Assembly: GCF_016097555.1 (NCBI RefSeq)
Contig: NC_054706.1
Coordinates: forward strand, 25,994,736-26,058,735
From: Gigantopelta aegis
Lineage: Eukaryota > Mollusca > Gastropoda > Neomphalida > Peltospiridae
Reading direction: 5' to 3'
DNA length: 64,000 nt
In this document: positions 1 through 64,000 of the stretch, in pieces
Layout: every line of letters starts with the position of its first letter
Numbering within the stretch: the first letter of the stretch is position 1
Program-made: the position numbers and the translations under genes
Notes under the pieces: model-generated
Database searches by the model: none
Told to the model about the DNA's origin: nothing
The model's input: the letters and a program-made list of their open reading frames with translations, nothing else

Positions 1-95
1 CAGGTAATCATTTACTGTTTCACAATAACAGGTAATTATTAACTATTTCACAATGACAAGTAATCATTTACCGGTTCACAATGACAGGTAAGTAT
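1..95 (+). repeat. End of intron 1 minisatellite (28-bp unit), cut by window edge
   Basis: About three and a half copies of a 28-bp unit, of the form TTTCACAATGACAGGTAATC plus a short AT-rich spacer. The same array follows exon 1 at 46,933 and 54,957, so the window begins inside intron 1 of the choline transporter. The last unit reads ACAG followed by GTAAGTAT, a stronger donor consensus than the other units. Confidence 0.9.
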
Positions 96-124
96 ATAAA
101 AAATAGCTATAAATATGATCTTTT

Positions 125-500
125 ATACAGGAATAAATGAATGATGAATGAATAAAAGAAAGACTCAATGAATGAATAAATGAATGAAATAATAAAGATG
201 AAAGAAAGAAAGAAAGAATGAATGAATGAACGATTGAATGAGTGAAAGGATCATGCAAAAAAGAAGAAAGAAAGAAAGAATGACTACTGTTTTTTATCGT
301 ACTTTCTTTTAGCGCAATGGGTGAGTGGAAAATAAATGAGTGTATGAAAGAATGAATGAGTAAATGAATGAATGAATGAAATAATGAATGAATGAACGAA
401 TACATTAATTTTCTTCTATTTTTTATATCAGCGTCACGGGTTGGTGGAGAAAGAATGAAAGAACGAATGAACGAAAGAAAGAAAGAAAGAAAGAACAAAT
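125..500. repeat. (GAAT)n/(GAAA)n simple repeat before exon 2
   Basis: Interrupted tetranucleotide runs of GAAT and GAAA type fill the end of intron 1. The same tract is shorter in the left duplicated arm (47,520–47,720) and similar in the right arm (54,520–54,910, reverse strand). Open frames on the opposite strand here are only translations of the repeat. Confidence 0.85.
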
Positions 501-533
501 AAATCCTGTATTTTTCTCGTATTTTTGTTTCAG

Positions 534-641
534 CGACATGGGTCGGTGGCGGCTTCATCAACGGATCAGCGGAGGCTGTGGTCAAAGATGGGTTGGTGTG
601 GTGCCAGGCGCCACTCGGATATGGCATCGCCCTCATGTTCG
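534..641 (+). CDS. SLC5A7: Choline transporter exon 2
   Basis: 108 bp, preceded by TTTGTTTCAG and followed by GTAAGT. It encodes [20 protein letters not shown] and then a segment ending GYGIALMF, the second membrane helix region of SSS transporters. It completes a split Ala codon from exon 1 and leaves one base for a Gly codon in exon 3. The NGS tripeptide matches the NGT of human CHT1 in position. This exon is present three times in the window; see 47,753 and 54,383. Confidence 0.95.
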
Positions 642-3600
642 GTAAGTTTCTTACTAATTAAAGCAGCAATGTCGGGAATACGTTTTTAAATCATTGACAC
701 TAATTCCAGAGTTATCTACCTTCTTAAAACCTCTGTACAGCGTATCTGATTCAAATGAACAGCTTTTTTTTTTTCCTTAGAATATTTAGGTGTTTATGTA
801 CATCCAATGTAAGCTCACAGTTTCTTGATTAGTATATATCCATGTATACACATCCAGTGTAAACTCACAGGCTTTTTATTAGTATATATCCATGTATGTA
901 ATCCAGTGTGATCTGTGTCATCCTAATGTGTTTAGCGGAGGCGAATCCAGGATTTTGTAGTGGGGTTGGGGCACACAATTCTAAAAAAAAAAAAAAAAAA
1001 ATTGGTTTTTATTGAAGGCAAATGAGCTCAACTCCCAAAGGGAACGAGATCTATTAGGGTATTTTTGGGCATGCTGCCCAGAATTAAAAAAAACAAAAAA
1101 AAAACATGCTCAGAATCGCGTTTTCAGGGCATCTTGTACATGTATACTGTGGATGCTGAATAAAACAAACCCCGTGAAAGTCATTAAAAGGGCACGTCAA
1201 ATGAGCTAGGGGCGGGTGGATCACGGAATTTGGAATAAATTTTTTAGTAAAATTTCAAAAACGCCTAAGTCCTACGGAGAATAACCTGCATCCTAACCAT
1301 GTCCGAACTAAGAAATTAAAACCAAAAGTATTTTTGAATGCTCGGCCTAAGAGCAGTTTCACGGGAAAGGTTGCATAAAGAGTCTCACTGGGACCCAAAA
1401 ATGAACTATGCAGCATTCTATAAAAAACAACATTTTTAAAAAGCAATATGACTAGTGAAATGTTTTATAAACAATTCGACCTACAGCTGTTACGGTTTAT
1501 AAAATAATCAGTGATATGATTACATGCACAACATAAAAATATGAGGACACATAGGTACAGCATAATCATAAGCTTTTATGTGATACATTTCTAAAGATAA
1601 ACTAAGGTGTTTTTAAAAAAGATAGGAAACTGTTAAGAGTAACAATGTTTTCATTAATAAGACCAAGGATTTTAAATTTTCTGATTATTTTTGGTAATAT
1701 TTTAGCAATATTCTTCTATTTAAAAATGATTTATGTTAAACAGAAACCATTAAATACTAATCTTCAAACAAAATGTCTATAACTGAATTAGAAAAGAAAT
1801 TTCAATATGTTTTTTTAGAATACTAGTTAAAAATAATGTTGATTGCATTAGTATTAGCAGTAATATAAGCTTTCAAACATTGCAGTGTGAAAATGGCAAT
1901 TTCGTTTAGGAGGGGACATTTTTTTTTAACATTTAGATTTCAGTTAAATAAACTGAGACTGCTCTTAATCTTTTTAAAATGTTTAATTCATAATTGTATT
2001 AGGAAATAATATTTGATATGAATCTGCATGTAATGGTGTAATTAGATAATTAACATTGAAAGATTACCTGTCATTCATATGTACACTGCTGCATACAAGA
2101 CACACAATCTACTTAGCTTGTAATGTCCTTATTTGCCAGCTTTATTTTGTAATATTTGGATTTTACGTCCTGCAACTGTGGCAGAATAAAAGGCTCATGT
2201 CCTTCAACCGTTAAAGGCCCAAGAAAGATGAAACAACTTTCTAAGCACTCCACTCCGACAGTCTGTTAGGACCTTGTCCGTGGCCATTTAACTGTTGATG
2301 TCACTTTACACTCATGAAGGAATTTCATACAAATATGATCACCTTCAAGCACTTTACACTTGCATTGTCAAGGATTCTAGATTATGGTAGTCCCACTTCC
2401 ATGGATAGTGATATTCAATGTTGGGCTAGTAAATAATTACTATTGCCATGCCCGACGGCTAGTGAATTATTTCTGGTCAAATGTTGCAGTTAAGTCTATT
2501 TTGTAAATATGAATATCCTGCCCCCATCCCATCTCCCAATGTTAGTGTTTTTGAGTTCTATCTCCCTCTTTAGGTGTTATATCCGATTATTACTAGTATT
2601 TAGTAAAATTATATTAACTTACAGTAAAGTAGGGCTAGATAATTTTTAATTGTGGCTAGTACATTTTTAAAAATCACTGATCCCATGGCTAGTGGATTTT
2701 ATAAAAATTCTAGAAGCCCTGATTGTGTATTGGTTATTCGTCCAATGTAATAACCCTCGTCATAGTAAAGTATTCTTAAAAAACATCAGATTCTGTAATA
2801 ATATGAACTGACCTGCATTAATCAGCCACCTGTATTAAACAACCACCTGCGTTAAAAGGCCAAGTTAATACATGTCCTCCTTATAGTGAATGTTTAACAC
2901 AGTTTGACTGTATTTATACGCATGGTAGAATAAAGAACCAAAATTGATCACTGCACAACTTTCCAAGTGTGACAGAATAATAAACAAAGCTGACATCTCT
3001 CAGTCAAACCCACTAACACCTGCAGATTGTCAACAAATGTCTCAGACTTCCATACAAGTCACATGTACATAGCAACACCCAGACATGTCACTATCAAATC
3101 TGCTCAGCTTTAACATGTTGTAAAATGTCCTTTCCGGAACTCGAACATTGTGACGTAAAAGTACCACTACAACAGTGAATTAATAGTTAATTTTAAATGA
3201 ATTTAAATCATACATATAAGCATGTTGGGTTTTGGGGTGGGTTTTTTAATTATCTCAATAATGCATCATATCTCACAACCCTTTTACAAAAAATCTATCA
3301 AACAAACTTCATATATATTATGAAATTGGTATAGAATTGTATTTTGTATCCATTCAAGTAAATATATTGATAATGTAATGAAAGCACTTTGCAAAAAGAT
3401 ATTTAAATATACATGTTAAAATTGTGTTTAGGAGGGGACATTTTGTTTAACATGCAAACATTTTTGTATTTACAGAACTACAATTCACACAAACACAATA
3501 ATTATACAAATTAGTTTTTGTAGGCTATTATGCATGTACTATATGATTAAAGTTTTGTAACCTGCCTGTATATATTTATTTGACCCATGTTTAGGAGGGG

Positions 3601-6600
3601 ACATTTTTTAACGAAAATTTTTAGGCTCTATGTTACAGTAAATATCTCAAAGTAAATAACAAAGTTACATCGATTTTTGTTCTCGTCACAACTGTAGGTG
3701 TCTATTGTGATTATAGTAATACAAAAATAATTGTTGTAAAATGTTATTTGAATTATTTATAGGTCAATGTTCATAACAGGACATCTTCAATTTTTTTTTA
3801 ACAGAAAACAGGGTTAGTTCTTTAAAATACTGTAAATTTATAACACAACCTCCAGTTTTGATATGGTTGGTAAAAAAATGTTTACCAGTAGTTTAGTATT
3901 CAAATAAATAAAAATAAAAGTATCTATTTCACATTACATTATTATTAAAATAGTGATGGAATAATGCAAAAATGCAAATGAGACTCGTAAATGTGTTATT
4001 TTGATATATAAATATTCACTACTTGATGAAAAATCAAGTTATTGCAATAATATTTGGTTTGTAGATTGCTATACCATTCAAACAGGTACCTATAAAATTT
4101 CAGTAGAATAGAGCTTTAAATATTAAAGTTATGAAAATTTTATTCCAATCAACGAGCAGTGCAACCTTTCCCGTGAAACTGCCCCTAGAAGGTTTTAAGG
4201 TGATTTGAGCAAGTGAACGGGCGCCAAAGGGTCCGCCACTGTCAGTGGAGCTGACAGCTTTGGCCCCCCCCTCCGGGCCACTCTTGGCGAGTGCTTCGGT
4301 CGAGTAGATGGGGGCAGCGACGCAGAAGGAACCGCCCCCGGTGGTTGAGCCACCGGCTTTGGATCCCCCTGCACCGCCCCTGTCGGTCTCGTCCTCCTCT
4401 TCGGAACAGGTGGGGCCGCTCCTGGCGGTTGAGCCGCCAAGTTAGGCCCCCCCCCCCCCCCGGGTAGTCTTAGGTCACCTCCTCCTTCTTCTACTGGTCG
4501 ATCGCCGCGGTTTGTCAATGCCGTAACACAGCGTGACAATCGCCCAAGCACGCGCAGCACAGCCCCAAGGGTGGGGGTGGGGGGGGGGGGGAGAGAAATC
4601 ACCACGTTCTCACAACACAACTTCATTGTACCAGAGTCAGTGTAGAAGTGCCCCTAGATCCGTCAATGTATAAAGACTGAAGAAAATTCGAGTGACCGTT
4701 TGAGGTTTTGTACTGAATGGCCATGATGGTATCTAACCAATATTCAGAGGCTGATCTGGGAGTGGCGGGCAGGGGCCCAGGCCACCCTAAATTTGCGACA
4801 GTTATATATTTTATTATATATTAATTTTCATTTTTTTACGACCCCCCTCAAAACCTCCCCCAAAGTTCCCTTGGCATTTAGCCTCATGTCATTGGGAGCC
4901 CCTAAATGGATTTTCTGGATCCGCCACTGATTAAACAAGAAAAGCGGGTTTCCTTTCTTTCTACCTTCGAAGAAGAGAATAGCCCCTGTGACGTCACTCA
5001 ACCAACAACAAATTCTAAACTAAAAACAATTTCTTCGAGTATTATCTTTGCCCCAACATTTCCTTTTTATGTCCCCAACTGCAATTCTATAGACTATTCA
5101 ATATGCGACTGTCTCTCCAAGAAAGCCGACAGACAGTGGTCATGCGGATAATTTCACATTAGTAGAATTTTTAATTGGAAAAAAAGATGACATCTCGACA
5201 GGTTAATGGCAAAAATAGCACTCTAAGAAATGAAGTTCTTCTAAATGTATGTCATTATGTAACGGTCTACAGGATGATAGGTAATGGGTTCGGATCCCAG
5301 TCGAGGCATGGGATTTTTAATCCAGATACCGACTCCAAACCCTGAGTGAGTGCTCCGCAAGGCTCAATGGGTAGGTGTAAACCACTTGCACCGACCAGTG
5401 ATCCATAACTGGTTCAACAAAGGCCATGGTTTGTGCTATCCTGCCTGTGGGAAGCGCAAATAAAAGATCCCTTGCTGCTAATCGGAAAGAGTAGCCCATG
5501 TAGTGGCGACAGCGGGTTTCCTCTCAAAATCTGTGTGGTCCTTAACCATATGTCTGACGCCATATAACCGTAAATAAAATGTGTTAAGTCCGTCGTTAAA
5601 TAAAACATTTCTTCTTCTTCTTCATTATGTAACAGAAGACTATGGGCTGTAAGAAAAAATAACAGTTGGCAATCGACCATCGTGTTTACATTAAATGTTT
5701 AGTATAGCAATTTTGGACATCACGTTTCGTATCATACGCCATTTTAAAAGTAAAGCAAATATTAAAATGAAACTTGTACTATCAACAGGCCTACACAACA
5801 CAATAAGCTGTTCTGCACTGCATACTTTTCGGCTATTCAACTTCAAAAAGTGGACTTAAAACAAAAGAAGACAAAAGTGTCCGCTAGGTTCATATTCGAC
5901 CCTCCCCCATATGCAAATTACGCTACGCCCCTGTACATTAATTCTTTCTTTTTTTGTCTGTCATTTTTATTACAATCAAACTTAGCATATGTTATGCACC
6001 TAATTCGTAAAACGAATAATTTATTTGTGAAAAGATGAGGCGCGGAGGAGGTACTGGGGTACGTGTTAACTGGATTAGTGCCATATTGTCCTACATGTGA
6101 ACGAAGGACGATGTTGTGTAGTTCGTCACCAAAGAGGCTGGGGCGGTCCCATTATCCTACAACAACAAGAAACCAATCACAAATATCCTGAACACTCCCA
6201 ACTCTTCCTCCAAAAACCTCAACAACAACCCCACAACAACAAACAAACAAAACCAAACCCAAAACAACAAGTTTGTTTTGTTTAACGACACCACTAGAGC
6301 ACATTGATTTATTAGTCATCGGCTATTGGATGTCAAACATTTAGTAATTTTCTTAGAAAGGAAACCCGATACATTTTTCTATTTGTAGTAAGGGATCTTT
6401 TATATGCACCATCCCACAGACAGGATAACACATATACCATTGGGTTTTTTTTATATACCAGTCGTAGTGCACTGGTGGAAACGATAAATAGCCCAATGGA
6501 CCCACCGACGGGGATCAATGTCAGACCGACAGCGCTTCAAGTGAGCGCTTTACCAAAGCAACACAGAAGACCGGCCACACAAACAAATACCCCCCTAAAA

Positions 6601-9600
6601 AAAAACCCAAAACAAACACAACAACAACAACAACAACAACAACCAACAAACCCCCCCAAAAAAAAAAAAAAACCCCCAACAAAAAACACACAGGAAAACA
6701 TAAACAACCCCAACCCCAAACAACAACAACAACAGCGACAGCAGCAGCAGCAACAACAACACACACGTACACATAAACACCCATCGGTGATTAGTATTTT
6801 ATAAGGGTATGCCATTGTTATTTCTCTACAGGTGGGTTTTTCTTCGCTAAGAAAATGCGTTTTCGCGAGTACAGCACCATGCTGGATCCGTTCGAGAGGA
6901 AGTTTGGCAGCGTGGTGGCCATGCTGCTCTACCTACCAGCACTGGCCGGCGAGATATTCTGGTCTGGAGCCATACTCAACGCACTGGGTGAGTATTGGGT
7001 GAGAACTGTATTAGTACCAGGTGAGTACTTGTTGAGTACTGCTTGAGCACTGGTTGATAACTGGGTGAGTACTAGTTGAGTACTGGGTGTGTACTGGTTG
7101 ACAACTGGGTAAGCACTAGTGGAGCACTGGTTGAGTACTAGGTGAGCACTGGGTGAGCACTGATGGAGTACTGGGTGACCACTGAGTGAGTACTGGGTGA
7201 GCACTGGTTGACAACTGGTTAACAACTGGGTGAGCACTGGTTGACTATTGGTTGAGCACTGGTTGACAACTGGGTGAGTACTAGTTGACTACTGGGTGAG
7301 TACTAGTTGACTACTGGGTGAGTACTAGTTGACTACTGGGTGACAACTGGGAGACTACTGGTTGAGCACTGGTTGACAACTGCGTGAACACTGGTTGACA
7401 ACTGGGTGAGCACTGGTTGACAACTGGGTGAGCACTGGTTGACTACTGGGTGAGAACTGGTTGAAAACTGGGTGAGTACTAGCTGACTACTGGGTGAGTA
7501 CTAGTTGACTACTGGGTGAGCACTAGTTGACTACTGGTTGAGCACTGATTGACAACTGCGTGAGCACTGGTTGACTACTGGGTGAGTACTAGTTGACTAC
7601 TGGGTGAGTACTAGTTGACTACTGGGTGAGTCCTAGTTGACTACTGGGTGAGCACTGGGTGACTATTGGTTGAGTACTAGTTGACTACTGGGTGAGTACT
7701 AGTTGACTACTGGGTGAGTACTAGTTGACTACTGGGTGACTATTGGGTGAGTACTAGTTGACTACTGGTTGAGTACTGTTTGACAAATGGGTGAGCACTG
7801 GTTGACTACTGAATGAGTACTATTTGACTACTGGTTCAGCACTGGGTGACAACTGCATGAGCACTGGTTGACAACTGGTTGAACACTGGGTGACTACTGG
7901 TTCAGCACTGGTTGGCAACTGCATGAGCACTGGTTGACAACTGGGTGAGCACTGGGTGACTACTGGTTGACAACTGCGTGAGCACTGGTTGACTACTGGT
8001 TGAGCACTGGTTGACAACTCGGTGAGCACTGGGTGACTACTGGTTCAGCACTGGTTGGCAACTGCATGAGCACTGGTTGACAGCTGGGTGAGTACTAGTT
8101 GACTACTGGGTGAGCACTGGTTGACTACTGGGTGAGTCCTAGTTGACTACTGGGTGAGTACAAGTTGACTACTGGGTGAGTACTGGTTGACAACTGGGTG
8201 AGTCCTAGTTGACTACTGGGTGAGTACAAGTTGACTACTGGGGTACTAGATGACTACTGGGTGAGTACTAGGTGACTACTGGGTGACCACTGGTTGACAC
8301 CTGGGTGAGCAGTGGTTGAGAACTGGGCGAGTACTAGTTGACTACTGGGTGAGTACTAATTGACTACTGGGTGAGTACTAGTTGACTACTGAGTACTGGG
8401 TGAGTACTAGTTGACTACTGGGTGAGCACTGGGTGACTACTGGTTGACAACTGCGTGAGCACTGGTTGACTACTGGGTGAGTACTAGTTGACTACTTGGT
8501 GAGTACTAGTTGACTACTGGGTGAGCACTGGGTGACTATTGGGCGAGTACTAGTTGATCTGACTACTGGTTGAGCACTGGTTGACAACTGCATGAGCACT
8601 GGTTGACAACTATGTAAGTACTGGTTGACTACTGGGTAAGTATTGGTTGACTACTGGGTAAGTACTAGTTGAGCACTGGGTGGATTTGTTCTATTTTAAG
8701 CTGTTACTCCTGGACTACAGCTTTTGACGAGTACATTGATTGTGGTTTGGTTTTCACCAGGTGGTACGCTGGCGGTCATCCTCGACCTGCAGATGAGCAT
8801 CTCCGTGATCATCTCGGCGGCCATCAGCCTCCTGTACACGCTGGCGGGCGGACTCTACTCCGTCGCCTACACCGACGTCATCCAGCTCATCCTCATGTTT
8901 ATAGGACTGGTAAGTAAACGTTTGGTTTGTTTAACCTCACCACTAGGGCACATTTATTTATCAATCATCGGCCAGTGGATTTCAAGCATTTGGTAATTTT
9001 GATAAATAGTCTTAGAGAGAGAATCCGCTACAGTTTTCCATTAATAGCAAGGGATGTTTTATATGATTCATCTAACAGACAGTATAGCACACGCCAGTCA
9101 TGGCGCACTGGCTGGTATGAGATATAGCCCAATGGGTCCACCGACGGGGATCGATCCTAGGCCGACCAAACATCAGGCGAGCTCTTTACCACTGGGCTAC
9201 GTCCCGCCCAGGCTAGTAATTCACCGAGACACCAGAATCGGTGGTGTAGTGGTTGAGCTATCGGACATAAGACTGGTAGGTACTGGGTTCGTATCTCGGT
9301 AACAGTATGGGGGTTGGTAAGTGATTGACTCATGGTATAAAAATAGGAAATGACCTGTATAGGGACAACAATATATAAAAATGAATACAATTGTTAAGTG
9401 CACTATTAATGAGCGTACTGATATTAAATATACATCTATATAAATACGACCCTATTTTGTTTTGGATGTCTTTATTAGTATCACCCATATGGTTAAAAAT
9501 ATCTCGGTACATATCAAAGTGATACGCAAAATGGGAGGTAACTCCTCGACGTCACACGATGACAATATTACAGGAACGTCAACCAAACGAGTTGACTGAT

Positions 9601-10593
9601 ATAATTTAAAGGGACAGACCCTAGGATCAACCCGTGAAAATTAACACTAAGTTTAGTTAATCTACAAACTGGTAACACATTTGCATAAAGTTACGATTGA
9701 GTAAAACATGAGTCTGTGACTTTGAAATGGTGAAATACCCTCTAAAATAGACTAAAACTCCACAACTGTTACTTCTTATACGCACATGCGTTTTTAAAAA
9801 TATGAGAAATGCAGTTTGTGATGTTAAAAACACCAGGATGACCAAAAACACTTCGAATGTACGGAAATTGATAATCTAAACCACAAAATCTTAATAAAGT
9901 ATGATTTCAGTTATTAAAAACGGCTATAATAGTCAAAAATATACCTTAGTGTTTAAAACCTACGGTGATGTCCCTTTAAGATCGACCATGGGTAATAAAC
10001 ATGATATTAAACTAGCTACCATTTCGCATCATGTTTATGTCCATCGTGAAATAATGTTCATTGTCACTCGCTAAACTGAAAATTATTTCATTCGGGAGAT
10101 AAACATGATACGAAATTAAAGTTCGTTTAATATCCTATAATGAATACACTGTTTATGTTTAATTAAATTTTAGTGGCTGAGTATTCCATTCGCTTTGACG
10201 AACGACAACGTGCCGGCTATCACCACCAACTCCAGCGCTGTGTGGGTTAAAGAGCTGACGACTGCAGACATCGGAGTTTACGTTGATACAGGGTTACTCC
10301 TCATTTTTGGTGGAATTCCATGGCAGGTAAGACGCAATTTCCGACTAGAATACCTTTGAAGTGTACTGTTTTCAGTAACCTCACGGACATGTCCATGGAT
10401 AAATGTCTTCTGATGTCACAGCCTACTGTAAACATGATATGTCATCAAGGCAAATGAATTGAAGAAGCAATGCAGAAAAATAACATTTATTTATTTTTTA
10501 ACCATTATTTTCCATGTCAAGGATTACTAGTATTTAAATCTCCCCCCGAACCACTCCTGCTTTTTCTGTATCTGTCTGTCTGTAGGTTAGTTA

Positions 10594-10635
<42 letters not shown>

Positions 10636-13600
10636 CCTCCCTCTCTCCCCCCTCTCTCTCTATCTCCCTCCCTACACAGGCTCTCTCTCGGAGTCTCTTG
10701 ATCTCTTACTCCTCTCTGGGATTCTCTCTCGCAATCATCCAGTCTCTCTCTCCTTTAAAAATGTAGCAATGTTCAAACACTTGAAAGGTGGTGTGGTGGA
10801 TTGTCGCAGAAATAATGTTCCCATACATTTCAACAATGTTCGTTGGTCTGCGGTGATATAAACGAGCTTTTTCTGGGAACCAGCTAGACTCTACCAAGTG
10901 GCTGCGTTGCTCGGCCTCCTGAAAATGAGTCGTCCGCCAAGCAGCCAGCGGGAAAGCAGTAGGGGCTGGATTTATGAAGCCTGTTTTTCTTAAACGCAGG
11001 TGTTTAAGCATTGTAAATGTATGTAGTTACAAGCAAGTAAGACATAAACAGGCTTTGTAAGTTCACGTGTTGGTGTATATGTCCTAAATGTAACAGTCGG
11101 ACTACACGCACGCACCGCATCCAGTCTATATGAGCCTTTAACAATTGCGCTGGGTTCAGCCAACCAGAGCTGAAAAACGTTCGCTAGAGTGGTTATATAC
11201 GCTTCACCTTAAACACTGGAACTACGCGGGGAACCAGTCAAATAATTCGCGACATTTGCTGAACACAGGGTGAATCACTCAGTTACTGCCATTTTCCAAC
11301 GTCTATGCATAAGCTTACGAGGGGGGGGGGGGGGCAGGGCAGGGGGCAATGGGCAACATCCACCCTAGTGCTGGAGCAAATCCTCAAATTCGGGCAAAAA
11401 TTAAACAGACATTCGGCAAAAACGTGCTTACCTGAGACCTCTTTATCATGTACTTCGATCATTCTACCCTCAAAATTAGGTGTAATCCATGTAAAAATCC
11501 TCTTTGGTAGTAATGCTAATATGAATAAATGTTGCTATCCAGATTCGGGCACTATGTCTTAATTCGGGCCAAAGCCAGCTTCCCCCTGCTAATATAAAAT
11601 CTGTTAAATATTCCTTCTAATTATTTGGTTATATATGTTACATGAAAACCATTTCTCCCATGTTTTTCCAAAGGTTTATTTTCAACGAGTGTTGTCAGCA
11701 AGAAGCCCGTCTGTGGCGCAGGGTCTGTCCTTCGTTGCCGCCTTCGGCTGCGTTGCCATGGCAATACCAGCAGTACTTATAGGAGTAATAGCTGCTGAAG
11801 CAGGTATGACGTATCTGTGTACTCTAGTGTTAAACACAATACACTTTTAACTTTATATTTGTTTATAAAAAAGTACACGCTATTTCACGGCTGTCGGAAC
11901 TAGAGCAGAAGAAATGGGAAACATTTGCCCTCTCTTTAACTCCAACTATTATATATAATTATTATATAGGCCTCACTTAAAGGAACCGAATGTAGATCCA
12001 TTCGTAACCAAGAGCGGATTGTAGAACCAAGGTACCACCTAGTTTAACGTAACTGGCAAAGGAAGGAAATATTTTATTTATTTAACGACGCACTCAGCAC
12101 ATTTTATTTACGGTTAAACGGCGTCAGACATATGGTTAAGGACCACACTGATATTGAGGGAGGAAACCCACTGCAGCCACTTCATGGGCTACTCTTTTCG
12201 ATTAGGAGCAAGGGATCTTTTATATGCACCATCCCGTAGACAGGATAGAACATACCACGGCCTTTGATGTACCAATCGTGGTGCACTGGCTAGAGCGAAA
12301 AATAGCCCAATGGGCCCACCGACGGGGATCGATTCCAAAACGACCGAGAGCGCTTTACCACTGGGCTACGTTTCGGCCCTAACTGGCCAAGGAGGGGGTG
12401 GGTGGGAGAGGGTGGTGGTTGTGGTGGTGGTGGTGGCAGTGGATTAGTGAAGACAAACGGCGCTTTTAAACTATACAATGATGTGTCTTCGTGCTGTGCC
12501 GCATGGTGGCCTTTGGAACAGCCAACGAAAAGGGTTGGAAAGCAAAACCTCTTCCATGTATAATAAATGCACTTTTTAAATGATGATTTCATCTCAAATT
12601 TGATCAAGCGAACAGATATTTCTCATTTTGTTTCCACAGAATAACGTTACCCTGCATTCACCGCGATAATCTCTGGTTTATTTATGACGTTCGTACTATC
12701 CCTTACACACGAAGGTATCCGACCAGTAATATCGTCCCCACCCTACCTCACGGATAATACAGACTGTCACAAAAGAGCTCTTATGCACAAAGGCAGGCTC
12801 TTCACCCCCCCCCCCCCCCCCTCCCTCCCAGCACTTTACTCTCTTATTATTCTTCCATTTTGTTTTCTAAACTATAAACATTATAATAATTATTATTGCT
12901 GTCATCACTGTTTTGTGTGTTTTTCCCCCACAGACTGGACCAAGACAGAATACACTGGTGACATCCACAACAATACGGAGCTGGTCCTGCCACTGGTTCT
13001 GCGATATCTCTGTCCCAGCTGGGTAGGAGTTATCGGCCTTGGCGCCGTCTCTGCCGCTGTCATGTCGTCGACGGATTCGTCCATGTTGTCTGCCAGCTCC
13101 ATGTTTGCCAACAACGTGTTTTGTCCCATATATAAATTATGCATGTCCAAGATGGTAAGTTTTTAATAATATAGTCTTACAAAAGGCATTAGTGTCTAGA
13201 TCGCCCGAGACGAGATGATTCATCATCACAGGCCTCGGTGGTGTCGTGGTTAAAAGCCATCGGGCATAAGGCTGGTAGGTACAGGGTTCGCAGCCCAGTA
13301 CCGGCTCCCACCCAGAGCGATTTTTAACGACTCAACGGGTAGGTGTAAAGCCACTACACCCTCTTCTCTCTTACTAACCACTAACAATTAACAACTAAGC
13401 CACAGTCTTGGACAGACAGCCCAGATAGCTGTGGTGTCGTGTGTGACTACTACACCCTTTTCTCTCTCACTAGCCACTAACCAACTAACAACTAACACAC
13501 TGTCTTGGACAGACAGCACAGATAGCTGAGGTGTGGTGTGTGACTACTACACCCTCTTCTTTCTCACTAGCCACTAACCAACTAACTACTAACACACTGT

Positions 13601-15691
13601 CTTGGACAGACAGCACAGATAGCTGAGGTGTGGTGTGTGACTACTACACCCTCTTCTCTCTCACTAGCCACTAACCAACTAACAACTAACCCACTGTCTT
13701 GGACAGACAGCCCAGGTAGCTGAGATGTGGGTGTGTGTGTGACTACTACACCCTCTTCTCTCTCACTAGCCACTAACCAACTAACAACTAACCCACTGTC
13801 TTGGACAGACAGCCCAGATAGCTGAGGTGTCGTGTGTGACTACTACACCCTCTTCTCTCTCACTAGCCACTAACCAACTAACAACTAAGCCACTGTCTTG
13901 GACAGACAGCCCAGATAGCTGAGGTGTGGTGTGTGACTACTACACCCTCTTCTCTCTCACTAGCCACACGAAAATAATTTGAAATGAAATGATTCATCAT
14001 CATCAGTTATTATTTGTTTAACGTAGCAACACTTAGTTGTAAATTACATTATAAACCGCATATATCCACGTATTTATTTATACAGATTGTGGAAAAACAA
14101 CAAAAAACTTGGTTCGATCCAAAAGTTGAACGTAAACTATATAATATAAGCATCTATAAGAAAATAACAACAACAACAACACTACGTTAACAACCATGCC
14201 ACTACCACTAGTTTAACGACCACGACACTACCACTACTTTACCACCATACCACTACCACTACTTTAACATCCACGACACTACCACTACTTTAACAACCAC
14301 ACCACTACCACTACGTTAACAACCATGCCACTACCACTACTTTAACATCCACGACACTACCACTACGTTAACAACCACACCACTACCATTACTTTAAAAA
14401 CCACACCACTACCACTGCAGTTTCACATCCACGTCACTACCACTACGTTAACAACCACGCCACTACCACTACTTTATAAACCACGCCACTACCATTACTT
14501 TAACAACCACACCACTACCACTGCAGTTTCACATCCACGTCACTACCACTACGTTAACAACCACGCCACTACCACTACTTTATAACCCACGCCACTATTA
14601 CTTTAAAAAACACACCACTACCACTACGTTAACAACCACGCCACTACCACTACTTTATAAACAACGCCACTACCACTACTTTATAAACCACGCCGCTACC
14701 ATTACTTTATAAACCACGCCGCTACCATTACTTTAAAAACCACACCATTACCACTACAGTTTCACATCCACACCACTACCACTACTTTATAAACCACACC
14801 ACTACCACTACTTTAACAAGCACGACACTACCACTACACCACTACAGTACTTTAACGTCCATGTCGCTACTACTAGTTTAACCGCCACGCCACTACTACT
14901 ACCACCGTCTAAACACTACTACCACTACCAGTACTTTAACGTCCATGTCACTACTACTAGTTTAACCGTTACGCCACTACTACTACTACCGTCTAAACAC
15001 TACTACCACTACCAGCACTGAGTTTGTGGGGTTTTGTTTGCAGCCGTCTGGAACGATATTGGTGTGGATCATGCGACTGATGCAGGTGGTTCACGCCGTG
15101 TGCTCCTGCGTCCTGGCTCTTGAGTACCAGTCCATCTACGTGCTCTTCTACCTGTGCTCCGACCTCGTCTACGTGATGCTGTTTCCCCAGCTCACCTGCG
15201 CCATGTACCTGAAAGACTCCAACACGTACGGGTCACTGGCCGGCTTCGTTACCGGCCTCCTGTTTCGGATCCTGGGCGGCGACAGTGACCTGCACATAGA
15301 TTCCGTCATCAAGTACCCGTGGTACACCGAGGCAAGCGGACAGCGGTTCCCCTTCAAGACAATAGCCATGCTCATCTGTATGTTTACCATCATCATTGTG
15401 TCGTACATCGCCAAGTTTCTGTTCGAATATGGATGCTTGCCCAGGTATATGGACATCTTCAACTGCTTCCCGCCGCCTCTCTTGCAAGTCACTGATGAAC
15501 CACCTGACATAGACGAAGAAGGGATTCCGGCCGCTGTTCACCAGCAGCCTTCCTATCATAATCCAATGTACCAAGCCTACCCAGAGGAAACCGCTGTGAC
15601 AACCATGCCACAGTATCAGCCAGAAAGTAAAACCGATATCCCCAGTTCACGGAAATCCCATATTACTAAAATTGAAGTGAAAAAGATTTAA
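534..15691 (+). CDS. SLC5A7: High-affinity choline transporter (CHT1-like), exons 2–8 of 8
   Basis: Seven exons joined by GT–AG introns encode a sodium- and chloride-coupled choline transporter of the SSS/SLC5 family, the step that supplies choline for acetylcholine synthesis at cholinergic terminals. I recognise the family from whole-length similarity: [16 protein letters not shown] (exon 2), [12 protein letters not shown] (exon 3), [16 protein letters not shown] (exon 4), [16 protein letters not shown] (exons 5/6), [20 protein letters not shown] (exon 7), [13 protein letters not shown] and [18 protein letters not shown] (exon 8). Exons are 534–641, 6832–6987, 8761–8909, 10174–10326, 11674–11803, 12934–13154 and 15044–15691; all phases agree. 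Exon 1 lies left of the window, but near-identical copies of it occur at 46,771 and 55,918. With that exon the protein is 579 residues, against 580 in human CHT1. A candidate AATAAA poly(A) signal is at 15,889. The transporter core looks intact, with no internal stop. Confidence 0.95.
1345..4190. repeat. Unclassified repeat block bounded by imperfect inverted repeats
   Basis: CAGTTTCACGGGAAAGGTTG occurs forward at about 1,354 and inverted at about 4,162–4,181, enclosing 2.8 kb of AT-rich sequence with no recognisable protein. The motif GTTTAGGAGGGGACATT occurs three times inside (1,904, 3,426, 3,589). The right arm near 52,722–53,595 has a shortened relative lacking about 1.85 kb. It could be a non-autonomous DNA element, but I cannot assign a superfamily. 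Confidence 0.45.
4195..4660 (-). other. GC-rich Pro/Gly-rich remnant related to the block at 51,808–52,720
   Basis: On the minus strand a 143-residue open frame is rich in Pro, Gly and Arg. Its start ([11 protein letters not shown]) and the segment [10 protein letters not shown] are shared with the block at 51,840–52,551. The two loci keep different parts of the middle and end. Flanking sequence is C- and G-run rich. The parent element is not recognised, and both copies look like remnants. Confidence 0.4.
5260..5622 (+). repeat. SINE, tRNA-headed family 1
   Basis: The tRNA-like head has a B-box-like GGTTCGGATCC near 5,288. The body runs through AAAGATCCCTTGCTGCTAAT and the 3' end reads GTTAAATAAAACATTTC with a TTC-repeat tail. 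The same insertion occurs in both arms (partial at 48,535–48,712 and reversed at 50,385–50,745), so it predates the duplication. The 5' head is degraded here. Confidence 0.85.
6268..6562 (-). repeat. SINE, family 2
   Basis: Reverse-oriented copy. The 3' end reads (reversed) AAGTTTGTTTTGTTTAACGA and the tRNA-like head lies near 6,510–6,560 (GGGATC… and GCGCTTTACC). Shared with the left arm at 49,340–49,632. Confidence 0.85.
6590..6780 (+). repeat. C/A-rich low-complexity tract with (CAA)n and (CAG)n
   Basis: Runs of A, C and CAA/CAG triplets just upstream of exon 3. The corresponding sequence in the left arm falls at the N gap, so this tract may be what broke that assembly. Long Gln-, Val- or Cys-rich frames here are artefacts of the repeat. 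Confidence 0.8.
6832..6987 (+). CDS. SLC5A7: Choline transporter exon 3
   Basis: 156 bp, preceded by TTTCTCTACAG. It encodes [20 protein letters not shown] and continues through [20 protein letters not shown]; human CHT1 has FFAKPMRSKGYVTMLDPF and ALMGEMFWAAAIFSALG at the same place. The donor is CACTGG followed by GTGAGT. The last five exon bases already form the start of the first 11-bp unit of the array that fills intron 3. Confidence 0.95.
6981..8682 (+). repeat. 11-bp minisatellite seeded at the exon 3 splice donor
   Basis: About 150 tandem copies of an 11-bp unit, ACTGG(G/T)TGA(G/C)N, often paired into a 22-bp higher-order unit (ACTGGGTGAGT then ACTAGTTGACT). The array is in register with the end of exon 3: ACTGG closes the exon and GTGAGT is the real donor. 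A large share of units therefore repeat a near-consensus 5' splice site. It fills nearly all of intron 3. Confidence 0.95.
8761..8909 (+). CDS. SLC5A7: Choline transporter exon 4
   Basis: 149 bp between TTTTCACCAG and GTAAGT. It encodes [20 protein letters not shown] and then [20 protein letters not shown]; human CHT1 has [20 protein letters not shown] at this point. The acceptor lies only about 80 bp beyond the end of the 11-bp array. Base composition is much more GC-rich than the surrounding intron, as for the other exons. Confidence 0.95.
8917..9212 (-). repeat. SINE, family 2, in intron 4
   Basis: The tail (reversed) GTTTGTTTAACCTCACCACTAG begins right after the exon 4 donor, and the tRNA-like head ends at GGGCTACGTCCCGCCC near 9,212. 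Full length but diverged. A family-1 head fragment, with GGTGTAGTGGTTGAGC and a B-box-like GGGTTCGTATC, follows at 9,237–9,300. Confidence 0.85.
9610..9975. mobile_element. TTAA MITE (family A, divergent copy)
   Basis: TTAA target duplications at 9,606 and 9,976 flank terminal inverted AGGGACA…TGTCCCT. The interior differs from the better conserved copies at 18,771, 27,131 and 43,043. No transposase. Probably a non-autonomous piggyBac-type element on the basis of TTAA targets and short terminal repeats. Confidence 0.7.
10174..10326 (+). CDS. SLC5A7: Choline transporter exon 5
   Basis: 153 bp, acceptor AAATTTTAG and donor GTAAGA. It encodes [20 protein letters not shown] and then a stretch ending [18 protein letters not shown]. 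The loop NTTN-like segment between the helices is variable in the family. The GGIPWQ motif is identical to human CHT1. Phase 0 at both ends. Confidence 0.94.
10596..10770 (+). repeat. (CT)n microsatellite and degenerate CT-rich tract, intron 5
   Basis: About 18 uninterrupted CT units followed by an imperfect CT/CCCT tract. The Ser/Leu-rich frame seen across it is an artefact of the repeat. Confidence 0.9.
11290..11592. repeat. Dispersed repeat with GCGTACG-type ends (copy 1)
   Basis: Starts near CATAAGCTTACGAGGGGG and carries AATTCGGGCAAAA, GGTAGTAATGCTAATATGAA and AGATTCGGGCA. Matching copies lie at 23,575–23,892, 30,945–31,230 (reverse) and 34,950–35,020 (partial). In the best copy both ends carry inverted CATA/GGCGTACG, so a short inverted-repeat element is likely. 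Confidence 0.65.
11674..11803 (+). CDS. SLC5A7: Choline transporter exon 6
   Basis: 130 bp between TTCCAAAG and GTATGA. It encodes [20 protein letters not shown] and then [23 protein letters not shown]; human CHT1 has [20 protein letters not shown] and [20 protein letters not shown]. It ends one base into a codon that exon 7 completes as Asp. Confidence 0.95.
12067..12385 (-). repeat. Chimeric SINE (family 1 tail, family 2 head), intron 6
   Basis: Reversed family-1 tail (ATTTATTTAACGACGCACTC) joined to a family-2 head (GGCCCACCGACGGGGATCGA and CTTTACCACTGGGCTACG). The same chimera recurs at 37,949 and 59,997, so the mosaic is a recurrent subfamily rather than one accident. Confidence 0.8.
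12934..13154 (+). CDS. SLC5A7: Choline transporter exon 7
   Basis: 221 bp, acceptor TTTTCCCCCACAG and donor GTAAGT. It encodes [20 protein letters not shown], then [20 protein letters not shown] and [20 protein letters not shown]. The last block is one of the most conserved parts of CHT1 (human [20 protein letters not shown]). NNT is a potential N-glycosylation site in an extracellular loop by homology. Confidence 0.95.
13229..13360 (+). repeat. SINE head (third, GCCTCGGTGGTGTCGTGG type), intron 7
   Basis: tRNA-like head with GGCCTCGGTGGTGTCGTGGT and a B-box-like GGGTTCGCAGCC. It runs directly into the 97-bp satellite, whose first unit continues the SINE body. Confidence 0.75.
13361..13968 (+). 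repeat. 97-bp satellite derived from a SINE body
   Basis: About six copies with CTTGGACAGACAGCCCAG at 13,407, 13,504, 13,601, 13,698, 13,800 and 13,897. The spacing is 97 bp except for one 102-bp unit that gained a GT run. The unit contains ACTACACCCTCTTCTCTCTC and follows a SINE head, so an internal SINE segment has been amplified in tandem. Confidence 0.9.
14180..15015 (+). repeat. 26-bp minisatellite in intron 7, next to exon 8
   Basis: About 30 copies of a 26-bp unit built on CACGCCACTACCACTACTTT plus AACAAC. The array stops about 30 bp before exon 8. Units near the end lengthen to include CTACTACTACC. Unlike the arrays of introns 1 and 3 it does not contain exon sequence. Confidence 0.9.
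15044..15691 (+). CDS. SLC5A7: Choline transporter exon 8 (C-terminal exon)
   Basis: 648 bp including the TAA stop, after TTTTGTTTGCAG. It encodes the last helices ([77 protein letters not shown]) and a cytoplasmic tail of roughly 80 residues. Human CHT1 has matching [20 protein letters not shown] and FPFKTLAM. The tail shows an acidic stretch [10 protein letters not shown] and the tetrapeptide NPMY (about residues 537–540), an NPXY-type endocytic signal, whereas human CHT1 is known for a dileucine-like internalisation signal. No internal stop. Confidence 0.96.
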   Translation, partial: PSGTILVWIMRLMQVVHAVCSCVLALEYQSIYVLFYLCSDLVYVMLFPQLTCAMYLKDSNTYGSLAGFVTGLLFRILGGDSDLHIDSVIKYPWYTEASGQRFPFKTIAMLICMFTIIIVSYIAKFLFEYGCLPRYMDIFNCFPPPLLQVTDEPPDIDEEGIPAAVHQQPSYHNPMYQAYPEETAVTTMPQYQPESKTDIPSSRKSHITKIEVKKI

Positions 15692-15900
15692 TGTACTCCG
15701 CAGTGTTGTGCCATATTTGCCAGAAGAAGAACATAACATGATCAAGAGTCTGAGAAATAACTTGCTTCCACCTACGAATGCATAAGTATACTGGACACGT
15801 ACTTTCGTGAAATACAGATTTCCTAGACACACGCTTCCATCTGTAACTACAAATCCAATGAATTTGCTATACGATATATTGCAACTGTAATAAACAGTAC
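15692..15900 (+). promoter_or_regulatory. 3' UTR and candidate poly(A) signal of the choline transporter
   Basis: AATAAA at 15,889–15,894, about 200 bp after the stop, followed by a T-run at 15,901. No nearer AATAAA is visible, so a short 3' UTR is plausible. Confidence 0.5.
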
Positions 15901-16094
15901 TTTTTTTTCCTTGAAGAAAGTTATATGAGACAAAATGAAAATTCTCACCCTCCCTCGAACTCCAAAGTATCCCAAGAATCCAATTTTACGAATAGGAATA
16001 TTATTTAGTGGTTTGGGATAGACCGTCATTAAAGATTATAGAATGAAGAATTTTTTTTCTTTCTATTTAAGGCCGTACTCATTTTTTATTAATG

Positions 16095-16275
16095 TTTATA
16101 ATATGGCGTCGGATAAAGTGTTAAAACCACAGTGACACAGATGAGACGGGAGAATCCGCTGCTGCCACGCCATGGGCTACCCTTTCGGTTAGCAGCAAGG
16201 GCTATTTTATATGCACCATCCCACAGACAGGATTGTATATACCACGGTATTTGTTTCAAACAGTTGTAGTGGAGT
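16095..16275 (-). repeat. Degenerate SINE fragment
   Basis: Reversed body with GGCTACCCTTTCGGTTAGCAG and TATGCACCATCCCACAGACA; both ends eroded. A G-run follows at 16,278–16,291. Confidence 0.7.
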
Positions 16276-16424
16276 GGAGGGGGGGGGGGGGAGAGACTGA
16301 GAGTAGTTAATAGTCTAAAACTCCTTAAACGGTTAAAAAAAAGAATTTTCTTTAAGTTTCTATAATTGTTTCCGGATTTGTTTTCGGTCCCGTGATCGAT
16401 TTACCACATCCCACCCTGTCATTA

Positions 16425-16520
16425 TTCATTCATTCTTTATTGACTTTGAGCTACAAAGCTCATCAGTTACAGGAAGAAAATATATAAATATATAAATACA
16501 TAAATACACAGATACACAAA
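16425..16520 (-). mobile_element. Possible LINE 3' end fragment
   Basis: Reversed it reads GAGCTTTGTAGCTCAAAGTC then AATAAAGAATGAATGAATAA, resembling the 3' end and short tandem tail of a non-LTR element. Only about 90 bp; no coding sequence. Confidence 0.35.
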
Positions 16521-18244
16521 TACACAGATTGATGATTAGTTGTTAGCTGTTGTTTAGAGAGAGAAGTCTGTGTAAAACAAATGAACCGTTAAACCATCGC
16601 TGGGTTGTAGATGCGGATAGTCAAAATGTGTGTCTTGGCATAGGCTGACTAATATACTAATATATGTATATATAAGTGTGTTCTTTCTGGAATAAACGTT
16701 CTCGATGGCGTCAAAACGTATGTAAAAGCGGAACTGAAGAAGAGTTATATCTTGTGTCCTATAAAGACAGGTGCCGTGCTAATAGGTGATTGTAACATGA
16801 TTATGATTAGAGGATTGAAATATAAAATTGTGTGGAAAAATTCGTATACTTTGGAGTCGTAGTAGTTTATATTATATTGTTTTATTTGTAGAGCAGTGTC
16901 TTGCAGAACAGTATATGACGTCACATTGCATGTGATGCGATTACATGTAAATGTTATCAATCGTAGCCTACTGGCCTTTTATGAAATATACTTAATATTA
17001 TATTATTTAATATTAATCAGAATTAATTGTTTTACTTAACTGATTGAATATAACATTAAATTAAATGCAGTCAGTAATATTTTACAAACACCCAATGACT
17101 GAATATATTGTGCATAATAGTTTAAAAATTTCGAGTTAGAGAACTTATCTCATTGATAGTAATCGTCATATGTGCATGTAATCCCATTGATAGTAACCGT
17201 CATATGTACATTTAATATCATCCGCAAACTATGTGAATCGGCGAAGTCGTTCTCACATAAGTTTCCGCATGATTTTTTTTTGTTCATACCCCAGATGAAC
17301 GTAAAATAAATAACAGACAATACTTATAATTAAATTTGAATCAAACTTGCTAATAATATCACTAAACGTTCATACTTTATTTTGAATTATTTTTGGTCCA
17401 TAAACAATAATGCTCAATAAGACAACTTGCCCATATAAAATGACGTCATCAGATATGACGTTCCCTGATGACGTAATTTTTGCATTCATCCAGATATGAA
17501 CAAACTCACGTTGCTACGTCTGGACCAAGGGGATGACGTTATGTTTTATTAACCACGTGGTTCAACATAACCGAATTAATAATAATTGACCCCTCCGTAC
17601 GGCGTGATTGACAACCGCGCTGGACCAATCACGTTTCGCGGTTCAAAAACCGCGGGGTTAACTTGGTTTGGACGCCATTAGGTTAGACAACATACATTTT
17701 TTCGATGTGTAACGTTTTTGTATAGTTAGCATTAAAATTAGTTAAAATAATTGTCTCCTCCAACTGAATTATAATCATAGTATACATATACTTCAGCTGA
17801 CATGTGTTAACAGCGATGACAACTATGCGGAGCCTACGAATGACGTAAAATCAGTGTTTTCCTGCGAAACCGTCACATGCCGACATGGTATTGAAAGTGA
17901 AGTTTTGCCGATATATAAATTCTACGAAGGTAAGAGTTTAAGAATCACTTACCCTCAAATGTAGTGGAATTTACTGACTCATTTAATCAGTCTTCGATGT
18001 ATATATTGTCGTTAAGAATCCGTCGTTAAACTGCACAGTCAGACGAATGGCCAAAATAAACGTTTTGGCAAGACTTCCGATCGTTCCAGCATTCAGTTAA
18101 TTCAGGCTTAAGTTAGGTTTAGGGTTAGTGATAGTATTAAGAAGCATGCTGGAACGTTTGGAAGTCTTAGCTTTTTTCCTTTTCTTTTTGTTTGCATGTG
18201 TGTTGGCGTGAGTGTGTGTATGTGCTTTTGTTGGTGTGTGTGTG

Positions 18245-18275
<31 letters not shown>

Positions 18276-18419
18276 AGTAACCTGTATGGTTGTGAGCTTT
18301 AGGGGGATAAGGAAGTATTGTCTTGAAAGTTATAAATTAGGTAAATTTTATGTAGGGACCTTGAAATGTTTTGAAGCAAAAAAAGAAAAGAAAAAATAAT
18401 TGTGATTTTTTGCAATCGG

Positions 18420-18520
18420 AACAGATCTACCGGTTACGGTTTCTCGGTTTGATTCGATTTAAGCCAGTGCATCACGACTAGTATATCAAAGTCTGTGTTA
18501 TGTGCTATTCTGTCTGTTGG

Positions 18521-18566
<46 letters not shown>

Positions 18567-18702
18567 GATACCTGGCTACTAATGTAGCAGGTTTGCACTC
18601 TAGACTATTCATGTCAAAAGTAGACAATGTTTGACATCCAATAGCTGATGATTAATAATTCAATGTGCTCTAGTGGTGTCTTTAAACAAACAAACTTTAA
18701 CT
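18420..18702 (+). repeat. SINE, family 2, interrupted by (AT)n
   Basis: Head remnant near 18,440, CAGTGCATCACGACTAGTAT, then an (AT)n run at 18,521–18,563 in the place of the usual CATATAAAAGATC segment, then the tail CAATGTGCTCTAGTGGTGTC. The microsatellite probably grew from the ATATA in the SINE body. Confidence 0.75.
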
Positions 18703-18770
18703 TATCCAGTAGTCCCCCTCCACCCCACCCCTCAATTAAAACAACCCAATTTTACCATAATATATATTAA

Positions 18771-19152
18771 AGGGACATTCCTGAGTTGTCTGCAAGTTTT
18801 AAGATGTTATCGACTAACAGAGGCTTTTTTACGACTGTAATTACATATCAAATATATTTTTCTGTATAAAATATTAGTGGCTGTATATTAAACGTGTTTC
18901 TAATCGTTCTAATATTTTTAAAAGGTTAAATTTCATTTTATTTCCTAAAAACTATTTTTTCGTACGTACGAAATTATTTGAAGAAAAAATCCAGTTTGGG
19001 CTTCTTACAAATATTAAGACGACCAGAAACACATTGAATGTACAGATACTGATATTTTAAACAAGAAAATATATTTAATATGTAAATTTAATCGTAGAAA
19101 TATTTTATTTGTCGGAAACATCTTACAATAGAGCAAACTCGGGAATGTCCCT
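18771..19152. mobile_element. TTAA MITE, family A
   Basis: 382 bp with TTAA target duplications at 18,767 and 19,153. The terminal inverted repeats read AGGGACATTCCTGAGTT at the left and are complementary to GGGAATGTCCCT at the right. The whole element is a weak palindrome with CGTACGTACG at the centre. Non-autonomous; piggyBac-type by target site. Confidence 0.85.
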
Positions 19153-20730
19153 TTAAAACAATTCCTCATATAACAGCAGATCAATTACCAATCTTGGGTA
19201 ATTTATAATAAATACTGGCAAGAAATTTTATTATTGCTTTATTGTTATTCTTAGAATTTTCAACTTAATGGTTTCTGTCAGAGGCTACTGAGGTTAAACT
19301 TATGTACCCTAAAATGTTGGAAATTAATAGATATATTTTTTAATGTTTAGATAAATGATAGTAAAAGAACTGCTGTTTATAAATGGTCATGTGCTTGAAA
19401 TGTAATGTCCTAACCCTAATTTCAAAACATTTCAAACCCATAACCACCTATATGAGGCACTCACATCTCTTTTGTTTTTATTACCTACCCTAAATATGAT
19501 TTTCTTTGTTTTTCATCATCATTTTATACCCCAAATTTTGGCAAAGCATAGGCATTTTTCTTCTTCCACATGTCATCTTATATGTAGCTTTGTGCAACTT
19601 TCTAATACAAATCAAATAACATCATCAAAGTTAAATACATTGTTTACTATTTACTGCTATACTTTTAAAATTTTATACTTTGTTTAGTCACACCGATTTT
19701 GTTTCCTGTTAAAAAAATGTTTTCCTAAAATTAAATTAAACTTTAAATTAATACAACGATATATAATTAAGTTACAGACTAATGTACTTCTTCAAATGGA
19801 TGTGAAATACTTAACATGTTTGTTTTTATATATTTCAGCAACTGGACCAATGGATGTGAAGTCATTGATTAGATGTTGAAAATGAGATTCTGAAGACAAA
19901 CTATTAAACAAATTACATTGCATCTTAATATTGAGAACATAATGATAGAAATAATAGAACAGTTTCAACTGATATGTGAAAGAAAAACTGGGGCAGGGGG
20001 TGAAATTGCTGCTGAAAATGAAACACTTTCAACATTTCATTTAATACAATATTCTGTAGGTTTTTTGTGTTTGACATATTGCTGCTAAGGAGTAATTCAG
20101 ACTTCCAAGACGTGGGATTCAGTTTGACACCACCCATCAAATGGTAATCCTTAATTGCTCAGTTGACTGTACAAGTTTCGAGGATTTGGAGATAGATGCC
20201 ACAGAAAGACACATTTTTGAATAAATATATTTACCTGTACCAGACTGCATGGGGATTAATATGTAAAGACCCTCTCTTTGAGAAAAAAGAAAATGTTTGG
20301 AAGTATTCTTATAATAAATATTAAACAAATTGTGCAAACTGCAATCTGTGGTTTAGTTTCATGTTAAACTAGTGTAATATATAATGTTGCCTTTTTTTTT
20401 TTTTTTTTTTTTTTACATACATTTTTTTAATTAAATGTTTATTTTGTATAATTATTATTGTTCTGTAAGCATAGGTTGTCTTATAATATTTAGTTCAAAT
20501 TTTTTATCTGCCTATGCCTCTAGAACAGATAAATCTTTGTGAGTACATGTGCTGACAGTAGGATAACTAATGGGGGGGGGGGGGTGGGGGGGGGGGGGGG
20601 GGGGGGGGGGGTGAGATTGGGTTGTGTGAGCCAGAAGCTTTGTTTGATTTCCAGCAGGTGTTGCCACAACACATGAGTTTATTATTTATTTAATCACTGT
20701 ATTGTACTGGCTTAATTGGCAAATATTTTA
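19153..20730. other. AT-rich intergenic sequence
   Basis: No gene recognised. A poly(T) run is at 20,392–20,414 and long G-runs at 20,571–20,612. Short open frames have no family resemblance. Confidence 0.6.
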
Positions 20731-21390
20731 CAGGCTGTCCAGTGATCATACTTTTTCATACTTTTTGGCATTTTTCCTACTTTTTCTTCAAAGTACCTAG
20801 TTTTTCTTACTTTTTTGTTTGAAAATGCTGCGAGTTGCTGTTAAAGTGTGCATATTCCTTGTGTTGTTATAAAAGTAAACAGTTATGAGAATTATTTTTA
20901 TTTTTCTTGGCAGCAAGATATATCTCCCAATTTGTGCACCATATAATCTCAACAAATTAAAAGTACACCCTTAAAGCCAACATATTTTCCAATGATTAAC
21001 ATGATTATAATGTACAGTGTGTATGTATGGCATCAGAATCTAAAATACATTATGGAAAACTTAAATTTATCATGTTAACTCGGTTTTACTGTGCATGAGC
21101 ATTCCTATGGAAGTAAATATGTATATTGATTAATAGTGTACAGTAATTTCAAATAACTGTATAACGTGACCGTTACATAATATTTACATTATTTCTGATA
21201 GAACACAAAATGCATGTATAAATAGGGCACCACATAAAAAGGTGTTTTTTCAATATGAGCATGAATAATGTCGCTATGTACCGTTTCAGTCCTACTTTTG
21301 TTCTACGTTTTCCGACTTTTGTCCAACATGTTCTATATTTTCATTCCTAATTGTGTCCAACTTTTTCAAAAGGGTGTGCTAGACAGCCTG
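20731..21390. mobile_element. hAT-like non-autonomous element
   Basis: 660 bp with terminal inverted CAGGCTGTC and GACAGCCTG, flanked by the direct repeat ATTTTA at 20,725 and 21,391. The subterminal sequence carries repeated TACTTTTT/CCTACTTTT motifs. The CAGG-type termini fit hAT elements, but the visible target duplication is 6 rather than 8 bp. No transposase is encoded. Confidence 0.5.
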
Positions 21391-22300
21391 ATTTTATAGA
21401 GGGGACGGGGCACCCAAACGTACACAGCCCTAATAGGTCTTGTCAGAACGAAGACGGGCCAATATGTTAGTATGCATAACTGGAGGCCCAAATATGTGAT
21501 CCCCACCAACTCTCCCTCTGGCTATGCCATTTGTGATTTTTTTTTTTTTTAATTTCGTGTATGGCTTTGCTTTCATAAATAGGGCAAGTGCCATATATGG
21601 GTTGATTCAAGCAGTGCAGCTATGTAAGAATACACCCCCATAAACTTCGCAATCCCACAATCTAAACCACTGCCTGCATAATTTTAGCACAGGCGACTGT
21701 ATCCTGCTATAGTTTTGTAACCTTTCGTGCAAAAAATTATGGTACACTGATAGCATTCCCATACGCCTTGTATTTTAATGTTACTGCTCACGGCTCCCAC
21801 CCTTTTCCCCCCTTTTTTTTAAAAACAAAAACTTTTAACGCAACCCGACCAAAAATAAAGATGCCACGGTTTTAAACAGGTCGAGGCTGGGTCGTCGCCG
21901 CAACTTTTATACTCTTGTTCCTCGGCATATAAGGATTCCATTAATATAAAAGTCGAACAACAACAACAAAAATTAAGATGAAAAAGAAGAAGAAAAAAGA
22001 AACAAACAAGACATTTTAATTTATCAGTCCTGACAAGAAAAGTTAGCATAGGATGTTTTAAATCTTCTTTTGCTTGCATTCGACGTTTGTCACTTCCGGT
22101 TTCTTGTGCTTCGAGTTCGATTTACTGAAGTAAAAATGGTTTCGTCGATTTAAATCACGTTGTCATTGTAAATGTACCCTGTAGTGAAACACTTGAATGT
22201 CTCTTCCTGTTGGCTTTTTAATTAAACAACGATATGTCTAAATACATTAAGACGAAAACTTAATCGGCAGATCAGTTGATTTTGCCATCGACCTATGCGA
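21391..22300. other. AT-rich sequence without recognised gene
   Basis: No coding exon or repeat family recognised apart from short T-runs. The minus-strand frame at 21,819–22,079 has no family signal. Confidence 0.5.
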
Positions 22301-22833
22301 ATTGGCAGCCATTATTGAATGTTTGTCTAACCTTGCATCACGTGTCACGGGGGGCGTGGTTAACTCGTCATACGGAGGGGTCAATTATACGAAGCACACG
22401 TGTAATAACAAGTGTGATGACGTAATTTTGTTATGACGTCGCTTCTCCAGTCCTAGCTCAGTTGAAATATGACGTCATTTCGTCGTCTCCTAGTTGTGGC
22501 TGAAACATTTTGAGTTAGATCTTGTTATAAAGAAAACAACAATAATAATCTGGATAATAAAGGTAATACAAGAAACCTGACACTCGTTTCGTAAAATCAG
22601 TACGACACACAAGCTCGTATAATAATCTCTATGTATTGAATGTAACAGAAATTTAATTATATGTCCATGTAATCCCATTGATAGGAACCGTCATACGTAC
22701 ATGATGTACATGTATTGAAATTAGGATCTTTACTTTTTTTTTTTTAAAGTGTACTTTAACTGTGTTAAAAATACAGATATTTCAAAACAAAGTTTATTTT
22801 TATTTATTAAAATATTAATTAAACAGCTAGAGT

Positions 22834-22945
22834 TAAAGTTTGTTTTCTTTAACGACATCACTAGAGCACCCTTATTTATTAATCACCAGCTATTGGATGT
22901 CAAACATTTCGACTTGGTCTTCTACTATATTTTTCCATTACTATA
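22834..22945 (-). repeat. SINE tail fragment, family 2
   Basis: Reversed AAAGTTTGTTTTCTTTAACG through AGCTATTGGATGTCAAACAT, truncated where the zinc-finger-related repeat begins. Confidence 0.75.
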
Positions 22946-23312
22946 GGTAAGACTATACCAAATAAAATCCCATAGGCGACCATGTTAACGTTTGTGTTTA
23001 AAAACACTATATGCAATATATCAACCAAACTATGACCTATAAATATCAGCACTACAACCCCTACCTGAAAGTATTAACTGCAGAAAATGGTACAACATAC
23101 ATATTCCAAGGACACGACTACTTGACACATTGGTACTAGATGAAATACAATTTAGCCCAGATGAAACTAACTTTTTTTTACAACCAACACTCACATTTAT
23201 AACCAAACACAGGACTTGTGGAGTTAACTTCTCTATCAAAAGTTTGGTGCACCTCAAACTTTGACCCAGCTGGAAGTTATTTGGTTTAGTACTACCTATA
23301 CTGATATACTGA
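22942..23312 (-). pseudogene. Degenerate copy 1 of the zinc-finger 3' end
   Basis: About 370 bp starting CTATAGGTAAGACTATACCA, closely matching 24,092–24,410 and 25,961–26,310. On the minus strand it includes a decayed version of the last finger region of the gene at 26.3 kb (GCKKKLVSSGLN against the corresponding VLVAKNISFIWAKN) and the following 3' sequence. No intact reading frame. Confidence 0.55.
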
Positions 23313-23574
23313 TACATTGAAGGGGGGGGGGGGGGAGGGTTAGATTGGGGGGAGGGCCAGGTTGCAAGGAGGGGGAAGGCAAGTAAAAACGAAATTTGTG
23401 CTCTAGGAGCATAAGCTATGTAGTAAGTGCGGGAGCATGACCCCACCTGCCCCATTGGCACCAAACACGATTTCCTGACATCTGGAGAACAAAATGGCAA
23501 TGATTTAGACGACCGAAAATCAGCTGCGCATATATAATAGTAGGGAAAAAGTAAAGCATGTATTTCCCGTCAAG

Positions 23575-23892
23575 CATAAGCGTACGAGACAGAGGGGCGG
23601 GGTACCTTGGTATCAAATTCGGGCAAACATTCTACAGATATTCGGGCAAAATGTGCTAATCTGAGACTTTTTTTTTTTCATGTATTTCTATTATTCTACG
23701 CTCAATATTAGTTGTACTCCATGTCAAAATGCGTAGTGATTCGTTTACAACCCTATATAGCTGTTTGGTAGTAATGCTAATATGAATAAGTGTTGTTATG
23801 CAGATTCGGGCATTTTCTTTTAATTCGGGCGAAAGTGAGTCAGCCCCCCCTCCCCCGTACAAAAATGGGAGCCCGTACGCCCATGCCTTTAC
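23575..23892. repeat. Dispersed repeat with inverted GCGTACG ends (copy 2)
   Basis: CATAAGCGTACGAG at the left and CCCGTACGCCCATG at the right form short inverted termini. The body matches the copy at 11,290–11,592 (AATTCGGGCAAA, GGTAGTAATGCTAATATGAA). About 310 bp, non-coding. Confidence 0.7.
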
Positions 23893-24091
23893 ATGGAGGT
23901 ACGGCCCCCTACTTAGACTCCCCATCTTGGTATCTAACGGCCAAAGTAAAGTGATGGATGGGCAAATCACCCAGCAATTATTGTCTATTAAAGAACATCT
24001 CCTTCGAGTGCTGTTCCCCATCTTAGTACCGGGTTGGCAACATTCTCATGGGTTTCGTTGAGAATGACGGCCTCGGTGGTGTTGTAATTAA

Positions 24092-24410
24092 CTGAAGAAA
24101 ATGGTACCTATCATGGCTCATTTTCGGTATAACCAGATGTTTTTACAACACCCCTAGTTTCACACAAAATGTTAGTACTTTTTTTTTTTACATGTACAAC
24201 ATACATGTTCCAAGGACACGACTACTTGACACAGTGGTACTAGATTAAATACAGTTTAGCCCAGATGAAACTAACTTTTTTTTACAACCAACACTCACAT
24301 TTATAACCAATCACAGGACTTGTGGAGTTGACTTCTCTATCAAAAGTTTGGTGCACCTCAAACTTTGACCCAGCTGGAAGTTATTTGGTTTAGTACTACC
24401 TATACTGATA
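24092..24410 (-). pseudogene. Degenerate copy 2 of the zinc-finger 3' end
   Basis: Shares ACATGTTCCAAGGACACGAC and GTTTGGTGCACCTCAAACTT with copy 1 and the 3' part of the zinc-finger sequence. It lacks the first part of the repeat. Decayed. Confidence 0.55.
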
Positions 24411-24814
24411 ACACACATTTTTTTATGACAACCAGGATCTGGTGTCTTCTGACATAAACTGACAACCTCAATGAAACTCATTTCTACAGTGCAGCAACCT
24501 AATATAATGTACACCTCACAAGGCAGACATATTGTGTAAAGTTTTGTACAAATGCAATATGTCAAATTTAAATTTAAATAAAAAATAATACTCCTGAAGA
24601 TATTTACTGTCAAATGGGTGTGTGTGCTGAGCTATATATGTAGAGACAAGATGGATAGTCAGAGTACCTAAACTCCTTAAACTTATTCCATTGAAACACA
24701 TGTACTTGACTGATCCCTGATTATGAAGAAATTTCAGTATTAAAAAAATACAATGTCTGAGGAAGGAAAAATCAACATGACTTCCCCTGTATGTCCTGCA
24801 CATCACTGTTGTGT

Positions 24815-25960
24815 GGGGGGGGGGGGGGGGGGGGGGGGGGGGTGGGGGGAGGGGTAATCCTGTATATTAAATGTGGGTGTCTTCAAGTAACCAGGTGTGG
24901 GAATTTCAAATCCACCAACTATGCTGATTTTCACAATTGACCATCAAAACCTTTGGCAGCCACCAATATTCCTGACTATACTTTACATATACCCTACTGT
25001 AGTTGGAGGTTTTAAATATTTGTGATATCTGGAATTATCATGCAGCTTTCACCTATTTATTTTTTATTCATTACTAAAAAAAACCCCTCTTTTAAAATGA
25101 CATAATTACCCGAACATCTATTTTATTGCATTCTTTTCTAATCCAGATCAATACAGTATGTATATTGGATATATTCATACAATCTGTAATCCAGCATAGT
25201 ATTTAGCTAGTAATATTGGGTAATACAGGTTTAACAATAAAATAAATTATCAACTTACACCAAGGTAGATAATCTAATCTGGAATAATTGGTTGTAAATC
25301 TAGTATACACTTAAAATGCACTTCATGGGAGCAAACTCAGTGAATATTAAAAAAAAAAGATATGATCTGGAGACCTAAAGATATGTTTAACAAGCTTATT
25401 TTTATGTATAAAGGAGAACAGAAGGCACAATAGTGACCAAACATTTAATTATGGCTTTGGTAAAGTTTTTCTTCAAATTTAAAAATTGTTTTGCATTAAC
25501 TACAAATTTGTCTAAAATATGACTTATAGCACCCTATAAATATGTCAAAAGGACAATAAAAAATCCAGGTCTTTAAAAAGTTAAGCTTTCAGAAGTACAT
25601 ACATGAAACATTAACTATGTTTATGGAAATTAAAGACATTAACCCAATATTGGCACATGCTATTTTTAATATAAACATTTCATAGATATATTACCATATT
25701 TAAGAGCAGTTGTATATGGCAAGTCAAACACAATGTAAATAAAAATATTCAAATTTTTATAGTATGAATTATAGGCCAAAACCAACTTTTCCTCAGTGCC
25801 AATTTTTATTCAAACTCCATTCAGAGACGTGTACAGTAATTATTGTCAAGATCATTGTGAACTTGCGTGACCGAGTGACAGCTAATTGATCAAATAGTAT
25901 AGTTTAATTTAATTAAATGACAAAATATCATATCTTTTTTATTATGCACTGATTATGTGC
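24815..25960. other. G-run then AT-rich sequence
   Basis: A G-run of about 25 with few interruptions at 24,817–24,850 is followed by 1.1 kb of AT-rich sequence in which I see no gene or known repeat. Confidence 0.6.
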
Positions 25961-27108
25961 TATAGGTAAGACTATATCAAATAAAATCCCATAGGCGACC
26001 ATGTTAACGTTTGTGTTTAAAAACACTATATGCAATATATCGACGACCAAACTATGACCCATAAATATCAGTACTACAACTCCTACCTCAAAGTATTAAC
26101 TGAAGAAAATGGTACCTTTAATAGCTCATTTTCGGTTTAACCAGATGTTTGTACAACACCCCTAGCTTCGCACAAAATTTGAGTACTTTTTTTTAACAGG
26201 TACCCAATGCATGTTCCAAGCGCAAAGCTACTTGACACAGTGGTACTAGGTGAAAGAAAATTGCATACATTTTTAGCCCAGATGAAACTAATGTTTTTTG
26301 CAACCAACACACATTTTTTGCACAGGTCACATTCGTACGGATTTTTACCGCTTTGAGTTATCGTATGTTCTTTCAACCTGGTGTTGTTTATAAAACATTT
26401 CGAGCACCCTCCACACTTAAATGGTTAACTCCGGAATACCGCATCATCGTGTGCTCCTTCAAACTGCCGCGATGTGTAAAACATTTTGTGCACAGTTCAC
26501 ATTTGAAAGGCTTGTGACCGGTATAAATCAAACATGTGCTGTTTCAAATTCTGCGATCGATTGAAACATTTCGCGCACATATCACATTTGAAAGACTTAG
26601 CACCCGTATGAATCGACGCGTACGGCCCGAGGTGAACACCCTGCGAAAAACATTTCGTGCACTGTCCACGTTTGAAATGTTTTGAACCCGTATGAATCGA
26701 CGCGTGCATTTTCAGCCTGGATTCCACCGCGAAACATTTGGCGCACACCTAGCATCTGAAGGGTTTTTCGCAGCTGTGCATGCGTATGTGTATCTGGATG
26801 TTGCACTTGGTGGAGAAGTCCCTCGAGCACATCCCGCACCTGAAGACCTTCTCCCCGCTGTGAATTATCATGTGGTGAGTCAGACCGCTCCTCTGGGCGA
26901 AGCATTTGTCGCAGATGTCGCATCTGAACGGTTTGGCCCCTGTGTGGGTGAGGACGTGCGTCTTCAGGGTGGAGTGCAATGCGAAACACCTGGAGCACCG
27001 GTCGCAGCAGAAAGGCTTTTCTCCAGTGTGAGTTGTTCGCGTGTGGCGCTGGACGGTGGACTTGGTGGCGAACGTCTTCAGGCACACGTCGCACCTTAAC
27101 GGTTTGTT
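25961..27108 (-). pseudogene. C2H2 zinc-finger gene fragment, decaying, 5'-truncated
   Basis: About ten C2H2 fingers can be traced on the minus strand. Four near the 5' side are intact in one frame: CDVCLKTFATKSTVQRH, CDRCSRCFALHSTLKTH, CDICDKCFAQRSGLTHH and CGMCSRDFSTKCNIQIH, joined by TGEKPF/TGAKPF-type linkers. A TAG stop lies between the cysteines of the fifth finger (about 26,750). Further fingers follow in frame ([17 protein letters not shown]), then frame changes near 26,520 and 26,430 before the last ones ([34 protein letters not shown]). The 5' end runs straight into 18S rDNA at about 27,108, with no start codon. The 3' region 25,961–26,310 is a repeat present three times. A pseudogene is likely, although a short four-finger product from an upstream exon cannot be excluded. 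Confidence 0.75.
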
Positions 27109-27513
27109 TGGTTGCAAAGCTGAAACTTAAAGGGACATTCCTGAGTTTGCTGCAATTTTTAAGATGTTATCGACTAACAGAGACTTTTTAACGATTGTAT
27201 TTACATATCAAATATATTTTTCTGCATAAAATATTAGTGGCTGTGTATTAAACGTGTTTCTGATCGTTCTAATATTTGTACTAGGTTAAATTTCATTTTA
27301 TTTCCTAAAATATTATTTTTTCGTACGTACGAAATTATTTGAAGACAAAATCCAGTTTGGGCTTCTTACAAATATTAAGACGACCAGAAAGACATTGAAT
27401 ATACAGACACTGATATTCTAAACAAGAAACTATATTTAATATGTAAGTTTAATCGTAGAAATATTTTATTAGTCGGAAACATCTTACAGTGCAACAAACT
27501 CGGGAATGTCCAT

Positions 27514-27554
<41 letters not shown>

Positions 27555-27742
27555 TCGGCTTAATTTGACTCAACACGCGGAAAACTCACCCGGTCCGGAC
27601 ACCGCAAGGATTGGCAGATTGAATAGCTCTTTCTTGATTCGGTGGGTGGTGGTGCATGGCCGTTCTTAGTTGGTGGAGCGATTTGTCTGGTTAATTCCGA
27701 TAACGAACGAGACTCTAGCCTATTAAGTAGTTCGCCGATCCA
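27109..27742 (+). pseudogene. 18S rRNA gene fragment split by a MITE
   Basis: TGGTTGCAAAGCTGAAACTT at 27,109 and AAAGGAATTGACGGAAGGGC at 27,516 are contiguous in eukaryotic 18S rRNA. The match continues through CTTGATTCGGTGGGTGGTGG, CGATTTGTCTGGTTAATTCC and TAGTTCGCCGATC, ending near 27,742. About 250 nt of rRNA sequence in all. Several differences from the conserved core show it is a displaced fragment, not a working rRNA gene. Confidence 0.9.
27131..27513. mobile_element. TTAA MITE, family A, inside 18S rDNA fragment
   Basis: 383 bp with TTAA at 27,127 and 27,514. Termini AGGGACATTCCTGAGTT and ACTCGGGAATGTCCAT, centre CGTACGTACG. Removing it with one TTAA restores the 18S sequence AACTTAAAGGAATTG, which proves the target duplication. 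Confidence 0.92.
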
Positions 27743-27744
27743 CG

Positions 27745-28780
27745 AAACACAGCAGGGGTGCACAAATAGGTTGTCCGGGCGCCCGGGACAACCGAAATAT
27801 GTTGCGGGCAGCCATTCTTTGTCAAACAGTTGCCCAACGGGCAACCAAGAAAATCCTAAAACAAATAAAATGAAAAACAAAACTTCATGACAAACCTATC
27901 GCTGCCATCCACTCAGCGCCCATCGTGCATGATTTTGGCAGGAGTCATTTGAAAAAGCCATATGCCAGATATTTCGTCCCCAAACTAGCTGGTTCCTACC
28001 AATTCTCGCTACAAAATATTTCCTATTCATCCTAAAAACCTTGTTAACGCATCCCAATACTGACGACTTGTGCTTACCGAGTGAATGTTTTAGACACCAT
28101 CTGGAAAGCTTTAGTCTAATTAATAATGAAATATTTCTTACGAGTTCTGCATTTTGTAAAACGTGTTTTTCATGTTTTAAGTTCTTCGTATTTTCATAAA
28201 TTAAATTGTATTTTTGTTAAATGGTTTAGTAATATCGTCAATGTAAAATATATATTTGGTGACGAAATAATCCGGATCGCCACGTGTACACTGTTTTACA
28301 GAGTATTCCTGCGCTTTCTCACTTTAAGGAGTCGTTCAACAATTAAGCAATTCCTGAGGCGTTTTGCGTCATTGGAATTGTACACGTTATTGAATAGTGG
28401 GGGTTGTTTGTTACAAATTATGTATCCTTTACAAAACAATATTTTGTATTATTACTCGTGTTTAATGTGTTCGATCTCCTACACAGAGATTAAGTAGTCG
28501 TTAAAAATTTGCGCTGAATAATGTTGGCTAAAGTATATCACAATCTTTGGGAATGGATGATGCAGCCGTTGAAACGAGTATTACAAAATTTTAGAGTTAA
28601 CTGAATGAAAACAGCTTGTGACGGCCCTCCACATGACGAGTTCAATGCAGACAGATACGTTTCAGAATGGTGGCTCAGGGGTGCGCAAATGTGAAATTGT
28701 GATGGTTGTCCGGTGACCCCCACATCTTCAAAACCTCTGCACTCGTAATCAAATTTCCACCACCACTCTCCCCACTAATC
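27745..28780. other. Intergenic sequence
   Basis: A 123-residue open frame at 28,126–28,497 (+) is Phe/Leu/Arg-rich without family resemblance and is probably chance. Otherwise nothing recognised. Confidence 0.5.
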
Positions 28781-29085
28781 CGAGAAAAAGAAAAAAACAA
28801 CAAACAAATAAAATAAAATAAAACAAAACAAAACACAACAAAACAACAACAAAACACCTTAACAACCACAAAAAACCACAATAATAATTACCCTACCGCA
28901 AAAACAAAAAGCAAACCAAAAGCCCCCAAAACAGCCCTCCCCCAAAAAAACAAACAAACAAAAAATCCCAATAAACCCCACCCCCCAAAAAAAAGAAGAA
29001 AAGAAGAAAAGAAACAAAAGAAACAAAAAAGGAAGAAACAAATTAAAACAACAGAACAACAAAAATAAAACATACAAAACGTATG
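28780..29085. repeat. A/C-rich low-complexity tract
   Basis: Runs of AAAAC/AACAA and CCC. Hydrophobic minus-strand frames (Phe/Leu/Cys) across it are products of the composition. Confidence 0.85.
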
Positions 29086-29104
29086 TTCTACTAATGGCTA
29101 TTGT

Positions 29105-29190
29105 ACCGACCAAAACATTTTCGTCGAACAGAGGAAATCCTATATCGTCAACGTTGGTGTTCTGAATGAATAAAGTTCTATTCTGTTACC
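29105..29190 (+). mobile_element. Possible LINE 3' tail fragment
   Basis: AATGAATAAAGTTCTATTCTG resembles the 3' end of the LINE at 57,525–58,262 (reversed AATAAAGTTCTGTTCTGTTC). Fewer than 90 bp are left. Confidence 0.35.
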
Positions 29191-29572
29191 GGCGATTTTA
29201 TGCGACTTGAAAGTTAATATCGTCTGTGTATACATACCTCTTCAGCTAAGTCTAGCTATCATAAACCGGTGTGCAAACAATTTAAACTATATAATATGTC
29301 TACTTTATTAGCCGTAAACATACAGTTCATAGATGTCACACATATTTGTACATAATATTTCATGTACCAATACATATTTCATTAAAAGTGAAAAGAAAGT
29401 GAAAATATTCAATATAAAATATGACAATAATAAAAATAACCAATCTAACAAAAAGTACAGCATATTTTGTCTTCTCATTTACTGCAAGATGGTTATAATT
29501 CAATTATATGCATACAAAAATACCGGTTATTGGACGTCAAACATTTGGTAATTGTGACACGTAGTTTTAAGA

Positions 29573-29990
29573 AGAGAGGGTGTAGCTCAGTGGTACAGCG
29601 CTCGCCTGATGCGCGATCGATCTTTCCAGTCAGTGCTCCACAACTGGTTTAATAAAGGCCGTGGTATGTACTATCCTGTCTATGGGATGGTGCATATAAA
29701 ATATCACTTGCTGCTAATCGAAAAGAGTAGCCCATGAAGTGGCGACGGCGGTTTTCCTCTCTCAATATCTGTGTGGTCCTTAACCATATGTCCGACGCCA
29801 TATAACCGTAAATAAAATGTGTTAAGTGCGTCGTTAAATAAAACATTTCTTTCTTTCTTTCTTTCCATATAACCGTAAATAAAATGTGTTAAGTGCGTCG
29901 TTAAATAAAACATTTCTTTCTTTCTTTCTTTCCATATAACCGTAAATAAAATGTGTTGCGTGCGTCGTTAAATAAAACAGTTCTTTCCTT
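29573..29990 (+). repeat. SINE with tandemly triplicated 3' tail
   Basis: tRNA-like head GGTGTAGCTCAGTGGTACAG, core body, then the tail segment ATATAACCGTAAATAAAATG to AAATAAAACATTTCTTTCTT repeated three times with a period of about 68 bp (29,800–29,990). Only the 3' terminal segment has been amplified. Confidence 0.85.
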
Positions 29991-29999
29991 CTTAAGAAG

Positions 30000-30165
30000 A
30001 AAACCACTACATTGTTCCCGCTAGCAATAAGGGATCTTTTATATTCACTTTCCCCACAGACAGAACTACACATACCATGGTCTTTGATGTGTGACATTAT
30101 TTGGGATGGAGAAAAACCCAATTAGATAAGGGATCCACCTAGGTAGACTGAGCTAGATTCCGTCT
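30000..30165 (-). repeat. Degenerate SINE fragment, family 2
   Basis: Reversed body with AAGGGATCTTTTATATTCAC and ACATACCATGGTCTTTGATG; head eroded. Confidence 0.65.
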
Positions 30166-30408
30166 TTCGTGTCAAAATAATGCATATATTTTCAGATAAT
30201 ATGTTGTAGTCGACTCTTCTTGCCACTGCATAAAATTTATATTAAAATTTATATTAATCATGTTTCATGTTGGAAAAGAAAATAAGAAACAATATCACCA
30301 ACTTTTGACTTCTGTTCCTTCATTTACATTCGTCAGAAAATAATATTCATAAGAAAACCTACTCTGTGTTAATATGAACACATTTTAAAATGTATTTTTT
30401 GTTTTTTT

Positions 30409-30600
30409 TCGTGTTTATATCCACTTAAATGTTTAAAACGCGTTCCTAAATAACCAACTCGGATAATTTGGTCATCTATCCAGGGCATGACAATGTGGTG
30501 AGTGTTTATATCCACTTAAATGTTTAAAACGCGTTCCTAAACAACCAACTCGGATAATTTGGTCATCTATCCAGGGCATGACTTAATGTGGTGAGTGTTT
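30409..30600 (+). repeat. Tandem duplication of about 92 bp
   Basis: GTTTATATCCACTTAAATGT through CATCTATCCAGGGCATGAC occurs twice in a row with almost no difference, then a (TTA)n run at 30,603–30,626. Confidence 0.85.
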
Positions 30601-30944
30601 ATTTTATTATTATTATTATTATTATTTTTTAATGCAGCAAATGTATTTTTTTTTATGGACTTTCCCATAAACGGGACAACACAAACCACAAGTTTTAACA
30701 CAACGGTCACCAGCTGATGGGGGTTGATCCCGCCAAGAATGAATAATTTCAGCATAAGATCATGTTTGTTAAGCCAGGTTTCCATAAACTGTGTGGCGAA
30801 TCGACGCAGACAGAACACACCCTCTGCAACAAACCTTTAAAGTTGAACTTCGCAACTGTGTTCACATAAAAATTATTCTTTGGTCGACTGCATTGTGTTA
30901 CATATTTTATGGCAACCAGGCTCTAGGGAATAAGATGTATCATA

Positions 30945-31230
30945 GGCGTAGAGGCTCTCATATTTTAGGGGGTCAGACTAACTTTTGCCCGAATTAAACG
31001 AAACTGTTGGAATCTGGATAACAACATTTATTAATATTAGCATTACTGCCAAACGAAGCACTACGCATTTTTACATGGATTACAGAAAACATTGTCAGCA
31101 GAATAATAATTGAAATACAAGTTGGAAAGTTTTGAGGGCAGCTGATTTTTATAGAATTTAACTATTTGCTTCACCACTTGAGGGGGGGGGGGGGAGTTGC
31201 TCCCCCTGCCCCGTCTCGTACATTTATGAT
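30945..31230. repeat. Dispersed repeat with GCGTAG-type ends (copy 3)
   Basis: Reverse orientation relative to copies 1 and 2: CATAGGCGTAGAGGCTCTCA…TTTTGCCCGAATTAAACGA…TAATATTAGCATTACTGCCA, with a G-run at 31,182–31,194. Confidence 0.6.
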
Positions 31231-31265
31231 CATGATACTGATATTTTACACACACTACACTACTA

Positions 31266-31269
<4 letters not shown>

Positions 31270-31354
<85 letters not shown>
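31270..31354. repeat. (AT)n microsatellite
   Basis: About 42 AT units immediately before the 40-bp satellite, whose unit also contains TATATTA. Confidence 0.95.
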
Positions 31355-31356
<2 letters not shown>

Positions 31357-32345
31357 CTTGTTGGGGATAGATCCCATAAGCCTGATGTATATATTACTTG
31401 TTGAGGATAGATCGCATAAGCTTGATGTGTATATTACTTGTTGGGGATAGATCCAATATGCTTGATGTGTATATTACTTGTTGGGAATAGATCCCACAAG
31501 CTTGATGTGTATATTACTTTTTGGGGATAGATCCAATAAGCTTGATGTGTATATTACTTGTTGGGGATAGATCCCATAATGTTGATCTATATATTACTTG
31601 TTGGGGAGAGATCCCATAAGCTTGATGCATATATTACTTGTTGATGATAGATCCCATAAGCTTGATGTGTATATTACTTGTTGGGGATAGATCCAATAAG
31701 CTTGATGTGTATATTACTTGTTGGGGATAGATCCCATAAGCTTGATGTATATATTACTTGTTGATGATAGATCCCATAAGCCTGATGTGTATATTACTTG
31801 TTGATGATAGATCCCATAAGCTTGATGTGTATATTACTTGTTGATGATAGATCCAATAAGCTTGATGTATATATTACTTGTTGATGATAGATCCCATAAG
31901 CTCGATGTATATAATGCTTGTTGAGGATAGATCCAATAAGCTTTATGTGTATATTACTTGTTGGGGATAGATCCCATAAGGTTGATGTATATATTACTTG
32001 CTTATGATAGATCCAATAACCTTGATGTGTATATTACTTGTTGAGGATAGATCCCATAAGGTTGATGTATATATTACTTGTTGAGGATAGATCCAATAAG
32101 CTTGATGTATATGTTACTTGTTGATGATAGATCCCATAAGCTCGATGTATATAATGCTTGTTGAGGATAGATCCAATAAGCTTGATGTGTATATTACTTG
32201 TTGGGGATAGATCCCATAAGCTTGATGTGTATATTACTTTTTGGGGATAGATCCCATAAGCTTGATGTATATAATACTTGTTGAGGATAGATCCACTAAG
32301 CTTGATGTATATATTACTTGTTGAGGATAGATCCCATAAACTTGA
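31355..32345 (+). repeat. 40-bp satellite array
   Basis: About 25 copies of a 40-bp unit: TTACTTGTTGGGGATAGATC then CCATAAGCTTGATGTGTATA. Variants alternate TTGGGG/TTGATG/TTGAGG and CCATAAG/CAATAAG, suggesting short higher-order patterns. It ends sharply at 32,345. Confidence 0.95.
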
Positions 32346-32349
32346 ACAC

Positions 32350-32666
32350 CAGGAGATGACAGTAGCGTTCTTGGCGTAATCCTTTGACTATGTGTGACCT
32401 GACCCAGGCGATTCTACCCTGATGGCCTAATTTACGCATGAGAAAAACGCTTTTGTGTGAAGATCCTTTGAACCGAGTCGGCCATGTTGAACCTCGAGTT
32501 ACTCACAAACGGGTTTGGTGCGTTTCGCTTGTTGTTTATTTATCCGGTGGCGGTGCACAAACTGCGTGAAAAGAAGACGCGGATATTCCGGACTAAGTGA
32601 CATATCAGGAATCTCAGAACTATAAACAAATAAAAAAGGGAAGTCTGTTCACTCTGTAAAGACAAG
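32350..32666 (+). other. Possible untranslated first exon with strong donor
   Basis: Sequence after the satellite is less AT-rich than its surroundings and ends at GACAAG followed by GTAAGTGA at 32,667, a strong 5' splice site. It contains no long frame. It could be a promoter-proximal exon of a gene further right on the plus strand, but no downstream exon can be tied to it. Confidence 0.25.
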
Positions 32667-32669
32667 GTA

Positions 32670-33083
32670 AGTGATGCTTTGGCCATTTATTGTTGTATTA
32701 AAGTTTTATTATTATATTTCTTTTGTTTGCCTGTGTGGCAGTATCCGACAGTGTCACAACATACTTTAAGCGCGCTGGACAATGACTCGAAGCGACAAAA
32801 TCCGGCTAAATAATAAATGAGTTATGAAGGTAGCCGACACCCCTGAAGCTTAGCTGGGTTATCAGTTATTCTTGAGCGGTCACTGGATGCGGAAGGGGGA
32901 TGGTTGGGGGAGGACTGTAATTTATAACATAAAATATCACGATCGCAGTAGCCAAAACGGTGAAGAAAAACCTGTTTACCACACTATGTATGGGCGTCAC
33001 CGGATTAGCTTGGAAGTATAATATATATTATAATTAGACCTAGAAAGCCGACATAAACAAAATAATTGCAAAACATTCGTACC

Positions 33084-33120
<37 letters not shown>

Positions 33121-35700
33121 AGCACGCACGCACGCACGCATACATACATACATCAGTCCTTGGCTTTTGAAAAACTAAGGCGAGTGAAAAATCACACACC
33201 TCAAAACGCTTAGGCGAGTGAGAAATCGCACTCATCAAAATGCTAAGGCGAGTGAAAACCAAGCATTATTAATTTATGAAGTAATAGGTACATGTAAATA
33301 CAGAGACATATGTTGCAAAAATGAACCAATAAACCAATAATGTTTTCTTCTAATTTTATGTTGTTTGGTTCATTAGTGTAGTCTTACTTCTTTTCTCTTT
33401 CAGGAATGGAGTTATAATTTATTAAAAGGTTTCAGGAGTAGTACTATAGAAATATATAATTATGACATATATACACTAATGCAGACAATTTGATTTTTTA
33501 ATTACAATATGTACTATTCAGATAATTTGATGCACACAATTATATATATACCTTTTCAATATTAGATGGTTTGATGAACGTGCAGCTAAACATATATAGG
33601 AATCAACTTGTCTTGAATTTCATTATCATGTACAACGAATATGATTAGGATAGTTGGAATGGGAAAACCCCACTGGTTCCGAGGAGGTGGTGGTTCATGA
33701 ACTACGACCCAAGCATCTCAGATGTGCATTACCGACTCATAAAATTATTAAAACATTTTTATTTTAATAAATCGGGAAACGTAAGCCTACGATTACTTCA
33801 ACTGATAGTGTTGGTTGGGACATTGACATTCACGTGACATTTTTAATTCAACAATTACGCAACCAGTCTCCCTCCCTCAACATTTTGTAACACGTCATTT
33901 GACCTACCGCTACAAGTTACGAACGGCTCTGAAAGCATTACGTCATTGATCTAGAACGGCCCCAATGTTGCTGATAAAAAAATATGTCATTACAAAGGAT
34001 TTTATTCCAAACGTGGGATGCCATAATAAAGATAATAAAAAAACCCCATAATTTTAAACACCATCATCAATGCGTAATAAGTTGTCAAGTAGACCGGCGT
34101 GTGCAAGGTCTAGTTAACCTCTGGCTGAAATACAAATATTTTAATGAAGTTTTATATGATTTCTTTTAACGATAAAAAAGAAAAATAATAGACGTAAAAA
34201 AAATACCTAGGCTTATTCCGACATACCTATTATCATTTCTTTTCCTTCTTTTTATTATTCCGTCTAAATTTCATTTCTTTAAAAAAAAAAAGAAAGTAAA
34301 TAACACGATTGCCCTTTTCGGGACCTCATGTAAGCTTTGTAGGCTAACAGTTATGAAGTAATCGAGACAATTTTACCGACTAAGCTAATTTTCGTAACGA
34401 GTTCATTTGTGTAGGGTACAGAAGCCACTTTAATTCAATTCCTTTTCTCTTTTTGTCATAACTATATGAACAGTATATATGAGTTATCCTTATCAGACGT
34501 GGTGATCTATTACCTTACAAAAGTGGACTGTTTCTAATTAATAATAAATTTTGATCGGATTGGTACGTCTTCGAAGATGTCTATTAAACCTGTGTTTTCC
34601 GATTTGTATAGCAAAGATAAGTACCAGTCATATATTAAAATCTTGCATGGACGCTAACATTTTTTTTTTTGGGGGGGGGGGGGGGGGATATTAAACGGAT
34701 CTTTCTATCAGCTACATAACTAAATAGTGGCAATCAATATACAAAATTATTTTACATGCACTGTTTGTTAAGTGTAACGTGCGTTATTTTCAAACTTTAT
34801 ATATGGATGATGTACAAAAACGTGTGATCTATGAATTTGGATTTAGTATTAATGAATGAATGAATGAATGTTTAAAGACACCCCAGCACAAAAATACACA
34901 CCGGCTATTTGGTGAGATTTAGTATTTGATGTATTCGACATGAACACCATAGGCGTACGGGCTCCCATTTTTGTAGGGGTGTTGGGGACAGGCTGATTTT
35001 GCCCGAATGAATTGGATTGGATAACATATTAACGTGGCTATATTCAATCAAGGTTCAAGCACGTCTCTCCCGGGCACAAACTCTAACTAGCCGGTTCAGG
35101 ACAGAAGGGGGGGGGGGAGGGGGCGAGGGGGGCGGGTGAACGATGAACACAATACTATTAACGTCGATTCGTCAGCTAAATAGAGAATACTACATGAGTG
35201 GACATTAGATACTATCCTACAAATTGTTTAAAAACGCTGTCACTCGTTGGATATGTTTTTAAACAACGAGTTGTAAGACAAATGGTATCTAACGGACACG
35301 AATGTAGTATTCTATTTCTTACATATTTTCAGAAAAGACTTTTAAAATAAATTTAAACGCCTTTTCCAACTAAAACCGATGTACTGCCCTAGCGTCACCG
35401 AGAAGCCAATTTCTGGTTAACTTGTACGTCACATCTAGTGATCGATTTCTACTGTGCTTGTCCATTGGATGGTATGACATTGGTGACCTGGTCATCACCC
35501 AGGTGCAGTCTGTCGTATGTCTGTCACATATTATCTCAAAAATAACAAATAATGTTCACACCAACGGGTGTGTACGAAAGCGTTTTACTTGTTCAATCAG
35601 TATATTGGGTTCCAAGTCCCGACTCGAAAACACAAATTCAAATTGTACTGTTGACAGCTGAAGATTCTTAAAAAATAATCGACATTTACAAAAAAAAAAA
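32670..35700. other. Mostly unique AT-rich intergenic sequence
   Basis: Contains (CA)n at 33,088–33,117, three 34-bp tandem units built on CTAAGGCGAGTGAAAAATCA at 33,175–33,255, a G-run at 34,671–34,688 and a partial copy 4 of the GCGTACG repeat at 34,950–35,020. No gene recognised. Confidence 0.6.
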
Positions 35701-35706
35701 GGAGAG

Positions 35707-36011
35707 AAGTTTGTTTTGTGTAACGACACCACTAGAGCAAATTTATTTATTAATCATCGGCTATTGGATGTCAAACATTTGGTAACTTTGGCATATAGAC
35801 TTAGAAAGGAAACCCGCTATATGTTTACCATTAGTAGTAAAGGATCTTTTATACATACTATCAGGATAGCACTTATCACGGCCTTTGATATACCAGTCGT
35901 GGTGCACTGGCTAGAACGAGAAATAGCCCAATGGGCCCACCAGCGGGGATCGACCCTAGACCGACAGCGCATCAACCGAGGACTGTACCATTGGGCTACG
36001 CCACGCCCCCT
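35707..36011 (-). repeat. SINE, family 2
   Basis: Reversed tail AAGTTTGTTTTGTGTAACGA to head GGGCTACGCCACGCCCCC; nearly full length. Confidence 0.9.
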
Positions 36012-36117
36012 ACAGTTAAAACAGTAGTGTGATTTAGAGAGCTCCGGTTTGTTAATACAACTTACCTTGTTGCTATCACCATGGTGATAAAGTTAATTAT
36101 AAGTGGTTAGGGTTGTT

Positions 36118-36505
36118 CCAATGATCGATTAGAATCGAAAATTTATTGGTTTGGCTCTCCCAATGTGTTGATCGATTATAAAAATCCATAATCGATTGTG
36201 CGGATAATGTTTTACGTGCGCATATACCACTAAGGAAACCCGCTATATGTTTTCCATTAGTAGTAAAGGATTTTTTATACACACTATCAGGATAGCACTT
36301 ATCACGGCCTTTGATATACCAGTCGTGGTGCACTGGTTATAATTTATTGGTTTGGCTCTCCCGATGTGATGATCGATTATAAAAATCCATAATCGATTGT
36401 GTCACGCGAGCATTTTAGTTGTAATTGTTGTTCTAGTTTAGACGATGGAATTAATGCGGAGCGCATCGGATAATGTTTTACGTGCGCATATATACCACTA
36501 AGGTT
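36118..36505. repeat. ATCGAT-rich repeat duplicated around a SINE fragment
   Basis: ATTTATTGGTTTGGCTCTCC… ATAATCGATTGTG… GATAATGTTTTACGTGCGCA appears at 36,137–36,232 and again at 36,343–36,505, separated by a SINE piece (36,233–36,340). Related AATCGATTAT-rich fragments lie at 37,345–37,430 and 42,908–42,985. Confidence 0.6.
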
Positions 36506-37085
36506 TCGCAAACTCCTGTTACGGGCTTAATCTCTGGCATAGCCAGTGACTAAGTTCGGACCAGGGGGATGGAGGGTGGGGGGAGTAAGTTTGAGGTGGA
36601 CGGAATTTGGAATAAAATTTAGAAGTTGTGGAATTAATGCAAATATAATGGTGTTGATGTTTGTTTTTACAGGGTACAATATTTCACGAGAACAGTTGTT
36701 CTGTTCGTTTGTTGGTTACGCAATTTTAAAATCACGAGATTTACTTACTTACATTCTAAAATTAAAAGTACCACATGAGTACTAGTAATGAAAGTGCAAA
36801 TCAATTTATGTTTTTAAATACATTTGAACCACCACTTTAGCACAGAACCGTAGTTCAAGTGTTTTAGTATTAGGTAACTCTATTCACGTAACCGATCAAT
36901 CGGTTACCTAAGTAAACATCACATGAACTGTCTTCCTGTTACATAATCTTTTGAAATATTGTCCCGTTTTTATGTGTGCATAAAGAAAAAATATATTAAA
37001 TAGTTACGAGTATTAAGGGTAAAATTAGCCATTTGTAAGGTAAAGATCCCAATGAACCTCACAATAGGTGCCTGGTCCCTATTAT
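36506..37085. other. AT-rich sequence, no gene seen
   Basis: GGAATTTGGAATAAA near 36,605 also occurs at 1,228 in intron 2, so a small dispersed repeat is likely. Nothing else recognised. Confidence 0.45.
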
Positions 37086-37094
37086 TATTATTGT

Positions 37095-37312
37095 CATCAA
37101 AGGCCGTGGTATGTGCTGTCCTGTCTTTAGAAAAGTGCATATAAAAGACCCCTTGCTGCTTATCGGAAAGAGTAGCCTATGTGGCGGCAGCGGGTTTCCT
37201 CTAAAGAAATATGTCAGAAAGACCATATGTTTGACGTCCAATAGCCGATGATAAGATAAAAACCAATGTGCTCTAGAGGCGTCGTTAAATAAAACAAATT
37301 TTACTTTTTGGT
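37095..37312 (+). repeat. SINE, headless, mixed tail
   Basis: Starts inside the body at AAGGCCGTGGTATGTGCTGT and ends GTCGTTAAATAAAACAAATT, a mixture of family 1 and family 2 tail sequences. Confidence 0.8.
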
Positions 37313-37948
37313 CCCTATTATTTAAATCCTTCTTATGTTCATATAGTTCTATCCGATTGTGTAATCGAAAGTTAATCGGTCGGTGCGAACCGATTATAAC
37401 CGATGATCGATGATGGAATTCCAACTGATTTCCAAGACAACAAGTGGTGCACAGATGTTGAACTGATTTATTAAGTCAGCCTAATAGTCTCGTACCAATG
37501 AATCGATTTTTATATTATAACAGGATTAGTGTATAGAATTAAAGTATTTTACTAACAGACATAATTATAAGCAGGTTGCAAACTAGCACTTGATTAATAA
37601 AGAGTCACAAACGGTCACATGTTTTCATGAAAGCAAACTGCATACACCAAGTCCCTGTCTTGGATTTGAACCACGTCGGTGGATACATTCAATTGATATT
37701 CCACACTAATAATTTATTATAATGCACCAATTTAATATAATCCAGCCAGTGCACCACAACTGATCAAATGCCGTGGTATGTTTAGACGTGCTTGAACAGT
37801 TCTCTGATGAAAGCATTCCACAAGTTACCCACACCCACACATACACCATCACTTTTCATTGGAAACCGCCCACAAAAATGATAGTCTTCCACTTGAGTGA
37901 ACACCCGGGCGATTAAAGATACTGTCCCGAATTAGCTGCTATTTTAAG

Positions 37949-38256
37949 AGGGTCTGGACGTAGCCCAGTGGTACAGCACTCGCTCGATGCGCGGTCGGTG
38001 TGGGATCGATCCCCGTCAGTGGGCCCATTGGGCTATTTCTCATTCCAGCCAGTGCTCCACGACTGGTACATCAATGGCCGTGATATGTGCTATCCTGTCT
38101 GGGATGGTGCATATAAAATATCCCTTGCTGCTAATCGAACAGAGTAGCCCATGAAGTGGAGATAGCTGGTTTCCTCTCTCAATATCTGTGTGGTCCTTAA
38201 CCATGTGTCTGACGCCATATAACCGTAAATAAAATGTGTTGAGTGCGTCGTTAACC
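37949..38256 (+). repeat. Chimeric SINE, full length
   Basis: Family-2 head GGACGTAGCCCAGTGGTACA with B-box-like GGGATCGATCC, family-1 tail AACCGTAAATAAAATGTGTT. Ends in a C-run instead of the usual A-rich tail. Confidence 0.88.
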
Positions 38257-38459
38257 CCCCCCCCCCCCTTTTTGTTTTTTGCTATTGTAAGACCAGTAGA
38301 GCCTTTTTTTAACGACTAGTATTATTTATAACTCAAACATGTCACTCAATACAGGATAACCAGTTTTATCATCAATTAGAGGCTTTTGTAGGACATATCG
38401 CTGGCACTATGATTTGCGATATCTCCTGCGATATTCTCCTACAAGATATCGCTTCTTTT

Positions 38460-38775
38460 GTTACGAAAAACCACTGACACAGGTATAATAATCACTTTGA
38501 AGTATCCACGACGGTCAATGTCGATCACTATAATTCACTTCCCATGGTAATGCGCCAAACAGTAATAATGTACAAAACCAAACCAAAACTAAATAAAAAA
38601 GTAACTAAATACAGGTACGTCAGTTTTATTGAATATTAAAGAATTTGGAATTTGGCAGTAATGCTGGAATTTCCATAGATGGCTATGGAAAAACCACCAC
38701 TGATATAGGTATAATAATAATCACTTATAAGTATTCACGAAGATCAATGTCAATCGCTTTACTTGACTTCCCATG
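38460..38775. repeat. Duplicated 85-bp segment
   Basis: GGTATAATAATCACTT…CACGA…CAATGTC…CTTCCCATGG occurs at 38,470–38,547 and, diverged, at 38,695–38,776. Function unknown. Confidence 0.5.
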
Positions 38776-39044
38776 GCCATGCACATCTTCCTAGAGCTTG
38801 TCCCCAGACAGTGTTGGGTGGACAGCGGTGAAGAAACGCCCTCTCGTTCGAACACTGGTAAAAGCGACCTGAATTTGTGGAGTGAGGGAGAAATCTATAC
38901 ACACCAGGAAGGCATTTATCTGAAAATAAATTGTAAACAAATGGTATGGTATAATGTAAACATCAAAAAGCTTCAAAAGTGGCATAATCAGGGACAGGTA
39001 TAAACTACATAATATATATTCGGGAATCGGGAAAAGGGTGTGAT

Positions 39045-39216
39045 ACATATATACAGGAAATATGTATTATCAGAAAATATGTATAATTCCTGAAAATTTC
39101 AGGAAATATGTGTAATGTCTGATTCACTCAGGAAATATGTGTAATTCATGAAAATTCCAGGAATTATACATATTTCCTGAAATCTGATGATGAAAATTAT
39201 ACATATTTCCTGAAAT
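39045..39216. repeat. Cluster of inverted AGGAAATATGTATAAT motifs
   Basis: AGGAAATATGTGTAAT forms occur three times forward (39,056–39,150) and twice inverted (ATTATACATATTTCCTGAAA, 39,162–39,213). Such a cluster can form a hairpin and lies beside the integrase-type fossil. Confidence 0.6.
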
Positions 39217-39289
39217 CGTTATACTGGTGAGAAAACCAATTGTATTTAAAGAGTAGTTAGTTCTCATTTTCAGGAAGGAGTGAATTGCA

Positions 39290-39508
39290 CTCAGGAGAGT
39301 TTATTTGTACACGGCAGTGTTGAGTGACACCTAGAGTTGTACTGCATCTTGGCCTTGAAACACCGGCAACGATTAGTTTGACAACGCTTGGAACCTGCAC
39401 AGTTGCACTTGGTAAAACCCTGCCCACCACAGTTTAGAGTCAAGTTGAACAGCTTGGTGGAGAGAAATGGTTTTCTCTGTGTTGAAGTCATCTGTAGAAT
39501 ACAACTTG

Positions 39509-39587
<79 letters not shown>

Positions 39588-39880
39588 CAATTTTGGTTGC
39601 GTGAATATTTACCACTGAGAGTGCCACCTTTCACAGCAATACTGTACAAGTCATTGTCACTACATTCAGTCACAACGCCGATGATATTCCGTGGGTCAGT
39701 TCTACCTCTGTCAACATGGGGGATAGGTATAGTCACATTGTCGCCGACTTGTACGGGTGCAAAGATACGCTTACTTCTTTTCACCATGCGTTCAGCTTGC
39801 ATCGTTTGGGATTCATTAGCTCTCTTTCGATGTATCTGAATCGCTTCTTGACAAGAGGAGACACATATATATGGCCAGTT
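39290..39880 (-). mobile_element. Fossil integrase-type element (KRBA2/SCAND3-like C-terminal region)
   Basis: Minus-strand fragments resemble the C-terminal part of integrase-derived proteins of the KRBA2/SCAND3 type: a segment with VGDNVTIPIPHVDRG and NIIGVVTE, and a cysteine-rich tail with CNCAGSKRC and CRCFKAKM. The parent may be a Ginger-like DNA element or an LTR-type element; I cannot separate these here. It is a broken, partial copy, and no catalytic core is visible. Age is probably moderate, as the protein similarity is still readable. Confidence 0.55.
39513..39586. repeat. (CA)n microsatellite
   Basis: About 37 uninterrupted CA units. Confidence 0.97.
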
Positions 39881-39919
39881 GTTGATTCTGGGGGAAGATT
39901 GGTATGTAAATAACATTTG

Positions 39920-40720
39920 TTACATTTCAACACTGCAGATGCCATTTTTCTATACGTTGCACGCCCTTCCTGATAGTCCGGGATCCATAAATCTCAAAGA
40001 CCACAAAAATTGATTAAATCTGACTTTACACATTACACTTTTATTTTGTGGGGTGTTTTTTTGTGTGTTTTTTTGTCATAAAATTGTTACAAAAGTTAGA
40101 ATTGTAACACAAATTATGGCTTTTTTTTCTCTTTTTTCCCCATCTCAGTAGTGGTACAAACATCTTGTTTTGTTTTTCAATAGATTTGGTGTTTTATTTT
40201 ATTATTATTACTTTATTATAAATAACCGTCTAATATTTATTTGAATAAAACACTGAATGTTTATGTTGTAATAACAGAAAGCATTTTGGTGTGTAGCTCA
40301 TTACGAATCTGCATTTTATTTTATACTTTTAATTTTTAAAGCCTTTATCTGCTTCAATAAATAAAAGATCGACCTGTAATCTCATATTTCCACTGACATT
40401 ACTCACTAGCTTGTAAATATAAACATGCTCATGCATACAGCACTTTGCAATACGTTCAGGTTTTGATAGATATAAAATAAGAAATCTCCAGTTTTGTTAA
40501 CGTTTCTACGGATTGTGTGCTTTTGATCAATTTAGGTGCCTGTAAAAATTTAAAAATCATTAACTGGGAAGGTGAAAGTTAACAACAACATGGATAAACT
40601 TCAGTTTTTCTGCTCGGTGTCAGTACTTCTGCTTGTCAAACTGGGAAAGTAAATAGATGGTATGTGATGTAATTGCTAAATTTTTTTTGGAAATCTCAAA
40701 TGCCCCGATTCAATCCACGA
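39920..40720. other. AT-rich sequence, one signal-peptide-like start
   Basis: Mostly unrecognised. At 40,591 (+) a short frame MDKLQFFCSVSVLLLVKLGK ends near a possible donor (GGAAA then GTAAAT). It looks like a secretory leader, but no following exon is visible. Confidence 0.3.
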
Positions 40721-40726
40721 TTCATC

Positions 40727-40789
40727 AGAAAGCAGTATGTACACGCATATATGGTCATTGACCATATATATGCGTGTATGCTGCTTTCT
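40727..40789. repeat. Near-perfect 63-bp palindrome
   Basis: AGAAAGCAGTATGTACACGC and its near complement GCGTGTATGCTGCTTTCT face each other around a four-base centre, giving arms of about 30 bp. A (GTAATC)n tract follows at 40,840–40,915. Confidence 0.85.
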
Positions 40790-41011
40790 ATAATATTGGT
40801 CATATTCGCAATCGTAATCGACTACTTTCAATTTTCTTGTAATCGTAATCGTAATCGTAATCGTGACATTCTTAAGTAATAGTAATCGTAATCGTTGCCT
40901 TTCGTCAAGTAATCGCCTCATCTCTGATAGTCATATATATTGTTTGCAAGGTTTCCAACAAAGCAGACCACCCAGCTGTTTACTCTGAAGGTTTGTTCAG
41001 ACAAATTTATT

Positions 41012-41279
41012 GGAGGGCGGGACGTAGCCTAGTGGTAAAATGCTCGTTTGATGCGCGGTCGGTCTAGGATCTAGCCAGTGCACCACGACTGGTATATCAA
41101 AGGCCGTGGTATATGCTATGCTGTCTGTGGGATGGTGCATATAAAAGATCCCTTGCTACTGATGGAAAACTAGCGGGTTTCCTCTCTGTGACATAATGAT
41201 CATATGTTTGACATTCAATAGCCGATTATTAATACATCAATGTGCTCTAGTGGTGTCGTTAAACAAAACAAACTTTAAC
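41012..41279 (+). repeat. SINE, family 2
   Basis: Head GGGCGGGACGTAGCCTAGTG, body, tail GTCGTTAAACAAAACAAACT. A short internal segment after GGTCTAGGATC is missing. Confidence 0.9.
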
Positions 41280-41435
41280 AAATAAATAGGAAACCAAAAG
41301 TATGTTATGAATCAGGTCCGCCAAAATGTCAAGCCCTTTGGCTCTCGGACTATGAATACTGTAGATTCCCCCTTTAAACGTTGCACCCCCCTCTCTAGAA
41401 AAAGCCTTCATCCGCCCCTGTTTCTTGTTACTTAC

Positions 41436-41623
41436 CTCCACATGGTTCTGTATGGCACGTGCCATTCCTGTATTCAATATCCACGATCGTTGTAGGGTGG
41501 TCGTCATAACACCTGTATCTATATCGTAGATTTTCTATATAGCCCGATCCGCCACAGAGCAGCGAACACTCGACACCAGGACGGGTACTAGTCATCCACC
41601 CAGACCAAGGTAAATATGGCCCC
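41436..41623 (-). CDS. Thrombospondin type 1 domain exon
   Basis: A 188-bp exon between acceptor TTATTTCACAG and donor GTAAGTAA on the minus strand. It encodes a TSP1 repeat: WSGWMTS, CSLLCGGSG, RYRYRC and CHTEPCG, with the spacing of the W-x-x-W, C-S-x-x-C-G-G and R-x-R-x-C elements and final Cys of the family. TSP1 repeats occur in secreted and membrane extracellular-matrix proteins. The phase fits the exon at 42,395–42,467. Further exons, if any, are not found within the window, so the parent protein cannot be named. Confidence 0.7.
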
Positions 41624-41818
41624 CTGTGAAATAACAAGACTCTTCAACCTAATGAAATTTATCATATTTATCCACATCATTTATCTTTTGAAGGTATCGG
41701 CCTCAAGTCATTTGAGCAGTATTTGTATAATATTTCTCTCCCAACCCCCACTCTCTCTCTCCTCTTCCTCCTTCTCTCTATAGTACTCCGCATGCATAAT
41801 CGGAGGTGAAATGAGTTA

Positions 41819-41936
<118 letters not shown>

Positions 41937-42044
41937 TAACCTACTCCAACTTCGATTATACATTAATACATGGATGCTAACCTTTACTAGCTTCACAGGT
42001 TCTGCTCTTGTACATAGATAATAAACTCGATCGTCATTCATTAT

Positions 42045-42262
42045 GGCCCGTTCCAACCAATGTATCAAAATTGGACAAAAACCGTGGTATATGCTTTCCT
42101 GTCTGTGGAAAAGTGCATATAAAAGAGCCCTTGCTGTATTAGGAAAAATGTAGGGGTTTCCTCTGATGACTACGTGTCAGAATTACCAAATGTTTGAATC
42201 CAATAGCCGATAATTAATTAATCAATGTGCTCCAGTGGTGTCGTTAAACAAAACAAACGTTA
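42045..42262 (+). repeat. SINE, family 2, degenerate head
   Basis: Body from ACCGTGGTATATGCTTTCCT to tail GTCGTTAAACAAAACAAACG. The head is short and diverged. Confidence 0.85.
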
Positions 42263-42394
42263 ACTTTCATTATGGCCCAAGCTATATTATTTAAAACATT
42301 TTCATATTCGGTTGATTTGACACATTATTATACTGAATGTACATTTCAGTGAAACACATTTAGCATAAATGATAAATGAAACATAGTGACTCAC

Positions 42395-42467
42395 CCTGTC
42401 CTGGACGGAGGAGCCTGCTCAAATCGGCACCTGTGCCCATGACAGGCGTGCGCGAAAACCGCTTGCT
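42395..42467 (-). CDS. Probable upstream exon of the TSP1-type gene
   Basis: Minus-strand reading QAVFAHACHGHRCRFEQAPP then SRTG, with donor ACAGG/GTGAGT. It ends two bases into a codon, as the TSP1 exon at 41,623 requires. The acceptor is unclear (CATTCAG is possible). Two cysteines in a short spacing fit an extracellular protein. Confidence 0.4.
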
Positions 42468-42507
42468 CTGAATGTGCACGTTAAACCCTATGACTCGACT
42501 TGACTCA

Positions 42508-42582
42508 CCATTCTGAACAAATATCACTGCGTACCGAAGTCGTCAGGAATAGAACGAAAGCTAAACACCTCAGTAGCAGCAT
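42508..42582 (-). CDS. Possible signal-peptide exon of the TSP1-type gene
   Basis: Starts MLLLRCLAFVLFLTTSVRSD, a typical secretory leader, followed by ICSE and a donor-like GTGAGT. It lies in the same genomic frame as the exon at 42,467, separated by only about 40 bp that contain in-frame stops and a repeated TTCAGA. A 41-bp intron would be unusually short and does not keep the frame, so the join is unresolved. It may be a broken allele or a coincidence. Confidence 0.3.
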
Positions 42583-42977
42583 CTGTAGTACATAGACATT
42601 TGAAATATAAATGTAAAAATGTATAAACATGTTGTTACTAGTATCTAGAACATATAGATATATTTTTGTTAGTATTATATATAAGACATAAATTAACATT
42701 GTTTCCAGCATGACGAATCTGAACGACAGAACCGTTAACATTTTACAAAATCGTGTTTCAAGGTACAAGATAGAGTCAAAAGGAAGTTTTGACAATGTTC
42801 CCACGAGTCATTGTCGGGTGTGTGGTGTATAGTTATATTGAGAACTTCCACTTCCCAGGATAATACATCCTTCTTACTTTGCCTGTAAGAGGTCTACCAT
42901 ATTGATGATGTACCATTGATCGATAGTAATCGAAAAATAATCGGTTTAGCTATGGAGATATGATGATCGATTATATA

Positions 42978-43515
42978 AATTCCAAATCACTTGTCAATAA
43001 AGATGTTATATTTTGTTGGGTACCCAGCCATGTTGGCATTAAAGGGACATTCCCGAGTTTGCTGCATTGTAAGATATTTCCGACTAATAAAATATTTCTA
43101 CGATTAAACTTACATATTAAATATATTTTCTTGTTTAGGATGTCAGTGTCTATATATTCAATGTGTTTCTGGTCGTCTTAATATTTGTAAGAAACCCAAA
43201 CTGGATTTTGTCTTCAAATAATTTTGTGCGAACGAAAAAAATAATTTTTAGGAAATAAAATGAAATTTAACCTAGTACAAATATTAGAACGATCAGAAAC
43301 ACGTTTATTATACAGCCACTAATATTTTATGCAGAAAAATATATTTGGTATGTAATTAAAGTCGTTAAAAAGTCTCCGTTAGTCGATAACATCATAAAAA
43401 TGGCAGCAAACTCAGGAATGTCCCTTTAAGGATAATGAAAAGGCTGATTCTGCTGCCAAGTCTGCTTTGAATTTGCCACATACCAGTACTGGTGTCCCCT
43501 ACAGTGATTTTCAAA
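42978..43515 (+). mobile_element. LINE RNase H fragment split by a MITE
   Basis: Left part encodes SLVNKDVIFCWVPSHVGIK (to 43,042). The right part from 43,426 continues with DNEKADSAAKSALNLPHTS. VPSHVGI and NEKAD are the conserved C-terminal RNase H block of Jockey/I-type non-LTR retrotransposons. Removing the MITE with one TTAA joins the two parts in frame. The rest of the LINE is absent. Confidence 0.8.
43043..43425. mobile_element. TTAA MITE, family A, inside a LINE
   Basis: 383 bp, TTAA at 43,039 and 43,426. Termini AGGGACATTCCCGAGTTTGC and CAAACTCAGGAATGTCCCT. Orientation is opposite to the copies at 18,771 and 27,131. Confidence 0.92.
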
Positions 43516-44200
43516 TATTACATTCAGGGTTTCACCTAGCATCTGGAAAACGGGAGTCATCATGTCTCACAGGATTTTATTTTGGGAGTCATCCATTCAA
43601 AATGGGAGTCATCTATGATATATATTTTTTAAATCACATTATAAACTGAATAACTGTCTCGTTTATATTACATGCATATATTATATCCACTATTCTATCT
43701 GTATAATGCATATACATGTATATCCATTGTTTTTCTTCTTATAAATAACTTAGTGCTTTTTTCCCCTGTCTTTTTATATAGTCCGAAAGTGTGGTCCTTT
43801 CTACGTCCGAATATAGCTTGTATTCAAAACATGTGGCACAAATGGACATACAAATGGACATACAAGCTAAAAATGTATACATTACCGTACTCACCGAATC
43901 CCGACTGAAGTACTTGCGTCATTATTAACAAAATAAATCTTCCAACGACAACATAAAACATTTGCCCGCCATTTTAAATTTGCTAAATAGAGGGAAGGAA
44001 CACGCCCTGCACATTAACAAAAGTGTTGACTTACTATGCGCCCTGCACTATCTTTTTATGCACCCTTTGCTGCATGCTAACCTGCTTTGTAACATAGCTG
44101 CATCTGCGCAATAATTATGACTAACACCTATTTGATTTGCTCAACCATCTACATGACATTGTACATGTCCGTATACAGACCGCGCATTCGACTTTATCGA
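43516..44200. other. AT-rich sequence, no gene seen
   Basis: GGGAGTCAT occurs three times near 43,552–43,612 (short interspersed motif). No family recognised. Confidence 0.45.
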
Positions 44201-44203
44201 CCG

Positions 44204-44588
44204 GCCTCGGTGGCGTAGTGGTTAGGCCATCGGTCTACAGGCTGGTAGGTACTGGGTTCGGATCCCAGTCGAGGCATGGGAGTTTTAAGCCAGATACCGA
44301 CTCCAAACCCTGAGTGAGTGCTCCGCAAGGCTCAATGGGTAGGTGTAAACCACTCGCACCGACCATTGATCCATAACTGGTTCAACAAAGGCCATGGTTT
44401 GTGCTATCCTGCCTGTGGGAAGCGCAAATAAAAGATCCCTTGCTGCTAATCGGAAAGAGTAGCCCATGTAGTGGCGACAGCGGGTTTCCTCTCAAAATCT
44501 GTGTGGTCCTTAACCATATGTCTGACGCCATATAACCGTAAATAAAATGTGTTGAGTGCGTCGTTAAATAAAACATTTCTTTCTTTCG
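44204..44588 (+). repeat. SINE, family 1, full length
   Basis: Reference-quality copy. tRNA-like head GGCCTCGGTGGCGTAGTGGT with B-box-like GGGTTCGGATCCC, core ATAAAAGATCCCTTGCTGCT, and 3' end GTCGTTAAATAAAACATTTC with a (TTTC)n tail. About 380 bp. Possibly related to the V- or Meta-type molluscan SINEs, but I cannot confirm the superfamily. Confidence 0.92.
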
Positions 44589-44589
44589 A

Positions 44590-45300
44590 CATTATCTCGA
44601 TGATCTAAATTTAGACAGGAACTGGCACACTACATCAGCCACACTGTTTTTAACACTTATCTAACGTAACATATTGATACGGTTGAGAACCAGTTAAACC
44701 GCTAGGTTATATTTGTTCTGAAACTTCGTAGTCGTTAGGTTTTTAGGTGTTTAAAACATATATTTTTTTAAATGTTAAAGCTATTGGCATTGTCACGATG
44801 ATCTAAATTTAGAGAAAGTGTCTGGCATACTACATGAGCCACACTGGTTTTAACACTTAAGTTACGTTAAACGTATTGATAAAGTTGGGAACCAGTTAAA
44901 CAGCTCTGCTATTTTCGTATTGAACTTCGTTGATGTTGTATGCTTTTCTTTTTTTCTATCTGCTGACACCAGTTTGGTATTGTGCAATAAAGTGAACTGA
45001 AATTTAATTGAATTAGTCCATAGGTTTTTATGTATTAAAAAAAAAATGAATGTAAAATCGAATATCATATCAAATGTTACTGGCGTTAAAAGCAGAGGTG
45101 AAAACAAAAACACTCTTAATGGATGGCGGACGAGGTGCCAACATGCAGAAAATAACAACAGCTTGTCAAACAAGAAAGAAGCGAATTGTAACTGCCTGGA
45201 AGTGAAACATTCTGCATAAATATAAAAAGTTCCCCTACGTCCTTCCCTCCAGTTAACTCCCCCCCCCCCCCCCTAAAAAAACAAAAACAAAAACAAACAG
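44590..45300. other. Intergenic sequence left of the inverted duplication
   Basis: A segment GAACCAGTTAAAC… occurs twice (44,685 and 44,889) with the preceding ATGATCTAAATTTAGA, a diverged direct repeat of about 200 bp. A C-run is at 45,259–45,273. No gene. Confidence 0.5.
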
Positions 45301-45524
45301 TTCGAAGACTAATTCCTGACGTGACACGTTAGGTATTACGTAACCACCAGCTCGCCAGAGGGCGTATTCACTGGGATGATACAAAATGGCTGCGCCCGTT
45401 ATATATAATAGCCGTCACATTTAACCGTTGTATTAATTAACTATACGATTATACTTGTTAATATTGAGCAATAATGTGCATTATATATCGTTGAATATGC
45501 ATACCAGGTCAAATGCCTTAATGG

Positions 45525-45780
45525 TTCCTTCCTCCATATGTCCGACGTCATATAACCGTAAATAAAATGATAACTGGTGTAACAAAGGCCGTGGTATGTA
45601 GTATCCTGTTTGTGGGATGGTGCATATAAAAGATTCCTTGCTGCTAATCAAAAAGAGTAGTCCATGAAGTGGCGACAGCGGGTTTCCTCGCTCAATATCT
45701 GCGTGGTCCTTAACCATATGTCTGACGCCATATAACCGTAAATAAAATGTGTTGAGTGCGTCGTTAAATATAACATATCC
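45525..45780 (+). repeat. SINE, family 1, rearranged partial copy
   Basis: CATATAACCGTAAATAAAATG appears both before and after the body, and the head is missing. Shared with the right arm at 56,835–57,085. Confidence 0.8.
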
Positions 45781-45792
45781 TTCCTTCATTAA

Positions 45793-46166
45793 AGAGACTG
45801 TCCTGCGTTTGCAGCCATTGTGAGATGTTTCCGACTAACGGAGCCTTTGTTGGTTACTAAAATTACATGTCAAATATAGTTTCTTGATCAGATATCCATT
45901 GTTTTACCGTCGTGTGATAATGTCTGTCGCAGACATTTTTCATTTAACTTCGTATTATTATATATATTTTCGTACGTACGAAATTAGTAGAAGATAAAAT
46001 AAGGTTTCAGCTACTACAAACATTAGGACGACGACAAACTCCTTGTTTATACAGACATTGATATTCTAAACAGAAAAATTAAATTTAATATGCAATTTTA
46101 GTCATAAAATACCTTCGTTTGTCGTGTAAACGTGTTATATTGGCATAAAACTCAGGAAGTTCCACT
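45793..46166. mobile_element. TTAA MITE, family A, degenerate
   Basis: Left terminus AGAGACTGTCCTGCGTTTGC after TTAA, centre CGTACGTACG at about 45,971, right terminus eroded. Shared with the right arm (56,454–56,827). Confidence 0.7.
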
Positions 46167-46184
46167 AAAAAGAAATAATCCTTT

Positions 46185-46775
46185 CCCAGACACATTGTTA
46201 TATTTCCAGGAACCGGTTTACGCGTAACAGACCATAAAGTGTTAATCTAACCACAATGGGAGTCTTCGTGTTACTATTTGCAGCAAACTCAGAACAGATC
46301 CTAACCAATCGTTTTTCGGACACAGTTATATTTTTAAGAACATGGACAGACCATAAAGTGTTAATCTAACCACAATGGGAGTCTTCATGTTACTATTTGC
46401 AGCAAACTCAGAGCAGGTCCTAACCAATCGTTTTTCGGACACATTGTTATATTTTTAGGGACATGGACAGACCATAAAGTGTTAATCTAACCACAGTATG
46501 GGTCTTCGTGTTATAACGACGGCAAACTCAGAATAGTTCCTAAGCAGAGAATCCTTTCCCAGAAACATTGATGTATTTTCGAGAACCCGAACACACTATA
46601 AAGTGTTAATCTAACTACAACGAGGTTCTTCATGTTACGTGACTCGTTGTTATATTTACCAGGAACCGGTTCACGTGCGACAGACAATAGTGTTAAACCA
46701 CAATGGGGGTGCATTGTTATATTTCCAGGAACCGGTTTACCTGTGACAGACCATAAAGTGTTAAACCACAATGGG
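46185..46775 (+). repeat. Tandem repeat upstream of exon 1 containing the start-codon region
   Basis: Six diverged units of 70–125 bp. Each has GACCATAAAGTGTTAA… CACAATGGG…TCTTC, the last being the real exon 1 start (AACCACAATGGGGATCTTCA). Several units also carry an ATG in the same context. Matching array in the right arm at 55,916–56,450. Confidence 0.85.
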
Positions 46776-46945
46776 GATCTTCATCGGCGGTCTCGTGGCC
46801 GTGATCGTCTTCTACATCCTCATCCTGGTCATAGGAATCGTGGCGGCGCGCAGGTCCGGACACTTCTTCACAAACATCGACTCAAAAGAGGTGATGCTAG
46901 CTGGACGCAAGATAGGACTGTTTGTTGGCTGTTTCACAATGACAG
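46771..46945 (+). CDS. SLC5A7: Choline transporter exon 1 (partial extra copy, left arm)
   Basis: 175 bp from ATG to a split Ala codon. It encodes [20 protein letters not shown], then [20 protein letters not shown] and [18 protein letters not shown]. This aligns with the N terminus of human CHT1 ([20 protein letters not shown] and GGRDIGLLVGGFTMT). It contains the first membrane helix. The donor GTAATC is a weak site that starts the 28-bp array. Only exons 1 and 2 of this copy exist before the gap, so it is an incomplete gene as assembled. The protein start is chosen because the homologous N terminus begins here. Confidence 0.92.
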
Positions 46946-47482
46946 GTAATCATTGAGTGATTCACAATGACAGGTAATTATTAACTATTTCACAATAACA
47001 GGTAATCACTTACCGTTTCACAATGACAGGTAATCCTTTACTGTTTCACAATGACAGGTAATCCTTTACTGTTTCACAATGACAGGCAATCATTTACTGT
47101 TTCACAATGACAGGTAATAACTTACTGTTTCACAATGACAGGTAATCTCTTACTGTTTCACAATGACAGGCAACCATTTACTGTTTCACAATGACAGGTA
47201 ATCACTTACTGTTTCACAATGACGGGTAATCTCTTACTGTTTCACAATGACAGGTAATCATTTACTGTTTCACAATGACAGGTAATCATTTACTGTTTCA
47301 CAATGACAGGTAATTATTAACTATTTCACAATTACAGGTAATCATTTACTGTTTCACAATTACAGGTAATCATTTACTGTTTCACAATGACAAATAATTA
47401 TTAACTATTTCACAATGACAGGTAATTATTAACTATTTCACAATGACAGGTAATCATTTACCGTTTCACAATGACAGGTAAG
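46933..47482 (+). repeat. 28-bp minisatellite seeded at the exon 1 splice donor (left arm)
   Basis: About 19 copies. The first unit is TTTCACAATGACAG of exon 1 plus the donor GTAATC. Each further unit repeats those 14 exon bases and the GT. The final unit (47,466–47,482) has GTAAGTAT, the best donor of the array. The right arm has about 28 copies, so copy number differs. Confidence 0.95.
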
Positions 47483-47752
47483 TATATAAAAAATAGCTAT
47501 AAATATGATCTTTTATACAGGAATAAATGAATGATGAATGATTTAAAGAAAGGTGAGTGGAAAAAAATGAGTGAATGAAAGAATGAATGAGTAAATGAAT
47601 GAATGAATGAAATAATGAATGAATGAACGAATACATTAATTTTCCTCTATTTTTTATATCAGCGTCACGGGTCGGTGGAGAAAGAATGAAAGAACGAATG
47701 AACGAAAGAAAGAACGAATAAATCCTGTATTTTTCTCGTATTTTTGTTTCAG

Positions 47753-47860
47753 CGACATGGGTCGGTGGCGGCTTCATCAACGGATCAGCGGAGGCTGTGG
47801 TCAAAGATGGGTTGGTGTGGTGCCAGGCGCCACTCGGATATGGCATCGCCCTCATGTTCG
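47753..47860 (+). CDS. SLC5A7: Choline transporter exon 2 (extra copy, left arm)
   Basis: 108 bp, apparently identical to 534–641, with the same TTTTTGTTTCAG acceptor and GTAAGT donor. In frame with exon 1 at 46,771. Downstream exons 3–8 are not present before or after the gap. Confidence 0.93.
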
Positions 47861-48534
47861 GTAAGTTTCTTACTAATTAAAGCAGCAATGTCGGGAATAC
47901 GTTTTTAAATCATTGACACTAATTCCAGAGTTATCTACCTTCTTAAAACCTCTGTACAGCGTATCTGATTCAAATGAACAGCTTTTTTTTTTTCCTTAGA
48001 ATATTTAGGTGTTTATGTACATCCAATGTAAGCTCACAGTTTCTTGATTAGTATATATCCATGTATACACATCCAGTGTAAACTCACAGGCTTTTTATTA
48101 GTATATATCCATGTATGTAATCCAGTGTGATCTGTGTCATCCTAATGTGTTTAGCGGAGGCGAATCCAGGGTTTTGTAGGGGGTTTGGGGCACACAATTC
48201 TAAAAAAATTGGAGTTTACTGAAGGCAAATGAGCTCAACTCCCAAAGGGAGCGAGATCTGTTAGGGATCTGTTAGGGTATTCTGGGGCATGCTGCCCAGA
48301 ATTAAAAAAAACAAAACAAAAAACATGCTCAGAATCGCGTTTTCAGGGCATCTTGTACATGTATATTGTGGATGCTGAATTAAAAAAAACCCCGTCAAAG
48401 TCATTAAATGAGGGCACGTCAACAGACCTAGGGGCGGGTGGATCACGGAACTCCCGTGACCCCACCCCCTAGATCCGGGTTCGGGTAAAGTTTTAACGTG
48501 CATATATGCCACGAGAGCTTCACGCACGCCTATC

Positions 48535-48715
48535 ACGGGAAGCGCAAATAAAAGATCCCTTGCTGCTAATCGGAAAGAGTAGCCCATGTAGTGGCGACAG
48601 CGGGTTTCCTCTCAAAATCTGTGTGATCCTTAACCATATGTCTGACGCCATATAACCGTAAATAAAATGTGTTGAGTGCGTTGTTAAATAAAACATTTCT
48701 TCTTCTTCTTCATCA
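48535..48715 (+). repeat. SINE family 1, 3' half, at the deletion junction
   Basis: Begins at AAGCGCAAATAAAAGATCCC, directly joined to sequence that in the right arm lies at about 53,595–53,610, so one end of the left-arm deletion lies inside this SINE. Confidence 0.8.
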
Positions 48716-49339
48716 TCATGGGCTGTAAGAAAAGACAATGGTGGGCAATCGATCATCGTGTTTACATTAAATGTTTAGTATAGCAATTTTGGACATCACG
48801 TTTCGTATCATACGCCATTTTAAAAGTAAAGCAAATATTAAAATGAAAATTGTACTATCAACAGGCCTATACAACACAATAAGCTGTTCTGCACTGCATA
48901 CTTTTCGGCTATTCAACTTCAAAAAGTGGACTTAAAACAAAAGAAGACAAAAGTGTCCGCTAGGTTCATATTCGACCCTCCCCCAGATGTAAATTACGCT
49001 ACGCCCCTGTACATTAATTTTTTTATTTTTTTTTTGTCATTTTTATTACAATCGAACTTAGCATATGTTATGCACCTAATTCGTAAAACGAATACATGAT
49101 TTGTGAAAAGATGAGGCGCGGAGGAGGTACTGGGGTACGTGTTAACTGGATTAGTGCCATATTGTCCTACACGTGAACGAAGCACGATGTTGTTGGCGTG
49201 TAGTTCGTCACCAAAGAGGCTGGGGCGGTCCCACTATCCTACAACAAGAAGAAACCAATCAGAAATATCCTGAACACTCCCAACTCTCCCTCCAAAAACC
49301 TCCACAACAACAAACAAAACAAAACAAAACCCAAAACAA

Positions 49340-49632
49340 CAAGTTTGTTTTGTTTAACGACACCACTAGAGCACATTGATTTATTAGTCATCGGCTATTG
49401 GATGTCAAACATTTAGTAATTTTCTTAGAGAGGAAACCCGATACATTTTTCTATTTGTAGTAAGGGATCTTTTATATGCACCATCCCACAGGTAGGATAA
49501 CACATATACCATTGGGGTTTTTTATATACCAGTCGTAGTGCACTGGTGGAAACGATAAATAGCCCAATGGACCCACCGACGGGGATCGATCTCAGACCGA
49601 CAGCGCATCAAGTGAGCGCTTTACCAAAGCAA
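49340..49632 (-). repeat. SINE, family 2 (left-arm copy)
   Basis: Same insertion as 6,268–6,562 with a few differences. Confidence 0.9.
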
Positions 49633-49679
49633 CACAGAAGACCGGCCACACAAACAAATACCCCCCTAAAAAAACAACT

Positions 49680-49879
49680 NNNNNNNNNNNNNNNNNNNNN
49701 NNNNNNNNNNNNNNNNNNNNNNNNNNNNNNNNNNNNNNNNNNNNNNNNNNNNNNNNNNNNNNNNNNNNNNNNNNNNNNNNNNNNNNNNNNNNNNNNNNNN
49801 NNNNNNNNNNNNNNNNNNNNNNNNNNNNNNNNNNNNNNNNNNNNNNNNNNNNNNNNNNNNNNNNNNNNNNNNNNNNNNN
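49680..49879. other. Assembly gap (200 N)
   Basis: Exactly 200 N. The two flanks are reverse-complementary versions of intron 2 sequence, so two contigs meet here in opposite orientation. Confidence 0.99.
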
Positions 49880-50384
49880 TGACGAACTACACGCCAACAA
49901 CATCGTGCTTCGTTCATGTGTAGGACAATATGGCACTAATCCAGTTAACACGTACCCCAGTACATCCTCCGCGCCTCATCTTTTCACAAATAATGTATTC
50001 GTTTTACGAATTAGGTGCATAACATATGCTAAGTTCGATTGTAATAAAAATGACAAACAAAAAAAGAAAGAATTAATGTACAGGGGCGTAGCGTAATTTG
50101 CATCTGGGGGAGGGTCGAATATGAACCTAGCGGACACTTTTGTCTTTTGTTTTAAGTCCACTTTTTGAAGTTGAATAGCCGAAAAGTATGCAGTGCAGAA
50201 CAGCTTATTGTGTTGTATAGGCCTGTTGATAGTACAATTTTCATTTTAATATTTGCTTAACTTTTAAAATGGCGTATGATACGAAACGTGATGTCCAAAA
50301 TTGCTATACTAAACATTTAATGTAAACACGATGATCGATTGCCCACCATTGTCTTTTCTTACAGCCCATGATGAAGAAGAAGAA

Positions 50385-50745
50385 GAAGAAGAAATGTTTT
50401 ATTTAACAACGCACTCAACACATTTTATTTACGGTTATATGGCGTCAGACATATGGTTATGGATCACACAGATTTTGAGAGGAAACCCGCTGTCGCCACT
50501 ACATGGGCTACTCTTTCCGATTAGCAGCAAGGGATCTTTTATTTGCGCTTCCCACAGGCAGGATAGCACAAACCATGGCCTTTATTGAACCAGTTATGGA
50601 TCACTGGTCGGTGCAAGTGGTTTACACCTACCCATTGAGCCTTGCGGAGCACTCACTCAGGGTTTGGAGTCGGTATCTGGATTAAAAATCCCATGCCTCG
50701 ACTGGGATCCGAACCCATTGCCTATCAGCCTGTAGACCGCTACAT
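50385..50745 (-). repeat. SINE, family 1 (right-arm copy of 5,260–5,622)
   Basis: Reversed, same position within intron 2 as the copy at 5,260; tail (TTC)n. Confidence 0.88.
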
Positions 50746-51395
50746 AATGACATACACTTAGAAGAACTTCATTTCTTAGAGTGCTATTTTTGCCCTCAAC
50801 CTGTCGAGATTTCATCTTTTTTTCCAATTAAAAATTCTACTAATGTGAAATTATCCGCATGACCACTGTCTGTCGGCTTTCTTGGAGAGACGGTCGCATA
50901 TTGGATAGTCTATAGAATTGCAGTTGGGGACATAAAAAGGAAATGTTGGAGCAAAGATAATACTCGAAGAAATTGTTTTTAGTTTAGAATTTTTAATTTT
51001 TTTTTTTAAGTTGCGTGACGTCACAGGGGCTATTCTCTTCTTCGAAGGTAGAAAGAAAGGAAACCCGCTTTTCTTGTTTAATCTCTACATAGGCTACTGT
51101 TTGTATATTCGTCAGTGTGAAAACAATATCAGTGGCGGATCCAGAAAATCCATTTAGGGGGTCCCAATGACATGAGGCTAAATGCCAAGGGAACTTTGGG
51201 GGAGGTTTGGAGGGGGATCGTAAAAAAATGAAAATTAATATATAATAAAATATGTAACTGTTGCAAATTTAGGGTGGCCTGGGCCCCTGCCCGCCACTCC
51301 CAGATCAGCCTCTGAATATTGGTTAGATACCATCATGGCCATTCAGTACAAAACATCAAACGGTCACTCGAATTTTCTTCAGTCTCTATACATTG

Positions 51396-51790
51396 CTAGA
51401 CCGGCCTCGGTGGCGTCGTGGCAGGTCATCGGTCTACAGGCTGGTAGGTACTGGGTTCGGATCCCAGTCGAGGCATGGAATTTTTAATCCAGATATCGAC
51501 TCCAAACCTTGAGTGAGTGCTCCGCAAGGCTCAATGGGTAGGTGTAAACCACTTGCACCGACCAGTGATCCATAACTGGTTCAACAAAGGCCATGATTTG
51601 TGCTATCCTGCCTATGGGAAGCGCAAATAAAAGATCCCTTGCTGCTAATCGGAAGAGTAGCCCATGTAGTGGCGACAGCGGGTTTCCTCTCAAAATCTGT
51701 GTGGTCCTTAACCATATGTCTGACGCCATATAACCGTAAATAAAATGTGTTGAGTGCGTCGTTAAATAAAACATTTCTTTCTTTTTTCTT
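51396..51790 (+). repeat. SINE, family 1, recent insertion with target duplication
   Basis: Flanked by the 11-bp direct repeat TCTATACATTG (51,385–51,395 and 51,791–51,801). Full head GGCCTCGGTGGCGTCGTGGC and tail AAATAAAACATTTCTTTC. The corresponding place in the first copy (about 4,663–4,675) has no SINE. Confidence 0.93.
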
Positions 51791-51807
51791 TCTATACATT
51801 GGCGGAT

Positions 51808-52720
51808 CTAGGGGCACTTCTACACTGACTCTAGTACAATGAAGTTGTGTTGTGAGAACGTGGTGATTTCTGGTGCAGGGAGATCCAAAGCCGGTGTCTC
51901 AACTACCGGGGGCGGTTCCTTCTGCGTCGCCGCCCCCATCTACTCGATCGAAGCACTCGCCAGGAGCGGCCCGGGGGGGGGGGGGCGCCAAAGTTGTCAG
52001 CTCCACTGACAGTGGCGGCCCCTCCTGTTCAAGTTCCAACACGGATGGACACAGGGCATGTGGTCATTATTGACCCACCAGAGAGTCCACCAGTATCTCC
52101 GAAGGCTGTTGTTGCCCCAGCGGCGGGCCAGCGGGAGTCCAAGAGGAGGAAGGTGTCAGCGGCCACCATACCAAAGACGTCCGACCAACCCGATTGGACT
52201 CTCGTTTGTGACAAGCTGCCAGCGAGGTACCGAGGAGCGTTCAAGGGGACTTCACTAGCAGCTCGCAAATCAAGGGTCCGTGGAGTGATCAACACCTTCC
52301 AACTTCCATCCGGACAAGTGAAGTACCAGATCCAAGGAGCCAAACACTCGGACCAACTTTACGTGACGGCAGAGCGGGACGGACTGTTCAGGCAGGGACT
52401 CCTAAAACCATCCATGGACAATGCGACCATCCATCGTATTTTAAAGCTGGTTTTGCAGGACATTTATCCAGGAGCTATACACAGAAACATCGTCTCCCTG
52501 ACTGAAGGACTCCCCAACGTCAGACCTGAGCAGTCCATCAGTTCGCCATGAGTCCCGCGGCGCAACCTTAACTAGGACAGGTAACCTCCTTTTGGGGGGC
52601 TTAGTTGGACTTTAATTTTTCGGCAGCGGCTCAAAATTCTAATGTTTATTTTTTTATAAATAGTCCAACGCACTTTACTTTGGCGCCCGTTCACTTGCTC
52701 AAATCACCTTAAAACCTTTT
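51808..52720 (+). other. GC-rich block with a 185-residue open frame of unknown family
   Basis: The longest frame is 51,994–52,551 (+). It opens with a Pro-rich part, then a basic KRRK patch, then a region with LPARYRGAFKGTSLAARKSR, VRGVINTFQLPSGQVKYQIQ and HRILKLVLQDIYPGAIHRNI, ending in a stop. No domain is recognised with confidence. Base composition differs strongly from the flanks. A remnant at 4,195–4,660 keeps other parts, and the left arm lacks the block. It may belong to an unclassified mobile element; as found here both copies are incomplete or uncertain. Confidence 0.4.
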
Positions 52721-52721
52721 A

Positions 52722-53595
52722 GGGGCAGTTTCACGGGAAAGGTTGCACTGCTCGTTGATTGGAATAAAATGTTCATAACTTTAAAATTTAAAGCTCTATT
52801 CTACTGAAAGTTGTTTCATCTTTCTTGGGCCTTTAACGGTTGAAGGACATGAGCCTTTTATTCTGCCAGAGTTGCAGGACGTAAAATCCAAATATTACAA
52901 AATAAAGCTGGCAAATAAGGACATTACAAGCTAAGTAGATTGTGTGTCTTGTATGCAGCAGTGTACATATGAATGACAGGTAATCTTTCAATGTTAATTA
53001 TCTAATTACACCATTACATGCAGATTCATATCAAATATTATTTCCTAATACAATTATGAATTAAACATTTTAAAAAGATTAAGAGCAGTCTCAGTTTATT
53101 TAACTGAAATCTAAATGTTAAAAAAAAAGTCCCCTCCTAAACAAAATTGCCATTTTCACACTGCATTGTTTGAAAGCTTATATTACTGCTAATACTAATG
53201 CAATCAACATTATTTTTAACTAGTATTCTAAAAAACATATTGAAATTTCTTTTCTAATTCAGTTATAGACATTTTGTTTGAAGATTAGTATTTAATGGTT
53301 TCTGTTTAACATAAATCATTTTTAAATAGAAGAATATTGCTAAAATATTACCAAAAATAATCAGAAAATTTAAAATCCTTGGTCTTATTAATGAAAACAT
53401 TGTTACTCTTAACAGTTTCCTATTTTTTTTAAAAACACCTTAGTTTATCTTTAGAAATGTATCACATAAAAGCTTATGATTATGCTGTACCTATGTGTCC
53501 TCATATTTTTATGCTGTGCATGTAATCATATCACTGATTATTTTATAAACCGTAACAGCTGTAGGTCCAATTGTTTATAAAACATTTCACTAGTG
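52722..53595 (-). repeat. Shortened relative of the 1,445–4,190 block
   Basis: Shares AGTTTCACGGGAAAGGTTGC, ATTTTACGTCCTGCAACT-type sequence (reversed) and one copy of the GTTTAGGAGGGGAC motif (reversed at about 53,128–53,146). It lacks about 1.85 kb present in the first copy. Confidence 0.6.
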
Positions 53596-53647
53596 TATGC
53601 GTGAAGCTCTCGTGGCATATATGCACGTTAAAACTTTACCCGAACCC

Positions 53648-53745
53648 GGATCTAGGGGGTGGGGTCACGGGAGTTCCGTGATCTAGGGGGTGGGGTCACG
53701 GGAGTTCCGTGATCTAGGGGGTGGGGTCACGGGAGTTCTGTGATC
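53648..53745. repeat. Three 31-bp tandem units
   Basis: GATCTAGGGGGTGGGGTCAC plus GGGAGTTCCGT repeated three times. The left arm has a single unit. Confidence 0.85.
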
Positions 53746-54382
53746 CACCCGCCCCTAGCTCTGTTGACGTGCCTTTTTAATGACTTTCACGGGGTTTTTT
53801 AATTCAGCATCCACAATATACATGTACAAGATGCCCTGAAAACGCGATTCTGAGCATGTTTTTTTGTTTTGTTTTTAATTCTGGGCAGCATGCCCCAGAA
53901 TACCCTAACAGATCTCGCTCCCTTTGGGAGTTGAGCTCATTTGCCTTCAATAAACTCCAATATTTTTTTTTTTTCTTCTTCTTTATAATTGTGTGCCCCA
54001 AACCCCCTACAAAATCCTGGATTCGCCTCCGCTAAACACATTAGGATGACACAGATCACATTGGATTACATACATGGATATATACTAATAAAAAGCCTGT
54101 GAGTTTACACTGGATGTGTATACATGGATATATACTAATAAAAAGCCTGTGAGTTTACACTGGATGTGTATACATGGATATATACTAATCAAGAAACTGT
54201 GAGCTTACATTGGATGTACATAAACACCTAAATATTCTAAGGAAAAAAAAAAAAAAAAAAGCTGTTCATTTGAATCAGATACGCTGTACAGAGGTTTTAA
54301 GAAGGTAGATAACTCTGGAATTAGTGTCAATGATTTAAAAACGTATTCCCAACAGTGCTGCTTTAATTAGTAAGAAACTTAC

Positions 54383-54490
54383 CGAACATGAGGGCGATGC
54401 CATATCCGAGTGGCGCCTGGCACCACACCAACCCATCTTTGACCACAGCCTCCGCTGACCCGTTGATGAAGCCGCCACCGACCCATGTCG
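54383..54490 (-). CDS. SLC5A7: Choline transporter exon 2 (extra copy, right arm)
   Basis: 108 bp on the minus strand with the same splice sites as 534–641. One visible difference is synonymous (AACGGG for AACGGA, an Asn-Gly pair). In frame with the exon 1 copy at 55,918. Confidence 0.93.
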
Positions 54491-54956
54491 CTGAAACAAA
54501 AATACGAGAAAAATACAGGATTTATTCGTTCTTTCTTTCTTTCTTTCGTTCATTCGTTCTTTCATTCTTTCTCCACCGACCCGTGACGCTGATATAAAAA
54601 ATAGAGGAAAATTAATGTATTCGTTCATTCATTCATTATTTCATTATTTCATTCATTCATTCATTTACTCATTCATTCTTTCATTCACTCATTTATTTTC
54701 CACTCACCCATTGCGTTAAAAGAAAGTACGATAAAAAAACAGTAGTCATTCTTTCTTTCTTTCTTCTTTTTTGCATGATCCTTTCACTCATTCAATCGTT
54801 CATTCATTCATTCATTCTTTCTTTCTTTCTTTCTTTCATCTTTATTATTTCATTCATTTATTCATTCATTCACATTCATTGAGTCTTTCTTTTATTCATT
54901 CATCATTCATTTATTCCTGTATAAAAGATCATATTTATAGCTATTTTTTATATACT

Positions 54957-55757
54957 TACCTGTCATTGTGAAACGGTAAATGATTACCTGTCATTGTGAA
55001 ATAGTTAATAATTACCTGTCATTGTGAAATAGATAATAATTACCTGTCATTGTGAAACAGTAAATGATTACCTGTAATTGTGAAACAGTAAATGATTACC
55101 TGTCATTGTGAAATAGTTAATAATTACCTGTCATTGTGAAACAGTAAATGATTACCTGTCATTGTGAAACAGTAAATGATTACCTGTCATTGTGAAACAG
55201 TAAGTTATTACCCGTCATTGTGAAACAGTAAGAGATTACCCGTCATTGTGAAACAGTAAGTTATTACCTGTCATTGTGAAACAGTAAATGATTGCCTGTC
55301 ATTGTGAAACAGTAAATGATTACCTGTCATTGTGAAACAGTAAGAGATTACCTGTCACTGTGAAACAGTAAGTTATTACCTGTCATTGTGAAACAGTAAA
55401 TGATTGCCTGTCATTGTGAAACAGTAAAGGATTACCTGTCATTGTGAAACAGTAACGGATTACCTGTCATTGTGAAACGGTAAGTGATTACCTGTCATTG
55501 TGAAATAGTTAATAATTACCTGTCATTGTGAATCACTCAATGATTACTTGTCATTGTGAAATAGTTAATAATTACCTGGTATTGTGAAACAGTAAAGGAT
55601 TACCTGTCATTGTGAAACGGTAAGTGATTACCTGTCATTGTGAAATAGTTAATAATTACCTGTCATTGTGAATCACTCAATGATTACCTGTCATTGTGAA
55701 ATAGTTAATAATTACCTGTCATTGTGAATCACTCAATGATTACCTGTCATTGTGAAA
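54957..55757 (-). repeat. 28-bp minisatellite seeded at the exon 1 splice donor (right arm)
   Basis: About 28 units on the minus strand, same unit as at 46,933, ending likewise in a GTAAGTAT unit at 54,950–54,960. A block of several units (with TTCACAATGACAGGTAATCA then TTGAGTGA) is repeated near 55,520–55,757. Confidence 0.95.
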
Positions 55758-55918
55758 CAGCCAACAAACAGTCCTATCTTGCGTCCAGCTAGCATCACCT
55801 CTTTTGAGTCGATGTTTGTGAAGAAGTGTCCGGACCTGCGCGCCGCCACGATTCCTATGACCAGGATGAGGATGTAGAAGACGATCACGGCCACGAGACC
55901 GCCGATGAAGATCCCCAT
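55744..55918 (-). CDS. SLC5A7: Choline transporter exon 1 (extra copy, right arm)
   Basis: 175 bp on the minus strand encoding the same 58 residues as 46,771–46,945. Donor GTAATC. The start-codon context CCACAATGGGG is the same. As assembled this copy reads away from the rest of the gene and has no exon 3. Confidence 0.92.
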
Positions 55919-56450
55919 TGTGGTTTAACACTTTATGGTCTGTCACAGGTAAACCGGTTCCTGGAAATATAACAATGCACCCCCATTGTGGTATAACTCT
56001 TTATGGTCTGTCACACGTAAACCGGTTCCTGGAAATATAACAATGCACCCCCATTGTGGTTTAACACTATTGTCTGTCGCACGTGAACCGGTTCCTGGAA
56101 ATATAACAACGAGTCCCGTTGTAGTTAGATTAACACTTTATAGTGTGTTCGAGTTCTCAAAAATACATCAATGTTTCTGGGAAAGGATTCTTTGCTTAGG
56201 AACTATTCTGAGTTTGCCGTCGTTATAACATGAAGACCCATACTGTGGTTAGATTAACACTTTATGGTCTGTCCATGTCCCTAAAAATATAACAATGTGT
56301 CCGAAAAACGATTGGTTAGGACCTGTTCTGAGTTTGCTGCAAATAGTAACACGAAGACTCCCATTGTGGTTAGATTAACACTTTATGGTCTGTTACGCGT
56401 AAACCGGTTCCTGGAAATATAACAATGTGTCTGGGAAAGGATTATTTCTT
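55916..56450 (-). repeat. Start-codon-region tandem repeat (right arm)
   Basis: Reversed counterpart of 46,185–46,775, with units carrying ACCACAATGGG… and AACCGGTTTAC. It has one fewer long unit than the left arm. Confidence 0.8.
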
Positions 56451-56453
56451 TTT

Positions 56454-56827
56454 AGTGGAACTTCCTGAGTTTTATGCCAATATAACACGTTTACACAACA
56501 AACGAAGGTGTTTTATGACTAAAATTGCATATTAAAATTAATTTTTCTGTTTAGAATATCAATGTCTGTATAAACAAGGAGTTTGTCGTCGTCCTAATGT
56601 TTGTAGTAGCTGAAACCTTATTTTATCTTCTACTAATTTCGTACGTACGAAAATATATATAATAATACGAAGTTAAATGAAAAATGTCTGCGACAGACAT
56701 TATCACACGACGGTAAAACAATGGATATCTGATCAAGAAACTATATTTGACATGTAATTTTAGTAACCAACAAAGGCTCCGTTAGTCGGAAACATCTCAC
56801 AATGGCTGCAAACGCAGGACAGTCTCT
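56454..56827. mobile_element. TTAA MITE, family A, degenerate (right-arm copy)
   Basis: Reverse counterpart of 45,793–46,166; CGTACGTACG at about 56,640. Confidence 0.7.
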
Positions 56828-56834
56828 TTAATGA

Positions 56835-57085
56835 AGGAAGGATATGTTTTATTTAACGACGCACTCAACACATTTTATTTACGGTTATATGGCGTCAGAC
56901 ATATGGTTAAGGACCACGCAGATATTGAGCGAGGAAACCCGCTGTCGCCACTTCATGGACTACTCTTTTTGATTAGCAGCAAAGAATCTTTTATATGCAC
57001 CATCCCACAAACAGGATACTACATACCACGGCCTTTGTTACACCAGTTATCATTTTATTTACGGTTATATGACGTCGGGCATATG
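56835..57085 (-). repeat. SINE family 1, rearranged partial (right-arm copy)
   Basis: Reverse counterpart of 45,525–45,780: ATGTTTTATTTAACGACGCA to CGGTTATATGACGTCGGGCA. Confidence 0.8.
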
Positions 57086-57524
57086 GAGGAAGGGACCATT
57101 AAGGCATTTGACCTGGTATGCATATTCAACGATATATAATGCACATTATTGCTTAATATTAACAAGTATAATCGTATAGTTAATTAATAAAACGGTTAAA
57201 TGTGACGGCTATTATATATAACGGGCGCAGCCATTTTGTATCATCCCAGTGAGCTGGTGGTTACGTAATACCTAACGTGTCACGTCAGGAATTAGTCTTC
57301 GAACTGAAGAAACAAAACATACCTGATTTTTGCGGATGCATCGCAATATTCTGTAATAATAGTCATCCCAGTAAGCCAGCAACAATTATATATTATTGTT
57401 AATACAAAATAAACCACCATTGTCAAAGTGTTGAAATAACTGTATTATGTTTGGTACATAAATTAACCCACGTATTGAAATAATAATCAGAGTGTTTTCT
57501 TAGTTAATTTGTATTTTCTTTCAG

Positions 57525-57701
57525 AACAGAACAGAACTTTATTTCACTCAGACCGCTATTCAGCGGCATATGAGGTACATTAACAATAATTATATGACAG
57601 TGACAAGATGGGGTTTACAGGAGGAAATGTATATGTACAATATCAAAATAAAAAAGGTCTAATAATAATAATGATACAAAATGAAATATATTTCTAATAG
57701 T

Positions 57702-57762
<61 letters not shown>

Positions 57763-58262
57763 AACATGGATAGTAGTAGTCAGAATAAGACAGCATAAGC
57801 TTGGGCGACAATTTTTTTTAAGGTTTACCGAATTTATCCGTAATTTCTTTTATTAATTTGCACAACTTTTTTTTGAAGACTTATTTTGTCATTTGTCATT
57901 AATTGTTTAAATTTCAGCATATTGGGTTTGTTATAATAATATGGCTTTAACAATTTTTTTCGGGAGTTATTAAAGAAAGAGCATGTAAGTAGATAGTGAA
58001 ATTCGTCTCCGATGTCATTTTTGTTACATAGTATACATAGTCTGCTTTCTACTGGGGTGTTGTTCCATTGTCCTGTTTCGATTGGTATGTAATGGTTTGA
58101 TGTTCTAAATTTTAGTAACGTAGTCCAGGAAATTTGTAGTAATTTTATAATATATTTTTCTAATGTTAGATGTTCTTTAAATGTGGTGTACATTTTACCC
58201 CTTGATGATGTAGCTATGTCGCTATTCCATTGTTGTAGGTACTGATCATTTTGTCTTAATTT
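57525..58262 (-). mobile_element. LINE 3' end with C-terminal ORF2 segment
   Basis: Minus-strand frame begins LRQNDQYLQQWNSDIATSSR and continues LLKFRTSNHYIPIETGQWNN, then RLCILCNKNDIGDEFHYLLT and C, typical of the region after reverse transcriptase in many invertebrate non-LTR elements (Cys-containing C-x-x-C…H…C motif). The frame stops at 57,834. The 3' region contains (AT)n at 57,705–57,759 and ends in a GTTCT-type tail at about 57,525. 5'-truncated, as is usual for LINE copies. Confidence 0.8.
57705..57759. repeat. (AT)n microsatellite in LINE 3' region
   Basis: About 27 TA units. Confidence 0.95.
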
Positions 58263-58850
58263 AACGTTATGACGCCCCTCAAATCGTAATGGACATTATC
58301 ACTTTATTACTGTAAGTAATTCTGTAAAACCCTTGATTAAGTAGACTTTCCCATCTAAAATCACAAAACTGACCAATTACGTAGTCCCAAAGAAAAGAAA
58401 AGTATCACTTGGGCATCGTGAGTGGTCGTTTTTTGCTCGAACGTAGCATATCAATAGGCCTAATAATATGATTTTTTTTCTTTGGATTTTTAAAAAAAGA
58501 AAAATACTATAACTCCATTTCGTTCTATTGATGCAAATTCAAATATATTTAGTTAAATAGTTTATTATACTATCAAATCATTTATGTTGTTTTAGAAGTC
58601 AGGTTGATCAAAGCGAAGCGCCTTGTCGTAAATTAGAGCGTTTGTTTACACTGTGCACTTCGCCCCAAGCTATACCACCGGACGTCACAAAAACGAAACA
58701 AAATGGCTGGCCCCACTTAGCAGGAATAATCATGGGTTTTTTTATTAACTCTAAAATTACGCGTTTTTCATTTGTTAAAGTGTCAGTATGTGTTGGTGGT
58801 CCGGGTATGCATCTTTCCAACACATAAAGCTCTTATTTGAGTTTACTTTA
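58263..58850. other. Intergenic sequence
   Basis: No gene recognised; short frames on both strands around 58,608–58,827 overlap each other and have no family signal. Confidence 0.5.
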
Positions 58851-58854
58851 CCTT

Positions 58855-59035
58855 TAAGGACCACACAGATATTGAGGGAGGAAACCCGCTGTCGCCACTT
58901 CATGGCCTACTCTTTCCGATTAGCAGCAAGGGATCTTTTATATGCACCATCCCATAGACAGGATAGCACATACCACGGCTTTTGGTATACCAGTCGTTGT
59001 GCACTGGCTAGAGTGAGAAATAGCTCATTAGTACG
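58855..59035 (-). repeat. SINE fragment
   Basis: Reversed body TAAGGACCACACAGATATTG to GTGCACTGGCTAGAGTGAGA; head and tail are missing. TCCCTTTAA at about 59,085 may be the end of a family A MITE whose left part is lost. Confidence 0.75.
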
Positions 59036-59099
59036 AGCAACTGAACGTAGTTCTCTTACTAGGGCACCAAACTCAAAAGAGTCCCTTTAAATATTATCT

Positions 59100-59660
59100 G
59101 TGATCTGGTAGTTTTTTGTTAGAGGCTTTTTTTTTTCACCACGATGAAATAAAAACGAACACATAAACGTGTAAAATCTGACTTTCTGTCGCCGTGCATG
59201 CGTCGTTTGTCGTGTGAAGTAGTATAACACGTCGTGTGTTTCATTGCAGCAGATGTCTGACACTCGATTGTTAGCAGAAACACGTTTTCACACTTCGCCC
59301 GCGCAATGTTTCATGTTGTCCATGCAATCGTTGAGTGTGGGGTTTTTTTTTTGGGTGTTTTTTTTTTTTTGGGGGGGGGGGGTACTTAAACTCTTTGTAT
59401 ATGATGTCAGGACCCCCGAACTACCTCTGGGTACAAAACGTTTGTCAATGCCCCATAAGTACGTTCACAAAAAGGTTCGGGGGTTGGGATGTTACGTATT
59501 AAATTTAATGGTGCATAGGCGGCAATGCCCCTCACCCCACCTAAAAACTGATGTTGCCAGACTATACGCTGTCGAAGCGCCCCCGCCATAAATATCCACA
59601 ATTCCAGCTTCCAGCTGTATCCCTCAGGAGCTAGATATAGATCAGTTATAAAGTGAAAGT
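59100..59660. other. Unrecognised sequence with T- and G-runs
   Basis: T-run and G-run at 59,341–59,383. Frames on both strands are interrupted or composition-driven; no family recognised. Confidence 0.45.
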
Positions 59661-59661
59661 T

Positions 59662-59976
59662 AAAGTTTGTTTTGTTTAACTACACCACTAGAGCACATTG
59701 ATTTGTTAATCATCGACTATTGGGTGTCAAATATTTGGTAATTTTGACATATGGTCTTGGACATGAAACCCGCTACATTTTTCCATTAGTAGATAAGGGA
59801 TCTGTTATATGTACCATCCCATAGACAGGATAGCACATACCACGGCCTTTGATTTACCAGTCGTGGTGCACTGGCTGGAGCGAGAAATAGCTCAATGGGT
59901 CCACAGACGGGGATCGATCCTAGACTGACTGCGCATCAGGTGAGCGCTTTACCACTGAACTTCGTCTCGCCCCCGC
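59662..59976 (-). repeat. SINE, family 2, full length
   Basis: Reversed tail AAAGTTTGTTTTGTTTAACT, head ending CGTCTCGCCCCCGC. Confidence 0.9.
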
Positions 59977-59996
59977 AAGAAAGAAGGAAGGAAGGA

Positions 59997-60292
59997 AATG
60001 TTTTATTTAACGACGCACTCAGCACATTTTATTTACGGTTATATGGCGTCAGACATATGGTTAAGGACCACGCAGATACTGAGCGAGGAAACCCTCTGTC
60101 GCCACTTCATGGACTACTCTTTTCGATTAGCACCATCCCACAAACAGGATAGTACATACCACGGCCTTTGTTACACCAGTAGTGGAGCACTGGCTGGAAC
60201 AAGAAATAGCCAAATGGGTCCACCGACGGGGATGGATCCTAGACCGACAGCGCATTAAGCGAACGCTCTACTACTGGGCTACGTCCCGCCCG
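59997..60292 (-). repeat. Chimeric SINE, nearly full length
   Basis: Reversed family-1 tail AATGTTTTATTTAACGACGC, family-2 head ending GGGCTACGTCCCGCCCG. About 20 bp of the body (the AGATCTTTTATATG region) is missing. Confidence 0.88.
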
Positions 60293-60334
60293 TACCTTTA
60301 ACGAGACACAGAAAGAGAAACAAACGTGTTGCCG

Positions 60335-60865
60335 TTACGTAAGCTACTCCTATCGATAAAATAGCAATGGATCTTTTATATGTAGTTTTCAACAGACGTG
60401 ACAGTACATACCACGGCCTTAGATGTACTAGATGTGGGGCATTTGTTTGGCATGGGGAGGGGGGATATGAGACTACTAAGGGAAATCGACACTGCGACCC
60501 ATCCCACGTCAATGAGAATGTACCACGTATTTTGGTAACCATAAACATTGTGATGATCAGCAAAAACACTGCATAAATAAAGAACACGATAAACTTAAAG
60601 TATGCTACTCCTATCGATAAAGCAGAAATGGATCTTTTTATATGTATTTTTCAATAGACGTGACAGTACATATCACGGTCTTAGCTATTTTCTAGATGTG
60701 GGGAATTGTTTGCAACGGAGGTGGGGGGGGGGGGGGGGGGCAATATGAGACTACTACGGGAAATCGACCCTGCGACCCATTGTACCTCAGTGAGAATGTA
60801 CCACGTATTTTGATAACTACAAACACTGTGACGATCAGCAAAACATTGCATTTAAAGAACACGAT
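60335..60865. repeat. Two tandem copies of a 265-bp SINE-like unit
   Basis: GCTACTCCTATCGATAAA…GATCTTTT…ATATG…GACGTGACAGTACATA…GAATGTACCACGTATTTTG occurs at 60,335–60,595 and 60,602–60,865. The unit includes a degenerate SINE body. The second copy has a G-run of 18 at 60,723–60,740. Confidence 0.8.
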
Positions 60866-60869
60866 ATTC

Positions 60870-60960
60870 TTAACAAAAATATGAAATTTTAGTTGCTAAA
60901 AATACTCTATTAGTCGAAAATATATGACAATACTAGCAAACTCAGGACAGTTTTTTAATA
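60870..60960. mobile_element. Remnant of TTAA MITE, family A
   Basis: TAGTCGAAAATATATGACAA then CTAGCAAACTCAGGACAGTT resembles the right terminus of the family; the rest is lost. Confidence 0.45.
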
Positions 60961-61011
60961 AGAAATATTATAAGGAATATTTAAAAACAACAAATTAAAT
61001 CATTTTAAATT

Positions 61012-61014
<3 letters not shown>

Positions 61015-61054
<40 letters not shown>
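61015..61054. repeat. (CA)n microsatellite
   Basis: About 20 AC units. Confidence 0.95.
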
Positions 61055-61057
<3 letters not shown>

Positions 61058-61175
61058 TGAAATACGCGATAGACCTGTCAAGAGATATGTAGTAAGAGGT
61101 TACGTCGTAATGTCCACATTGTGTAGCATTAATTGATATTTAAAGTCGCAGACACCACGGTTACACTGTCTCAGT

Positions 61176-61375
<200 letters not shown>

Positions 61376-61379
61376 CGCA

Positions 61380-61938
61380 CACACACGCACAATCGTAATT
61401 TTAAATGTGCTACGGTTACGTGAAACAAATATTCTTTTTTCCCCCAATGGCTCGTGTCTAAGCAGCTTGTGAAGGGGGAAGCTTTTTTTGTAGAGAGGGG
61501 TACATTCTCATTCTTTTTTCATTTGTTTCATTTGTTATTTTATAACGAAATGTGAAGGTTTTTGATGGATAAAAACTAATTGGTGATTTACTTGTAGAAA
61601 TATTGAACTTTAGTGTAAACGACTAAAACACAATGTTATGGCAACTGGGAACAAATGATTACTCAATGCATTTTTTTTACTACAATGACGGACGTTTGTA
61701 GTAACGTTGCGACATTTGAGGTCGTTGTGACATTTGTGGGCACTACAGACGTGCACCCTGTTTTTTATTGTGACATCTTATTTTACTCACCTCTCCCGTA
61801 ACTTCTTGTTTTTTATCCGTACCTATGTTTTTTAAAAGCAATATACAGAACACCACTGTTACACCGTGTCAGGGGATCTAGGCTGAAGCGAGCGAAGTTT
61901 TTAGTAGTTTTAGACTACAAAATGATACTAATCGGTAC
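61380..61938. other. Intergenic sequence, no gene seen
   Basis: AT-rich; ACACC…TTACACTGTCTC-like wording at 61,853 recalls 61,155, a possible small direct repeat. Confidence 0.4.
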
Positions 61939-61942
61939 TTAA

Positions 61943-62277
61943 AGGCATATTGTCACAGAACACTGACCTATTTAATGGTCTAACAAAGTATTACCTGAAC
62001 AAAAATGGTTTGAGTTGTCCCTAAATGTACTTTATTCAACCATCTTCAAAACCACCATACTCCATTTATTAATGATATTTTGTAAAAATAATTGAATTAT
62101 GGCAATGGTCCATAATTCAAAAACTAAAATTGCCGAGAGGGTTGGCATGGATTTCACACCATCATGGTTCAGTTAATGTGATGCGATAGCTAGATTTGGT
62201 TTCTAACAATTTATGTAATTTTTATTTATTATCCATGTTTAGAGAAATAAGGTCCTTAAATCCGTGACAGTATGCCT
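61943..62277. mobile_element. TTAA MITE, family B
   Basis: 335 bp with TTAA at 61,939 and 62,278. Terminal inverted repeats AGGCATATTGTCAC and GTGACAGTATGCCT. Unlike family A in sequence, but the same target. No coding capacity. Confidence 0.85.
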
Positions 62278-62449
62278 TTAAAAAAAACCTGTTTGTACAC
62301 GCATGACTGTGTCACTCCCGCTATAGGCCTACACCTGCAAAGTAAATTCTTTTTTGGCATAACGTGACACAGGCTATGAAAGGGTTTATTCACCGCAAAC
62401 ATGATATGCCAGCTGTACCTTTTATTGTTCATGATGATTAAACAAATAA

Positions 62450-62857
62450 TAATAACGACACCACTAGAGCACAGAGTAGATTTATTAGTCATCGGCTGTT
62501 GGATGTCAGATATTTGGTAATTTTGACATAAAGTCTTAGAAAGGAAACACCGCTACATCTTTCCACTAGTAGCAATGGATCTTTCATATGCACCATCGCA
62601 CAGACAGGATAGCACATACCACGGCTTTTGGTATACCAGTCGTGGGTAGCACTGGTTGGAACGAGAAATATCCCAATGGGCCCACCAACGAGGCTCGATC
62701 CTAAACCGACCGCGCAATGTGATCGTGAACTCTATCAATGTGCCCCTTCACACTTATGGCTTCAGGCACGTCCCCCACAGGCCACAACTCTGACATGGCC
62801 GGAGAGATGGGACAGCGCATCAAGCGAGCGCTTTACCACTGGGCTACATCCCGCCTC
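62450..62857 (-). repeat. SINE, family 2, with about 95 bp inserted in the head
   Basis: Reversed tail AACGACACCACTAGAGCACA, body, then head (ACCGACCGCGCA) broken at about 62,716 and resumed at 62,812 with GACAGCGCATCAAGCGAGCG. The insert is GC-rich and reads without stops in one frame (GTSPTGHNSDMAGEM). Confidence 0.75.
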
Positions 62858-62889
62858 TGTCCATGAGCGATGCGTGCACCGTTAAATTG

Positions 62890-63158
62890 AAGAAGTTTGT
62901 TTTGTTTAATGACACCACTGGAGCACATTGATTAATTAATCATCAGCTATTGGATGTCAAACATTTGGTAATTCTGTCATAGTCTAAGAGAGGAAACCCG
63001 CCACATTTTTCCATTAGTAGCAAGGGATCTTTTATACGTAACACAGCCTTTGATATACGAGTCGTAGTGCACTGTCTGGAACGAGAAATAGCCCAATGGG
63101 CCCACCGACGGGGATCGATCCCAGACCTACCGACGCATCAGGCGAGCGCTTTACCAGG
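62890..63158 (-). repeat. SINE, family 2
   Basis: Reversed tail GAAGTTTGTTTTGTTTAATG, head CAGGCGAGCGCTTTACCA, truncated at the next SINE. Confidence 0.88.
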
Positions 63159-63373
63159 GAGGAAACCCGCTACATTTTTCCCAAGTAAGCAACGGATCTT
63201 TTATATGCACTTTCCCACAGACAGGAAACCACATACCACGGCCTTTGTCCAGTTGTGGTGCACTGGTTGTAACGAGAAAAAAAAATCAGCTGAATGGATC
63301 CACCGAGGTGGTTCGATCCTGCGACGCAAGCATCTCAGGCGAGCATTCAGCCGACTGAGATAATCCCGCCACC
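63158..63373 (-). repeat. SINE with a different head, nested against the previous copy
   Basis: Body GAGGAAACCCGCTACATTTT; head GGTGGTTCGATCCTGCGACG then CCGACTGAGATAATCCCGCC, another tRNA-like head type (B box GGTTCGATCC in reverse). Confidence 0.75.
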
Positions 63374-63638
63374 GTTAAATTGAAGACTGCCGCTAATTTA
63401 AAATGTGTGGGCAGTTCTAATTTAGCTGGTAGTTGGACCGTTGATTTGAAACTATTTAGCCAACTTTAACTCGGTTTTACAGATTTATATTGGCAAAAGA
63501 CTTTGAACCTACTGTTAAAAAATCGTCTAACTTTCATAAATTCTGTGCGTGCGTGCGTACGTGCGTGCGTGTGTTTATTGGTTTGTTTGTGCGTCTGAGT
63601 GTTTGTGTAAGTGTTTGACTTTTGTGTGCCTGTCTATA

Positions 63639-63929
63639 TGCGGGGCGTGACATAGCGGTCGGCCTAGGATCGTACCCCCTTGTGGTGGGCCCATTGGGCT
63701 ATTCCTCATTCCTACCAGTGCACCACAACTGGTATATCAAAGTCCGTGATTTGTGTTATCTTGTCTGTGGGATGGAACATATAAAAGGTGTCTTGCTACT
63801 AAAGGAAAAATTAGCGTGTTTCCTCTCTTAGACTATGTCAGAATTACCCAATGTTTGACATCCAATAGCCGATGATTAATAAATCAATGTGCTCTAGTGT
63901 TGTCGTTAAACAAAACAAACTTTTTAACT
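63639..63929 (+). repeat. SINE, family 2
   Basis: Head GGGGCGTGACATAGCGGTCG, GGGCCCATTGGGCTATTCCT, tail GTCGTTAAACAAAACAAACT. A GT-rich tract follows to the window end. Confidence 0.88.
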
Positions 63930-64000
63930 GTGTGTGTGCTTGGGTTTATATCCGTGTGTATGTACGTACATGTACTTTTGCGTGTATGTGTATGTGTGTG

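Follow-up and report, generated by a model that had tools for sequence, protein, structure and literature searches.

Our results suggest that intron 3 of a choline-transporter gene may have grown out of its own splice site. Nearly the whole intron is an array of 11-bp units that starts inside exon 3, and this array is likely an exon-edge minisatellite, or 'mirage', expanded from a tandem duplication that spanned the exon/intron junction. The window, by which we mean the whole stretch of 64,000 nucleotides analysed here, is C8:25994736-26058735, and the genome totals 1,149,253,464 bases.

The exons, read by splice signals that were assigned by eye, give an uninterrupted protein of 579 residues, with exon 1 taken from a partial gene copy (copy B). 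A 512-residue part of this protein matches the solved chains of the high-affinity choline transporter 1 (8j74, E 2.1e-158), and exons 3 and 4 match Pfam SSF; by these two matches the gene is identified as SLC5A7. In the exon model, all on the forward strand, exon 2 lies at 534-641, exon 3 at 6832-6987, exon 4 at 8761-8909, exon 5 at 10174-10326, exon 6 at 11674-11803, exon 7 at 12934-13154 and exon 8 at 15044-15691. Exon 1 of the main copy lies upstream of the window start, with its ATG at C8:25993765, and differs from exon 1 of copy B (46771-46945, forward strand) at 2 of 175 nt. Intron 7 also holds arrays (13353-13967 and 14180-15019), one of 97-bp units, which we take to resemble the amplified interior of a SINE, and one of 26/84-bp units, which stops 24 nt short of the exon 8 acceptor. 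Elsewhere in the window, a repeat of about 400 bp occurs at 18767-19163, 27127-27524 and 43039-43430, its copies 92-94% alike where compared and each about 70-73% self-complementary, fold-back-like. On the reverse strand, the translation of an open frame at 26752-27126 shows C2H2 zinc-finger-like repeats.

TRF placed the 11-bp array at 6983-8679/8682 on the forward strand (154.5 copies, score 1179). Unit parsing of 6983-8682 gave 155 units, 149 of them exactly 11 bp, which cover 1,695 of the 1,773 intronic nt (95.6%); the 78 nt outside the array (8683-8760) end in the acceptor. The modal unit, ACTGGGTGAGT, accounts for 21 of the 155 and reproduces the junction exactly, its first 5 nt being the end of exon 3 and its other 6 nt the start of the intron. 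As the original prediction had proposed, the unit is in register with the end of exon 3, sharing exactly five exonic nt (ACTGG, 6983-6987) followed by the donor GTGAGT (TGG|GTGAGT by eye, 6988-6993), and the parsed units bear out its estimate of about 150 copies filling the intron. TGGGTGAGT is present in 24 places in the array, counting the real donor, and in 26 in the whole window, both strands taken together.

Within the array there is a 22-bp dimer structure, which TRF prefers (77.4 copies, score 1598): donor-like units (ACTGGGTGAGT/C) and diverged units (ACTRGTTGACT/A) follow each other in turn. Across nine windows of the array, identity was 0.73-0.89 at a distance of 22 and 0.62-0.73 at a distance of 11, the two values being equal in the first window. 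The array ends are more diverged (mean distance 1.40 and 1.10 over units 1-20, 1.60 and 2.00 over units 141-155), as expected where homogenisation by unequal exchange stops short of the ends. Nine of the twelve inner ten-unit blocks have a mean distance of 0.8 or less; the other three, at 1.0-1.3, are about as diverged as the ends.

How strong is the evidence that the exon shares in the array? Outside it, counting both strands, ACTGG is found at 132 of 124,601 positions and precedes GT in 3 of 7,817 cases, while in the coding sequence it stands at 6 of 1,740 positions, so that the chance of the 5-nt overlap, taken alone, is roughly 0.0004-0.003. Since exon 4 likewise ends in ACTG|GTAAGT, such ends are not rare in SLC5A7. 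The 5-nt overlap alone is thus good but not overwhelming evidence for an exonic share, and what decides the matter is the much stronger case of a 28-bp sister array in intron 1, with 17 of 17 exonic nt. Its first unit takes in the final 17 nt of exon 1 together with the donor, and these 17 nt are repeated exactly in many later units.

This 28-bp arrangement is found in the main copy and in two further copies (B and C) of the gene's 5' part that the window holds. In the main copy, whose 911-bp array begins before the window with 17 nt in exon 1, only the tail is seen (1-91, forward strand). TRF located the others at 46929-47481 (copy B, forward strand) and 54956-55760 (copy C, reverse strand, with its ATG at 55918), each again with 17 nt in exon 1. 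The number of units differs between the three gene copies, which are possibly paralogues or alleles: about 32.5, 19.75 and 28.75 in the main copy, B and C, respectively. The start region of exon 1, including the start codon, is also repeated, with five upstream copies in copy C and five in copy B; the latter (46212-46776, forward strand) consist of 5' leader plus at most 14 nt of coding sequence and end at the real ATG (46771). The view that two introns of one gene carry arrays of the same origin stands in that both arrays hold an exon end plus donor, with the qualification that the main exon 1 lies outside the window. Copies B and C belong to a large inverted duplication of the gene's 5' part (45298-57306; exons 1 and 2 and part of intron 2), whose arms are about 88-97% alike in the longer pieces and meet at exactly 200 N (49680-49879). 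It is probably a scaffold join, either of haplotypes or of a real inverted copy.

We scored junction-spanning duplicates at the 14 boundaries of SLC5A7 against 60 shuffles, with intron 1 taken from copy B. Three boundaries scored above all 60 shuffles: the exon 1 donor (36.0 against a best shuffle of 18.5), the exon 2 acceptor (24.0 against 12.5) and the exon 3 donor (22.0 against 16.5). The exon 2 acceptor lies with two degenerate upstream copies at 308-560 on the forward strand (AG|CG sites at 311 and 430, the real one at 532). Under random seeding, P was 0.002 for at least three of eight clusters and 0.037 for at least two, from a cluster list that was partly chosen after looking.

According to the paralogues, the exon 3/intron 3 junction existed before the array. 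The same Ala-Leu-Gly stretch is split by an intron in L036, L037, L039 and L040, four paralogous loci whose donors, assigned by eye, are GTAAGA, GTAAGA, GTAAGT and GTACAG, respectively, and in none of the four did TRF list an array across this junction; L037 has a two-copy 24-bp repeat that starts 29 nt into the intron. On this comparison, the junction predates the 11-bp array. In addition, the protein aligns without gaps to the solved CHT1 chains over both the exon 3/4 and the exon 1/2 junctions. Given the same-codon intron in the four paralogous loci, intron 3 does not occupy a new position of the kind that intron gain by tandem duplication would create.

Another possible origin is a satellite or an element-borne minisatellite, a copy of which landed at the donor, the match to the exon being a coincidence. 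Three arrays with similar 11-bp units (ACTGGTTGAGT) do lie on the same contig near C8:4.95-5.11 Mb, away from known exons, two of them with the same 3' flank. However, the diverged-unit pattern, with at least 10 matches, was found at those three places among the matches listed and not at many unrelated ones, and the ACTGGTTGAGT arrays mix 11- and 14-bp units, whereas 11 bp is the length of 149 of the 155 units in intron 3. Their flank was not found beside the intron 3 array, and such an origin would leave the 28-bp sister array unexplained. We consider it highly improbable, and we rejected a satellite or transposon insertion as the source: the best outside matches are few in place and differ in unit mix and flank.

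An array seeded by a donor contains many potential donors. With U1 letters entered by hand and a generic energy model, 44 of the 183 GT sites in the 11-bp array reach a U1 pairing energy of -9 kcal/mol or lower, and 25, the real donor included, match U1 at least as well as the exon 3 donor. One is better: the in-array site CAG|GTGAGT at 7021-7026 (forward strand), the strongest U1 match of the array, at -11.9 kcal/mol against -10.1 for the real donor. Its use would lengthen exon 3 by 33 nt in frame, adding 11 residues. The frame is kept by only three of the 183 GT sites (6988, 7021 and the weak 7036) and broken by 42 of the 44 strong donors, that is, by all but 6988 and 7021. Translation continued past exon 3 would end at a stop after 19 codons, and past exon 1 of copy B after 3. 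Copy B's 28-bp array has 32 GT sites, of which the first alone is in frame, and its strongest donor (CAG|GTAAGT, 47478) belongs to the last unit. As nearly all array donors break the frame, a working gene would need the outermost donor, or 7021, to win. This raises the question of how the spliceosome chooses the first among some 25-45 near-equivalent donors when nearly all the others break the protein.

Could the array be there for a function, as a set of decoy U1 sites, as a guard against premature polyadenylation or as the source of an 11-residue insertion through 7021? U1 sites at least as good as the exon 3 donor are dense (14.7 per kb, compared with 0.17 per kb in introns 2 and 4-7), and the strongest donor is one of the three that keep the frame. 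About half of the units have nevertheless lost the donor consensus at column 6 (T in 74 and G in 67 of 149), and the strong donors are, with the two exceptions given above, frame-breaking. The folding of the first 300 nt (6983-7282) was unremarkable (z -1.89, 7 of 200 shuffles as good). The suggestion that a dense run of U1-like sites acts on transcription or polyadenylation gained no support: AATAAA and ATTAAA are absent from the array, but intron 7 and copy B's 28-bp array lack them as well. A functional array thus appears improbable.

To place SLC5A7 in context, we analysed 48 other loci that were not chosen for arrays, 18 of choline-transporter paralogues and 30 of chaperonins, with 96 exon edges. 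Exon-edge arrays recur in both groups, and the SLC5A7 case is not special to one gene. Among the paralogues, tandem copies run across the exon 2 acceptor in L038 (50 bp, 20.8 copies) and across both edges of an exon 5-like exon in L035, and exon 7-like donors are spanned by different units in L030 (66 bp, 23.7 copies) and L031 (55 bp). Among the chaperonins, L061 has a two-copy donor duplication of 158 bp, and L071 an acceptor array (86 bp, 5.5 copies) with two acceptor-like copies per unit. Three further loci show arrays close to exons. In L065 (1231-1501, reverse strand) a 34-bp array of 8 copies starts at a chaperonin exon donor, with an unclear exonic share. In L039 (1164-1496) a 29-bp array of 11.6 copies, made of pyrimidine-tract-plus-AG units, ends beside the exon 3 acceptor. 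In L041 arrays adjoin an exon 8-like match that is part of a 3,304-codon open frame.

These loci bear on a different cause for the same anatomy, namely that exon edges are preferred seeds, with transcription or splicing (U1-bound nascent RNA, R-loops, pausing) raising the rate of tandem duplication. This reading is compatible with what the array looks like and differs from the best explanation in its cause. In its favour, besides the three edges in one gene, a seed-based null (56 arrays, 96 edges) gave 7 arrays across exon edges where 1.96 were expected (P = 0.004); this count retains L031, whose match ran into the intron but whose exon-end copies are present in the sequence. Likewise, 9 of the 96 edges had a spanning duplicate (5 of 36 in the choline-transporter paralogues, 4 of 60 in the chaperonins), compared with 3.9% of intronic control points when arrays are collapsed (P = 0.013). 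Note that edges were tested in a single direction but intronic points in both, an asymmetry in favour of the points. Inspection, applied to the edge hits alone and not likewise to the control points, reduced the nine to seven (P = 0.08) by dropping L074 (a pyrimidine run) and L065 (which starts at the donor, with a doubtful exon share). In the run with shuffles, spanning duplicates were present at 10 of 95 edges and at 23 of 188 intronic points; L024 scored 22.5 there and was below threshold in the 9/96 test.

Against a preference for edges, the raw intronic points were hit more often (334 of 2,069, 16.1%), so that the 96 edges of the 48 loci show no excess over the raw rate. Most of the signal comes from the choline-transporter paralogues, the chaperonins alone giving 2 of 60 edges after inspection (P = 0.44). 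A placement null gave 4 observed and 4.35 expected, with no excess, but it is uninformative for long arrays, as an array of at least 1 kb in a 3-kb locus can hardly avoid an exon. Exon edges are thus not spared and may be somewhat enriched, with a mild excess at best. As for a mechanism that amplifies exon 3' edges together with donors, acceptors are duplicated too (exon 2 of SLC5A7, L035, L038, L071), and a dedicated mechanism targeting exon edges is not established. We therefore regard preferred seeding as unlikely. The broader proposal, that splice junctions are hot spots of tandem duplication in this lineage, with splicing- or transcription-coupled intron growth and a 7021 isoform carrying the 11-residue insertion, seems to us equally doubtful. 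What the data offer is a single assembly in which junction seeding of tandem duplications can be tested against other DNA.

A junction-spanning duplication, tolerated through use of the outermost site, suffices as an explanation. A short tandem duplication would by chance have spanned the exon 3/intron 3 junction, taking in 5 nt of exon and 6 nt of donor. The extra copy would have become intron and been tolerated, because the outermost donor still yields the correct mRNA. Slippage and unequal exchange may then have raised the number to about 155 units, later mostly as the 22-bp dimer, with the edges escaping homogenisation. Intron 3 would in this way have grown from its own splice site, copies of which would make up about 96% of it, and like events may have happened at further edges of SLC5A7 and in other genes of this repeat-rich genome. 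We infer the neutrality of the expansion, the order of these events and the normal use of the first donor.

Finally, we compared SLC5A7 with known systems. A literature search by titles and the starts of abstracts noticed no boundary minisatellites in molluscs. Boundary-spanning units are not reported in the passages on a 27-bp minisatellite in an abalone intron (PMC6905558), on an intron-1 repeat of an earthworm (PMC12783039) or on C. elegans (PMC4039745). For human segmental duplications, the passages describe exon-intron boundaries with internal tandem repeats, which can give rise to introns (PMC2812944). As in SLC5A7, these are minisatellites at the exon-intron boundaries of recently duplicated genes; they create new introns or alternative exons, whereas in SLC5A7 an existing intron would have grown. 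In the Rogers model, as cited in PMC3087553, introns are gained by tandem duplication of AG|GT proto-splice sites. There too a splice signal is copied by tandem duplication, but the outcome is a new intron, and SLC5A7 gained no new position, as its paralogues already have the intron.

The closest likeness is to the 'mirages' of amphioxus, described in the available passages as tandem duplications of exon/intron boundaries that leave splicing undisturbed and vary in copy number (PMC3087553, PMC3902484). They occur in Adh3, the globins BflGb6 and BflGb9, PGBD5 and troponin C (PMC3087553, PMC3902484), with units of 10-72 bp in Adh3 and 150-160 bp in the globins (PMC3087553). Going by these passages, both systems have boundary-spanning repeats at donors and acceptors, short units, repeated splice signals and cluster edges that are not homogenised, although in SLC5A7 three inner blocks are diverged too. 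The SLC5A7 arrays span the boundary (by 5 nt of exon 3 and 17 nt of exon 1), and their units of 11 and 28 bp are within the range reported there. Normal splicing of the amphioxus mirages was shown by RT-PCR, whereas the splice sites of SLC5A7 are read from the sequence. Compared with the mirages as described, SLC5A7 differs in its 155 units of 11 bp, which take up nearly a whole intron, and in the involvement of several boundaries plus other genes. Boundary minisatellites are thus found in a genome that, judging by its size (1.15 Gb) and the look of its repeats, is probably not that of amphioxus or another cephalochordate, both at multiple boundaries of a single gene and in genes unrelated to it.
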